A stretch of DNA of 64,000 nt from Coemansia sp. RSA 487 (taxonomy: Eukaryota; Kickxellomycota; Kickxellomycetes; Kickxellales; Kickxellaceae), in NCBI GenBank assembly GCA_027577595.1, contig JANBRJ010000018.1:161111-225110 (forward strand), read 5' to 3'. Below the pieces are notes generated by a model. It searched no databases. It had not been told where the DNA came from and saw only the letters and a list, made by a program, of their open reading frames with translations. Shown here piece by piece: positions 1 through 64,000 of this stretch. Numbering within the stretch: the stretch's first letter is position 1; each line of letters starts with the position of its first letter. The position numbers and the translations under genes are program-made.

Positions 1-1
1 T

Positions 2-1153
2 GTCAAAGTGGCACCAGTGGACCGTGCGCCCGTCAAGCCTGGGTTCGGAACCACTGGCACGCAGAGCCAGTCGGACGACTCTGCATCCACGGCAGTCAAC
101 AGCGAGACATCTTCCAGCGCTCGCAGCAGCATCCACGTGGCATCGTCACCTATGGTTGATACGCTGGGGGAGCTGAAGCTGATAGAGAACGACACGCTGG
201 ACTATGCGCTGCACCACACAGGTCTTCTGCACGAGCATCCAATAATGATGGATGAGATCAACGCGTTTGAGGCGGATGTGGATCCGCTGGATACGACGCT
301 GATTCCCGAGTTCAGTGACGACATCTTCGGGTACATGCGCGAGCTGGAGGTCAGTCTGATGCCCAACCCCAACTACGTTGCAAAGCAGCCGATGCTGTCG
401 TGGCCAACACGTGCCATCCTCATCGAATGGCTTGTGCAAGTGCACCACCGCTTCAACTTGCTTCCCGAGACGCTGTATCTGTGCGTCAACTTTGTCGACC
501 GCTTCCTGTCGGCCAAGGAAATCGTCGTCAACAAGCTGCAGTTGGTGGGCGCAGTGTCCCTGCTGATTGCGGCCAAGTACGAGGAGATCCATATCCCAAG
601 CGTCAAGGACATGGAGTACATGGTGGAAAAGAACTACAGTGAGGAGGAGATCCTTCGTGCTGAGCGGTATATCTTGCGGATGCTGAACTTTGACCTGGGC
701 TGGCCTGGTCCGCTCTCGTTCCTCCGGCGCATCTCCAAGGCCGACGACTACGACATGGCCACACGTACGCTGGCAAAGTACTTGATCGAGGTGACGCTTA
801 TCGACGAGCGGTTCATCGGCGTGCCGTGCTCCAAGGTTGCAGCCACGGCACACTACTTGGCGCTGCGATTCCTCGACAAGGGTCCATGGACCCGTGCGCA
901 TGCTTTCTATTCGGGGTACTTTGAAAGCGAGCTACTTCCGCATGCGATGGTTTTGGTGGAGCTGCTGATGCAGCCCCGGAGGCACCGTGCTATCTACGAG
1001 AAGTATGCGGACCGCAGGTTCCTCCGCGCATCAGAGTTCATTTACCAGTGGTTTAAGGTCAATACCCCAGATATGGTGCTCAGGCCAACCATGGGCGATG
1101 TTGTGCCAGACTCGTCTGCCAACAGCTCCGATCGCTCGCAGCAAGCACTGTGA
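2..1153 (+). CDS. G2/mitotic B-type cyclin, 5' partial
   Basis: The reading frame is open to the left edge; the first usable codon inside the window is a GTG (Val), so the true start lies upstream. The 381+ residues seen hold a full cyclin fold. The first cyclin box is around residues 130-250, with the RAILIEWLVQVH helix and KYEEI. The second box follows MLNFDLGWP, the hinge typical of cyclin B. B cyclins activate CDK1 at the G2/M transition. The destruction box expected near the N-terminus would be outside the window and cannot be checked. It could be a Clb/Cdc13-type or an A/B intermediate cyclin. The stop is TGA. A T-rich 3' flank follows. Confidence 0.92.
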   Translation, partial: VKVAPVDRAPVKPGFGTTGTQSQSDDSASTAVNSETSSSARSSIHVASSPMVDTLGELKLIENDTLDYALHHTGLLHEHPIMMDEINAFEADVDPLDTTLIPEFSDDIFGYMRELEVSLMPNPNYVAKQPMLSWPTRAILIEWLVQVHHRFNLLPETLYLCVNFVDRFLSAKEIVVNKLQLVGAVSLLIAAKYEEIHIPSVKDMEYMVEKNYSEEEILRAERYILRMLNFDLGWPGPLSFLRRISKADDYDMATRTLAKYLIEVTLIDERFIGVPCSKVAATAHYLALRFLDKGPWTRAHAFYSGYFESELLPHAMVLVELLMQPRRHRAIYEKYADRRFLRASEFIYQWFKVNTPDMVLRPTMGDVVPDSSANSSDRSQQAL

Positions 1154-1533
1154 TTGCTGTGGTAGCTTTCTCTATTTTCTTTTCCCTTCTCTTTATTTTT
1201 CTCTCTTTTCTGTTCTTGGAATTTCCTTTTGTATATTTTATATTGCTTGGGCTGTTGCAATTAATACGTTTTTTCTTTTTTTTTTTTTCAAAATCTTGCG
1301 AGAGCTGTCTTTTGAGACCATATAAAGTAGTGGTGTATCCCCAGTCCCAGTGTGTGCGCTTGCTTGGCAAAGCGTTAAAATGCCACGTGTTTATGGATTG
1401 CTGACGTCGATATAAATCTCCACGACATCCTTACGAAAGAAAGGTTATCCAACCGATAACCATGTAAACTTTTCTCATTTCTCGATTATATTTTCGCAAC
1501 AAAATAGTATCCAGTGAGCTTTATTTATCAGTA
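1154..1533. other. Intergenic spacer: cyclin 3' flank and promoter of the HAD phosphatase gene
   Basis: The first half is strongly pyrimidine-rich (cyclin 3' UTR). The second half carries a CACGTG E-box at 1384-1389, a TGACGTCG CRE-like site at 1402-1409 and TATAAA at 1411-1416, all upstream of the ATG at 1534. The sites are read from sequence; their use is inferred. Confidence 0.5.
1411..1416 (+). promoter_or_regulatory. TATA box of the HAD phosphatase gene
   Basis: TATAAA lies about 120 bp upstream of the ATG and just downstream of TGACGTCG and CACGTG motifs. Confidence 0.5.
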
Positions 1534-2226
1534 ATGTTGGTCGATATCAAGGCAAAGGCTATCCTGTTTGACATGGACGGGACGCTAGTCAATACGATTG
1601 AGTGCGTGGAAAAGTGGTGGCGCCGACTGGCAGCGCAGCACGGCGTCGATGCGGCACAGCTGTTAGCCACTATCCACGGCTGCCCTACGTACGAGGTGCT
1701 GTGCCAATGTTTCCCCGAATCGATGCATACGCGCGAGGAAGCGCAGCGGTTCGAGCGGCAAGTGATGGTGGATGGCGAGGGCGTACACATGGTTCCGGGA
1801 GCTCTGGCTGCGGTGCGTGCACTAAGCGACAGCCAGTGGGCTATCGTTACAGCGGCCACGCATGAGCTGGCCGCTATGCGGTTGGCGCAGGTGGGGCTTC
1901 CGGAGCCAACGCACTTGGTGGCAGCGCACAGCGTGCAAAGGGGAAAGCCGTTCCCGGACTGCTATGAGCTGGCTGCGCGTGTGCTGCATGTGGAGCCGCA
2001 CGAGACCGTTGTGTTCGAGGACTCTGTTAACGGCGTTAAGGCGGGCGTGGCAGCAGGTGCGGTGGTCGTTGGGATCCTGTCGTCAACCCCCGAGACGCTG
2101 CTGCGTGAAGCGGGCGCTTCATACATTGTGCGCGACTTTACTGCTGTCAACGTTGCTAGCAGGGATGGCATCCTGACCATATCCATCGATGAGAGCTCAC
2201 TTCCACTTCCAGAAGCGAAAAAGTAG
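1534..2226 (+). CDS. HAD-superfamily sugar/glycerol phosphate phosphatase (Gpp/Dog-like)
   Basis: A 230-residue haloacid dehalogenase hydrolase. Motif I is FDMDGTLV, with nucleophile Asp13 and acid/base Asp15. A helical cap follows. Motif II is the Thr in AIVTAAT, motif III the Lys in RGKPFPD, and motif IV is FEDSVNGV. The cap type, the length and the KPFPDCY segment match the beta-phosphoglucomutase-like branch holding yeast Gpp1/2 (glycerol-3-phosphatase) and Dog1/2 (2-deoxyglucose-6-phosphatase). Such enzymes dephosphorylate small sugar or polyol phosphates in the cytosol. The exact substrate cannot be told from sequence. The ATG at 1534 is the first after the TATA box. Confidence 0.85.
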   Translation: MLVDIKAKAILFDMDGTLVNTIECVEKWWRRLAAQHGVDAAQLLATIHGCPTYEVLCQCFPESMHTREEAQRFERQVMVDGEGVHMVPGALAAVRALSDSQWAIVTAATHELAAMRLAQVGLPEPTHLVAAHSVQRGKPFPDCYELAARVLHVEPHETVVFEDSVNGVKAGVAAGAVVVGILSSTPETLLREAGASYIVRDFTAVNVASRDGILTISIDESSLPLPEAKK

Positions 2227-2353
2227 AAATATATCGCACAATGTTTTGAAGAACATTAACAGAAACAAATAAATAAACCTCTCAGAAGCAGGAAACCAGA
2301 GATGCACTCCCTGCTTGGCCAGAATATACACGGGGGGTATGCTGCTGGGCTTT

Positions 2354-3427
2354 TCACGAGTTTCTCTTTCTCCAGCGCACAATGAGCCATATGGCCACGC
2401 CGACGAGGACGACAAAGGCGACGCAGCCAACAACGATGCCGGCGACAATGCCGCCCCTTGCAGACTTCTTGGTGCTGGAAATTGCCATTGTGCGCAAGGT
2501 TGCGGTATTGGATCCCAGCGTCACGTTGAAGAACGTGATCTCGTCATCAACGAAGCTGCGCGCATTGCCCGACACGACACGCCCGCCCTTGACATCCAAG
2601 TATACGGGGGCGCAGTCGGATGCAGACACATTCAGCTTCGCGCTGGTTGAGTTGCCGCACGGACCCACCTTGACGGTCCCGTTGTTAAAGTCGACGTACG
2701 TGATGTTGTTCCCAGTACGGAACAGATCCATGTTATCAAATGTCGGCACGTTGGTTGCGTTGGCCACCGTGACGTTGCGGAACTCGCTCTTGTATGTGTA
2801 GATACCGTGGTGGTACGGGCTGGCCACATACGACGCCCCAACGAAGGCGCCCGCGCCGTACGCCCACCACGGGTACGGGTAGATCGGATAGTACCCGTAC
2901 CCCCATGCACCTGGATACGTGCTGCGGTACGGCGACGCATAGTACGTGGTCGGCGGGTTTGACTTGAACGAGTACGCTGGCACTGTTTGTCCACGACTGA
3001 CCGATGCGTAGTTCGCCGATGCGCTGTACGCCGGCGGTGGGCCATATGGGTGCGATGCATCGCCGGCTCCGACGCCCCGGCCACCGGCGTTGTATCCGCT
3101 GCGTGAGGGGAACAGCGATGCGTAGCTGGGCGGCCGGTCCCCGTACGACCCTGAGCCCTTGCCGCTGCTTCCACCGCCACCCTTCATCCCGGAGTTTGTT
3201 GATGGCGGTTTGCTACTGCTGCTGCTACTGCTGCCGCCGGGCTTGCTGCTGCTGCCGCCTCCGCCGCTGGGCTTACCTCCACTACCGCCGCTGCTACCGT
3301 GGCCACCTCCGCCGCCGCCACCATGGCCGCCTCCACCTCCGCCCTTCCGTTTATAAATATGGGGCTCCGTGGCTCCGACCACAACGACAATGCACAAAAG
3401 CAGTGCTATCAGCGCAAAAAGACGCAT
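2354..3427 (-). CDS. Gly-rich, Tyr/Pro-rich single-pass membrane or cell-surface protein
   Basis: The start is taken at 3427 (MRLFALIALLLC), because this gives a clean signal peptide; the open frame upstream is not needed. The protein has 357 residues. After the signal comes a poly-Gly/Ser/His/Lys low-complexity tract, then a Tyr/Pro/Trp-rich segment, then a folded ectodomain with two Cys and seven N-glycosylation sequons. A C-terminal transmembrane helix (GIVAGIVVGCVAFVV region) is followed by a basic WRKRNS tail. This is type I topology at the plasma membrane or cell wall. I do not recognise the family. The GGC/CCG simple repeats in the tract are prone to length change. Confidence 0.75.
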   Translation of the reverse strand: MRLFALIALLLCIVVVVGATEPHIYKRKGGGGGGHGGGGGGGHGSSGGSGGKPSGGGGSSSKPGGSSSSSSSKPPSTNSGMKGGGGSSGKGSGSYGDRPPSYASLFPSRSGYNAGGRGVGAGDASHPYGPPPAYSASANYASVSRGQTVPAYSFKSNPPTTYYASPYRSTYPGAWGYGYYPIYPYPWWAYGAGAFVGASYVASPYHHGIYTYKSEFRNVTVANATNVPTFDNMDLFRTGNNITYVDFNNGTVKVGPCGNSTSAKLNVSASDCAPVYLDVKGGRVVSGNARSFVDDEITFFNVTLGSNTATLRTMAISSTKKSARGGIVAGIVVGCVAFVVLVGVAIWLIVRWRKRNS

Positions 3428-3958
3428 ACTCTGTCTTGGTTTAGCGCCAGAAGATGTGTTAAAGATATTGGATTTCGTAGATGGAACAATGCCAAAAAGA
3501 ATAATGCGAGGCTGATAGATGACAGATGCAAGAGAAGAAAGAGGGAAGAAAACTTCCAGGATTTTGGTTCTAAAAACCAACGGCTTTTGTATGGTAGAAG
3601 GCAAAAAACTAGACAGCCTGTTTGTGGCAAAGGCAATTACTGATTGACAAATGCTAGCTTTTTTCGCTTTCTTTTCTGCAGATCCTCTTTTACACAGACT
3701 TCCGTCAATTGGAATAGACATTCGTTTTGCAGTTTCTTTTTCTTGGTGGATTCTTAGTAGAATGGAGGGGAGGGTTGTCAGTTTTACAGCCAATCGACAA
3801 GCTTTCTTGCTCCCCTCCCCCAAACGATGTGGAAATCTTGTTTCCCCCGTCTGTGCGCAGCACCGTTTTGGGGAGGGAGAACAAGCTTTAATGTGTCCTC
3901 CTCATGTGATGTGAGCTGCAGCATCCAGATGTTTCTATCAGGCCGGCTGCTTTATAGT
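3428..3958. other. Intergenic spacer upstream of the Gly-rich gene
   Basis: No gene seen. It holds the promoter side of the minus-strand Gly-rich gene and the 3' flank of the Yos9-like gene. Purine/pyrimidine-skewed runs are present; no convincing TATA box was found. Confidence 0.4.
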
Positions 3959-5407
3959 TCAGAATTCTACGTGCTGCTTCTGCGTAGCCTTCTTTTTCTT
4001 TATCGCTTTTAGGTCGGCTTTCTCTTCAGACTTTTCGCTCTTCTGGGACTTGCTGCTATCCTGTAACTGCGCTCCCTGCTGGAATTCGACCTTGAGTTTT
4101 GGGTCGCCATATACCATTGCCAGGAACCCTTGCAGCACATCCTCGTTGCCCTTTGTAAGCTCCGCCAGCTTTGCATCGTTGAGAGCAATAACTAGCTGCG
4201 GCTGCGCAGCGTCATCTTTAGAGCTGGTTGCCGCTTTGTCTTTGGTTGGCTGCAACCCACCGTTGGCAGCGCCGCTCTCTCCGTCGGTGCGCTTTTCGTC
4301 AGCGCTCGCTGCTGGCTCATTAGAGCCGATTGCCATGTTATGCATGCGCTCGCTCATTTCCTTTGCGCGGCGAATCGAGTCGACAACCTGCTGGTACTGG
4401 TCGTCGGGGACCACGTGCTGGCACTTGATGTCGTAGACAGTAGAGTCGGCGGTGTTGTAGAACAACGGGTCAGCGCAAAGGCGTGGCGTGTTGACCACCA
4501 CTACGTACTGGCACGAAACGATCTCCTCAACAAGTGCAATGCGTTCATGGCCGTTGACGTCGCAGTGGAACTGCACCTCGACCTGCCGTGGCCGCCGCGT
4601 GATGTCGCACATCGTTCCACCGCCCCACACTTGCGTCAGGAACCTATTGCGCCCTATGGTGCTAAGCTGCGTTGTGCGCACAGCGTCGCTGTCATCAGTG
4701 TATGTCAGCTCGGAGGAGCCGTCGGGCCCATCGTCCCCTGCTTTCGCACTAATCGGCTTGCGGTTGGCGTATTCGCCCAGCTTGTACTCAACCTCGAGCA
4801 CCTGGCCGTTCTGATCCGGCGCGTTGCGGTGGAACTGGCGCACGTACATGTTGTGGCAGTACTCGAATGTCCAGTACTCTGTGTTGTACATGATGCAGTC
4901 TGCCTTGAGGGGGTCCAGAAGCTCCACGCCGCGTTCGATTGCACGGCTTCTTTCTCCACGCGACATCTCGCTAACCAGCACATCGTTACCGCCGGCTGCT
5001 TCGCGCAGCCGCTCTTCCTCTTCTTCTTGCTGCTTCTTCTGCATCTCCAGTGCCATCACAGTATCGATTCGGGGCACCTTGCACAGAAGCTTCCATGATG
5101 TGCTTGCTGGTAACACCAGAGGATCGTATGCTATGGACGCATGCGCATTGTCGTCCTTGCCTTCCTCCAGCTCTTTTGCATGGCGTAGAATGCTGGCAAT
5201 CGTCTTGTTAAGCAGCGACGCTGCCATCGGCTCCTCTGTAAACTGTAGCTGGAACCGCGGCAGCTCGTACACGTCCTCCATTATCAGCGCTGGGTCGAAC
5301 ACCCTACCGCCTGTGCTACCGTCCTTGAACCCGTTTGCCGCGTACGGCCATTGGATTGCAAGCAGCGTTGCTGTCGCTCTAAAGATGAGTAATTTATATG
5401 AATGCAT
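3959..5407 (-). CDS. Yos9/OS-9-like ER lectin (MRH domain), ERAD
   Basis: The 482-residue protein starts with a hydrophobic signal (KLLIFRATATLLAIQW). A mannose-6-phosphate-receptor-homology (MRH) domain spans roughly residues 150-310. It is recognisable by YWTFEYCHNMYVRQFH, the WGGGTMCD turn (Trp/Gly and a Cys), RQVEVQFHC, and paired cysteines through EIVSCQYVVVVNTPRLC. Yos9/OS-9 binds trimmed N-glycans on misfolded ER glycoproteins and passes them to the Hrd1 ligase. The C-terminus is Lys/Ser-rich and ends HVEF, which looks like an unusual HDEL-type retrieval signal. Length is close to yeast Yos9 (about 540). The family call is firm; retrieval by HVEF is inferred. Confidence 0.87.
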   Translation of the reverse strand: MHSYKLLIFRATATLLAIQWPYAANGFKDGSTGGRVFDPALIMEDVYELPRFQLQFTEEPMAASLLNKTIASILRHAKELEEGKDDNAHASIAYDPLVLPASTSWKLLCKVPRIDTVMALEMQKKQQEEEEERLREAAGGNDVLVSEMSRGERSRAIERGVELLDPLKADCIMYNTEYWTFEYCHNMYVRQFHRNAPDQNGQVLEVEYKLGEYANRKPISAKAGDDGPDGSSELTYTDDSDAVRTTQLSTIGRNRFLTQVWGGGTMCDITRRPRQVEVQFHCDVNGHERIALVEEIVSCQYVVVVNTPRLCADPLFYNTADSTVYDIKCQHVVPDDQYQQVVDSIRRAKEMSERMHNMAIGSNEPAASADEKRTDGESGAANGGLQPTKDKAATSSKDDAAQPQLVIALNDAKLAELTKGNEDVLQGFLAMVYGDPKLKVEFQQGAQLQDSSKSQKSEKSEEKADLKAIKKKKATQKQHVEF

Positions 5408-5569
5408 TGAGCTTTGGCGCTTTATCGTTTTTTTAGCAAACTCTTGGGATAGGAAAAGAAACCGCGGCTAGGCTTTCATGGGAAATATATTAAAGTTTGT
5501 AGAGTCAATGAAGAGAAAAAGAAGAATAAAAATAGGGCAACAGTGTAGCCAGGTACAAAATAAAAAAGC

Positions 5570-5596
5570 TTTTTTTTTTTAAAAAAAAAAAAAAAA
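5570..5596. repeat. Back-to-back homopolymers T11-A16
   Basis: Eleven T are followed directly by sixteen A in the spacer between the Yos9-like gene and the next small gene. It is perfectly self-complementary over its centre and likely to vary in length. It may help 3' end formation on either strand. Confidence 0.8.
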
Positions 5597-5642
5597 CTAC
5601 TGTTTCCAATGCACGCTACTACTCGCAGAAGGCACAGCAGGT

Positions 5643-5855
5643 TTAGGTGGAGCTAATGGTAGAACCGACAACGCATCCATCTTCGATCTCGACGGTGATG
5701 CAGCTTGACGCATGGCCTGGGCATGCCCACACGAGCTTGTTGCCATCGGTGGTGTATGATGTGCCCATGGCTGCTATCGCCTCCTCTCTTGTGATGCCCA
5801 CCGTGAGCTTGTTGAACTTGTCCTGGATCGTGTCGTGCGGAATTCCTGCTGTCAT
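5643..5855 (-). CDS. Small BLIP/BamE-like fold protein (70 aa)
   Basis: A short ATG-initiated ORF with no signal peptide. The segment from KFNKLTVGITREEA through AMG, a Trp-Cys pair (LVWACPGH) and a final strand (CITVEIEDGCVVGS) reproduce one repeat of the beta-lactamase inhibitory protein (BLIP) fold: helix with GITREEA, Gly, then beta strands with W and C. Bacterial BLIP has two such repeats; this protein has one. BamE/SmpA shares the same pattern. Function is unknown; BLIP itself inhibits beta-lactamases, but no such role follows here. A TATA box lies about 130 bp upstream. Gene reality is supported by fold-like periodicity rather than by a full homologue. Confidence 0.62.
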   Translation of the reverse strand: MTAGIPHDTIQDKFNKLTVGITREEAIAAMGTSYTTDGNKLVWACPGHASSCITVEIEDGCVVGSTISST

Positions 5856-6327
5856 CTCTAGTGTGTTGCTGGTGTTGTGTGGCTAAGAGCGACTAAAGAA
5901 GTGGATAAAATGTGGTGCCTTTACTAGCAAGGGAAAAGATGTTTGCGAACAGAAACAAAAGGGAGAGATGTGAAATGGCTTTTGTATTTATATCAGTTGT
6001 TGTGGTTGACATTCTCAAGAGCATATCGCAAGCTCAATGGACATGACGCATGGATATATTGGAGCTGTCAGATGACACTTCCATTGAATGTCCCTTCTTT
6101 TTTTTCCTTGGAATGGATCTGCTTTCCACACTGTACAAACAAGAGAATGGAAGGAGGTTTTGTCCATAGAGCAGAATACGCCATGCAGAATACGCATTTT
6201 GCATCCGCCAAGTCACATTGAACATCTCGAACCAAACATGCAAGGGCTGTCCATTCCATTCGTAAATTAAAGAACTGTTTATTTGCACTGAATGTTATAA
6301 GACACGATGAAATCTGGCAAGTTCCCT
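5856..6327. other. Intergenic spacer between the BLIP-like and I78-like genes
   Basis: Serves as promoter of the BLIP-like gene (minus strand, TATA at 5987-5992) and 3' flank of the I78-like gene. Overlapping short ORFs on both strands are small and compositionally poor, and I do not call them. Confidence 0.4.
5987..5992 (-). promoter_or_regulatory. TATA box of the BLIP-like gene
   Basis: ATATAAATA reads on the minus strand about 130 bp before the ATG at 5855, similar to the spacing seen at other genes in the window. Confidence 0.5.
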
Positions 6328-6816
6328 CTAGAAGAACTTGATGTCAGTGATCACTCCTTCCTTGCTGCACATGACGTTCATTCTGTATGGACGCAAGTCG
6401 CGCGTAACCCGCGATCCCGGCTTGATGACACGCAAAGGAGTGGGTAGCGACGAGAGCAGCACATTCTGGTCGCTCGGCTCCTCCTGGTTAGCTACCTCTG
6501 ACGTTTGCTCCTCGCTCTCCTTGTCCCGAGGCTGCTCGACAACATGCGTGTCTTTTTCTTCAGACAAATCATCGACCAGCGTCTTACCAACAATCTTGTC
6601 CTTCCAAAAGCTGATCTTCTCCTCTTGCTCCTCGCGTGTCGGCATCTTGAAATCCATCGGTATGTCTCTGGTACGCAACAGAAGGGATTCTGCTGCGGAA
6701 TAGTCGATAAGCGTTGTTGAGTGATATGCCAGCCAGGTGGGTTGGACTAGATCAATGAAAAGAATGGCAAAAACAGTAGCTTTGAACAGAGTCAATAGAG
6801 CACGCTGCAAGTTCAT
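6328..6816 (-). CDS. Secreted or membrane-anchored protein with C-terminal I78 inhibitor-like domain
   Basis: The start is chosen at 6816 (MNLQRALLTLFKA), which gives a hydrophobic leader of about 25 residues; the open frame extends 26 codons further upstream without a need for it. The protein has 162 residues. An acidic, Gln/Glu-rich middle is followed by a C-terminal 40-residue segment (LRVIKPGSRVTRDLRPYR, then MNVMCSKEGVITDI) matching peptidase inhibitor family I78, known from Aspergillus elastase inhibitor: the basic PGS.VT.D.R....N pattern and the hydrophobic end. Inhibitor activity is inferred from family only. It is divergent from the BRAP2 gene across a shared 335-bp promoter. Confidence 0.68.
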   Translation of the reverse strand: MNLQRALLTLFKATVFAILFIDLVQPTWLAYHSTTLIDYSAAESLLLRTRDIPMDFKMPTREEQEEKISFWKDKIVGKTLVDDLSEEKDTHVVEQPRDKESEEQTSEVANQEEPSDQNVLLSSLPTPLRVIKPGSRVTRDLRPYRMNVMCSKEGVITDIKFF

Positions 6817-6964
6817 ACAAATGTAAGAAATAAAAAAAGAGTTGGTTTTAGAAGCTTTACTTTTTAAGAGAAAATTATTGGGGAAAAAATGCAAAGAAAA
6901 GAAAGCAAGAAAGGGGTTGGTTTGTCCAGGCTCAGAGCTGAAGGTTTCTTGGCATTTAAAGTGC

Positions 6965-6979
6965 TACGTCACGACGTCA
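6965..6979. promoter_or_regulatory. Paired CRE/ATF-like sites in a divergent promoter
   Basis: TACGTCA and GACGTCA lie eight bases apart (start to start) between the I78-like gene and the BRAP2-like gene, with CACGTG at 7021-7026. This would suit bZIP (ATF/CREB) and bHLH factors acting on both genes. Motifs are seen; binding is inferred. Confidence 0.45.
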
Positions 6980-7151
6980 CACACAAGTCCTACATCGGAA
7001 AATGTGGATAAAGCATTTATCACGTGCTCTTGCCACGTCTTTAGCTTATTTTTTCTCCACCTTTCATTTTCCTTTTTTCCTTTCCGTTAACGCTTGTCGA
7101 AAAAAAAGCTTTTTGTATTCTTGCTAAATTTCTAAATTGAGAAGGTGTTAA

Positions 7152-9512
7152 ATGCCTTGCTCGTACAAGCTCTATATTGGCCTGGCCAAAGTCGCATCGT
7201 CCACCACCACCACCACCACAGGGGCACCACACCGCAGCAGCAGCAGCAGCAGCAGCAGCGGCTTTGACATATTTAGCACACCGGCCAAGGCCATTGAGCA
7301 CCGGTTTCTTGCGCCGTTCGTAGACACGCCAAAGACCAAGCATAAGCGGCACGCCAAACGCCAGGCCCAAGAGAAACACCAACAGCAACTTGTCTCGCTG
7401 CTAAAGTCGGCAGACTACCGCTTCGGACGCTTACAGATCGAGTGGTGGGACAGCAACAGACCTGCTCCCGGTTCTTCTGGACTGCACGAAGAAGACTCTC
7501 AGCCGATGGCAATTTTGGGAGGCAGTGCTTCCGAGAGTGCAAGGCAAGGGATCCCCAATGACAGCAAGCACGGTGGCCCGGTGGGCGTGTTCGACTTGCA
7601 TCCGGACTGCTCGGCAACGATCCCCGTAGGCATCCTTCGTCTCTACCGATGCGGTAAAGTGCACGAGCCGCAGAAAGCCAGCACACAAACACAAACACAA
7701 ACACAAACAGACAAGCACACGGTGCTAGCAGTTCTTGCGGTGCCCGGGTACATGACGCCAACAGACTTTCTCTCATTCACAGGCCCATTCGGCAGCACCA
7801 TCGAGCATGTGCGCGCGATCCGCGACGACTCGCCCAACCACTACATGATGGTACTAAAATTCCGCGACCACCAGAGCGCCACCAGCTTTTACGACTACTA
7901 CAACGGCAAGACATTCAGCCCCTTGGAGCCAGAGGTGTGCCACATCGTCCATGTCAGCTCAATCGAATGCGAAGTGCGCGATGTGGGTGCTTCGGATACC
8001 AACTACGCCGACAAAACAGTATGTGCAACGCCTGCTGATCTGTTCCTAAGTCTCTCGGATGGGCGCACGGATGACTGCGAGCAGCTGCCAACGTGCCCCG
8101 TTTGTCTCGAGCGCCTGGACCGCTCGATCTCTGGTCTGCTTACCACGATGTGTCAGCACACGTTCCACTGCAGGTGTCTGGCGCGGTGGGGCGACGGCAG
8201 CTGTCCGGTGTGCAGGTACACGCAGACATCGCCCTTTGTTGACCACGACCGGTTCCGCCGCACAATAGCCGACGATGGCAGCAGCAGTGGTTCCAATATG
8301 GCATCAACATCGGGAGGCACGTCCGGGCCACCGCATTCGTCAGCAGCAGCAGCAGCTCGCAGTGCTGGTGATCGGGAGTCAACGGATGCAAGCAGCTGCC
8401 ATGTGTGTGGGCTTACCACAGATCTGTGGATCTGCCTGGTTTGCGGAACCGTCGGGTGTGGGCGCTACGCTAACGCACATGCAAAGGCGCACTTTGAACA
8501 GACGCAGCACCCGTACTCGCTGGAGCTTGGGTCTCAGCGCGTGTGGGATTATGCGGGCGACGGGTATGTCCATAGGATCTTGCAGAACATGGCAGACCGC
8601 AAGGTCATTGCGCTGGACTCGTACCACACGGCAAGTGGGCCATCTGCGTCACTGTCTGCACAAAATAGTTCTGTTTCCGGCACCAATGGCGTCGAATCTG
8701 GGCTGCCAGACATAGCTGCAGATACTGGCGCTTGTAGCACTAGCGTGTTCAATCGTCGTCGAGATTCTGTAGGTGAGGTTGATTGCGGCTTTGGTGAATC
8801 GCGTCCAATGACAGCAGAGATGGCGGTCAGAGGAGCATCGCTGGCGGGCGGCAGCTTTGTCGATGCGCGGGAAAAGCTGGAGGCTGTGACGCAAGAGTAC
8901 GAAGCCCTCTTGACATCGCAGCTCGAATCGCAGCGCCAGCACTACGAGATGCAAGTGGCCCGGCTTCAGCACCAGCTACTGGCTGACCCTCAGCGCATAG
9001 CTGCCCTGTCGGCCAAGAACCAGGAGCTAAAGCACCAGTACACGGAGCTGGAATCCCTGCACCGTAATATGCAAGCGAAGCTAAGTACGCAGGATGCCAG
9101 CACTGCTGCGGCAGCCGAGGAGGAGCGAAGGGCGTGGGATGCGGAGCGAAAAAGACTGGAGGCGAATGCAACCAAGTGGGTGCGCAAGTCAACCGAGGAT
9201 GCACGGCTTCTGGCGGAGGAGCGTGAGCTTGTGCGCCATTTGATGGAAAACCAGAAGGCGCTCAAAGCGCAAATTGCTGAGCTGAACACCGGGATGCGTG
9301 ATCTGGAGGACCAGGTCCGCGATATGTCGTTTTTTATCTCGACGCAGCAGAAGATTGCCGACGAAGTGGAGAATGGCGAATCGATCGAGGGCGCCTCGTT
9401 GGTTGGCGTCGCCCCGCCGCCGCCTCCCCCGTCTACTGACGACGCAAGGGCCAAAGGAAAGGGCGGTAAGGGCAAGCCAAAGGCGAAGCGGCGACTGCCT
9501 CCACGCAAGTGA
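7152..9512 (+). CDS. BRAP2/Etp1-like RING and UBP zinc-finger protein
   Basis: 786 residues. The order is the BRAP2 signature: a low-complexity N-terminus, an RRM-like BRAP2 domain (about 190-270, with VLAVPGYMTPTDF), a RING finger at Cys315-Cys354 (CPVCLE to CPVC), a UBP-type zinc finger at about 416-476 (CHVCG, CLVCGTVGCGR, HFEQTQHPYSLE), a coiled coil at about 570-735, and a basic tail. Human BRAP2 is a Ras-responsive E3 ligase that retains NLS proteins in the cytoplasm; yeast Etp1 acts in ethanol tolerance. In-frame simple repeats (CAC, CAG, and ACAAAC units at about 7685-7708 giving Gln-Thr repeats) mark the N-terminal half. Length is somewhat greater than human BRAP (592). Confidence 0.93.
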   Translation: MPCSYKLYIGLAKVASSTTTTTTGAPHRSSSSSSSSGFDIFSTPAKAIEHRFLAPFVDTPKTKHKRHAKRQAQEKHQQQLVSLLKSADYRFGRLQIEWWDSNRPAPGSSGLHEEDSQPMAILGGSASESARQGIPNDSKHGGPVGVFDLHPDCSATIPVGILRLYRCGKVHEPQKASTQTQTQTQTDKHTVLAVLAVPGYMTPTDFLSFTGPFGSTIEHVRAIRDDSPNHYMMVLKFRDHQSATSFYDYYNGKTFSPLEPEVCHIVHVSSIECEVRDVGASDTNYADKTVCATPADLFLSLSDGRTDDCEQLPTCPVCLERLDRSISGLLTTMCQHTFHCRCLARWGDGSCPVCRYTQTSPFVDHDRFRRTIADDGSSSGSNMASTSGGTSGPPHSSAAAAARSAGDRESTDASSCHVCGLTTDLWICLVCGTVGCGRYANAHAKAHFEQTQHPYSLELGSQRVWDYAGDGYVHRILQNMADRKVIALDSYHTASGPSASLSAQNSSVSGTNGVESGLPDIAADTGACSTSVFNRRRDSVGEVDCGFGESRPMTAEMAVRGASLAGGSFVDAREKLEAVTQEYEALLTSQLESQRQHYEMQVARLQHQLLADPQRIAALSAKNQELKHQYTELESLHRNMQAKLSTQDASTAAAAEEERRAWDAERKRLEANATKWVRKSTEDARLLAEERELVRHLMENQKALKAQIAELNTGMRDLEDQVRDMSFFISTQQKIADEVENGESIEGASLVGVAPPPPPPSTDDARAKGKGGKGKPKAKRRLPPRK

Positions 9513-9609
9513 GAGCAACAGATTATAACCATTGAGATATGGAATGTTAACAGCAATTGCCTATTTCTATTCAGGTTTATCAAATGAAAAATGCATTGGT
9601 GAAAACTAG

Positions 9610-10020
9610 CTACTTGCATGCACGATCTGTAGAACAAAGAGAAACGGATGATGATGCTACAGAGAAAGGAGTCGGGCTCCTGGTGTTAGCGACGGCTTTT
9701 CTCGCTGGCACAGCAACGCATGCCTTTCCCATTCCCATTTCTCTCCATCTAGTCGAGTGTCCGCCAATCCCGGAGTATCTGTACTGTGTAGAGTATCCGC
9801 CGATGCCGGCGCTGCGGTGCTTCGGGTGGATGACGTTGGACGATGCAGATTTCGCCGGGTAAACGACGCCGGGCGATGTTGCTCTTGTTGGATGCACAAA
9901 CATCGATGCACTGTTGTCCCTATATGCACTTCCACTATTAGTTACTGAAAAGCACGTGCGGTCGTGCTGTCCGGTGGTGCTGCTGAATGTAGAGCGAGCG
10001 GGTGACTGTTGCCGGGCCAT
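9610..10020 (-). CDS. Unknown Ser/Thr/Arg-rich protein with 12-residue GIG repeats
   Basis: The ATG at 10020 (MARQQSPAR) is preferred; another in-frame start at 10077 would add 19 residues. About 136 residues, basic and disordered-looking. Its core holds AGIGG, SGIG and MGMG placed 12 residues apart with a YR pair between the first two. The next gene (10678-11382) carries the same triple pattern at the same spacing, which argues that both are real and related. No known domain recognised. Confidence 0.55.
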   Translation of the reverse strand: MARQQSPARSTFSSTTGQHDRTCFSVTNSGSAYRDNSASMFVHPTRATSPGVVYPAKSASSNVIHPKHRSAGIGGYSTQYRYSGIGGHSTRWREMGMGKACVAVPARKAVANTRSPTPFSVASSSVSLCSTDRACK

Positions 10021-10077
10021 CGCTGTGATACTCTTGTTAAGCGATGTTTGCTGTTGTAGATGCAAGATAAAATACAA

Positions 10078-10677
10078 AATAGCTTTTTCTGGTGTTTTTG
10101 GAGATACAAGGGAATGATGGTAAAACCAAACAACTAGCTGTTAACAATCGGTACGAAATAAATGTGCATCAACGCTCCTTTTATATTATTTTTGTTTTCG
10201 CTGTCACAAATATAAGCCTTATTTCCTTGTTTTAGCTGTGCTTATTTTCAAAAGTTGAAGCTTCGTCATGGAACACCGTAAAAAGCCTAAGTCATTGGCT
10301 GCTGTGTGTTTTTGGGGAAGGGGTTGTATATGAAATTGATAATTCCCGCACTTTGGCGCCATTTGATTTGTCCACTAGCCCATTTGCCAGAATCCGATAA
10401 GATGATGTGCTGCCTAGTGGCCCGAACTGATTCTTCATGAATCAAGCAACCTTTGATATTTCTCATTTCCAGGGATATTTGAAGAACTCTTGTGTAAAGC
10501 GGTTAAAGGTTATCCCAGCTAACACTTAGTTGAGGGGAGAAATGGTTGGCTCTTGCATCTTCTACTCCAGCTAGCTTCGTATAACGATTGTAACTCCGCA
10601 AAGGACTAAAGCCCTGCCCTGACGCGGATACAAACTCCTCTCCCCTTGGTAGGAAATCGCGATAATGCAGGAAAGAT
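10078..10677. other. Intergenic spacer between the two GIG-repeat genes
   Basis: About 600 bp upstream of the first GIG-repeat gene and downstream of the second. AT-rich; no ORF or RNA gene supported. Confidence 0.4.
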
Positions 10678-11382
10678 TTACAGGGCCCGCCGCAGCCGCC
10701 TGAGATAATGGTGGTGATGGTGGTGCTTATCATTCTTCTCGTTCTGAGTGCACTCTGGATCGTCGCAAGAGACAAGCGACTCGCACTCACTGCGGCTATC
10801 GATACTAGAGTTTCGTCTGCTCTCTATCTGGCTGTTGATTTGGATATCCTGGGACATCGAGCTAGCCTCGATGTCATGGGAATCTCTCCGTAAATGAGTG
10901 AACGACATAGCTCTCTTGACCAGCGAAAGTTCCCGCAGCGACGAGAACGATCCGCCAGAGGGCCTGCCGTCCCGCTCTTCATAGACCTGTTTTCCTATCC
11001 CCGAGTCGCAGTCATCTTGCACATTGTTGCCGATCCCTGATTGCCTGTACACGCTGACAAAGCCACCGATCCCAGCCTCCCGTGGAATAGAGCGGACCGC
11101 AGTCTCTGTCGAGCGCCGTCTCCTGTGCGGAATCTCGATCGCATGCATGCCTCGTTGCTGGTAGCTGTCGTGCCGGACGTTCTGCTGCTGTGCTTGTCTG
11201 AGCTGTTGTTGCGGATCACGGAACTGGTGGTATGTGATCGACTGCTGATATGAAACAGCCTGTTGCATAGGCATTGGTCGCTGCTGTTCTGGAACAGAGT
11301 GGGACTGATGTTGTGGCTGCCCTGGCTGTTGTTGTTTCTGTGGTGGCTGTGGCGCCAAGGGAAATGTATAGCTTTGTTCCAT
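10678..11382 (-). CDS. Unknown Gln-rich protein with 12-residue GIG repeats and His tract
   Basis: 234 residues from an ATG. The N-terminal third is Gln/Pro-rich (prion-like composition). The middle has a basic HRRRRS motif followed by AGIGG, SGIG and SGIGK spaced 12 residues apart. The C-terminal third is Ser/Arg/Glu-rich with an acidic Cys pair (SCDDPEC), then six consecutive His and a basic RRLRRAL end. RRDS- and RRNS-type sites suggest phosphorylation by basophilic kinases. No known family recognised; shared repeats with the neighbour at 9610-10020 suggest a common origin. Confidence 0.62.
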   Translation of the reverse strand: MEQSYTFPLAPQPPQKQQQPGQPQHQSHSVPEQQRPMPMQQAVSYQQSITYHQFRDPQQQLRQAQQQNVRHDSYQQRGMHAIEIPHRRRRSTETAVRSIPREAGIGGFVSVYRQSGIGNNVQDDCDSGIGKQVYEERDGRPSGGSFSSLRELSLVKRAMSFTHLRRDSHDIEASSMSQDIQINSQIESRRNSSIDSRSECESLVSCDDPECTQNEKNDKHHHHHHYLRRLRRAL

Positions 11383-11649
11383 TGTTTTTGTTACAGAATT
11401 GAGTATTTGAAAAAAAATAGACTATAATGAAGCAAAAAGAGAATGCTTTATATCTTCAAATTCTTATTTCTTTGTGCAGGAAATGAGGCTAGAATCGCCA
11501 GCTTGTAAACCTATCAGAACATCGCCCTTTCCATGTTTATTTGTCAAACTGTGTAACCGAGATTGCTATTGTTGTTTGTAAAAAGGCGTTTGGATATTGA
11601 AAAAAAACAATTCAAAGGATAACCAATATTCGATTAGACACAAGTAAAA

Positions 11650-13420
11650 TTAAGCGCGCATTGCGTGATTCTTGTAAAGGAGAGTGAGGATCAGCGCAAC
11701 ACCAAGGAACGGAACCGAAATGATATAAGTAGTGTGCAGCGAGTCAACCAACTTCTGGCCAATCAGCCCAGCCATCGACGGAACGTAGCCGAGCAACATG
11801 TGGCCCGAAGACTCTAGCGTAGCAATATCCATCGACCCAATATCAATTGAGGCCAACAGCGCGTTGTTCTGGAACACGGGAGTCATATTGTAAATTAGTC
11901 TGCTCTTGAGGCACGCCTGGTACAGGACCAATCCAAGCATACCGCCAACCAAGGACAAGAAATGCGAGGTCACAGCAGCGGCTCCGGCATCGTCCAGCGG
12001 GACTGATACTTGCGCAATGTATGTGACTGCAGGGTACGCCAGGCCGATACCTAGACCCGCCATCGCGTAGAATGCGCGCTCCTTGGGCTCATTCCCCAAA
12101 AGAGGAATCGTGTAGAACAAACCAGTGAAGATAACACCCAGGAGAAGCCCGATCCACGCAACCGGGCGTGCTAGCGATGCGCGCACACGAATGACCACGC
12201 CAGCCAACACAGCGCCACCAACAGTCATGCCCCAGAAGGGTGCGGCGCGGCGGCCGGCCACGTCGGTGCTCATTGAGCGAGTCGTGATGTACAGAATGGG
12301 TATATAGATGGCCAAGGCAAAGAACACCATTGACATGAGAACTGTAGACGCCGTGGTCACCCACAAGTTGCGCTCACGCAGCCACCGCGTGTTAAAGATC
12401 GGGCGACTTGCCTCAAGCTTCTCCCACGCAAGGAACACAGCAACGCTTATGACGCCAAATACTATAAGGCACAGAACGATGGTCGAGTTCCACGCGTACT
12501 CATTGCCACCAAACGTCACCCCCATCGTTTGCATGATAGATCCCCCGGTCAGAAGCAGCGTCCCGATATAGTCGAACCGCAAAACACGCCGCATAACAGA
12601 TTCATCGCGCACTGGTTTTCTGTCAAAGATCAGTGCCGGAGTGCACAGGAACGCAGCAGCACCCATCAGCGGCGCAGCCAGGTAGATGCCCCACCGGAAA
12701 TGTCCATCCTCGGCCAGCCTGCCACCGATAGTGTGCGCTGAACCGATTCCCAGTAGTTGTGCTGCGCACAGACCACCTACCGCCAGTGCGCGGCTGCGGT
12801 CTGACATGTGGCTTCCCACAACCAGCACCGCCACCGACGTTACGATACCAGCACCAATACCTTGGAACGCACGGAGCACCCCAAACGTATACGATGTTGC
12901 CGCATGCCCCGACACACCGGTAAAGACCACAAACAGAACGATCCCAAACCAGAATGTCGCCAGACGCCCAATAACCTCCGACGCGCGGGACGCCGGCAGG
13001 ATGAAGCTGACATATCCGATCAGATAAGTCCCCAGCATCCACAGAGAACTGACCCCAACGCCCCATATACCCGCAGCAGCCACAAAGAACGACGCTGGTA
13101 TCACGGGCTGCATACCAGCCACAAAAATAGCAATGAACGCTCTACAAAATTGTACGTTTTACAAGAACCGGATAAATAAAATATATTCGCTGATTAATGA
13201 AATTCCAGGGATCATATACCCCACATAGGAATAACATATTATAATAAGACTGGATATTTTCTGTTTCGGAGCAATCTAAATAAACTTACCCGATATAGAA
13301 TAGAATTAGCAATAGCTTAGGAATACGAGATACGGGTTCCTCGGTAATCGAAGCACCCTTTTTCTCGCAAACCCCTGCCTCACTGGAGTACGGATCCGTG
13401 TCTTTCATATCACTTAACAT
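11650..13420 (-). CDS. MFS multidrug-type transporter, copy A (two exons)
   Basis: Exon 1 is 13290-13420 (43 codons plus 2 nt) and ends at a GTAAGT donor. The intron is 148 nt and ends TTGTAG at 13142. Exon 2 is 11650-13141. Joining restores TM1 as FYIG-AFIAIFVAGMQ. The product is 540 residues with 12-14 predicted helices, the GRLATFWFG loop and the RAFQGIGAGIVTS motif of DHA2-type drug:H+ antiporters. The acidic N-terminus contains EKKGASITEE. It probably exports small toxic compounds or siderophores at a membrane; the substrate is unknown. A close paralogue with identical exon lengths lies directly upstream. Confidence 0.9.
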
Positions 13421-15160
13421 TTGAAAGTTTGCGCCTCTTTTAATACTGAGAGGGAATGTAAATAAATGGAAAATTAGAAAAATAATACAGAAATACGAAA
13501 ATAACAATGATTACAAGGAAATATGCTTGGAAAGAGAACAGGAGGAGAGCTTTTTATCGCATTAAAAAATAGCAGAACAGAGCAAGTAAATTTTGGTGTT
13601 TTGGAATGGTATAGGACAATTAGGTACGATTGAACAAAAGGAAGGAAACTGAAGAGGAAAAAGAATGGATGGCGAACACGAGAGAAGGGAAATTCTGAAT
13701 TTATATGATATTCTGGTTGTTTTTGCGCAATGTTAGGCGTATCTACCTTGACTGCTGGCATCCGCACCATGATAGCATATATTCATCGACACCTCTAGCC
13801 AATTTTGTCCACGGAAAGGCGTGTGACCCATGTTTTTCTTTCCTTAAATGGTTTGCGCAAAAAGTGCGGAGGGGCCACATCCTCAACTATTTTAGTGGAA
13901 AGTTCCTAATTCTGTACATGTTGGTCAATGCAGACACGGTAGCCGAGCGGAAGGATATCGTGCTGGCAAGTAATACAGCAATTGAGACCACCGCGCAGGA
14001 AAGGCGGGACACCAAGTTTGGAAGGAAATAAAACATGTGCGCGAACATTCTTGTTTTTCTTTTCTCCCAATTGATTGAAGTTGTTCTTTGCATAAACACA
14101 ACTACTGTCGCCATCCAATTGGTTCGTATGTGGATCATCCACTTGGTTCCAGTATATTGTTCCGCGCTGGGTCAGCCAATCCCAATCAAAGCAGTTGCAG
14201 CATTACCCGAGCCGGCTGGCGATCGAATCAAAAAAACAGCAGAGCAAAGAAGAGTCTTTTGAAGAGGAGACTATTCCGTTTATTGCGCTCTTTCCAGATC
14301 TGGTAAGAGGCGTCACATTGAAATTACTGCTCCTCCTCTCTGTGATATTGTATATTATATTCTTTACAGATCATTCCGTTCTAAATATAAAATATTTCGA
14401 TGTAATAAGAAAGACAGGTTTTCAGGCGACTAAACCTGAAACAAAAAAAAACAACACAAAGTTGCTCATGTGGACCGGTCAGAATGTTCTAGGTACGATG
14501 ATTGCTAAATTTAGCTACTCATGGATGCAACGGCACATGCATCGTTATTTGATAATACCAGCTTGTTGGTTGGCAACAACCCGGCTGAAGCCGATGACAA
14601 TGTTTAGAGAGTGAGGCGACATTGAACAAAATATAATCAAATGGATATACATAGGCCAGCAAGGCAAGTAAAAGCAGGATCGACAATATTCTATTTGGCT
14701 GGTTTTCTTTTGCATGTGAATGTGAATAAAACAGAGGTTTGCATTTGCGTTGGATGTGTCGGTCTTTGAGTAAGAAGATGAGTGCTGTTTTCCGAAACAG
14801 CAACTGAAAAAAGGACAAGCCAGCTGATCGTGTTCGAGGTTAGATCGTTCTGCCTATTGTGAAATATCCTTACTGTTCCTGACGCATGGCAGCTTTTATA
14901 TTGGACGGAGCTGGTCAATATTATCAAACCGCAATTTTGTATATGTTTGTTTTCTGGATCTGCCGCATATTTACGAATTTTGTGATATGATTTAATCAGG
15001 CGAACATGTATGTAGTGAGTGGGTCAGCTGTGCTGTAACGTATATTACTATTCGTATAGTGTAAACAATACAAAAAAGATACATGCAAAATGTTGGAGAT
15101 ATCAAATTAGCTATTAGGAAAATACGAACTCCTTATAAATCGAAAAATAAAAACAGAAAG
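13421..15160. other. Long spacer upstream of MFS copy A, homologous to the spacer of copy B
   Basis: No gene called. Several blocks match the region upstream of copy B in the same order: for example TTGGTCAATGC near 13922 and 17546, TTCTAAATATAAA near 14379 and 18055, and CGATGACAAT/CGATGTCAAT near 14592 and 18299. Short ORFs such as 14519-14818 (minus) also have a diverged counterpart but look like by-products of DNA homology. Confidence 0.5.
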
Positions 15161-17092
15161 CTACGAGCGCATACCGTGGTTCTTGTAAAGAATCGTGGCA
15201 ATTAGCGCAGCGCCGAGGAACGGGACCGAGAGGACATAAGTGGTGTGCAGCGAGTCAACCAGCTTCTGGCCGACCTTCTCCGTCATGGTGGGAACGTAGT
15301 TGAGCATCGTAGGGCCTGACATTTCCAGCGCCGCAATATCCATGGTCGCAATACTAAAGGTGGCCAAGAACGTGTTGCTCTGGAACACTGGAGTCATGTT
15401 GTGAATCAGTCTGCTCTTCAGACACGCCTGGTACAGAATCAGGCCAAGCATGCCGCCGACGATCGACAGGAAATGCGAGATCACAGCGGCGGCTCCGGTA
15501 TCTTCCAGAGAAACAGACGCTTGTGCAATGTAGGTCACTGCAGGGTACGCCAAACCGACACCCAGACCCGCCATCGCGTAGTATGCACGCTCCTTGGTGG
15601 CTTCTTCCAGAAGAGGAATCGTGTAGTACAGGCCGGTGAAGACGATGCCGATGACAAGGCCAACCCACGCAAGAGGACGTGCCAGCGACGCGCGTGTGCG
15701 CATCGCCGCACCAGCCAATATAGCGCCGCCTACGGTCATGCCCCAGAAGGGCGCGGCGCGGCGACCAGCGACGTCAGTTGGCTGGGTGCGCGCAGTGATA
15801 TACAGGATCGGCACATAGACAGCCAGCGCAAAGAACACCATCGACAAGAACAACGTGGCAACCATGCTGATCTGTAGGTTGCGCTCGTGCAGCCACCGTG
15901 TATTGAAGATCGGGCGGCTTGCGCCGAACTTCTCCCACACGAGGAACAAGACGATACATACGACGCCAAAGATTATAAGGCACAGGTCGGTGGCCGAGTT
16001 CCACGCATGCTCGTTACCACCAAACGTCAACCCCATAGTTGTCATGATGGCTGCGCCGAACAGCAAAAATGATCCAATATAGTCGAACCGCAAAACACGC
16101 TGCAGCACAGATTCGTCGCGCACCGACTTCTTGTCAAAGAGCAGCGCCGGCGTGCACAGAATTGCAGGGGCTGCCATCAGCGGCGCAGCCATGTAAATGC
16201 CCCACCGGTAATGCCCATCCACCGCCAGCTTGCCGCCAATTGCATGTGCTGCGCCAACGCCCAAGAGCTGTGCTGCGCACAGACCGCCCACAGCCAGCGC
16301 ACGGTTGCGGTCTGACATGTGGCTTCCCACAACCAGCACCGCCACCGACGTTACGATACCAGCACCAATACCTTGGAATGCACGGAGCACTGCAAACGTA
16401 TAGGCTGTTTTCGCGTGGCCCGAAACTCCAGTAAAGATAATGAACAAAATAATCCCGAACCAGAATGTCGCCAAACGACCCGTGAGCTCCGACACGCGGA
16501 ACGCTGGCAGCACGAAGCTGACGTACCCGATCAGATACGACGCCAGCATCCACAGCGAGCTGACCGAGACACCCCATGTTTTCGCCGCATACACGAAGAA
16601 CGATGCAGGTATCACACCCTGCATGCCTGCCACGAAGAGTGCAATGAACGCTCTACAAGATAAATGCGATTTTTATTTTAGCAAAGTGGTCCTTGATCAA
16701 TGAAATACGCAGGGGGGAAGGAGAGGCGGAAAGATTGCCCAAGGAGGGGTAACGTGCATGCTCACATGAGTCCCTTGCACATTCCCTCCGTCAAACACGT
16801 ATGCAGGTCAAAGCTACTAAAGAAACAAGATATTTGAAAGCGCATACATGAAAATGGCAAATGACCCAAATAAAGGGATACAAGGCTATAGCCTCCTTCG
16901 CAGAGAACACCAAAATGGAAAGCAATATCACCCAAAACAACGTAGGATAGCGAGGACTTACCCAATGTAGAAAAGAATCAGCAATGGCTTAGAGATACGC
17001 GATACCTGTTCCTCGGTTATCGCTACCCCCTTTTTCTCGTTGAGGCCCACCTCCATGGCGTCAGCACCCGTGTAGTTTAAATCGCTAGACAT
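15161..17092 (-). CDS. MFS multidrug-type transporter, copy B (two exons)
   Basis: Exon 1 is 16962-17092 (131 nt, the same length as in copy A), donor GTAAGT; exon 2 is 15161-16652 (1492 nt, the same length as in copy A). The intron is 309 nt, about twice that of copy A. The product is 540 residues. It keeps the FYIG junction in TM1, the RAFQGIGAGIVTS motif and SHMSDR loop, and differs from copy A by many conservative changes, so both copies are under selection. The C-terminal helix and LYKNHGMRS end parallel copy A. Substrate unknown; DHA2-like drug:H+ antiport is the nearest family role. Confidence 0.9.
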
Positions 17093-20021
17093 TTGGAAGT
17101 ATCCCTCTTGATATGGAAAGGGATTTTAGAAATAAAGAGTAATTAGCTTGGAAGGAAAGTAATACAGAAACAAAAAATAACAATGATTACAGGAAGCTCA
17201 AAGGGAAAACCTCTGTTGCGTCAAGAAAGGTATACTATCAAAGAAATAAAGAACAAGTTGTTTTGTTTTGGAATGGCGCAGACAATATGGACGACCGCTG
17301 AACAAAAGAATACTGAAGAAAAGAATAGGGGGTAGGAGGAGGGAGGGGATGGCGGCCAGGGGAAACGGTGGTGAATTTATATCAAACATGAATTGTCTGC
17401 AAAAATGCTGGGATTTTTTATTTTGGGGAGGACAAGCACGGCTGAATCCGTCGATGGCTCCCTATTGCAGTCTTATCTGGTGCGTGTTCCCTCCGCTTTT
17501 TCTTTCCTTAAAGGTCCTGCGGTGGGCATTAGTTCTGTATATTTGGTCAATGCGGACACAGCGTGCGCGGAAGCAGCTGAAGAGTGGAAGATCTGATGCA
17601 ATAATCAGAAGCAGCGGCAGGAAAGGCTTGGAAGAAAAGCTCGTGCCTCCTTTTCCTATTTCCGGAATCCTCCACCAAGGCCAGCCAGCCAGACGCGAGC
17701 AGAATAAAAAACACACAAGCACATGGTCTTGCTAACGTTTTTCAAGCTTTAATGCATTACTGCCGCCGCTCTCCAATTGGGTCATTTGTACTTCGTATGG
17801 TCCGGCTCTACTGTTCTGCTGTGGCCAACCAACCCCCCAATTCATGCGCCAATGCAGTAGCAGAATAGCCCGAGTCGGCCGAGGATCGAACCGCAAAAGC
17901 AGTAGAGCTTTGTTTTCTCGTGAATCTAAAGGATGAGTCTTGCTCGAGAATTGATCGCCGTTTCATATGTCCTTCCCAATTCTGGCGAGACAACGTCACG
18001 CTGACATCGTTGCTTCGGTTCCCATCGTATATTCCATCCATGACAGATCCTCTTGTTCTAAATATAAAGGTTCTCAGTACCAATAATTAAAGCGCCATAC
18101 AGCAACACTCCCCCCTTATTATCTCACAAGAGCAAGAAATCGAAGCAGAGAAAGTTTGTCCATGTGAACAATAACGTCGGCAATGATGTTCCGAGTGTGG
18201 AGATTGCTATATCCAGCTATTCGTTGATGCACTGGCACATGTTTATTTTTCTTGTATCTCGATGTCAGTTGGTTTGATATCAATAACTCGATTGAAACCG
18301 ATGTCAATGTGTCGTCGATTAGCCCTGACGGTTCTTGAAGAAACAGTCCCAACGCAGAGCGTAAATGCAATGACATCAAGCAAAGGATAATCAAGTGAAT
18401 GTGCATTGAGCACAGGTAATAAAACAAGTATGCCAAGACTTTAGTTCGTAGGGGGGTTTTCCTTACATGTGAATAAGTGCAATGCAAGAATGGGATATTT
18501 GCGCTGGAAGTGCTGGTCTTTGCGCATGAATATGCCTTTTTGTTTGTTTTGTTCTACTACTTTGAGTCGCCAGAGAACAATGAGCAAAGGCCAATCATCA
18601 ATTCTGTATGGGTCAGATCGTTCTGCCTTTTTAGAACATATGCACCAGTTCCGCTGCTGAAACAGAATTGTCGGACAGACCTGGCCAATTTGGACATCAA
18701 AAAATCTGAAAACCCCTCATATTTCACATTATTGTGCATCCAGAAAAGGAAGGCAAGGTAAATCATGTCCATTGCATTCTCCGCATACTTTATTCGTGCT
18801 CTCAAGATTCCTTGTAAATCTTGCACTTTTTTATCTGCGCAGAATGGTTAGAGATTTCGCTGGAATTTCAATAGAACTGCATTTTCATATGAAGATTACC
18901 AGGAGAGCAATTTTATTGTGTTGAAAAGGGGGGAATGGGAAGGATGATGGTGCGGCTTTTAATTCGCTCTTGCGTTTATTTCCGAGGAACGGATTCCGAT
19001 CAAACCTGGATTACCTTCCAATTATACATAGCAGCCATATGACTTTGCTTTACCTCACCTTTTACAGCATACATGCACAAGAGACACCTATTTACATCAC
19101 TGCATCTATAAAAAAAACGAGGCTTCCAATTAACGCGCCTTCAATTGCGGCTTGCATCGTCAATGCACCAAAAAGCACTGCAGACGAACGACAAGATGTT
19201 GAGCCTGAGCCTTTTTTTATTTTGGATGGGGAGGGAATTACTAAAAGATGTCATACGCGCTTGATTGTTCTACATCTTAAACTATACTTGTAGCGCATGC
19301 CAACTCATGTGGAAGCCTAGCAAAAAAAAGTGGGATGATCGCCAGCAACTTCTCCTTATTGGAAGAATGGGTGGTTCATTGGAATCCACAAGTTTCAACT
19401 GCTCGCTGATTCGAGGCAGTATACACTGCCTAAACCGGTATAGTGTACATGTGAACGAGGAAAACAAAAAGGTACTACTTTTATATAGCACATTTTGGTT
19501 CTACGAACCACTAAAACGGAGAAGGGAGGAATCTTACCAATCTTTGACACGCTCAGCCAATTCGGTAATGATGATAGTCTTAGCGTTGCACAAAAAAGAC
19601 CAGTCCCGTTTAAAAATAGAGGATGTTGGGCTGGCTTCCTTCAAATAAGATGCAAGCAAACTCATCCCAATGGGTGGGTGTGCGGTGTCACTTTTTTTAT
19701 TTAGTCAGAGCCGTCATTATCGCCAAAAGATGACAAATAGTAGAGCTAGCCGCAGCTAAAAAAAGCCAGGGCCAATTGCTGAAAGAACAGGGCGGACAAA
19801 GACAGTGGAAGAGTTGGATGAAGCTGCGCTGAGCAAATCGTAGCATCATCGGCCTTCTTCCATGTTCTTTAGGCAAGGGATTGGACGGGAAAAGAAAGGG
19901 GACAAAGTGAAGCTCCGGCTCGGGGCGGTTGGCCGCCCCCTCCCTTCTTTGAAAGCTTCTTTGGACAGACAAAAGCTCGGCTTTTGTTTTTTTCCGCTTG
20001 CTAGAAAGGATGAGATGAGAG
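17093..20021. other. Spacer upstream of MFS copy B and of the GPI-protein gene
   Basis: The part to about 18.7 kb is the diverged duplicate of the copy A upstream spacer. The rest (18.7-20.0 kb) is pyrimidine/AT-rich with no supported gene. ORFs at 18119-18487 and 18557-18826 (minus) have weak counterparts in the copy A spacer and are left uncalled. Confidence 0.45.
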
Positions 20022-20027
20022 TATAAA
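20022..20027 (+). promoter_or_regulatory. TATA box of the GPI-type cell-wall protein gene
   Basis: TATAAA lies 185 bp before the ATG at 20212, leaving a long CT-rich 5' UTR typical of highly expressed fungal genes. Confidence 0.6.
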
Positions 20028-20211
20028 ACCTCTGCCGCTCGGACGCCCAGTTTCTTGCGACCCAAGCCTCTTCTTCTTTTCTCTTCATCTGGATCTCCCA
20101 ACTTCTTTGTCCTCTTTTTCTTGTTGCTTCTACTACACTTGGTACATTTTCACTACTGAAAACCTCCTCCTTGTTTGTACATTCACTACTTTTAATCTTT
20201 TCATATCAAAA

Positions 20212-20829
20212 ATGAAGTTTGCTGTTGCCATTGCTGCCCTTGTCGCGTCTGTTGCCGCCGACGTCAACACCATGAGCGAGATCGAGGCTCACTGGAGCCA
20301 AATCACCAGCATCATCAACGCTGATCTGCCAACCCTGTCGCTGGTCAACTCGGACCTGTACAACTCGGCGACCAAGGTCATCGGCGGCACCGCCATCACC
20401 CAGGCATTCAACACCGACCTTATCCAGCAGGTCGCCACCGGCATCTCGCCCGACATCATGAACCCTGTTCTTAGCCGCGCCGGCATCACCGACGTTACCT
20501 TGGATGGCAAGCCCATCCCCACCAGCGACTCTTCCCCGTCATCGTCCGCCTCTTCCAGCCCTACCACCGATGCCCAGTCATCTGCCCACGAGACCGGTTC
20601 GTCGTCGGCTGATGCCGAGTCCTCGCCTGCTAGTGGTGAATCCTCGGGTGACGAGTCCGCCACCGAAGCCGAGTCTGGCGAGGAGTCCGGCTCTGATGCT
20701 GAGGAGTCTGGCTCCAAGTCTGGCGAGGAGAAATCAGACTCTGAGAAGGAGACCGAGAGCAGCGGTGCCGCCAAGGTTGTTGCTGGCTCTGTTGCCGCCG
20801 CCCTTGTTGCCGTTGCTGCTCTCTTCTAA
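20212..20829 (+). CDS. GPI-anchored Ser/Glu-rich cell-wall protein
   Basis: 205 residues. The ATG at 20212 begins a canonical signal peptide (MKFAVAIAALVASVAA). A globular N-terminal domain of about 90 residues (SEIEAHWSQITSIIN, ISPDIMNPVLSRAGIT) resembles the small domains of yeast SRP1/TIP1 mannoproteins. It is followed by a Ser/Glu/Asp-rich stalk and a C-terminal small-residue/hydrophobic tail (SGAAKVVAGSV to AALF) fitting a GPI attachment signal. Strongly biased C-ending codons suggest high expression. The wall role is inferred from architecture. Confidence 0.82.
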   Translation: MKFAVAIAALVASVAADVNTMSEIEAHWSQITSIINADLPTLSLVNSDLYNSATKVIGGTAITQAFNTDLIQQVATGISPDIMNPVLSRAGITDVTLDGKPIPTSDSSPSSSASSSPTTDAQSSAHETGSSSADAESSPASGESSGDESATEAESGEESGSDAEESGSKSGEEKSDSEKETESSGAAKVVAGSVAAALVAVAALF

Positions 20830-21475
20830 ACAAAAGCGACCTTCTTTTAAAGGGAGATAGTCTGTTTGTTTGTTTCTTTTTCCTAAGTACTTTTTAATTT
20901 CATACTTCTTTTTTCTTTGAATAATGCTTGCGTATCCTCCAAAATGGCTCTCTGTTACTGGTTTTCTGTTTGCTGATAAAAGGGAAAAAGATAGGGAGGG
21001 AGTGGGTCTGTCTTGTTTGTTCTCAGTTTGTTCTGTGAAACAGCCTGCTTTCTGGAAATGCAAGAGAAGCGATGGTCTTTGTTTTGGCTTTGTTGTTTTT
21101 CGTGTCCATGCCACCGATTGTTGTGGCCTGCCAAAACCATCGTCTTTCGCTCTCACGCTTCTTGATTTCCTTTTTTGTTTTCGTTTTTTGCAGTTACCTG
21201 CTTCGGCTTGCAAACTCAGCTCGGCTCGACGAGCCGGACCGATATCGCTTTTGAGTGGTGGTTGAAAATTTTTAAAGTACTTTCTGATCTTGGTTTTGGC
21301 TCTTGGGTCCTCCACTCGCTCTTTCTATTTGTCAACCGCAAATTACTGTAATACGTTGTTTCTTTCTTTCTTTCTTTTTTTTCGTTCCGATTCGGATTTG
21401 ATAGCATATTAACACAGGGTAAGATTACTCGATTTGCGGCTTCTTTACTTTCTTGACTCATCCATACACAAAAAA
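20830..21475. other. Intergenic spacer upstream of the Ola1 gene
   Basis: T-rich 3' flank of the GPI-protein gene, then TTTC tandem units at about 21360-21377 before the Ola1 start. No gene supported. Confidence 0.4.
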
Positions 21476-22855
21476 ATGAAAGCAATTCTGTTTGGAAGAC
21501 TGGCACAGCCGCCGGCATTCAGCTTGAATGGAACAGAAAAGCTTATTTCTTCAATGCACCTGTTAAACAGCTGTGCTATCCTTCATTACCCTGCATTAAC
21601 TAACATATCAGCTGCGCGGAGTTTTGGTGCAACGTGCTTTAGGAGCAAAAAATCAAAGAGAATGGCACCCAAGAAGAACGTAGTCGAGGAGAAGCTGCAG
21701 CTAGGGCGTCCCGGAAACAACCTGAAGCTGGGCGTGGTGGGGCTTCCGAACGTCGGCAAATCGACGTTCTTCAACGCAATTACAAAGTCGGCAGTGTCTG
21801 CCGAGAACTACCCGTTCTGCACGATCGATCCGTCCGAGTCGCGTGTGGCCGTTCCTGACGAGCGGTTCGACTGGCTAGTGGAGCAGTACAAGCCATCGTC
21901 GCGCGTGCCGGCGTTCCTAACCGTCATCGACATTGCCGGTCTTGTGAAGGGTGCAGCGGACGGCGCAGGGCTGGGTAACGCCTTCCTGTCGCATATCAAC
22001 GCTGTCGATGGTATCTTCCACATGATCCGTGCCTTCAACGACCCAGACGTTGTGCATGTCGAAGGTGAAGTCAACCCGGACCGCGATCTGGAGATCATCC
22101 ACAATGAACTGCGGCTCAAGGATCTGGCCATGCTTAACAAGTTCATTGATGCCAACCAGCGCAACATTGAACGTATGGGTACTGGTGGATCGGCGGATGA
22201 CCGCAAGAAGAAGGACGAGTTTGCCATGGTCATCAAGGTGCGCGACTGGGTTGCTGGGGGCAAGGATGTGCGCAAGGGCGACTGGTCCAACAAGGAAATC
22301 GACGTCATCAACCGCCAGCACCTGCTGACCGCCAAACCAGTCACTTATTTGGTTAACGTCAGCGAGAAGGACTATTTGCGCAAAAAGAACAAGTTCCTCC
22401 CCATCATCAAGAAGTGGATCGATGAGAACAACCCCGGAGACAAGCTGATCCCCTTCTCTGGCGACTTTGAGACCAAGCTGGCCAACATGGACGAAGCCGA
22501 GCGCACCGCCTATCTGGAAGAAACCAAGGCAACATCGGCTTTCCCCAAGATCATTCTCACCGGCTACGACTCCCTCGACCTGATGCACTTCTTCACCGCT
22601 GGTCAAGGCACCGAGGTGCGTGCCTGGACATGCAGGAAGAAGGCAAAGATGACTGACGCCGCACGCAACGTCCACAACGATATCGCAGACTCGCTCATTC
22701 AGGTCGATGTGATGAAGTTTGACGAGCTCAAGGCTGCTGGCTCCGAAACAGAGCTCAAGGCGGTGGGCAAACTCTATATCCGCGGAAAGGAAGCGATTAT
22801 CGATGATGGTGACGTCGTGTACTTCCGCTCTGGCCTTGGTAGCGCAAAGAAGTGA
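21476..22855 (+). CDS. OLA1: Obg-like ATPase 1 (Ola1/YchF family), with possible mitochondrial leader
   Basis: The core protein from ATG 21662 (MAPKKNVVEEK) is 397 residues, matching OLA1 length. It has the P-loop GLPNVGKS (27-34 of the core), DIAGLVKGA (G3), a G4 motif with NVSE in place of NKxD (the known cause of ATP rather than GTP preference), a coiled-coil insert, and a C-terminal TGS domain ending DGDVVYFRSG. The same frame stays open upstream to an ATG at 21476, adding 62 residues rich in Ser, Ala, Leu and Arg and poor in acids, like a mitochondrial presequence. Both ATGs have purine at -3. I give the longer form as span; the shorter is the conserved one. Confidence 0.93.
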   Translation: MKAILFGRLAQPPAFSLNGTEKLISSMHLLNSCAILHYPALTNISAARSFGATCFRSKKSKRMAPKKNVVEEKLQLGRPGNNLKLGVVGLPNVGKSTFFNAITKSAVSAENYPFCTIDPSESRVAVPDERFDWLVEQYKPSSRVPAFLTVIDIAGLVKGAADGAGLGNAFLSHINAVDGIFHMIRAFNDPDVVHVEGEVNPDRDLEIIHNELRLKDLAMLNKFIDANQRNIERMGTGGSADDRKKKDEFAMVIKVRDWVAGGKDVRKGDWSNKEIDVINRQHLLTAKPVTYLVNVSEKDYLRKKNKFLPIIKKWIDENNPGDKLIPFSGDFETKLANMDEAERTAYLEETKATSAFPKIILTGYDSLDLMHFFTAGQGTEVRAWTCRKKAKMTDAARNVHNDIADSLIQVDVMKFDELKAAGSETELKAVGKLYIRGKEAIIDDGDVVYFRSGLGSAKK

Positions 22856-23530
22856 AATGATCTAGATTTAGCGTTCTGTTTGTTTCTCTTACTATTCATA
22901 TTTAAAAAGATGTTTACAACCCATACACTGTTGTGGATTAGAATGATACGTATATATTAATGTAATCGAACGCATGAGCAATTGTTTAATCAAGTTTATT
23001 ACCTGAAACGCCAAAAAGGGAGATAGAGCAGACCCCTCTATACCCCGCGAAATGTCACCGCTAAACTACCAAATATCAAATATAGCGTTGATGCACTTTA
23101 TTTATCATCAATGTGAGCGTCTAAAATGCCATTTGTATTGGCATGGTAATATGCCGTTAGAGCGATCATTTACCTTTTTTTTCTCAGTTCACGCTCAAGG
23201 GTATAGCTGGCTCCACCATGGACATATGTGTAATTTATAGCATCCTCGGCCTCGAGTTTGTAACCTGTAAGCTTCTTATTGCTACGAATTATATCTGATT
23301 CCTTTTTACATGCACGGTAATAAAAATATTAGTGCTGTATGCAGGTTTGAAGGTTGGCCTTTCTACGAGCTCTCATTTGGAGATATTGAAAGCTTTCAGT
23401 TCAATAGTCTTGGCTGGATTGGAATAATTCAACTTCGGAACATTACTTTTTTTATACCTGGCTGATATATTTTCTTTTTAGCTTTACGAATATTTGCCAA
23501 CTCTTCTAGCTAAAAGTATTGTATATATAA
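22856..23530. other. AT-rich spacer before the inverted repeat
   Basis: No supported gene. The short ORF at 23052-23240 lacks any recognisable feature. Confidence 0.4.
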
Positions 23531-23677
23531 TGTTACAAATAAAAGCCTTGACGGAACTAAAGTTCCTTAACTTTATTTTCCATGAACAATCTGGCTTTTG
23601 TACCGATACAAAACACTACAGTAATTAAACCTGTGATTGGGACTCACCATGCAACTCGCATGCCGATCATTATCACA
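23531..23677 (+). repeat. Left arm of 147-bp inverted repeat
   Basis: This arm matches the reverse complement of 24834-24980 over 147 bp with five mismatches counted by eye. It starts TGTTACAAATAAAAGCC and contains the short hairpin GGAAC-TAAA-GTTCC. An ATG ORF (23582-23713, 43 codons) begins inside it. Confidence 0.9.
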
Positions 23678-23713
23678 TATAAAATCCTGAGTAAATTTGT
23701 GGAGGAAAAATAA
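23582..23713 (+). pseudogene. Short ORF starting in the left inverted-repeat arm, possible UBL fragment
   Basis: 43 residues beginning MNNLAFVPIQNTT. Both repeat arms encode the same first 32 residues except two (Ala/Gly, Gly/Val). After the arm the frame continues IIITYKILSKFVEEK, which weakly resembles the first strand and helix of the ubiquitin-like ORF at 24215 (IIQIKCKNISVKYLRGK), then stops. It may be a truncated family member or chance. Confidence 0.3.
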
Positions 23714-24214
23714 AAGTCGTTTCCTTTGCTCATTTATACATCACAATAGCTTTAATGAGTATTAGTGAATACACGCTTTTTGTTACTGCTCGAAATATTT
23801 CCACTTGGTGAGCGTGATCAAGAAACCAGGGTTTCATCTTAGTACCAAAGTGACATCCTTTCTTATAAAGGCTGCATGTGCGAGGTATTTGCCAAAGTGC
23901 CCACTCTTTTCCACCTTCCAAACTCTATTCCATTTTTCTTTGCTGACTTTTCTGCTCAGTCCTTTGATCCTGGATTTACACTACATTATATCATTACTCA
24001 TTGCTTTGTCTTATAATTTTAGTTTTCAAAATTTACCAAGCGCTTTCACTGTCATGTTGCCATTATCCAGCTGCATATTTATAAATAGATATGCCACTAA
24101 GAACCGTTTGGAAGTAAGACTGCATCTATTTTTCTGCTAAAAGCTTGGTTTCAAAATAAAACCTATCTCAGCTAGCATGTGCACATGTGTTTTTCTTTTC
24201 ATCTATCAATATAG

Positions 24215-24493
24215 TTATCGTGTATTGTTCTTTTTTATAAAATACATCTTATATCTTTGGCTAAACTGAACACCATTATGAATAGCTGTATAATAAATAT
24301 ACGAACCTGTATTTAGATCATAATCTTGCAACTTGTGATCATCATCAAGTGTACCACGAATTTTTCCACCATTGCTGGTATAATAAATAGGTGTGCCAGA
24401 TACAGGGACAGCGGCTAGCTTTCCTCGCAAATATTTTACAGAAATGTTTTTACATTTTATTTGGATGATGGTGGGCTCCCTATCAGGTTCCAA
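24215..24493 (-). CDS. Ubiquitin-like (beta-grasp) ORF without an ATG
   Basis: 92 codons; the reported first codon is TTG and no in-frame ATG occurs until near the C-terminus. The order strand (IIQIKCK), helix (KYLRGKLAAV), strand (PIYYTSNGG), LQDYDLNTGSYIYYT and final strand matches a ubiquitin fold, with LQDYDL-x-TGS the usual LSDYNIQKES position. It aligns end to end with the ORF at 25309-25551. The frame is open well upstream of TTG, past an acceptor-like TACTACAG at about 24570, so an upstream exon could supply the ATG. Otherwise it is a pseudogene. It lies inside the 147-bp inverted repeat. Confidence 0.5.
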   Translation of the reverse strand: MEPDREPTIIQIKCKNISVKYLRGKLAAVPVSGTPIYYTSNGGKIRGTLDDDHKLQDYDLNTGSYIYYTAIHNGVQFSQRYKMYFIKKNNTR

Positions 24494-24640
24494 CTCCGGG
24501 ACGTCTTGAATTTTGGGCGTGGTTTCTTATTATCGTCAATATATGATGTGGGTGTCTTGGTATATCTGTAGTAAACACAGGAAAAACAATAAAAAGAAAG
24601 TGAAGCAAAATTAGATGCGATGGAGGGAAAATGTGGGAAT

Positions 24641-24646
24641 TTTATA
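24641..24646 (-). promoter_or_regulatory. TATA box upstream of the UBL-like ORF 24215-24493
   Basis: TATAAAAT on the minus strand about 150 bp before the conserved ORF start. A pyrimidine-rich leader with CACATTT follows, as in the paralogue at 25309. Confidence 0.45.
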
Positions 24647-24833
24647 GCATCTTTGTACTTTATAAAATGTGTAAAACAATAATGTTCCCACTATATCTGG
24701 AAGCTGGTCGACACAGGTGTGTGGTGTAGTATTGAGCACTTTACAAACATTCCAAATATAGCATGGAAATCATATCTGAACATGTTTGGGTTCTATTTTT
24801 GTAAGATATTGATATGTATTTATATATCGATAG

Positions 24834-24980
24834 TGTGATAATGATCGGCATGCGAGTTGCATGGTGAGTCACAATCACAGGTTTAATTACTGTAGTGTTT
24901 TGTATGGGTACAAAACCCAGATTGTTCATGAAAAATAAAGATAAGGAACTTTAGTTCCGTCAAGGCTTTTATTTGTAACA
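24834..24980 (-). repeat. Right arm of 147-bp inverted repeat
   Basis: Reverse complement of 23531-23677 with five mismatches. The arms enclose about 1.16 kb holding the ATG-less ubiquitin-like ORF. No target-site duplication or transposase was seen. Confidence 0.9.
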
Positions 24981-25308
24981 GATAGCTATATAGTAATTAC
25001 ACAATATGTACAATTTTAGTTCTTATATACTAAGTATAGATTATATTTTGAGGGAGAGCTTGCTAGGTCGCTAATTTGGCTCATTTTAATAGCATATAGA
25101 TTAATGGCAGAATTGCCATCTGATTCACTTTGCTACACGTTAATAGCTGCCACACAAGGCTGATGCGTACCATATTGTTTTATTTAATAAGGTACCTAAA
25201 AGAAGTAAAAGTAAACAACATTGCAGCTACACAATGTATACATCCCAAAACCAAGGGATGTATTTTTGTGCTGTTTTCTCCCATCAGTGTGATCATTGCA
25301 TATTGTTT

Positions 25309-25551
25309 TTAGCTACCAATCTTCAATTTATATTCCATTTGAGTAAGTTCGCCGCGATAGCGAGTTTTATAGCGAATATATGAGTCAGTCGCCAGGCCAT
25401 GCTTCTGCAAGCTGTTATTAAGCTTGCTATAAGTTTTTCCTTTATCATTGCTATAGTAAATACTTTCACCAGGTGCAAGAAGAAACAGTAATTTTTTTTG
25501 GAATTCTTCTACTGACATATTGCCATTTTCAATCTTAAGGATTTTTACCAT
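25309..25551 (-). CDS. Small ubiquitin-like (beta-grasp) protein (80 aa)
   Basis: A complete ATG-to-stop ORF; an in-frame TAA lies four codons upstream of the ATG. The pattern is strand MVKILKIENG, helix VEEFQKKLLFLL, strand ESIYYSNDKGK, then KLNNSLQKHGLATDSYIRYKTRYRG and a last strand MEYKLKI. This resembles ubiquitin's beta-beta-alpha-beta-beta order. It aligns to the ORF at 24215-24493 throughout. The end (IGS) has no diglycine, so conjugation is not supported. A TATA box stands about 160 bp upstream. No known family name assigned. Confidence 0.6.
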   Translation of the reverse strand: MVKILKIENGNMSVEEFQKKLLFLLAPGESIYYSNDKGKTYSKLNNSLQKHGLATDSYIRYKTRYRGELTQMEYKLKIGS

Positions 25552-26332
25552 TTTAGTTTCTTACTCTTGTAATTATTCCTAATACACGCTGTGGAAATTC
25601 TGGATAGTCTCTAATGAGCACAGAAAAAGAAATATAAAAGCAAGTAAAGGAAATGTGAATATGTAATTAAAAGGGGATAGGGATGGAAATTGGACGGCCT
25701 TTTCTTAGCTTTTTATACCATATTTAGTTCGTATAGGATTGCTGCGATAGCTTTTTCTTTCAAACAACATTGGGAAGCTTTCATCGACATGGTAATGCAA
25801 TGAAATCCGACCCCGTTCAGGTTTTATTTATATATCATACTGCCATTTATTTTTACACTGGCTATTGGGCAGCAACTGTTGTATTCATATAATGCTATTT
25901 CATATGCGATATAAATATAATTCTTCTATTTTTGCTAGCTCTTGTTCGGTTTCCAAATTGGCTCCACAACCTCAGCCCATTTACATATTTTTATTCTTTA
26001 ATTGTCGAGACCAATATGGATTAACAGTTGTAAGGACGTGAGACATCCAAGAAATTATAATCTGACATACAGCTGGGATTACAAGAGATAATGCGCTAAA
26101 AATGGCTCAGTTGTTGCTTGCATCTGGCACCCGCTTCCCCTGATTGGCTAAAAAGACAGTTTGCCACTATGCATTGTGTTTACGTTTAAATTGGCTCCAC
26201 AAGCAGCAAACGCTGAACTGTTTTCTTTTCCCTGACCTTTCCCTTTTTTTTTGTGAGCCTTTCTTGTTTTTGGTATTTATATGCAAATCGTCAACTTTTT
26301 TCTTCGCGTTTTTCGCTATTCAATTTTGTGAA
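25552..26332. other. AT-rich spacer with promoters of the UBL-like gene and PLK4
   Basis: Contains TATAAAA on the minus strand at 25711-25717 for the UBL-like gene and a T-rich leader before the PLK4 ATG at 26333. No other gene supported. Confidence 0.4.
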
Positions 26333-29300
26333 ATGTATTTGCGACAGCACCCAACGTACCGAAGGCTGTCTGCACGGCTTGGAAACAAACCACACCCATA
26401 TAGCCACAGCGATGGGATTTACCAGGCAGCTGATGCAAATTACTATGCAACAGCCAAGCCACAGGGCCAAAGACTGCCCTTTGAGCAATTTGCAACCAGC
26501 AATGACGGTCGTTCCGACGAACAACTGCTAACGTCGCGCGATTTTATCAATTGGGAACGAATTGGCCGTGGTGGGTTTGGCAAAGTGTATCGCGCACAGC
26601 CACGCGACTCGCAATTGTACTCTTTGGCCCCAGACGCCCATGGATTCGTGGCAATCAAGGTGGTGGATAAAAAGGCGCTCAAGGACAGTGCGGCAGAGAT
26701 GCGGCTGGCTACCGAGGTGGCTATCCACGAATCGCTGGCACATCCATCTGTTGTGCATATATACGATTCATTCGAGGACGACCGGTTTGTGTATCTCGTT
26801 ATGGAGTACTGCGAGCGCACGGATCTCTGGAGGTACCTGCGGCAGCGGCATATCCAGCTCACCGGGGATTCATCTGTCAGGAAACCACCACATAACCAAC
26901 AAACCAGCAGCGGAGGGGAGCTTGCTGCATTGAACGAGCCGGAAACCCGGTATGTCATCAAACAAGTGGCCGCTGCTGTTGCTTATTTGCATTCGAACGG
27001 CGTGTTGCATCGGGATCTAAAGCTGGCAAACATCTTGCTGTCACGGAACATGGCAGTCAAAGTGGGCGATTTTGGACTGGCCACGCGTATCGACGACGAC
27101 TCCATGGAGCCCACGACTATGTGCGGCACCCCGAGCTACATTTCGCCCGAGATAATGGCGCGCCAGCCGTATAGCTTCGAGTCCGACATCTGGGCGCTCG
27201 GCTGCCTTATGGTCACTTTGCTTACCGGCATGCATCCATTCCGCGGCATCAACAGGATCACCGAGGATGTGGTATCCCGCATCAGCCTTCCCCGAACAGT
27301 ATCTTCGGAAGCACGAAATCTGGTCTATTCTTTACTCCGAATTGATCCGAGGCAAAGAATTCGGAGCCAAGACCTTGCATCGCATCCGTTCTTTAGTTCG
27401 CTGCTTTCGACTGTCCGGCTCCCGACGCTTACACAGATAAAGCAAAAGATGGAGCAGCAGCAGCAGCAGCAACAAAGTGGCCAAAAAGGTGGGCTTTTGG
27501 AAGGCAGAGATGGGCTCTTTAATGATGCCAAGTATGTTGATAGAATTTTACCTCCCCGCCATCCTGATCTCCACGTCGATGCCGATGGCAGTGGGGCGCG
27601 CAGGAAAGCCTTTCACGGAGGTAATGCTAAGCGAAATGCATATGGCTATGTAGAAAGCGAAGAGCCGTTCCAGCCAACGCGCGGTTTGGGCAGGCATTCT
27701 AGAGCGTCGGCGGAGCTTCCACAAACCGAGTACTTTAATAATCGCCCGCAGTCTATGGCAGGACTTGGGTACAGAAATAGAGGAGGCCTAAATAGCAACA
27801 ACATCGAAAGCGACCGGCACTACAGCCAGGCGCCAGCAACAGCTTTGAATGAGGATGGCACAAACAGGCATGCAAATAGATCAAACAAAGCAACAGCAGC
27901 AGCGCCAACAACTACTGAAGCTCCTGGCTCTGTTGATCTTGATACATTCACAACTCGTAGACTGCCTCCGCTTAAGCGTGCGATGAAAAACGGCAAAGTG
28001 TATTTGAGAGCGGATCACTTGTTGGTCCTGGATCTAACAACTGTGCCCACGATCGTGGCTATGGACGAGCAACTAAAGGAGATATACGAGTTTAAGCGGC
28101 CTCTTCACATCGATTCTCTTTGTTCCGAAGCGGCATACCGGATATACTCGTGGGATCTGGCTGCTCTTCCGGAGCGAGTCTCCAAGACTGTGCGCATGGC
28201 GTGCCGATGCGTTAGCTTTTTGCTTTCCCAGCAGAAGCGCATTAAGATTTCTACGTCGCAAGGAAAGGGCTGGTTGTTTGAGGATTCTCCGCAGGCGACA
28301 TTCAAGTTCAGCTACTTTAATGGTATCAAGGTGGAGCTTTCGCGTAAGAAGCTTGAGGCTGTTGTGGAAATCCCGTCCAAGCAGGACCTTCCAAACGAGA
28401 TCCAGAAAATCCCGCTAGCAGCCGATGAGTTTCCGGCGGAAAACGACTCACACCGCCGCCACCGCAACCACCGCAACGTCGATGATCTGGCATTGGACAT
28501 CAGCGACATGTCGCTGAACCAGAAAACCCACGGAGACTATGCAAATGGCAGGCATCGGACGGATGCCTTGGATGCCAGGATCCCAGGAAAGATCAAGGGA
28601 ATCCTGGATCATGTCAAAGAAGCTCTGCGCAGGGTCCTCGATTTCAATAGTGTCTTGCGTGAGTTTGAGGAGGACGGGTCAATGCGTGGCCAGTTTGAAG
28701 GCGAGATCCACTACCCGGTTGAGCTTTCGTGGGACTGGGACATCACTGCGGATCTGGATTACGTTCCACCGGGTCTTCAGCGATGCATACAGCCGGGCGA
28801 GAGGCGTACAGCAGAGCTCCGGCATCAGCCAGGGATGCTCTTGGCCGGCAGAGGCCTTCCAGGCAGGGTGAACGGCGCGTTGCGGCAGTCAGCGATGCCC
28901 ATTAGCGTGTCAAACACTGCTGGGTCCACTACGGTTATTGCTAGCATGGGAAACAACGGCAGAGCAGCGCGCCATGGCAACAGCGCAAATCACGTCCTAT
29001 CGAGGGTTCCGCCTATTAGCGAGCAGCCAGAGGCAGACGACGACTACGATGTAATACTCGATTCTCCGCCTGTACGCAGCAAGCGACAACGAGGCAACCC
29101 AGCCCACGGCTCACACGAGCAGCAGCAGCACCAGTGGGGAGCGCACCTTCTTGACCAGCGGACAGTCAACGACACGCCGACACGTAGACTCAATCTGGGG
29201 CCAATTACGCGACTTGTGGAAGAGTTCAACAAGACGACCCAGCCAACGCCGATAGCGCGTGCAAGACTGAACAACCTTATGCAAACGCCTGGAACGGTTC

Positions 29301-29626
29301 TACGGACGCCAGCAATGCCTGGCAGCCGCAATGCCGGCGACATGGCTTTTCTGCTGGCGCAGCAGACATTCCAGGGCGCATGCTTTATTCCAGAGGTCGG
29401 CTGGTGCATGGCTGCCGAGGGAAAGGATGCCGATGACTACGCAATTACCATTCTGTTCTGCGATGGCTGCCGCATCCTCGTTAAGGTAAAGGACCAGGTG
29501 GCCACATACAAGGACGAAGCTGCAGAGTATACAGACCTGCCGTTTGACCATTCAATGCCTGCGCGGGTCAAGGAGCGCCTTACTTGGCTCCCGCAGTTTC
29601 TGGGCCTCATGGGTCTTGGAATATAG
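26333..29626 (+). CDS. Polo-like kinase 4 / SAK-type kinase
   Basis: 1097 residues from the ATG at 26333 (the open frame before it lacks an ATG). Kinase domain at about 70-360: GRGGFGKV loop 78-85, Lys109, HRDLK 226-230, DFG 246-248, GTPSYISPE activation segment. A long disordered linker follows with a poly-Gln run. A cryptic polo-box-like region at about 550-700 (LLVLDLTTVPTIVAM, SSKTVRMACRCVSFL context) and a C-terminal polo box (FIPEVGWCMAAEG to MGLGI) complete the PLK4 architecture. PLK4 starts centriole duplication in animals and flagellated fungi. Its presence here suggests a centriole-like structure or a redirected role at the spindle pole. It could instead be a divergent PLK1-type kinase. 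Confidence 0.87.
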   Translation: MYLRQHPTYRRLSARLGNKPHPYSHSDGIYQAADANYYATAKPQGQRLPFEQFATSNDGRSDEQLLTSRDFINWERIGRGGFGKVYRAQPRDSQLYSLAPDAHGFVAIKVVDKKALKDSAAEMRLATEVAIHESLAHPSVVHIYDSFEDDRFVYLVMEYCERTDLWRYLRQRHIQLTGDSSVRKPPHNQQTSSGGELAALNEPETRYVIKQVAAAVAYLHSNGVLHRDLKLANILLSRNMAVKVGDFGLATRIDDDSMEPTTMCGTPSYISPEIMARQPYSFESDIWALGCLMVTLLTGMHPFRGINRITEDVVSRISLPRTVSSEARNLVYSLLRIDPRQRIRSQDLASHPFFSSLLSTVRLPTLTQIKQKMEQQQQQQQSGQKGGLLEGRDGLFNDAKYVDRILPPRHPDLHVDADGSGARRKAFHGGNAKRNAYGYVESEEPFQPTRGLGRHSRASAELPQTEYFNNRPQSMAGLGYRNRGGLNSNNIESDRHYSQAPATALNEDGTNRHANRSNKATAAAPTTTEAPGSVDLDTFTTRRLPPLKRAMKNGKVYLRADHLLVLDLTTVPTIVAMDEQLKEIYEFKRPLHIDSLCSEAAYRIYSWDLAALPERVSKTVRMACRCVSFLLSQQKRIKISTSQGKGWLFEDSPQATFKFSYFNGIKVELSRKKLEAVVEIPSKQDLPNEIQKIPLAADEFPAENDSHRRHRNHRNVDDLALDISDMSLNQKTHGDYANGRHRTDALDARIPGKIKGILDHVKEALRRVLDFNSVLREFEEDGSMRGQFEGEIHYPVELSWDWDITADLDYVPPGLQRCIQPGERRTAELRHQPGMLLAGRGLPGRVNGALRQSAMPISVSNTAGSTTVIASMGNNGRAARHGNSANHVLSRVPPISEQPEADDDYDVILDSPPVRSKRQRGNPAHGSHEQQQHQWGAHLLDQRTVNDTPTRRLNLGPITRLVEEFNKTTQPTPIARARLNNLMQTPGTVLRTPAMPGSRNAGDMAFLLAQQTFQGACFIPEVGWCMAAEGKDADDYAITILFCDGCRILVKVKDQVATYKDEAAEYTDLPFDHSMPARVKERLTWLPQFLGLMGLGI

Positions 29627-29776
29627 ATAGCCTCGTTTTGTGTTATTTTTATGCTTATACCATTGATGCTGTAAATATGTGTTTATTAACTTCCAATTCA
29701 AAAGTAGTGGCTGGATGAATCTCTTTGTTTTGTTAGCAGATGCATTCCTATGTCCTGTGTGTGATGGGGGGAATCT

Positions 29777-31216
29777 TTACTTGCATCGCATGTCCAATCC
29801 GTCCATCCAAGCAACGATAGTGGGGAGAATGGAGCCGGCCGGCCGGCTGGTTCCCAGTATCCTTGTATAATCTTGCCGAGCGTATTCGCTTGACGCCTCC
29901 TGATTGGTGGAGAATGACAATGGCGAGTTGTGTGCCTGATCCAGCAGCTGCATTTCGAACTCGCTATGCTCACTATTCTGCTCCTCCTGAACAATATCAA
30001 TACTGGAATGGCGGCTAGAGTACCGTGTTTGGGGTTTCTGGCTATACTGTGGCTGCTTCAAGTGCTCCAGCCTAATAGTCACGCTGTCGTCGGAAACAGA
30101 ACCGACTGTGGGTGCTAGGGATGGTTCCCGTAGTCTGGGTGGCAATACACCTCCACTGAGTGATGAGGCGTAAGGAGTATGTGAGCGGCACTCCTCTTCG
30201 TCCTCTTCCTCTTCGCTGCATCGCTGCTGGTCGTTCTCTGAATGCTGGGCCATTGGGACTTGCAGGGCTTTCGGTTGATATAGGAAAACAACTTCACCTG
30301 TTGACACTCTGCGGTTCCAAATGGCCGTGTCCAGTGCCGCGTAATACGTGCGGTGAACAAGGTACGTTAGCAGCATAGCCACCACCACGTCCACTGTATA
30401 ATGGTATCTGGCTAACAGCACGGACAGAATCCCTACCACTGCATGGCCAGCACTGTACGCAACAACAGTCCAGTGCGTGGCATACGTACGGAGAAACAGG
30501 AACGAAATAGTAAACAATACGGTGTGGCCCGAAAACACATTGTCCGTGCACTGACTCACGGTACCCGCCAGGATTTGTGGGGTAGCCATGAGAATTTCCC
30601 ACATGTTCCGTGGCTGGAATATGGTGCACGAAGCATTGGATGGCGGCATCGTAGTCACCGAGATGGTGATGGAGCGAAAGAAATAAAGCACAGTGACCAT
30701 CCAGCCCATACGGCGGAGCATCATGAGCCGTTCACGCCATCCGCGGCACATTACAAGACACCCGATGAGACAGATGACAGCAGAAGAGCCCACCAGCTTG
30801 TCTGAAATCCATGCTCGTTCCATTACAGGCAAATGCTCGAGCACTTGGTCTTGCAGAATCGTGTACTGCGGCCATGGCGCTGCAAACGGGTGGTGCATTG
30901 GGCCGCCACCACCTCCGTGTCTGCTGTGCCTGCCGTGGCCAAACCCAAACCCAAACCCAAGGTGCCGCAACCAGTGTCGAAGCACCCGGGCGGCCGGCGC
31001 TGGATGCGGTCTGTGGTGGAGAAGCACGGTTTCGTCATGTTCGAACCGTCGGAGCCACCGCATATCCGACCACTGCTGGCAAACTATCATCCACACCGCC
31101 ATGATCACCAGCGCGACCCAAGCAGCGAGTGTCCTGGCAGCCTCGTACATGAACTCCCTGGAGAACACTATCTTGCCTACCATCCGTGCCTTGCGAGACA
31201 AAATTTGTAATAGCAT
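29777..31216 (-). CDS. Sphingomyelin-synthase-like / PAP2-C membrane enzyme
   Basis: 479 residues from ATG 31216 (MLLQILSRKARMV). Multiple membrane helices carry the sphingomyelin synthase signatures: motif D1-like PRNMWEIL, D3 CTDNVFSGHTVLF, and D4 HYTVDVVVA, which provide the His-His-Asp triad. These enzymes move a phosphocholine, phosphoethanolamine or phosphoinositol head group onto ceramide in the Golgi or plasma membrane. The head group cannot be told here. A luminal or cytosolic Phe-Gly/His/Gly-rich loop (CCCAAA repeats at about 30940-30962) and a long acidic, Ser-rich C-terminal tail of about 170 residues are lineage additions. Confidence 0.87.
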   Translation of the reverse strand: MLLQILSRKARMVGKIVFSREFMYEAARTLAAWVALVIMAVWMIVCQQWSDMRWLRRFEHDETVLLHHRPHPAPAARVLRHWLRHLGFGFGFGHGRHSRHGGGGGPMHHPFAAPWPQYTILQDQVLEHLPVMERAWISDKLVGSSAVICLIGCLVMCRGWRERLMMLRRMGWMVTVLYFFRSITISVTTMPPSNASCTIFQPRNMWEILMATPQILAGTVSQCTDNVFSGHTVLFTISFLFLRTYATHWTVVAYSAGHAVVGILSVLLARYHYTVDVVVAMLLTYLVHRTYYAALDTAIWNRRVSTGEVVFLYQPKALQVPMAQHSENDQQRCSEEEEDEEECRSHTPYASSLSGGVLPPRLREPSLAPTVGSVSDDSVTIRLEHLKQPQYSQKPQTRYSSRHSSIDIVQEEQNSEHSEFEMQLLDQAHNSPLSFSTNQEASSEYARQDYTRILGTSRPAGSILPTIVAWMDGLDMRCK

Positions 31217-31977
31217 TTTATGCGTGTACAGGTATAAATAAAGAAACAGCGAACAGATTAAACCGAAACTTAAAGCTGAGAAATAATGAGATCTGCTATG
31301 CCTGGAAAAAGTGGGGTCAGAGGTCTTGATATTCGGTCTTGTTCCTTTTACATCCCATCGCCCATTGCAAACAATGGAAAAATGGGGTAATAAGTTGATG
31401 ATGGCTGGGATGTTTGCACAAAATTCCTGCGACGAAAAAAATGCAGCTCCTTTCATTTTTTTTGCCAGTTTGCGTGATTTTTTAAGCCATCATCCATATA
31501 AACAACAAATGCTATTTTAGAACAAGCCAATAGAAATGAGACTGATGGAAAGAGCGATGATTAGATGGAATTCTTGCTAGAAGGTGAAAACAGGTTTTTG
31601 TATTGAATCCTGGCTATTTTTTGCCTCCTTATTTGATTCCGCAGATGCTTGATCGTCAGTGGTTGGAAGCTGACCAACTTATTTTTATCTGAAATGCCAA
31701 GATTATTTTTCCCAGTTTCATGCAGCTGAATAAAAAATCAGCCAAATGGCATTGTCTAAAAGTGCAACCTGTTAAGCCAGTTCCTTTGTCTTTTCTGTAT
31801 CTAAATAGCGTAGGATATTGCAAATCATTCCCATGATCCTTTTTCCTTCAGTAGCCAATTAAACTTAGCGGATGGGCAAAGTCGCCAATACTCAGCGTTC
31901 AAATAAATTAAGTTATAGTTCTTAATAACAGAAAAGAAATGAGGAAAAAAAAGAAACCAACAGACAAATGGCTTTTT
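31217..31977. other. Intergenic spacer between SMS-like and Cys/His-rich genes
   Basis: About 760 bp, AT-rich: promoter side of the SMS-like gene and 3' flank of the Cys/His-rich gene. Nothing else supported. Confidence 0.4.
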
Positions 31978-32400
31978 TTACTGCTTGTCATGGTGGTGAT
32001 GTTTTCCCTTGCAACAGCCGTCAGCAATGGCCACCCTTCTGCCGACATTTGCCGGAGCAAGCACCTCGCCCTGAGGAATACACGTGGGGCCACAGACATA
32101 CGGACAACCGCAACAGTCGTGGTGCTCGGTGTAACAAGCAGTGTGTGTGACATCGTAGATAAACGTTGGTGGTGGCTGGATCACGTGCACAGTGATCTCG
32201 GGTGCCTTGTGGTGGCAGCAGCAGTCGTGGTGCTCGCAGCCGTCATGGCCACTCCAGTCGTCGCAGTACTCGTGCTGACACAGCATCTGCCCACGCGCCA
32301 TCCGGTTGGCCGCAGCGGCAGAGGATGTCGGCGCTGCCATTGCTGCCACTACCGATGTGGCCACAACAAACAGACTAGCGCTTGCAAATGTCCGAACCAT
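31978..32400 (-). CDS. Small secreted Cys/His-rich protein
   Basis: 140 residues with a signal peptide (MVRTFASASLFVVATSVVAAMA). The mature part has about 15 Cys and many His: QHEYCDDW, CEHHDCCCHH, EHHDCCGCPYVCG and a final CCKGKHHHH tail. Paired HHDCC motifs are repeated. The composition suggests either metal binding (Zn/Cu) outside the cell or a disulphide-rich wall or effector-like protein. I do not recognise a family. It stands alone between the SMS-like gene and Ssl1. Confidence 0.75.
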   Translation of the reverse strand: MVRTFASASLFVVATSVVAAMAAPTSSAAAANRMARGQMLCQHEYCDDWSGHDGCEHHDCCCHHKAPEITVHVIQPPPTFIYDVTHTACYTEHHDCCGCPYVCGPTCIPQGEVLAPANVGRRVAIADGCCKGKHHHHDKQ

Positions 32401-32828
32401 GTTATTTGAAAGTTTATGAATCTTATTGTATTATGTAGTCGATAGCATAAAAAAGCTGAATATAAAGGGTTCCAAAACGGGAGAAAAAAGGCGATTCAAG
32501 CAGTTCATATAAAACGCTGGTTTCTCTTTTATAATACGACAGCATAATTTGATAATATAGAAATTGCTGGCAAGTAAAAAGTATATATACATAATGTTTA
32601 TTTGATATAGTAATTCCACAGGGTCGGGATAGATTGCACATATGAGTAAATGTATATTAATGGGCGTGAGAAATTGACTGCTTATTAAACATTTAGTATC
32701 CCCCACACACAGCGGGTGTGCCTCTAAAAATGTTTATTCTTGGATATTCCCACTCTAGCATGCCTCATATGCTACTGCGTTTCCATACAAATAACCAGCT
32801 CAAGCACTTGGAATCGAAAAGATGATAT
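32401..32828. other. Intergenic spacer upstream of the Cys/His-rich gene
   Basis: AT-rich 430 bp: promoter of the Cys/His-rich gene and 3' flank of Ssl1. Nothing else supported. Confidence 0.4.
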
Positions 32829-32962
32829 TTATACACACCCGGGGCAATTATGAAGTGTTTCGTGGATGAAAATATCACAGTCCAAGCAAAACCCGTGCTT
32901 GCACCTAGGACACTTGAATCTTCCAGTGCCACTGCTAGCAGGTATATGAGGCAGAGTTTCAA

Positions 32963-32993
<31 letters not shown>

Positions 32994-34106
32994 AACTGCT
33001 GCGCTATCAATCCATTGGGCACCACACCCAAAGCACACGCTGTCCTCGAGCTCCACAGTAACCGTAGCTTCTTCGTAATTCTCTTCGGGGAACATATGGT
33101 GGTAGGAGCGAGCCAAATGCGGGGCAGACACCAACGGCAGTCCGCACACATCACAATCGGTGGGCAGAGAGCAAACCTTGGACTTACAGCGGGGGCAAAT
33201 GTAGCCAGAAAACGAAAGCTCGTGGTGGCATACGCAGGGCGTTGGAACCTGGAGATTGTTGGCCTTGATCGGGAACCCCATTTGGATCATATCGGATGTA
33301 GCCTTAGCACTGACCACGGGCGGCGGTGGTATATAATCGAACAACGCATCCTTCATAGTGTGCTCATTTTCAGGTACTGTATATTCTCCTTTCGTCTCCT
33401 GGCATATGCGCTTGTAAATGTGTACTTCCGCCGCAAGATGCACCATCGATACCCGTACTTGCGCATGCTTGAGTGCCTCTAGCGTCTTTTCAATATCCCC
33501 TGGATCGCAGGTCGTGAGAGACCCAAAGACGCACACGATTTCGCGCAACCCATGCGTGGGTGCGCGACGGAGGTTGTGCATGGCCAATTCGAGTGCGTTC
33601 TGCAACGACGGCTCGCCTGCTAAATCCTTGCTGGCCCTGTCCTTCAGTGCATTAATGTGGTCCATCGGGTTGCCGCTCAAGTCGGTCAGCTTCTCAGCCA
33701 GCCCGTCCTTTGTAGTTATTATCGCTATTTGGGATATCGGATTCTGGTCGAAAAACTCGCTGACAAAGGTACCCAGCATATTGAGCGTTACATGGATCCT
33801 CGATGGCATCATATCCTTAATCCCCATGCTGTCGGACTGGTCAACCACGACTATCAGATGCCGGATGATTCCGCGCTGAATCGCCTCTGTGTCTCGCGGT
33901 CGCCGCTTCCGCCTCATCTGCTCGCTCATATGCTTGACTGCGCTCTGAATACTCCCGCTGTCATCTTCTTGGATTGCATCCCACGATCTCTTGTACTCTT
34001 CTTCCCACGCATACCCACCATCGGCGCCCTTTAAGCCCTCGGGACCAGTGTCGTCGATATCAATATAGTCGTCATCATCGATAGGCTCGTTGTTCTTGAT
34101 GGCCAT
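32829..34106 (-). CDS. SSL1: TFIIH subunit Ssl1/p44
   Basis: 425 residues from the ATG at 34106 (MAIKNNEPID). An acidic N-terminus leads to a vWA domain with HLIVVVDQSDSM (MIDAS-like) and FVSEFFDQNPISQI. Then come a zinc-binding C4 region (CHHELSFSGYICPRC, CDVCGLPLVS) and a C-terminal RING-like domain (CFGCGAQW, CPRCKHGFCLDCDIFIHETLHNCPGC). Ssl1/p44 is a core TFIIH subunit that stimulates the XPD/Rad3 helicase in transcription and nucleotide excision repair. A run of ten Gln (CAG repeat) interrupts the RING-like domain and is probably tolerated as a loop. Confidence 0.95.
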
Positions 34107-34404
34107 TTTGCAGTGAAAGAGGCTGGATATAAAATAAAAACAAGGTACAGAAATTAAAAAGAACTGGGCATGGATTGGCGTAGTTAGCAAGAAAGGTGCG
34201 CAGCGAATACCACGCAGCATCGTTTGAGTTTCGTTGTTATTCATCATCTTGGCTAAACGATGGGGTGTCCACGTGATAGGGCAAATCGTATAATCCCAAG
34301 CTTCCAGGGCAATTACCAAGACGATCAGGTCAAGCAACACCAGAAAGAACAAAAATAATCAATTAAAGAAAAGTAACGTGCCCAAAGAGGTATTAAAGTT
34401 GTAT

Positions 34405-36026
34405 CTAGCCTTCTTGGCCAAAATCGTTGGTAAAGTCAATCTGCTTCTTTAAGTCCTGGTCGTTGACGGTTGGCCTGCTGTTCTTGACAGCCTTAAGGAA
34501 GTCTGAATAGACAAGATCAGGCTCCCACAGCTCCTCGCTAGTAACCTCGGCCCAGGTCTTTTCAACCGCATCAGAGTCTCCAGGAGAGCAAGGGGTCCAG
34601 TACTGGCGCTGTGGGCCCTGGGGTTGCGAGCGGTCAACGGGGCGCGCAACACTCTTAAAGTGCGTGGCCATCTGGACTTTGCGGATCGGCTGCATCAGCG
34701 CGTCTCTGACAATAACGGCAATATCTGAGCCCGAGTATCCATCGGTGCGCTCGGCTAACAACTTGTAGTCGCGCTGAGTGAGCGTGCACGGCGTGTTGCC
34801 GATATGCAGCTGAAACATGCGTGCGCGGGCGGCGGGATCCGGAAGCGGAATGTATATCCGTTTTTCAAAGCGGCGGCGGATAGCGGTATCCAAAGCCCAC
34901 GGGATGTTTGTTGCGCCCAGGACAAGAATGCCAGTGTCGTCGTTGCCAACGCCGTTCATCTGCACAAGCAGCTCGGTCTTTATTCGCCGCGAGGCTTCAG
35001 ACTCCCCCTCTCCGCGCGTCCCACAAAGCGAGTCCACCTCGTCAATGAATATAATGGACGGCTTGTTCTCGCGCGCCATGGCAAACAGGTTCTTGACAAG
35101 CCTTTCGCTCTCGCCCATCCACTTGGACACAAGGTCGGAGGAGGACACTGCATAAAAGGTAGAGTTTGCCTCGGTGGCAACGGCCTTGGCAAGATATGAC
35201 TTTCCCGTGCCAGGAGGGCCATACAGCAGGATGCCGCGCCATGGCGTGCGTTTGCCGGTAAACAGCTGTGGGAACTTGATTGGCAGAATGACGGCCTCCT
35301 TCAGCGACTCCTTTGCGCCATCCAGCCCAGCAACGTCGTCCCAGTGTACGTTTGGCTTGTCGCTGAGAATCGCGCCCTCCAGCCCCTGCCGCAGTTTCTT
35401 TGTTTCGCTGTCAAGCCCTCCATCTACATCATCGCCCTTTCCACTTCCGCCTTTACCTCCGTTTGCTGCTTTCTTTTTGTTTCCTGACTGTGCGCTGTTA
35501 CCAACAGCTACAGGCTGTTTGTTATCTCGTGTCTTTGCAATATGTGCCTTGAGCTGTTCTGCCCGATCTGTGTATTCTACGAGCCTCTTCCGCACACTCT
35601 GTTTCGTTTTCTCGTTCTTTTCATCTATATACCAATGCCATTAACAATAATAGGATAGGTGTGAGCAAATTTGTTGTGCTAGCTATAAAAATGCAGTGGT
35701 CACATTAGGATAGACTAGTTTTGTCACTAAACTTACATTTAATAGCCGTGAAGAACCACTCGATTCCATTGATATACAGTTTGTACGCTTCCTCGTAGTT
35801 CCCGGCAGTGTCCTCGGATATGGCCTTTTTGATTATATCAATAGCCTTCTAATGTTGAAAAGGGGAAGGTAGATTTAGCAGGCAGCTAAGAAATGCTTGC
35901 AATGTAATTAGTACGAAATAGTAACAATACTAGAACCGAGGCCATCTCTAAAAAGTAAGGAAATTAATACATCGTTTCCCATCATTTTGTGCATCAACAT
36001 ACGTTTAAAAACTCTGGTGCTGACAT
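34405..36026 (-). CDS. VPS4: Vps4 AAA-ATPase (three exons)
   Basis: Exons: 36003-36026 (8 codons, MSAPEFLN), 35737-35848 and 34405-35624. Introns are 154 and 112 nt with GTATGT/GTAAGT donors and TAG acceptors. The join gives 451 residues. The N-terminal MIT domain reads [13 protein letters not shown] then [14 protein letters not shown], matching Vps4 closely. A Gly/Lys-rich linker follows, then the AAA core: Walker A GPPGTGKS (181-188), Walker B IIFIDE (236-241), arginine-finger region [15 protein letters not shown], beta-domain insert and C-terminal helix. Vps4 disassembles ESCRT-III at endosomes and during abscission. Confidence 0.95.
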
Positions 36027-36514
36027 TTCGCGCGGTTTCGGTAGCAGGAAGTACAGAAAGGAAAGGGGAAAGAGTAATTGAATGAAATAAGCAAGGGAGA
36101 AAAAGAAAGAAATCAGAGGACGCTTCTTTTCTAACAAGCACTTGTTTATTTTTGACTGTTTGTGTCAAATTGCTCATTGATTGGGGGGGTTTGGTTGTCT
36201 ATGTATGTGGCGAGTCGACTCGTTTTGCGTCAGCTCGGCTCACAGTTTAAGCATGCTTAAATTTCACAGCTTGTGTCTGAATCATGCAAAAGCAAACGTC
36301 TCATCAATGCTGGAAAGTACCAGTAGACATGTATCTTTGCCAGAAAGTGGGACTTTTCCTTTAATTAGACGACTAGCGCTCGCACCAATAATAATATAAA
36401 GGTTGAAGTAAATTAAAACAAAACGAAACACGGGTTTGGGATACAAAGAAACTAATTGCTTTTGAAATATGTAATTTAGTAATACTTGTCGCTTTCTCCT
36501 TTCACCATAGAAAC
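36027..36514. other. Spacer between VPS4 and the CaaX ubiquitin-like gene
   Basis: Divergent promoter region, AT-rich, nothing else supported. Confidence 0.4.
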
Positions 36515-36520
36515 TATAAA
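36515..36520 (+). promoter_or_regulatory. TATA box of the CaaX ubiquitin-like gene
   Basis: TATAAA 114 bp before the ATG at 36629. Confidence 0.5.
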
Positions 36521-36628
36521 TTGGAGGAATCTTTACCTTGCCCACTCCCGGGTTCTTTTCTCTTTCACTTATATGTTGTCATTTACTACAATATATTTAT
36601 CACAAGCAGCAAACAATAATTTCCAAGT

Positions 36629-36928
36629 ATGTTTTATGTCAATGTCAAGTACAAAGCTTCGGATGGTAAAACCCGTAAAAAAACTGTCCATATCCCACAA
36701 AGAAGCTCAATAAAGAAGCTAGAGCTTGCCGTACGAAATGAGGTAATTGGCTATGGTGCTGACCATAGGTTTGTAAGCCTAAAGAAGAAAGGTGCAGAAA
36801 CAAAGCTAAGCAACAAGAATACAACTATTAAAGGATTAGGCCTAGAAAAAGGTGAAACGCTTATAGCCGAATATGACCATGATACTGCAAAAACAGTAAA
36901 GAAACATGAGGCATGCACGATTATGTGA
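36629..36928 (+). CDS. Ubiquitin-like protein with C-terminal CaaX box
   Basis: 99 residues, ATG-initiated. The pattern is strand YVNVKYKASDGKTRKKTVHI, helix SIKKLELAVRNEVIG, strand RFVSLKKKG, then IKGLGLEKGETLIAEYD, giving a beta-grasp order. The last four residues are CTIM, a farnesylation-type CaaX motif, after a Lys/His-rich spacer. The combination recalls membrane-anchored ubiquitin-fold (MUB/UBL3) proteins, which are prenylated and recruit E2 enzymes, but sequence identity to them is not evident by eye. It resembles the two UBL-like ORFs at 24-25.5 kb in its GL-x-(K/T)-(G/D) turn. Function unknown. Confidence 0.62.
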   Translation: MFYVNVKYKASDGKTRKKTVHIPQRSSIKKLELAVRNEVIGYGADHRFVSLKKKGAETKLSNKNTTIKGLGLEKGETLIAEYDHDTAKTVKKHEACTIM

Positions 36929-37589
36929 ATTCCTAATGTTAATTGAATTGTGCCATCGTTTTGGCGGGGAACTATTATGGCTATTAGTTTCTAAACATGT
37001 TTTTAACACAAGTAATATTAAATGTAAACTTACACTGCAACACTCATTCTTACAATTAATAATATTTGCACTATAGCTGTGTACAGAAAAATCTCTAACT
37101 TTTGCAAATAGTCTTGTTAAACAACAGAAATCCCAACGCTTTGACGCAGACCCATTTATGAAATAAAATGTGTTATAGTCGTGCTGCAATACATTATTGC
37201 TAAACATCAAGCCTATTACAAAGCAATTCTTTAAGCAAAAGAACCCTACCCGCCTCTATAACCAGATGCACATTTTACAAAAGACTTCTATTTCCTCTAC
37301 AACAAAAACAATGGAAATCGTCGAGCATACAACTATAAAAGTATTGCAAAAGGGGTGGTACATATAAAACCTGAGAAATGGGACAACCATCTTTTTACCA
37401 CCACTGCTTTCCTTTTATCTAGTTGTTTACTAACAAGCAATCATACTAAGCACACCATCTTTAACAAAGTTTTAATCTTATCTGCAAGAGACCTCAATAT
37501 GATGGACAACATCGTTGAAGAAGATTTCAAGGAGCATTCACTCTATTGTGCAACCATTTTTTTCAACCAAGCCTAACGATGTTGGCTTT
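36929..37589. other. AT-rich spacer upstream of the M3 peptidase pseudogene
   Basis: Contains TATAAAA at 37334-37340 and TATAAAA at 37363-37369 (both plus), which would have driven the peptidase gene. ORF 37355-37576 may include a lost N-terminal exon (ATG near 37500), but this is not certain. Confidence 0.4.
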
Positions 37590-39661
37590 ATGTATTTGGA
37601 AGGAAATTTGACTTTTAATCATAGCGCAAGGAGTATTGTAGACAAAGGAAATGCTGCTGTCAAGAAGAGATTGGGTATTCTCAAACTTGTCACTGAACAA
37701 GATATCCCAACGTTTGATAACGTTGTCAAGCCATTGGCATTAAGCACAAACGTGTTTAGAGCAAATGTTCTTCCTCTTATTGCATTTCGGTACCTTAGTA
37801 CTAATTACCATGCTCGAGTGGCAAGCACAGCTGTGACTAGTCGTGTAGTTGTATATAATACAATTCACGTGAAGGTGTTTTCCCTGTGTATCAACATCCA
37901 TGTTAAAGTATTTGAAAAATCTAATCTGTAGGCTTGCGAAGCAGCGATTCTTGGAAACAAGTTGCTTTATGAAGCAGTCCAAACTATTCAAAATAACAAA
38001 GAGGAGATGGAGAGGTTATATGACGAAGACAAGATGCTTATCGACAATCTTTTGTTAGATATGAAAAGGAATGGAGCTACACTTAGTACCAAGGATGCTA
38101 AACGATTCAAGAAGTATTCACAGAAAGCAACGCGTGAAAAGTCTAGATTTATCCTTAACCTCACAACGAACGAGCTTGATTTTAATTTTACCAACGAAGA
38201 AATGCTCGAAATATTTAGCACTAATGTTAGTGACATGTTGTTAAGATGCCGCGACCTTTCAAAGTCCCCATTTTTAACCTTCATGTTAAACCTAGGGCGG
38301 CTCATTGAATGGTCAGAAAGTTGCAACATAAGAAAAAAGGCATTTGCTATTATCACATCTAGATGTGCAAAGAACATGGGTATTCTTAAAGAGCACAACA
38401 GCTTGACTCGTAATATGGCCAAAGCTCTGGGAAATAAATCATTTGCCGACTACACGCTAGAAACACAAATGGCACAAACGACCGATAATGCGTTTGCGTT
38501 TTTGAACGATTTAAAAGTAAAATTCCAAAACAAGGCTAAGGAAGAATTTGACGAATTAGTTGCATTGAAGAAGCAAGACATGATAAAATTGGGTAAAGAG
38601 TTCGATGGCTTCTATGCTTGGGATAAAGCTTATTACATCAATCGTGCTACCAGAAATAAGACACACATGGAATGAAGCGATATCGACATTTATTTCCCAT
38701 TAGATCATGTTGTAAAGGAGATACTGAATATGTACCAAGCTATGCTTGGGCTAAAGATAGACAAGGTCGAAGACTCCACTACCACATGGTCTGATGTTAC
38801 GAAATACAAAGTTCAAGAAATCTCAGACCATAACGTATTGGGCTATTTTTACCTTGATTTGCATCATCGTGAAGGAAAACGCACTAATGCAGCGCAATGG
38901 CTCCTATACGTGAAGGGTTTGAACAAGCAGATGGCTTTCGAGTGCACCCTGTATGTGTTCTAATAACTAATTTCTCTCTAAAAGCTAGAAAAAGCCCATC
39001 ACTTGAGCTTGTAGAGGTAAAGACACTTTTGCATGAGCTCGGACACGTGTTTCATTTTATATGCACAAGAACCAAATGGTCATGGTTTAGTTCTATGCAT
39101 GTAGAAACTGATTTCATAGAGCTGCCATCGCAAATAATGGAGTACTGGCTTACACAGCCTGAAGTAATCCGCAAAATATCTTCCCACCATGTGACTGGCA
39201 AGCCGATGCCTGAAAATCTAGCTACAAAGGTATGTGCAATGCAGAACGAGTTCCAAACACTGCATTACGCGGAACAGATCGTTAACTCGCTGTTTAGTTT
39301 GACAATCAATAGCTCGCCAGAGGATAAACTCGACATAGAGGGTATTTACAAGCAGATTAGCAAGGAGGTTGAACTGTTGGATAATGGTGATGTCAACGTA
39401 TGCCCAGCAGCAAATTCAGATCATTATGTTGACAGGTACTGTTCCAAATACTATGGATATCTCTGGGCCAAGGTCTTTGCAGCTGATCTTTTCAAGTCGC
39501 GATTCTTAAAAGACGGAATCGACAATGTCCAGACTGGGATCGAGTACCGCAAGACAGTCCTGGAGCCTGGAGCAAGCCGCAATGCGATGGCCATGCTGGA
39601 AACTTTCTTGGGCAGAAAGCCAAGCACTGAAGCATTCATCAAAATGCACAACCTAGCATAG
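37590..39661 (+). pseudogene. M3 family oligopeptidase (thimet/saccharolysin-like), disrupted
   Basis: Homology runs from about 37590 to the stop at 39661. A probable intron at 37833-37931 (GT...GTAG) joins VASTA to ACEAAILG in frame. A TGA at 38673-38675 interrupts the frame just before DIDIYFPL, and a frameshift at about 38894-38897 (two-base codon) separates LDLHHREGKRTNAA from PIREGFEQADGFRVHP. After that the catalytic core is intact: HELGH zinc site, Glu in HVETDFIELPSQ, and a full C-terminal domain. The family is a cytosolic zinc metallopeptidase cleaving short peptides. Sequencing error could mimic one lesion, hardly both. The N-terminus is uncertain. Confidence 0.8.
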
Positions 39662-39758
39662 TTTCTCTTTCATAGCATTCACTAAAACATGTCGGATATC
39701 TTTCATTAAGAAAAAGAAAACAGCAAACAGAAAGGAAAAAATGGACGCCTTTTTCAGC

Positions 39759-42755
<2,997 letters not shown>

Positions 42756-44055
42756 TTTCACTTGGGATGCGAAAGAAGCAAAAATAAAAAAGCAGGCGAA
42801 TTTGGTGGTAGTAAAAAAGGTACTATTAGACAAGTATGGATAATTATTAAAGCAAAAGAAAAAAATAGAAAAGCTGGGTTCCCTTGCGCAAGCATTTATG
42901 ACTGATTTCAACCAGCGAGAATGTGTGGGTGAGAAAAAACAGGAGATCGCCTTTAGCAAATCAGAATTACTTTGGTGTTGCCCAATCACGTTGAGATCAG
43001 ATTGTGATTTGTCTAAACACACAGTCATAGCTCCAATGCGCAGTCAGAGCCAAAAGAAACGTTTGTCAATTCGATTTTGCCTTCTTCATCCTTGGCCTTT
43101 CGCTCCCTCCCCCTTTGCAAATCATCTATATCAAGACTTGTTGTGCCGTGATAGCGAACGAAATGCTGCCCTGTGTATTCATGCAACGCGCGCACACTAG
43201 CTAGCATGTCACATTACCCAGCAAAGCCTCCTATCCCTCCTTCATTGCCACACAGCCAGCCAACTCTTATGCTTGTTGGTTTTATGTAAAAATTCCTGAT
43301 TTGGGAAATACGCAAAGCACATGCTAATTCCACGCGAATTTTCATGCATCAGAAATGGACATGATGTTATCCCCGAAGCAATAGTTTACTGTATAAGAAC
43401 AAAAGCAGAAAACCTTCCCCCTCCCTCATTCAACCACATGTGGAGAGGGTTGGTCTGTGATTTACTCCGTGCTGCGTTTTGCCTATTTTTACTTTAATGA
43501 AAAGCACACTTCAACATATATTCAAAAACCACAAAATCAGTCGAATTGTATGCGGAAAGCTGTCATGCGTTCGCCACCGTTTTGTAAAGCGGTCCGTGTG
43601 CATGCGCATAGTTTCTGCAGACCGGACATAATATACGCGATTGCTTGTTTGAAAGCTAACAAAACCATGCCTCTCTATTCAGCTTTATGCATCATGTTGC
43701 TTCCTTTTTGAACTTGTTTTATCCTAATTTACATGTAAAAAGGGCCAGCCTATAGCCTTCGTAAGTGATTTCATTGGAATGAGTGGACGATCTTTTTAGC
43801 AAAATCGGAGGATGTAGCTACATCTACGCTTGCATTTTCCATTTAACATGTGGGCAGCGGAAATAGTTTTTATAGCATGTGGAAAGCACCATTAGATTCC
43901 GTACAGTCTATGCAAGCCGCGCTTGTTTGTGGTAACACATTTGAGCTCAAGAAAGAGCACTTTGCAGTCTGGAATAAGAAAATAATCGCGTGGAAGAAGA
44001 TACTACAACATTTTGCAAGAAAATAAAATCGGCCAAGTACGTATTTTTGGCAAAG
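42756..44055. other. Spacer upstream of alanyl-tRNA synthetase and the LPMO gene
   Basis: Divergent promoter region of about 1.5 kb with the ATG at 44298. Short ORFs (43457-43711, 43870-44115 minus) show no features. Nothing else supported. Confidence 0.4.
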
Positions 44056-44063
44056 TATAAAAA
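44056..44063 (+). promoter_or_regulatory. TATA box of the LPMO gene
   Basis: TATAAAAA lies 242 bp before the ATG; a CT-rich leader follows. Confidence 0.5.
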
Positions 44064-44297
44064 GGCAAACAGAAAATGTGGCAATTAGTTTGTCCATTGT
44101 ATTGACATTAACCACATTTCTTCTAAATCAGTTATACTCTCATTCATTTCACGAGGCACTCCTTTCATATACATTCGGGCACTTCTTGTTATAACACAAG
44201 CAACACTCTTTACCACCCCCTCACATTCTTTTTACATTAGAGACAAGCATCGACACTTTTAAGCAATCTTTCTTTCCCTTTCTACTTTCAATACCAA

Positions 44298-45374
44298 ATG
44301 TTCTCCAAGACCGTCTCTCTTCTGGCGCTGGCCGCCTCTGCCCTGGGACACATGGAGCTAATTGCACCGTGCCCACGCTACTCTGACAAATGCGCAACCC
44401 AGCCAGCACTTCCAGCTGGCGAATCCATCGACTACGATCTCAACGCACCCATCGGCAGCAACGGTGCCGTGCTTCAGCCTCTTTGCAAGCACACTACAGC
44501 GTGGCCATCAGTAACCGACACCTGGACTGCCGGCCAGTCGGTCACTATCCAGTTTGCAGCTGGCGGCGCCACGCATCTGGGTGGCGACTGCGAGTTCTCG
44601 ATCTCCTACGACGGGGGTAAAACATTTGTAGTCTTGCATCAAGAGCTTCGCTACTGCTTCTACACGGCCAGTCCCGATAGCGGCGGTGTCGACAGCGTAC
44701 GCTCATACACGTTTGATTTGCCAAGCAATCTTCCCGGAACAGACCATGCCGTTTTCTCCTGGTCATGGGTCAACGCCTCCGGGAACCGCGAGTTTTACAA
44801 TAACTGCGGTGATGTGGCTGTTGTTGGAAGCGCTGGCTCGTACACTGGCAAGTCGATGACCATTGCCAACTACGGTGCCGGGTACCCAGTCATTGCCGAG
44901 TTCCTTGGCAACTACGATACTGGCATCGAGTACTACACCACCAATACCACGGATGTCACTGTCAGTGGTTCTGGCTACACCAGCTCTGGTAGCGGTGGCA
45001 GCAGCGGAAGCAGTTCTTCCGCTGCTCAAGATAGCACTACCGATGCTGCTCAGGCTAGCACTACTGACGCCTCTCAGGCTACTACTACTACTGATGCCGC
45101 TCAGGACGGAACCACCACTGCTGCTGGACTTCCTACTTCGTCTGCTCCTGCGATTTCTGCCCCGAGCAGCGCTGCAGAAACTAGTGCTGCGGGTGGCGGA
45201 ACAGACCTAGGCGAGTGCACATCCGCTAAAAACGGCCAATACCTTTGCTCCAGCGACGGATCTTCTGCTGTATTCAATGTCTGCGACAACGGAACGTGGA
45301 ACCAAGGGTCATGCGACTCGGGAACTGTTTGCAAGCAGAGTGGCACTACTATTTACTGCGCTTGGGCATCGTAG
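44298..45374 (+). CDS. Secreted chitin-type lytic polysaccharide monooxygenase (AA11-like) with CBM19-like tail
   Basis: 358 residues. The signal peptide ends at Gly17, so that His18 becomes the N-terminal His of a copper histidine brace. The second brace His is His93 (ATHLGGDC), and the axial Tyr is Tyr167 in WSWVNASGNREFYNNC, the AA11 signature. A Ser/Thr/Gln-rich linker (TTDAAQ repeats, about 235-300) leads to a C-terminal six-Cys module (CTSAKNGQYLC, FNVCDNGTW, GTVCKQSG) like CBM19 of fungal chitinases. The enzyme would cut crystalline chitin oxidatively outside the cell or in its own wall. AA11 versus a related AA family is a judgement by eye. Confidence 0.83.
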   Translation: MFSKTVSLLALAASALGHMELIAPCPRYSDKCATQPALPAGESIDYDLNAPIGSNGAVLQPLCKHTTAWPSVTDTWTAGQSVTIQFAAGGATHLGGDCEFSISYDGGKTFVVLHQELRYCFYTASPDSGGVDSVRSYTFDLPSNLPGTDHAVFSWSWVNASGNREFYNNCGDVAVVGSAGSYTGKSMTIANYGAGYPVIAEFLGNYDTGIEYYTTNTTDVTVSGSGYTSSGSGGSSGSSSSAAQDSTTDAAQASTTDASQATTTTDAAQDGTTTAAGLPTSSAPAISAPSSAAETSAAGGGTDLGECTSAKNGQYLCSSDGSSAVFNVCDNGTWNQGSCDSGTVCKQSGTTIYCAWAS

Positions 45375-47031
45375 GCTATAGAAGTTTATCTAATCTTATA
45401 GCTTTTATACCCGCTTTCTTTGGTTTCTCAGAACCAATGGAAACGATTTGAATATATTTCTAATACACAATGGCTTTTTTTTTGGAATTTAGGCGATTAA
45501 CGCATATCGTTATGAAAATTAAATTCGATATAACAGCCAAACACAGATCAGCGTAAACCGATGTATGTCTAGTTCGTGGAGCTAGTCCTCCATACATGTT
45601 GTTAGAAAACCGCGCACGACAATAAGCAGGTATTTAAATTTGTAAATATTGGAGACCGAATAAAGGATTCTCAATCATGAAAAGACCATATGCACTAGCC
45701 TGCTTCGACGATCCAAATTTGGAATGCCATATCGTTTGCATCTTCAACGCCTGAAATCCGGCTATTTCGTTTTAAAAAAGGGGGTGCTGCAATTTTGTTC
45801 TCGAATTCTCTTCCAGTGGCGATGTTTCTGAACAGCACTTTGTTTTGATTTCAGTTGTCGTTTGCATATTTCTGTAAGAAATGGTATCATGAGGGGAAAA
45901 CATACTGCAATTGACAAATTACCCTGTTGTCATTTTCGCTTCCACATTGAAAATATGGAGCCAATTATCTTTTCTCTGATGGATTTTGCTTTTCAATAGT
46001 ATACTAACAGTATGAAATAGGGATTGACGCGGAAACCATGGGAGTATTTTTGGAATGCTTTTTAAAAACAGCATAGTATATGACTTTTTCATGGAGCAGC
46101 TGATAACTGTACTGATTTTTTCTGCAAGAGTTTCGTCATTGTTCTGGCTTTGATAGGACCGATCGGTCTTGTTTACAGAAAAAGGACCAGCTGTTCCATG
46201 TATGTTTGCGCACGTCGACATCATACCCTGATACTGTTGGCTGGCCATTTTGTTTTACTTTTTTAAAAGTTGTCATGAGGTCACTTCCCACAAAAGTGTT
46301 TCCAAAGTGACGAAAATATTGCAAAAGTGGGTGGTCTTTTGCAGATCAATACATATTTCCCTGGTTCTGCAGATCTTGTGATGTAATCAATATCGGGGAA
46401 AGCCACCGATCAAAGAAGAACCAAATTGGTGGTGTTCGTCACTGCACAGACGCGCAACGCAAAATTGTAAACAAATATGCACTGAAACCGACTGCCCACA
46501 TACACGTGTGCATGTTTGTAGGTTGATGCATAAAGAAGCGCGATTGGCATTGGGTGCGAACTGCGAACTGCGAACTGCTAGTCAGTATAATATTACAATA
46601 TTTTTTATCCAGTCCCTATTTCCAATTACAAAGGATGGTTCTTTGCACGGATGTGCACAACAGGCAAGGGAATGACGACTTATTTGAGGATCGTCCAAAT
46701 ATCTTCCATCCACTCTGGACAACACAGAGAAAAACTAGTGCAGCCAAGTGCAGGGGCGGCGCTCACAACTACATTGAAACGCACACGAGTAAAGGGCGAA
46801 TTCAAACTACCTCTTCTGGTGGAAATGACAGCGGTTTGTGAGCTCAGCAAACTCGTTAAATACACTGGCCCCGCCAACACAAAAATTCCAGAGACTCTTC
46901 ATCGAAATACACACTCCCCCTTCTTCCTCAATCTGAACACTACCGTTTTGACCCCCTTACCTACAACTCGCTCTCTTCTGATACGAACCCCCTTTTTCCA
47001 AACTTTTTAAACTTTAATTTCCCAATTCAAA
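45375..47031. other. Long spacer between LPMO and CAP-like genes
   Basis: About 1.65 kb without a supported gene. A 7-bp unit (TGCGAAC) repeats three times at about 46555-46577. The ORF 45919-46248 (minus) has no recognisable feature. Confidence 0.45.
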
Positions 47032-47844
47032 ATGTACTTCCGTGTAAGCAAGCTTCTTTTTGCTGCCGCGATCGCCTCGTCGGCGGTGTCGGCTGCGCCT
47101 GTTGATCTGTCTGATGTCACAAGCACTGTTGGTGGTGTTGTTAACGGCGCTGTTGGCGCTGTTGATGGTGTTGTTAACGGCGCTGTTGGCGCTGTTGATG
47201 GTGTTGTTAACGGCGCTGTTGGCACTGTAAACGGTGTTGTCAACGGTGCTGTTGGTACTGTTGGTGGTGTTGTCAACGGCGCTGTTGGCACTGTTAACGG
47301 CGTTGTTGGTGGTGTTGTCAACGACGTAAATGGTATTGTTGGTGGCCTTGTCAATGGCGGTGTTGGCGGTGTTGTCGGCGACGTAGATGGTGTTGTTAGC
47401 GGTGTTGTCGGCGAGGTTGATGGCCTTGTAAATGGCGTTGCTCTGCCTCTCGTTCTTGGTGCACTGAATGAAGTTCGCACGACTGCTGATGCCGCCCTCA
47501 AAGCGGTTCCCCTTCTCGTAAACCAGGTGCTTGAGGACACAGCCCTTAAAACGCTCCAGAACCTTGTTGGCAACGACGGCCAGCTTGTCAGCGGCGCGTT
47601 GGACACAATTACAAAGGAGGTTTCCCAGCTTGATTCCACCATTTCTGGTGTTGTTGCGTTTGCCGGCAAGGGTGTGGCAACCGCTGACGATATTGTCAAG
47701 GGAATTACGTCCCAGGCTTCCAGCGTATTGAGCAGCCCCGTTAACAACATCCTTGGTGTTGCTCAGGCTAACGGTGTTTGGACTCTCGTCGCCGGTACTC
47801 TGAAGGGCGTTTCTGGAACTACCAACGCTCTCTCGAAGGCCTAA
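47032..47844 (+). CDS. Secreted protein with 11-residue VVNGAVG repeats and CAP-like domain
   Basis: 270 residues with a signal peptide ending SAVSAAPVD. Residues about 32-140 are tandem 11-residue units of the type VVNGAVGxVxG encoded by 33-bp DNA repeats; they form a regular Val/Gly/Asn stretch likely to be amphipathic or beta. The C-terminal 120 residues (VLGALNEVR, VNQVLEDTALKTLQNLVGNDGQ) align with the secreted protein at 57469-58011 and weakly with the CAP/SCP fold (helix with ALN..R, L..A...Q, N.GQ). The cell-wall or secreted role is inferred. It is followed by the alpha/beta hydrolase gene; the same pair is mirrored at 55.9-58 kb. Confidence 0.72.
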   Translation: MYFRVSKLLFAAAIASSAVSAAPVDLSDVTSTVGGVVNGAVGAVDGVVNGAVGAVDGVVNGAVGTVNGVVNGAVGTVGGVVNGAVGTVNGVVGGVVNDVNGIVGGLVNGGVGGVVGDVDGVVSGVVGEVDGLVNGVALPLVLGALNEVRTTADAALKAVPLLVNQVLEDTALKTLQNLVGNDGQLVSGALDTITKEVSQLDSTISGVVAFAGKGVATADDIVKGITSQASSVLSSPVNNILGVAQANGVWTLVAGTLKGVSGTTNALSKA

Positions 47845-48350
47845 GTTTTATTTTGTGGATTCGTTATGATTCATTTTATACTATTCCGATCAATTCATTG
47901 TCTATCTTGAATATAGGATATTGGATACTTTATTTGGATGGTGATTATTCTGTGGTGGTTTGTTTTTATATTGAATTTACATTACACGTACTTTGGTAGA
48001 GAAAGCAAGGCGACTGGCTTGCTTTCAGCAGTGGTTCCCCTTTTTTCCAGTCTTGGAAATCCTATTTTGGAGAAGAAGAATTTCTTATTACAAAAATAGA
48101 ACGAGATTAGAGGAAAATGTAACAAGGCCAGGATCGTATCCTCTTTAAAGAAGCGCCCCAGCCTGCCTCTTCTTTTTTTTGTGACTTTACTCTTTGCAAG
48201 CTTCTTGTGCTTTTTTATTCCTCCTTACAAGCTATATAGTAAAGGGAGACAATGGTAATGCCTGCCTCTATGCAATATTTACGAAACCTACCTTTTCGGG
48301 AAATCCGCATCCTTTTTGTCTAATCAAATATTCTTATTAAATACCGAATA
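47845..48350. other. Spacer between CAP-like A and hydrolase A
   Basis: T-rich flank; no gene or clear TATA box supported. Confidence 0.4.
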
Positions 48351-49601
48351 ATGGCTGATGTCGCCGTAGATAACTCCATGTTGCCCGCCGAAGCAACGGA
48401 TAGTCCTATTTGGAAGCACCTACAAAGGAGAGGGAGAGTTGATATAAACGACAGCTACAGCAATGGTGTAGCTCCACTGAACATATACTACGAAATATAT
48501 GGGAGCGGAACCGAGCGCATTGTCTTTGTCAATGGTAAGAACCAGCACGGCTTTCTGGCATAATCGCTGCTGTACCTATTTCAAATGGCCGGAAAACTAA
48601 CAGCAATTTAGTGTCACTTCTTTTTAGGTATGCGTGCCGACCACCAGATGTGGGAATCCAACATCGAGCAGTTTCTCAAGCTCGGAAACTACGAGTGTCT
48701 TGTGTATGACCATCGCAGCACAGGCCATTCCGATCCAGGAAAAGGACTTTTTTCATTTACATCTTCAGGCTTGGCGTCTGACCTGAAAAAGCTAATGAAT
48801 GCCTTAAAATGGAGCAAAGCAAACATAGTCAGCGTTAGTATGGGTGGTATAATTGCGCTGGAGTTTGCTTGCAATAGTTCAGAAATGGTAAAGACGTTGA
48901 CATTGGGTGCTACAACGCCAGGGATCTACATTCCGCCACTGACAAGTATTGTAGACACCTTGCGCATTGTCTTTTCACAAACAAAGAAACAACAACTGAC
49001 AAACATTTGCTTGTCAAGCTACACCCGAGAGCATCTGGAATCTCCTGCACCAGGTGACTCTGGGTGTTCCAATATGTTGGACTACTACTTGGCAACTGCC
49101 AAGAGAAAAGCAAAATACAGGCCGCGTTGGAAAAATTCAACTGCTTTTGGGCAGCTACTAAGCGTCTTTCGCCACAGGGTATCGCCTTTTAGGCTTGTAA
49201 ACCTAGGCACTGAGCTACCAAACAAGCAGGTTCTCATAGTTGTTGGAGCAAAAGACCGCATAATTGACCCAAGGGATTCAGCATATTTAGCTGATTGTAT
49301 TGGACGCCAGAAGGTCATTTTTGAGTCGTTTGATAACGCTGAGCATGCTATTTATATTCAAGAGTCCGAGCGCTTTGTTCGTAGTATCGACTCAATGATT
49401 TCCACATATAACAACCAAAATTTCAACAATCAAAAAAGCCTTCATGACCTAAACAAGCCACAGTATTGTTCTCCAAACAAAAATTCACTAATCAAAATAC
49501 TTGTCCTCTGGGAAACGTCTTCTGCACACCTTGCATTCCGTTTCTCTACCCTATTTCTTTCACTGGGTATATTATTGCAGCTGGCTATTTTGCTCATGTA
49601 A
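48351..49601 (+). CDS. Alpha/beta hydrolase copy A with C-terminal membrane anchor (two exons)
   Basis: Exon 1 48351-48534 and exon 2 48628-49601, intron 93 nt (GTAAGA to TTTTTAG); the unspliced frame stops after nine codons. The product is 385 residues. Nucleophile Ser132 sits in VSVSMGG, acid Asp271 in VVGAKDR, and His301 in NAEHAIY; the lid is Cys/Ser-rich. Unlike copy B it ends with about 60 extra residues finishing in a hydrophobic helix (TLFLSLGILLQLAILLM), suggesting a tail-anchored membrane form. Substrate unknown; ester, epoxide or lipid hydrolysis is possible. From 48377 to 48889 it is almost identical to copy B. Confidence 0.83.
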
Positions 49602-50049
49602 ATATTTAAAAGTAGTGTCACCCACCTCTTTGCTGTCGTCTATAATTTGAGCCTTTTCTTTTTTTTTTTTGCTTCATGAACTAATGCTTGCAAGTGGTTT
49701 TCCCATGGTATGCACAGACAAAATAAAAGCACCAAGAATTGATTTTTGATATGCTTGTTTTCTGCTGGTGGTATGTGTATTTTAGTATTCTTAAATGCAT
49801 GGCGGCTCATTTCTATCTAGTTTTGTTTGCAAGCACACACATTTTTATTTCTTCGCACACACTTTTTTTATTTCTTCGCACACGCCCCACGTGTGTGTGC
49901 TCCACACATCACACATCATGTAAAGCCTGCTGGATACATACGCTGGTGAGAAAATGCCTAGATGTTTATTGACAACACAAAGCTGGCATTTTTAGCATGG
50001 CTCTCATTTACAAAATACCTTGGCAGCTCTCATCTAGGAAAAGGTTGCG
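49602..50049. other. Spacer upstream of the Fet3-like gene
   Basis: AT-rich with a repeated TTTATTTCTTCGCACACAC-type unit near 49845-49885. No gene supported. Confidence 0.4.
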
Positions 50050-50056
50050 TATAAAA
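50050..50056 (+). promoter_or_regulatory. TATA box of the multicopper oxidase gene
   Basis: TATAAAA 89 bp before the ATG at 50139. Confidence 0.55.
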
Positions 50057-50138
50057 GTCTAGCTTCCCTAATTAACTAATGAGCACTAGGTTTATGTTTT
50101 CACTAGACAAATTGTAGCAATACTTTACTTTATTCAAG

Positions 50139-51764
50139 ATGCTTTTCAACTTTCTTGCTTTAGCGGTATCAGTGCTTCCGTTCTGCTTCACCGCTCGCGT
50201 AGATGTACACTGGGAAGTGGTTTCTTTTATGCTCAATCGTGACGGAAACACCACCAGAACAACCTACGGCGTCAATGGAAAGTCGCCGATTCCGCCAGTT
50301 TATATTAACAGCGGAGACACTCTTGCTCTGCACGTACAGAACTCGCTGAATGAGCCAACCGGGATACACTTCCATGGGATGTTCCAAGAGAACACCCCCT
50401 ATTACGATGGCTCAGATATGGTAACCCAATGTGGCATCCCTCCTGGAGCAAACTTTACCTATTACATTACTCCACAGCAAGAGGGAACCTACTGGATTCA
50501 CAGCCATTACCATCACCAGAATTCCGACGGACTTCGCACGCCGTTTATCATCCGCGACAGCAGCCCCATTGCGGAGTACGACGATGACATTTTATTTTCT
50601 CTCGAAGATTGGTACCCGGTAGAGTTTTCCGAAAGAGTAAATGACATCTTGCGCCCAGGTGTCCCTTTCCCACCTTCTCCCGAGTATCCATACGGTCTCA
50701 TTAACGGATATAATGGCAATGATACCACGCCAATCCAGTTCTCGCCTGGGAAAAAGTACCGTATACGTGTCGTGAATATGGGCACCACCGAGTGGTTCAA
50801 GTTCAGCCTGCCTGGCCATAAGATGCAGATAATTGAGGTTGAGGGCGAGCGCACTGTGCCATACAATGCCAGCGGGGTCGATGTCGGTCCAGGACAGCGC
50901 TACTCTATGCTTGTTGAAGCCAAGGATACCGACGACTTTAACTATATTTATAATGCGACGCTTTACGCAGACTTTATAGCAGGCGCGCCAGGACAGAACC
51001 CACGCTACTACTTTGGTTCCGTTGAATACAAGAAAGGCGCACCTGTTAAGGTTCCAGCAGTGACTGATGATTCGGATATTGATGGCACAAAAGACATAAA
51101 CCTCAGCCCGTATGACGGAGAGCCGCTTTTGGAGCCTGTCACAAAGAATTTGCTTTTCAATTTTACAACCAAAATTCTGTCCGATAACATTACACATGCG
51201 ATGCTGGGCAACCACCCGTACTCGCAAGTGTCTGTGCCAACCATATACACAGCACTCACAATGGGCAGTCTTGCGACTAACCCAGATGTTTACGGTGCAC
51301 AGACACAAGCGCAGGTTCTCGATTACAACGACATTGTTGAGATTGAGTTGCGTGCCACAGCACCACTTGACCACACGTTCCACCTCCACGGCCATAAATT
51401 CCAGATCGTGGAGTATGGCCCATCGCCCGATGCGCCTGCATCAAAAACAAAGAACATTTCCGTGCGCCGTGCCAAAGGCTCGCCAATTAAACGCGACACG
51501 CTCACAATTCGCGGGTGGGAGTATATAAAGGTTCGCTTTAGAGCCAACAACCCGGGTGTCTGGATGTTCCATTGCCATATGGACGTGCACTTTTATATGG
51601 GGCTGGCTGTTACATTTGTTGAGGCCCCGCTTGAATTGCAGAAGAAGATAACTGTGCCTGACGCTCTTAACCAGCTGTGTTATAGCCAGGGAATAAAGAC
51701 GTACGGTAACGGTGCTGGCAACGATGGTCTTAACATGACAGGTCTGCCATTTATGCCGACGTGA
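50139..51764 (+). CDS. Fet3-type multicopper oxidase, apparently without membrane anchor
   Basis: 541 residues with a signal peptide (to about Ala19). The four copper motifs are complete: HFHG (77-80), HSHYHH (121-126), HLHGHKF (415-421) and HCHMDVHFYMGL (478-489). This gives the T1 Cys479 and trinuclear site. Overall order and TFHLHGHKFQIVEYG match the Fet3/laccase-like ferroxidase group, which oxidises Fe(II) for import by Ftr1 or oxidises phenols. The usual C-terminal transmembrane helix of Fet3 is missing; the protein ends GLPFMPT, so it may be secreted. No Ftr1 gene is nearby. Ferroxidase versus laccase activity cannot be decided by eye. Confidence 0.88.
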   Translation: MLFNFLALAVSVLPFCFTARVDVHWEVVSFMLNRDGNTTRTTYGVNGKSPIPPVYINSGDTLALHVQNSLNEPTGIHFHGMFQENTPYYDGSDMVTQCGIPPGANFTYYITPQQEGTYWIHSHYHHQNSDGLRTPFIIRDSSPIAEYDDDILFSLEDWYPVEFSERVNDILRPGVPFPPSPEYPYGLINGYNGNDTTPIQFSPGKKYRIRVVNMGTTEWFKFSLPGHKMQIIEVEGERTVPYNASGVDVGPGQRYSMLVEAKDTDDFNYIYNATLYADFIAGAPGQNPRYYFGSVEYKKGAPVKVPAVTDDSDIDGTKDINLSPYDGEPLLEPVTKNLLFNFTTKILSDNITHAMLGNHPYSQVSVPTIYTALTMGSLATNPDVYGAQTQAQVLDYNDIVEIELRATAPLDHTFHLHGHKFQIVEYGPSPDAPASKTKNISVRRAKGSPIKRDTLTIRGWEYIKVRFRANNPGVWMFHCHMDVHFYMGLAVTFVEAPLELQKKITVPDALNQLCYSQGIKTYGNGAGNDGLNMTGLPFMPT

Positions 51765-51765
51765 A

Positions 51766-51782
51766 TATATATATATATATAT
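51766..51782. repeat. TA dinucleotide repeat after the oxidase stop codon
   Basis: A short run of alternating A and T directly downstream of the TGA stop, followed by a T tract. Confidence 0.8.
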
Positions 51783-51919
51783 TTTTTAGCTAGTTTCAGA
51801 TATTTTTTTTACCCTTTGAACACTAATTTATTCTTTCGAATCTAGTTTATTTACAAAGCAAAATGCTGTCCTGTGTTTATCAATTCAAAAAGTTGTGCAG
51901 ATATTCCGTCGTAAGAAAG

Positions 51920-53614
51920 TCAAACCTCGACGTCTTCAACAGTTATCTGGCGAACGCCTGGATGTGGTTTTTTCGACTGCTTGAGAAGCATGTTGATTTG
52001 GTCTTTAAACATAGGCGCAACCACAACTGCCATCTCAAGGCCGGGTAATCGCTGGATCAGAAAGTATATAATGTTGCTTATAAAGTGGGTTGAATAGTTT
52101 GTAAACCTACCCGAAACTTTAAGTATTTTGACATTGAAATTTATAGGACATTCAATCAGTTCTGTCCACTGCGGCGAATCAATATGACCAACATCGTTTA
52201 TAAACCTCTCAAAGCATACTTCTCCGATTTCTAAAACATGAAGTGATGGCGTTTGGCGTAATATGTCCATCAGGATTGTAAACTCGATTTTGCTTTCCAA
52301 AGCCAAATCGTTTAAATATGTCCATTTAATGCTATCTTGATTAATGGTGAACGGGAAAGTACACCGGGTTGACAGAGCTGCATCTTTGCGAATTTTGATT
52401 TCGCCAAACAGATTATTTGTAACTTTGTAAAACGATTCCTCATCTGATGCAAAGATGGAATCGATATAAATATATACAAAGCCCACATCTTGTAGCCTCA
52501 GGTGTTGCAACTGCTGAATCAGTGAGAAAGACCCTGAAATGCTGATATCGTTTATGTTAGGAAAACCATCTTGTGAGTAAAAGACGGGACATTCGGGTGA
52601 AGCAAATTCAAGCCGCAGCTTCTTTAATCTAGGCATATTCACTTTGACCACCATTTTACTATTGTGATGATCGCTCGATACTAAACGTAGTTCGTTGGGT
52701 TGTGGATTGGGTGGGGAGTCAGGTAATGATCGTGGGGAGTTAAAAAATATTTCAAAACTCTGAAGATTTGGAAAATCATAAACACCAGCTTCCTGTTGGC
52801 TTTCTAATGCGCTCCACGAAAAAGATTGTGGCACATTGACCAAAAATATGCTTTCCAGCAAATCGTAGTTGAGTTTAAAACTGTCAGACAACCCTGTGCC
52901 ATGCATAAAAAGGCCAATGCGTTTAAATTTTTCTGAAAATCGGAGTCCAGAGGGGTCAATCGGCACTTGGTTAAATAAAACTTGTAGCTGCGATGAATAC
53001 AAATCCACAAGCTTTCCAGCAAAAAAAATTGTTACTGGGTTAGTGTGGTGTGATAGGTGTGTCCTTAGATGTAACTTAGTCAAGCTAACCAGGCTTTGGG
53101 AAATAAGGTATGCAGAATGCGCCATTCTGTCTTGTTGAACATGCTCTTCGATATCTGGCTCGTCAACCTCATCCAACACAGAGTAAAGATTTATGTTTAA
53201 AAAGCGTATATAAGCCCATTTGGCATGCGCTGTGTCAAGTATTTCCATAGATTTACCGAAAAACGTTAAAAGGTGGACTGGGGCATCTAAATACAACTCA
53301 AGCTTTCGCACGCTAGATGTATAGCCACAAAGTGTGTGGAAATCAACATTTGTCATCCAAACAGGCTCGTCGGGGAATTCATCATCTATAGAGCGGATCT
53401 CGCTATCACTGGCTCCGGTTATCACTTCTTCAGGTGCATCATAGCATTCAATGAATGCCCAGTAATGAATCCATGGCTTAGAAAGTACACGCAGTTTCCT
53501 TGAAATTAGAGACAGCTGGATTGTTTGCATCCAGCTCTTTGTGCATTGCGCCTGCACACCTACTGCATGCTTAAATATAAGTGTGGTAATCTCGCAAGGT
53601 AGCTTATCCAGCAT
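51920..53614 (-). CDS. F-box-like / LRR protein, copy 1
   Basis: 564 residues from ATG 53614 (MLDKLPCEITTLIF). The N-terminal LPCEITTLIFKHAV segment with following helices resembles a fungal F-box. The rest is a repetitive leucine-rich solenoid with irregular LRR-like units. About half of the positions in the first 60 residues match the next gene (for example WMQTIQL and ECYD versus WKQTIQL and ECYD). F-box proteins choose substrates for SCF ubiquitin ligases. The target is unknown. Large families of this kind are common in zygomycete genomes. Confidence 0.7.
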   Translation of the reverse strand: MLDKLPCEITTLIFKHAVGVQAQCTKSWMQTIQLSLISRKLRVLSKPWIHYWAFIECYDAPEEVITGASDSEIRSIDDEFPDEPVWMTNVDFHTLCGYTSSVRKLELYLDAPVHLLTFFGKSMEILDTAHAKWAYIRFLNINLYSVLDEVDEPDIEEHVQQDRMAHSAYLISQSLVSLTKLHLRTHLSHHTNPVTIFFAGKLVDLYSSQLQVLFNQVPIDPSGLRFSEKFKRIGLFMHGTGLSDSFKLNYDLLESIFLVNVPQSFSWSALESQQEAGVYDFPNLQSFEIFFNSPRSLPDSPPNPQPNELRLVSSDHHNSKMVVKVNMPRLKKLRLEFASPECPVFYSQDGFPNINDISISGSFSLIQQLQHLRLQDVGFVYIYIDSIFASDEESFYKVTNNLFGEIKIRKDAALSTRCTFPFTINQDSIKWTYLNDLALESKIEFTILMDILRQTPSLHVLEIGEVCFERFINDVGHIDSPQWTELIECPINFNVKILKVSGRFTNYSTHFISNIIYFLIQRLPGLEMAVVVAPMFKDQINMLLKQSKKPHPGVRQITVEDVEV

Positions 53615-53906
53615 ACTTTGTGTATAAACACACAATAATTCACTTTTTTACATAGAAATAACAAGCTACAAGAATTAAAACAACAGTAAACGGAAAAATG
53701 AAGAAATATGACAAGGAGCTGCTTCTGCGGGTTTCCTTCTTTTTCCGCTGGAAATTATTGAAACGACTTTCCTTTCTGTCTCTCTTTCTACGAGCTTTCT
53801 TTTTGTAGACAAGTACAAAGCGTTTCAGCGTGTGGAGCTATTGAAGGTGAGCCGCAGCAACCCGCCTTTCTAGTCCGATTTTCATAGCTGCTCGTGTTGG
53901 TCGAAC

Positions 53907-55592
53907 TTATACGCCAGGCGCCGTATCTATTAATTGCAAATTCGGACAAATGTCTTTGTTTTCCACCAAAATATTTGATATTTTGCACGTGTAGTACTCA
54001 TTGACATACAATTTCTGCAGAGATGGAAGTCTAGTTAGTATGCGCTTGAAAAAGTAGCATACAAATGGCATGCTATAATCTGGGAAATAACAGCAGATCT
54101 CTAATCGATGCGGCTCTGTACTGACAAGGTCAGCAGCACTAGCACTGTCTGGATTTTGCAGATACTCATCATGAAGCTTTAATAAGCCAATTTGATAAAC
54201 TTCAACGCTGCAAATATTAGGCAGACACGATACTAGCTTCATCAGGGTAAAGTAGTCTATAGCATGAGTAACACCAAGGTCAGTGATGTTTGTCCAACGT
54301 ATCATGGACGTGTCAAGGTCAGAAGGCAGTCGCATAATATAAAACGTTGTCGTTGTCTTTACTTTGATATCTCCAAAAAGATAGTTTGTCAATGCATAGA
54401 AATCTTTCCTTTTGCACTTTGAATTGCAATCCAAAAGGATAAACAGCTTGTTCAGATATTGGATGTCGCGTGCTAGTAAGTGGAATAAAGCTTCGAATGA
54501 TGCTCCAATATGAATATTGCGCATGACTGAGCACATGGATTTAGTGCATATTTCCGGTAGTCCGTTTGGAGGGTTTTCAAGCCGCAACGTGTCAATAACA
54601 GGGAACATGAAACTCACGTTGTCTTGGAATTGCACATCATTTCTTTGTCGGATATGAAGATCGTCAATAATTCCCATCATCTCTGAAAATATTAGTGTAA
54701 ACGACTTTAGACGACTAAAGCATATTCGTTCAGTATTTTTGCCTTGGTCGATAAAATGATCCCATGGCAGTCTATGCGGTGCATTATATAAGTACAGACT
54801 TTCCAAGCTTGCTGAATAAACAAGCGGGAGAAACTTTGCAGTACTGGACTCCATATTAACACGAAGTGATGTAAGCTTATTCAGAAGCACTGGGCTATCT
54901 GATTCTAAGAAAACATTAGAGTATATAGCAATCAGCTGGTCTGAGTACTCACATGCAAGTCTGCTGGCGAATGCCTTAATTGCTTGTGTTTCTCCGAAAC
55001 TATTGTTTGTCAAAATCGTCAATCTTTTGATGTTTTTAAACCAAGCCCCAAATTTAGTAGACATAACACCAAGCAAACTTATGTCATTATTATCATATGG
55101 AAAATCTTCGTTTTCTAAATCATTAAGCTTCAATTTCAATGCACGTAGAGATATCCAGGGATAACTGTCGACTTGCAGGTGGTTCAACAGACTAGCGAGG
55201 AAATGCGGTATTTTCATCTCAACTTCCATGTGCACATCTAAAACTCTGGCCTTTGGAAAATGCCCATGAAGTGTCAAAAATGTCACATTTGTGGCCCATA
55301 TAATTCTTTGCATGCTATGTTCGTTCTGATCGTCGCTATTTAAAATACCAACTGTTGGTTCTACACTATTCAGGCTGCTAATATCATCTATATCGCTAGC
55401 TGTACCACACTCGTCATAGCACTCTACATATACCCAATTGTGTACCCATTGCATTGAAATATTGCGCCATCGACGACAGACTGCTAAAAGTTGTATGGTC
55501 TGCTTCCACTCTGTTAGATTTTCCGCCTGCATTCTAACCGCATGGCTTATAATATCATCAAGTATGTCGAACGGAAGTGTGTTTATATGCAT
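53907..55592 (-). CDS. F-box-like / LRR protein, copy 2
   Basis: 561 residues from ATG 55592 (MHINTLPFDILDD). N-terminal LPFDILDDIISHAV is F-box-like, followed by the same WKQTIQLL and ECYDE blocks and a leucine-rich body. It is a tandem paralogue of the gene at 51920-53614, much diverged. AT-rich codons differ from the conserved genes in the window. Role in SCF ubiquitination is inferred from the N-terminal motif only. Confidence 0.7.
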   Translation of the reverse strand: MHINTLPFDILDDIISHAVRMQAENLTEWKQTIQLLAVCRRWRNISMQWVHNWVYVECYDECGTASDIDDISSLNSVEPTVGILNSDDQNEHSMQRIIWATNVTFLTLHGHFPKARVLDVHMEVEMKIPHFLASLLNHLQVDSYPWISLRALKLKLNDLENEDFPYDNNDISLLGVMSTKFGAWFKNIKRLTILTNNSFGETQAIKAFASRLACEYSDQLIAIYSNVFLESDSPVLLNKLTSLRVNMESSTAKFLPLVYSASLESLYLYNAPHRLPWDHFIDQGKNTERICFSRLKSFTLIFSEMMGIIDDLHIRQRNDVQFQDNVSFMFPVIDTLRLENPPNGLPEICTKSMCSVMRNIHIGASFEALFHLLARDIQYLNKLFILLDCNSKCKRKDFYALTNYLFGDIKVKTTTTFYIMRLPSDLDTSMIRWTNITDLGVTHAIDYFTLMKLVSCLPNICSVEVYQIGLLKLHDEYLQNPDSASAADLVSTEPHRLEICCYFPDYSMPFVCYFFKRILTRLPSLQKLYVNEYYTCKISNILVENKDICPNLQLIDTAPGV

Positions 55593-55920
55593 CGTAATTG
55601 GTAAAGTGAGCCAGATTAATTAGCAAACAAAGATATGTTAGAGCCTTTACTTTATTAACGCTAAAAATGTATATATAGTATGAATTTGATGAAGTAATTA
55701 CGAAAAGAAAAGCAGGAATTCTTAGCAGAGAATGGATATTTCTTTGCGTGTTGCATTTTCTTTTTGGCTTACTAGATATTGTACAAAGAGAGCAGCGCAT
55801 TGAAAGTCTCATGCCAACTGGTGGAATGCAAAACAATAGATAAGTTAGCGGAAATTAATAGGTAACAAATAGTAATTATGCTCCTGTAGAAGCAAAGAAG
55901 CATGTTAAAATGCAGTTTAT
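55593..55920. other. Spacer between F-box-like copy 2 and hydrolase copy B
   Basis: About 330 bp between the start of the F-box-like gene and the end of hydrolase copy B. No gene supported. Confidence 0.4.
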
Positions 55921-56991
55921 TTACTTTGATTGGGTGTTAAATTTGGAAATCATTGAGTCAATGCTATGTACAAATCTAACACATTCTTGAGAATGTATAG
56001 CATGCGCAGCATCGTCATATACCTCACTAATGACATGTTGGCGTCCAATACAGTTAGCTAAATATGCCGAGTTTTCTGGATTAATTACACGATCCCTCAA
56101 CCCAACAATCACGAGAATCTGCTTATCAGGCAGCGCTTTCCCCAAATTTTCCAGCTGTGAGGGCAAAATTGTATGGCGAAAGACGCTTAGTAGCTGTCCA
56201 ATAACCGTGAATTTGTTCATACGTGATTTGTATTTTTCCCTTCGCTTGGCCACAGCTGAGTAATAGTCCAGCATGTTGTTGCATCCAGAGCCACTCGGTG
56301 CTGGCGATAACAAATGCTCGCGCGTGTACTTGGACAAGCAAATGTTTTCAAATTCTTGTTGCTTATTCCATGAGAATATAACGCGCGCAGTGTCAATAAC
56401 GCTTGCAAATGGAGGAATATTGATCTTGGCGGATGTAGCACCCAGCGTTAATGTTTTCACCATTTCTGAACTATTGCAAGCAAACTCCAGCGCAATCATA
56501 CCACCCATACTAACGCTGACTATGTTTGCTTTGCTCCATTTTAAGGCATTCATTAGCTTTTTCAGGTCAGACGCCAAGCCTGAAGATGTAAATGAAAAAA
56601 GTCCTTTTCCTGGATCGGAATGGCCTGTGCTGCGATGGTCATACACAAGACACTCGTAGTTTCCGAGCTTGAGAAACTGCTCGATGTTGGATTCCCACAT
56701 CTGGTGGTCGGCACGCATACCTAAAAAGAAGTGACACTAAATTGCTGTTAGTTTTCCGGCCATTTGAAATAGGTACAGCAGCGATTATGCCAGAAAGCCG
56801 TGCTGGTTCTTACCATTGACAAAGACAATGCGCTCGGTTCCGCTCCCATATATTTCGTAGTATATGTTCAGTGGAGCTACACCATTGCTGTAGCTGTCGT
56901 TTATATCAACTCTCCCTCTCCTTTGTAGGTGCTTCCAAATAGGACTATCCGTTGCTTCGGCGGGCAACATGATGCTATCTATAGCAATCAT
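55921..56991 (-). CDS. Alpha/beta hydrolase copy B, without membrane tail (two exons)
   Basis: Exon 1 56814-56991, exon 2 55921-56720, intron of 93 nt identical to that of copy A by eye. The product is 325 residues and ends IDSMISKFNTQSK, about 60 residues shorter than copy A, with no C-terminal transmembrane helix. The Ser130, Asp (VVGLRDR) and His (DAAHAI) triad is intact. The 5' part (tract 56459-56971) is almost identical to copy A, while the 3' part differs at many residues. It is oriented opposite to copy A. Confidence 0.85.
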
Positions 56992-57468
56992 GTGAGGCTA
57001 CTGTTAAAGCAAATAAGTGGGCAAATAAAATAAAGTGACTATAAAAGGCAAAAGATAAAATTGGTTTTCAAGCGAGAAAGAAGGAATACAAGCAATCTGA
57101 ATCCTGTGCAAAAAGCACGTTTACCTTTTTCATATACTTACAAAGAAATTGTGTTTATAGCTTGGACAGCAATCTACAAAGGAGCGACTAACTAAAAACA
57201 AATGTCAAATGGATACTAACTAAATCCACAATCATTTAATTAAAGAGTTAATGCCAATAATTGCAAACATTATAACATGGTACATGTGCACTTTTAATTC
57301 CCATCACTTCAAGCCCATAGTATTCACATAAATCTCGTTAATTTGGCTTAAACTACAAGCAGCTTGAATATCCGATATGTTGAATTCAAATACTAAAATA
57401 AAATATCTGTCGCTACACATTTGAAAAGAAATATAAATATGGGGGCGCAAAATGCATCCCAGGTGAAC
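56992..57468. other. Spacer between CAP-like B and hydrolase B
   Basis: About 480 bp, AT-rich, promoter side of hydrolase B. No gene supported. Confidence 0.4.
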
Positions 57469-58011
57469 TTAGGATGGGATTAGCACATCTCCAATATCAT
57501 CTGGGTTAACCACCTTGGAGTCGGAGACATCACTGTAATGTCCACCGAGGAAGAATGACCAATACGTATCGACTTGCGAAAAGCCAATGGCTGAGAAGTT
57601 AGGTAAAACCAGGTTAATTGAGGGCTGTGACTCAATATTGTCAACAGGGCTACCATATTTCCCGCCAAGCCCATTAATAGCTGTAATATTCGGAGCAAGT
57701 TTGAATATTTTCTGGCTAATTGTGGGCGGAATAGTACTTGTAATTTGGCCATTGTTAGACATTGTCTGGGCCATTTCAAGGGTTGCATCCACAAGCACCT
57801 TGTTGATGGTAAAGGGAGCCAAGTTGGTGTTATGGTTGCTATTATAGCTGGAGCGAAGTGTATTCAGTGCATCGAGGACAGAATCCACGTCAACAGCATC
57901 CGCCGTGTTGTCTACGCTGAAGGAAACGTCCAATGAATCGACTGGGGCAGCCGAAGCTGCGGTCGCAAATAGTACGGTAGCGAAAAGAATATTGCGTGCG
58001 CTGACAAACAT
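57469..58011 (-). CDS. Small secreted CAP-like protein, copy B
   Basis: 180 residues from ATG 58011. The signal peptide ends SAAPVDSLDV, nearly the same as the SAAPVDLSDV of the protein at 47032. The mature part (VLDALNTLRSSYNS, TINKVLVDATLEMAQTMSNNGQ) resembles the first half of a CAP/SCP domain and the C-terminal domain of copy A, but the 11-residue repeats are missing. The C-terminal third (WSFFLGGHYSD) keeps the Trp position where the CAP fold has its final strand. The catalytic-type His residues of CAP proteins are not evident. Secreted; function unknown. Confidence 0.68.
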   Translation of the reverse strand: MFVSARNILFATVLFATAASAAPVDSLDVSFSVDNTADAVDVDSVLDALNTLRSSYNSNHNTNLAPFTINKVLVDATLEMAQTMSNNGQITSTIPPTISQKIFKLAPNITAINGLGGKYGSPVDNIESQPSINLVLPNFSAIGFSQVDTYWSFFLGGHYSDVSDSKVVNPDDIGDVLIPS

Positions 58012-60670
58012 GTTTAAAAGTATAAAATCGAAATGAACAGAAAAGTTAATGAATAGTGGTAAATGAGCTGACAATTTATGCTTTGATGGAAAACTCGTTC
58101 CAACTTCAGTCGGCAGGCATTAGCCCATTTAAACTATTTACCGACGCAATCAACTGCTGTATTTTTCGGAATGTTTGAGTTGCTTTTTATCGTTGTGCAT
58201 ATTATACAGAAAATGTAAACATGGCGCTTATAATGCTTGGCGGTGGTGTTATAATATTTTTCGTTGTATTTTGTGGGTGACATGCATTTGGTATTTTCTT
58301 AAATAATTGTCATTCCTTTGCCTACAATACATGTCTGTGCATATGAGTCTTTGTAAACGAAAGTGGGGCACGGTTGGAGATATTACGCTTTGCATGTGTT
58401 TCTTTTCCGTGTTTTATGCTAATCGTCCTTCTCAATGTGTCATCCTGCCAAAATGTTCATGTGTAGCTGTGCAGTTAGGGCTTAGTGTGGATTTGTTTAT
58501 GGAGAATTGCGTTAACCAATGGCCATCGCCAGTTCGGTGCTTCTTTAAGTGAGCAAGTTTTGTCGATTGGCAAGTTACTCTAAAGCTGATTACATCATAC
58601 GATTTTCGGGATCGGAATACAAGGAACCGATTTACAGGAGACCATTTCCCTTTTAAAGGCTTGGAAGCCTTGGAATACGTCTCCTTGGGAGACCACAAAG
58701 CTTGAAAAGAAGCGAAAGACAAACCAAAATAGCAAAGTATGATGTCACTGCGTATGCATGCCAAGATGCTCCTAAAGGTTCAATATCAATCGTTAGCCTT
58801 TGTGCATTTTGAAATATTGCATGGCTAAGGAAGCGCTGGAAAACAAGTATTGCTCTTTTCCTGAGTAGTTGAGCGATGATTGAAAGTGTTTCTTTGAATT
58901 GCGGGGAAAAATGAGTTCCTTTATAGGCACAGTTGCGGCAGTTCTTGTCAGATGCGCCAATTTATAAACAAAAAGAAGTACTAGTTTGATTGAACGTTCT
59001 TTGATCAAAACAGCTTAAAAGGCATTTATAACACGTAAACGGGTTTAAAGCTAGGCTTCTTAGGTTTATAACGCTCCTATATATTATGTTAGTTTGTATA
59101 TCCAATATATTGTAGAAAGGAACATATCAGCAGATAGCTCTTATATAGATTTTGGCCGAATTAATAAACATATTTAGGCTGAGCTTGATACTGAAAAGTA
59201 CAAATGGTGCTTGTATCAGGATAGCGGAGTGGAATAAAAGGAATAATGGCGTGAGTTACGAGTTAAATTACAATAGAAGAATCTATAGAAATCTTCTGTC
59301 TGCAGAAACCAATGCATTTAAAGAAACTGCCGACTGCACCAGCTGCTACTTTTTTTCAGCATGCAAGAGCTTGTTCTTTCTCTAACGTGCTTTGCAAAAA
59401 TGTAAATACAGTATCAATAGCTTTTGATAGTAGCTTTTATAATCCCTTTCTTGCGTTAGTGACATGTTTTTGAGATATTCATAAATATGTTGTTGTTCTT
59501 TTGTCAGAAATACGTGCCTGTGCAAAAAAAGAATCCTTTATAAATAATAAAAAGGAACCCAATAAGAAATTGTGAGATTTTAAATGGTGTTTCTTTTCAT
59601 ACAATATGCTAATCGCACTCTTCCACGTATAAACGTGCCAAGATACATGTGTGCAATCGAGCTGTTGATTCCACTGCTGAATCGTCTTTAATACTATTTC
59701 TTTTAGAAGATCACCAATCTGGTGCTCCTCTAATCTATAGCTTCCCCAAAGTCGATTACATTACCAGGAAACTATGTGCTGATTTACAAGGTACCATCAG
59801 GTTTTGTGCTAGTTTCCATTCTTTTTGAAACATTTATGTCTGATAGACCTCAAAATTAATGCAAGCCAAAGCAAAGGAGTCCAACCTTTTAAAGCACTCC
59901 CGAACATTTGAATGATCCTTTTCAGCAGTAATCTCACCATTGTTTTGGTAATCCATACCCTGGTCTATACCTTTTCAAACTAGCTGATACCCCCACATGT
60001 GATTCTTGGCAGATGATGTAGGTGTTAGACTGAACTTTAAATAAGCGCCTGGTCAGCAATATTACATTATGGTAAGGAGTTCTTCGCGTAAAGGTAACTG
60101 GACTAAAAGTAATTATAGTCGTTTTTGAGTAATTTTCGAACCTAGGCGGCGTAGGCAGACTTCACATAGTTGTAAATCATGCATTCGTTCTGCAACACTG
60201 CAAAGTATAAAAACTAGCCAATTGATGCACATTATTTATACAACATCTGTAGAATACAAGCCACAAAATCTGACGCCTGTTGGGGGATGTAGATTTATGC
60301 TGCTCTGTTTTCGGTTGTAGTGTCGAATGTAAAGGAAAAGAAATACAACATGGGGTTTATAGAAAGCTACATGAAGTGAAAATAAGAAAAATAGGTCGAG
60401 ATATCAAAAAAATATCAACATTGTTATCCGAGGGACTCTTGTGCTTAAGGGCTCGCAATACTGGATAGCCAGCCGTTCACACCTGTATGCTGCAGCACTC
60501 ATAACGCTAATGTTTATGGCTGTGTTCTTGTACTGGTCAAAGAAATTACAGGTTGGGAGCCATCTGTTCATCGAAAATATGATATATAAATTTGTATAAT
60601 TTTTCTCTCTAATCTAAAATTTGTCCACCAAACACGGTACAGGATATTTTATTTATACAAGCCTCCCTTG
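58012..60670. other. Long AT-rich spacer without supported genes
   Basis: About 2.65 kb. The ORFs (58432-58764 minus, 58793-59008 minus, 59152-59385 plus, 60280-60468 plus) show no recognisable domain, signal or codon bias. Confidence 0.5.
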
Positions 60671-63600
60671 CTAGTAAATAAAAAGCCACTGTCCAAAGTC
60701 GTTTGCTTTGACCAGCTCTGCAAAATGACCGTTATTTTCAAGCAGCTCTGCAGGTGGGCCTATTTCTGCTACTCTTCCGTTGTCCATAACAATAATTCGA
60801 TCACTATTCATGATGGTTTCAAGACGATGAGCAATAGTAAGTACTGTGCAGTCTTTGAATTCAGAGCAAATAAGTCTTTGCATGCGCTGGCCTGTTTCCA
60901 AGTCAACGTTTGCCGTAGCTTCATCCAAAATAACAAGCTTATGATTGCGCATCAATAGCCTGCAAAGACCAAACAACTGCTGTTATCCATCACTGAAACT
61001 TTGGCCCGCAAATCTGTTAAGACCATGTGGTTGTACCTCCCAAGTAGCAGTTCTATCAATTATAGGCATTTCTATAAACAAATATAGGAACAAGCGCATA
61101 GACCAGTTTCCCCCTTTCCACTCCTCATTCTAATCTCTAATTTCCTCAAGTGTGTCCTCATCAATGTAGTTATCATCACCATCGTTGTCGTCATCAGATC
61201 CACAAGCATATATTGGCTGGACATACTCAAAAATCCCACATTTTATAATCGCTGATCACATATCTTCCACGCTATTTTTGACAAGTGGATCGAGGTTCTG
61301 TCTAAATGTCCCTTCAAACATTGTTGGTTCTTGCGGAATGATGCCTAGCTTTGGTCGCAGGTTGCCTATATTGAGCGAGAATATATCTTGACCATCGATT
61401 ACAATAGACCCTTTGCATGTGCTGCTGCCAACCAAGCGGAAAAGAGCCCGGGTAAGCGACATTTTGCCGGCACCTGTTCTACCAACAATGCCAATTTTTA
61501 CGCCTGCATTTATGGACAAATTGACATTATCTAATACATGCTCTAGATTTTTACGATATTTCATGCTGAAATTACGGAATCCAATCACACCAGCAGATGG
61601 CCATTGCTCATCTGGCTTTGTTGCATTTTCAACAAACATCTCTTCTCTATCCATATTGGTAAACTGCCTAAACACTTCAGCCCTGTTCTTGAAGTTCAAA
61701 GCATCAGATTTGAAACCTAAAATACTACTGACACTGTCTGCCAACATGTCCACCAAATTTGCATATGCATCAAGCTCCACTGAAGATATCCTGTGCTGAA
61801 ATATCTGGTTATGAATTAAAGTAAATATTTTGCACAGCGATAAAACAATGCGATATGACAGGATGTAGATAGTTGTCAAGTAGCCATCAAATAAGCGCTG
61901 TGGCAATTCAACACGGAGATTTTTGTCCTTTTCGTTCATGTATTTTGCTGTAAAGTGTTTCTCCACATCAAATATGCGAATAAGTCTCTTTCCGTCTGCA
62001 ATAATATTGTCTACTTGTTCTTGGTCAATCAACACTTGGGTTTCTATCTTTTCCAATGACAAAGCAACAGGTGCTCCAACTGAATCTCTCGCAGTGCTTG
62101 CCCACGCAAACATTGGAACAAATATCAGCAACTGTGGTGCATTTGTTCCAACTCTGTATACTGACAATATGGCTTTCATAATCTCAGTAATTTTGACTCA
62201 AAAACTTTAGTATTTCCTCAGGCATTGCTCTAGTGCCATTATTATATGCTGAGGATATTTCCTGTCTTGTAGTGCTGTCAAATAATACCAATGGTGCATG
62301 GATTGGCCCAGTAATAAATATGCTTTTTATACGAGATTTGAGGTACTTTTCTGAAATTTCTTCACTGACGTAGTAATCAATTTCATAAATTATATAATCA
62401 CAGCCTTTTTAAGAATTTCAATAAGTATATACCTTTGAATAGCTTTGCTAGATAAGCTGACAGTACTCTGTTGGTCTCCAAGCGTATCCAGTTTATAGCC
62501 ATCCAAAATGAATTGTGAAATTGGTCCAATCAGTGCTAAAAATAAAATTATAGCCAGAGAAGGCCCACCACACATCTTTAAAACATATTTTGCATGATCC
62601 CAGTTACTCCAGTTCTTTCTAGCTATTTCTGGAATGGCTTCGCTATCTTCAATTTCATTATCTGTACCATCTTTTGGATCTAATTCCTGGTCAGCATTAT
62701 TCTCATTATCGAACTCAGAACAAGCATTGTCACTATCTGATAAATCATCTAAATTATCTGTCAATGGTTGATATTTCTGCCGTGTATTCGAGATACAGCC
62801 ACTTTTCCACTGTCACCAAGCCTCAATACCTTGTCAAAGTATGGCAATAGGCTCTGCATATTAACAGACACTATGCGGATTTTGCCAGCAAGCAATCCAG
62901 AATCCATGATAACATGATCAAGAAGGTGTCGCTTTCCATGTGCATCAACAGCAGATAGTGGATCATCCAATATGTATATATCAGCTCGTGAATAAACGGC
63001 TCTTGCAAGTGCAAGCCGTGCCTTTTGTCCACCAGAGATGTTGATGCCACGCTCACCAATCGATGTCATATCTCTGTTGGTCCAGTTGTTAATGTCTTCA
63101 GTTAGAGCACACGCATAAATTACCTTGTTGTAATAATCTTCATCATACTCACGGCCAAACAGTATATTCTCGCGCAGTGTGCCACTCATAGTCCAAGGCG
63201 TTTGTTCTACCAGAGCCATCGAGCCAACAACAGCACCTGTTCCGCCAGTCATTTCAACCTCGCCACAGATAGACAACAATAGTGATGACTTTCCTGATCC
63301 TATCTTGCCAACTACTGCAACAAGCTCACCTTCTTCTGCTGAAAACGAAACGCCAGTTAAAACATAATATTTCTTATCCCAGGTGAATTTACCATTGTCT
63401 ACACAAATTGACGACTTTGAATAATCGGTACAGGCTTCATACTCATAATTTTGCGCCCTTGATGTATCTATTGGATAATGAGGTAAAGAATTAATCTAGT
63501 CACCCTTAAGGGCCTTTTCCACAAAGTAATTATTTTCTATAAAGTCACGCAAGGACTTAAGCTGAATTATAGCTCTTTCAACATCCCATTGCATATGCTC

Positions 63601-64000
63601 GATAAGACCATTCATCCAAAACATATCCGCTGTTGAAATTGGGCTTGATGAGCTTGCGCTGTGTTGAATGTATAGGTAGAACATCAGAAATGATGATACA
63701 TGCTGGATAGCTGTATAAAATATTTTGTAAACAAAACAAGAAATCCTGGCAATTGGTGCATACCACGGAGTTCTTTCCTTATGATCAAATCTTTCCCAGT
63801 ATTTTTGAATCTTTGGGTCAACATACATCTTTTCTCAACCAAACATCCTAATCGACTTTATGTTGTGGTAAATCTTATCTACACTGCCATCATATCCATA
63901 GCAGTAAGGAGCACACAAGTACTCTGTGTGACGAATCGAGCATGGACCTGGGATGGATAACAAGGAGTATTCAGATGATGTTTTATCTTTTATTTCCTTT
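60671..64000 (-). pseudogene. ABCC/MRP-type ABC transporter, decayed, 5' end beyond the window
   Basis: On the minus strand, fragments in collinear order cover TMD1 end (NIKSIRMFG-stop-EK), NBD1 (Walker A GKIGSGKSS, ISGGQKARLALARAVYSRADIYILDDPLSA), an acidic linker, TMD2 and NBD2. Lesions: TGA at 63835-63837 where a Trp is expected, TAG at 63496-63498, frameshift near 62761-62764, TAA at 62390-62392, TGA at 61256-61258 at another conserved Trp position, TAA at 60983-60985 in the NBD2 signature region where Gln is expected, and Walker A GKMS instead of GKSS. The last fragment keeps LVILDEATANVD. A functional product is not possible. Confidence 0.88.

What the first reader, a model, noticed from the sequence alone, without database searches (positions are those of the whole stretch)
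47032..58011. Mirror-image duplication: CAP-like + hydrolase pairs flank a Fet3-type oxidase and two F-box-like genes
Genes run CAP-like (+), hydrolase (+), oxidase (+), F-box (-), F-box (-), hydrolase (-), CAP-like (-). The outer two-gene unit is present once on each strand, with shared signal-peptide ends (SAAPVD) and shared hydrolase sequence. This arrangement is unlikely by chance. It suggests an inverted duplication that captured an iron/copper oxidase and F-box genes, possibly a co-regulated secreted cluster. Co-regulation is inference.
Basis: partly seen in the sequence, partly recalled or inferred. Interest (0 to 1): 0.75.

Follow-up and report, generated by a model that had tools for sequence, protein, structure and literature searches.

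The report
Inverted fungal gene pair, recently gene-converted
In this Coemansia-like fungus an old back-to-front duplicate of a secreted-protein gene plus a hydrolase gene flanks an oxidase gene and two F-box-like genes, and half of one hydrolase gene looks recently overwritten with its mirror copy; this is a clear but ordinary kind of genome change.

Summary
The arrangement is real: CAP-like(+), hydrolase(+), multicopper oxidase(+), F-box-like(-), F-box-like(-), hydrolase(-), CAP-like(-), in a Coemansia-like genome. The mirror symmetry is uneven. The CAP-like pair is only 30% identical in protein. The hydrolases are 512 of 513 nt identical over their 5' half, intron included, then drop abruptly to about 70%. 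Synonymous divergence is 0 in the 5' part and about 1.35 in the 3' part. A tree of the 3' part (moderate support) puts the duplication before the split from other Coemansia. Best reading: an old inverted duplication followed by recent gene conversion of the 5' half, probably right copy into left. The oxidase and F-box genes were probably not captured by it: a tail-to-tail oxidase/F-box pair occurs at two other loci (contigs 1 and 59) without CAP or hydrolase genes nearby. Contig 59 also holds the closest copies, outside the window, of the CAP-like gene and the neighbouring LPMO-like gene, which suggests a scrambled older segmental duplication. The only FTR1 gene found is beside another oxidase (contig 89). 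Promoter comparison gave no sign of co-regulation beyond one weak 27-column match. CAP and F-box labels are below Pfam cut-offs.

The parts
47032..47844 (+). CAP-like left: predicted secreted protein (270 aa), 33-nt tandem repeat in the middle, CAP-like C-terminal part
48351..49601 (+). alpha/beta hydrolase left (385 aa, intron 48535-48627), with an extra hydrophobic C-terminal tail (by eye) that the right copy lacks
48377..48889 (+). gene-conversion tract, left side: 512 of 513 nt identical to the right copy, including the whole intron
50139..51764 (+). multicopper oxidase (541 aa), closest PDB sequence Fet3p, no C-terminal membrane segment seen by eye
51920..53614 (-). F-box-like protein 1 (564 aa), tail-to-tail with the oxidase, 155 nt between stop codons
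53907..55592 (-). F-box-like protein 2 (561 aa), diverged neighbour relative of F-box-like 1 (24-25% identity)
55921..56991 (-). alpha/beta hydrolase right (325 aa, intron 56813-56721)
56459..56971 (-). gene-conversion tract, right side (probable donor)
57469..58011 (-). CAP-like right: predicted secreted protein (180 aa), no tandem repeat reported
44298..45374 (+). LPMO-like secreted protein (named by eye) next to CAP-like left; its closest own-genome copy lies beside the contig-59 CAP-like gene

Best explanation
The mirror image is an old inverted duplication of a CAP-like + hydrolase pair around a multicopper-oxidase/F-box pair. Much later, recombinational repair between the two inverted hydrolase genes copied about 0.5 kb (5' coding region, intron and the first part of exon 2 with the presumed nucleophile serine), most likely from the right gene into the left, leaving diverged 3' halves. 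Shown: the sharp identity step, the identical intron and the contrast in synonymous divergence. Inferred: the direction of copying, that the repair was non-crossover, and that CAP-like gene and hydrolase were duplicated together.
For: Identity is 512 of 513 nt over 48377-48889, then about 70%. Longest identical run 474 nt against at most 81 in 20,000 random placements of about 160 mismatches; synonymous differences 0 at 86 sites in the 5' part and 76 at 122 sites (dS about 1.35) in the 3' part; intron 93 of 93 identical. The 3'-part tree puts the left copy outside right + P0001 + P0002 (82/85) while the 5'-part tree joins left and right (91/94). Direction: identity to C. erecta P0002 is 0.77-0.78 in the 5' part; in the next 76 residues it is 0.79 for the right copy and 0.63 for the left. 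Another record (P0006, Coemansia sp. RSA 986) has the left gene's 5' part joined to this oxidase.
Against: No reads and no second full assembly of the locus were available, so an assembly error is not excluded. Tree support is moderate (8 sequences; neither fork reaches the tool's star level) and P0002 covers only part of the 3' half; over all 94 of its aligned 3' columns the figures are 0.69 (right) and 0.59 (left), a smaller fit to the tract value. The CAP-like pair is so diverged that its joint duplication with the hydrolase rests on order and orientation. The permutation treats all sites as equally free to change.
Confidence: 0.82

Rival explanations
1. Assembly artefact: the assembly pasted one copy's 5' half into the other.
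For: The assembly is fragmented (184 contigs) and the arms are near-identical over 0.5 kb.
Against: One mismatch remains inside the tract (48851). The left 5' part next to the oxidase also occurs in a protein recorded for RSA 986 on a contig of another length (156,078 against 225,110 bases), though that may be the same or a sibling strain. The window's only N run is far away (42313-42322).
Confidence: 0.07
2. Recent duplication of the whole unit with fast evolution of the 3' half, no gene conversion.
For: The left copy has an added hydrophobic tail, so its 3' end has changed.
Against: Synonymous sites are near saturation only in the 3' part, while synonymous sites and intron of the 5' part are unchanged; selection on protein does not do that. 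Left and right 3' parts are about equally far from four outgroup sequences.
Confidence: 0.02
3. Functional cluster: oxidase, F-box, hydrolase and CAP-like genes stay together because they act or are regulated together.
For: The oxidase/F-box pair recurs tail-to-tail at three loci, which are the three own-genome members of one oxidase clade (100/99); hydrolase-oxidase adjacency is indicated in RSA 2049; the CAP-like upstream regions share one short match.
Against: Recurrence can come from co-duplication of neighbours. Five of six upstream comparisons, among them the hydrolase pair and the F-box pair, show no signal at the 5% level. F-box proteins would act inside the cell, CAP-like and oxidase products outside (inference).
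Confidence: 0.15
4. The near-identical inverted arms recombine by crossover, flipping the roughly 7.6-kb centre and swapping the 3' halves of the two hydrolases between promoters.
For: About 0.5 kb of 99.8% identity in inverted orientation with diverged 3' halves inside.
Against: The two other records that show a junction (P0006, P0007) have hydrolase 5' sequence leading into the oxidase, the configuration seen here. No flipped form was seen, and this test had almost no power.
Confidence: 0.05

Closest known systems
Interlocus gene conversion between inverted paralogues, for example the C. elegans hsp16 modules in the review PMC3966223 (passages seen)
   Same: Inverted neighbouring duplicates kept alike by conversion; the review says that two other early C. 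elegans studies reported tracts reaching into introns.
   Different: Here three whole genes (about 7.6 kb) lie between the tracts, and only the 5' half of one gene is homogenised.
Fet3/Ftr1 iron-uptake pair of fungi
   Same: The window oxidase is closest in PDB to yeast Fet3p (1zpu, E 8.9e-72) and keeps the copper-ligand motifs.
   Different: No C-terminal membrane segment seen; the only FTR1 hit is divergent to another oxidase, on contig 89, that has one.
F-box/LRR substrate adaptors of SCF ligases
   Same: A low-confidence model has N-terminal helices then alternating strands and helices; PDB fold matches 1 and 3 are the F-box/LRR proteins MAX2 (E 2.2e-4) and TIR1 (E 5.1e-3).
   Different: F-box score below Pfam cut-off or absent; fold match 2 is NLRC4, an LRR protein without an F-box, and TM-scores are about 0.3.

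Membership tests
Interlocus gene conversion tract | Sharply bounded stretch of near-identity between paralogues that are strongly diverged beside it | tested here: met
   512/513 against about 70%; longest run 474 against a permutation maximum of 81
Interlocus gene conversion tract | Silent sites and introns homogenised too | tested here: met
   0 differences at 86 synonymous sites, intron 93/93
Interlocus gene conversion tract | Trees from inside and outside the tract disagree | tested here: met
   91/94 against 82/85, 8 sequences, moderate support
Alpha/beta hydrolase (PF00561) | Score over the Pfam cut-off | tested here: met
   71.2 against 25.8 bits for the left copy; the right copy was not scanned
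CAP superfamily (PF00188) | Score over the Pfam cut-off | tested here: not met
   No CAP hit for either window protein; contig-59 relative 17.6 against 21.1 bits
CAP superfamily (PF00188) | CAP fold | tested here: inconclusive
   Model pLDDT 53, no significant fold match
Fet3 ferroxidase | Copper-ligand motifs of the multicopper oxidases | tested here: met
   HFHG, HSH, HLHGH and HCHMDVH present (motifs recalled)
Fet3 ferroxidase | C-terminal membrane anchor and FTR1 partner gene | tested here: not met
   No hydrophobic C-terminus by eye; the only FTR1 hit is on contig 89
Fet3 ferroxidase | Acidic iron-site residue (E185 of yeast Fet3p, recalled) | tested here: inconclusive
   Asp at that column here and in the FTR1-linked contig-89 oxidase
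F-box protein | F-box over the Pfam cut-off | tested here: not met
   14.4 against 24.3 bits for F-box-like 2, no hit for F-box-like 1
F-box protein | F-box followed by LRR-type fold | tested here: inconclusive
   MAX2 and TIR1 among the top three fold matches, but model pLDDT 52.6 and residues 1-115 under 50

The most novel reading that the evidence does not exclude
The two inverted, almost identical hydrolase 5' halves may act as a recombination switch: crossover between them would flip the oxidase/F-box centre and exchange the diverged 3' halves (one with a hydrophobic tail, one without) between the two promoters, producing alternative hydrolases in a population.
Probability: 0.05. Interest if true: 0.65.

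Novelty: new member of a known kind. Interest (0 to 1): 0.3.

Why it matters
It is a clean natural case of partial gene conversion between inverted paralogues, here in an early-diverging fungus. It also points to a recurring tail-to-tail pairing of one oxidase clade with one group of F-box-like genes, which can be tested for function. It warns that average identity between paralogues can mislead the dating of a duplication.

Tried and rejected
Capture of the centre by the duplication: not needed, because the oxidase/F-box pair exists elsewhere.

Shared promoter signal: five of six pairs of upstream regions were no better than shuffles at the 5% level (300 shuffles each; the closest, oxidase against left hydrolase, 30 of 300); the sixth, the CAP-like pair, scored 32 with 1 of 300 as high; it is a 27-column match 343 and 286 nt before the start codons.

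CAP fold by structure: low-confidence model, no CAP structure among the 50 rows shown by either fold search. A profile comparison with six of the genome's seven Pfam CAP hits gave 12% probability and is discarded, because one row (L004) was read in a wrong frame and L002 was missing.

A database search with four F-box-like proteins returned nothing; as not even a copy of a query came back, nothing is concluded. The search with CAP-like right found one protein, identical over 161 residues, source not shown.

A fourth oxidase/F-box neighbourhood (contig 59, 85-91 kb) has an F-box-like gene of a different group and a divergent arrangement. The tree of 11 F-box-like proteins did not resolve the four genes linked to the oxidase clade; it only set five others apart (100/100), with two long branches, so their kinship rests on search scores. 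The oxidase tree used 10 of the 11 own-genome hits (the broken contig-59 copy left out) plus P0007.

The chance estimate for oxidase/F-box proximity (expected 0.22 of 11 within 5 kb, P of three or more 0.001; observed 4 of 11, against 35 F-box-like places typed) treats copies as independent, which duplicates are not.

The run test on three oxidase pairs gave 412, 9158 and 2534 of 10,000 permutations at or over the observed run, so no clear conversion there; three alignable F-box pairs gave none.

Full report
What is there. The window is the end of contig 18 (225,110 bases) of a 17.8-Mb genome in 184 contigs. The top seven of ten database hits of the left hydrolase are Coemansia proteins, and the oxidase matches a Coemansia sp. 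RSA 986 protein at 532 of 533 residues, so this is that species or a very close one.

The mirror image is uneven. At DNA level only the hydrolase genes form a long inverted repeat (48367-49418 and 55930-56981, 84%). That average hides a step: 48377-48889 is 512 of 513 identical to the right copy, including the complete 93-nt intron, and from 48890 identity falls to about 70%. The 5' part (139 codons) has no difference at 86 synonymous sites and one amino-acid change; the 3' part (179 codons) has 76 differences at 122 synonymous sites (dS about 1.35) and 110 of 179 identical residues. The longest identical run, 474 nt, compares with a maximum of 81 nt in 20,000 random placements of about 160 mismatches. 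The 5' edge lies within 26 nt of the left start codon, where the two genes stop being alignable. The two CAP-like proteins are only 30% identical over about 126 aa; the left one carries a 33-nt tandem repeat and none was reported in the right one.

Age and direction. With five Coemansia relatives and the contig-24 paralogue, the 3' part places the left copy outside a group of the right copy, P0001 (RSA 1939) and P0002 (C. erecta), support 82/85; the 5' part joins left and right, 91/94. Over the 3' part left and right are about equally distant from four outgroup sequences (0.44-0.46 and 0.43-0.47), so faster evolution of the left copy is not a good explanation. The duplication therefore looks older than these species splits and the 5' identity recent. 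Identity to P0002 is 0.77-0.78 in the 5' part; in the next 76 residues it is 0.79 for the right copy and 0.63 for the left. For P0001 the figures are 0.65, 0.63 and 0.53. Over all alignable 3' columns they are 0.69 and 0.59 (P0002, whose record ends early) and 0.61 and 0.50 (P0001). This favours the right copy as donor, without proving it.

The centre is not a captured cargo. The oxidase has 10 other hits in the genome. The three own-genome members of its clade (support 100/99, tree of 10 of the 11 hits plus P0007), on contigs 18, 1 and 59, each have a convergent F-box-like neighbour. Those neighbours, with the window's second F-box-like gene, are each other's top hits by a wide margin in the two searches made, although the F-box tree did not resolve them. 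The stop-codon gaps are 155, 129 and 1805 nt (contigs 18, 1, 59). The other neighbours differ: a catalase gene stands beside the contig-59 pair, and no hydrolase or CAP-like relative was found in the 20 kb held around either pair. P0007 (RSA 2049) is a database protein that starts as this hydrolase and continues as this oxidase (75% in both parts); I read it, and P0006, as mispredicted fusions of neighbouring genes, which would place hydrolase and oxidase side by side in a second species.

A scrambled older duplicate. In own-genome searches the best copy outside the window is on contig 59 (0.6% of the genome) for the CAP-like gene, the oxidase and the LPMO-like gene, and the second best for F-box-like 1 and 2 (best: contig 1); for the hydrolase the best is on contig 24. 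A HAD-type hydrolase at 1.5 kb also has its only other hit on contig 59, but I chose that query after seeing the contig-59 gene. On contig 59 the CAP-like and LPMO-like genes are neighbours, as in the window, in the opposite order. 49.5 of 105 kb of contig 59 was held, chosen around hits, so this is a lead and not a synteny map.

Conversion may not be unique here. The LPMO-like pair on contigs 18 and 59 is 88.8% identical over 707 nt but carries a 175-nt identical run (44568-44742; 0 of 10,000 permutations reach it), and the MFS-like pair at 11.6 and 15.1 kb has a 73-nt run (0 of 10,000). Uneven selection can also give such runs, and the three oxidase pairs gave no clear signal (412, 9158 and 2534 of 10,000).

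Function. The hydrolases keep Ser in SVSMGG and a C-terminal His and Asp that fit an alpha/beta hydrolase triad (by eye); the left one has an added hydrophobic tail. The oxidase has the copper-ligand motifs and is closest to Fet3p in PDB, but the single FTR1 hit is divergent to another oxidase on contig 89 with a C-terminal hydrophobic segment, so high-affinity iron uptake is more likely served there (inference). The CAP and F-box names are plausible and unproven.

Literature. Gene conversion between inverted paralogues is known; PMC3966223 was seen in passages only. Searches for Coemansia with multicopper oxidase (0 papers) and for multicopper oxidase, F-box, convergent, gene cluster and FET3 (10 papers, listing and abstract starts seen) showed no report of this pairing; the other paper searches were seen as listings only. 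One open library was searched, so this is no proof of novelty.

Noticed in passing
44282-44988: LPMO-like gene and its contig-59 copy (L026:7561-8267) share a 175-nt identical run (44568-44742) inside 88.8% overall identity: a second possible gene-conversion tract, between different contigs.
   Followed up: partly
11653-13158 and 15164-16672: Two neighbouring transporter-like genes (MFS by eye), 78% identical in DNA, with a 73-nt identical run that no permutation of 10,000 reached.
   Followed up: no
L039 (contig 59: 59563-63786): Two further oxidase genes in tandem, the second interrupted by stop codons.
   Followed up: no
1528-2223: HAD-type hydrolase whose only other own-genome hit is on contig 59 (39%), part of the contig 18/59 resemblance.
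   Followed up: partly
47123-47424: 33-nt tandem repeat coding for a Val/Gly/Asn-rich stretch in CAP-like left; none reported in CAP-like right.
   Followed up: no
46662-46688 and 58298-58323: Short near-identical match (27 columns) upstream of the two CAP-like genes, 343 and 286 nt before the start codons, possibly a shared promoter element.
   Followed up: partly
60671-63834: ABC transporter pieces in several frames on the - strand at the end of the contig; introns and a decayed gene were not told apart.
   Followed up: no
42313-42322: Ten N bases (probable scaffold gap) inside what looks by eye like an alanyl-tRNA synthetase gene.
   Followed up: no
48351-51764: Database proteins P0006 and P0007 (labelled ferroxidase fet3) begin with hydrolase sequence: probable gene-model fusions in public annotation.
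   Followed up: partly
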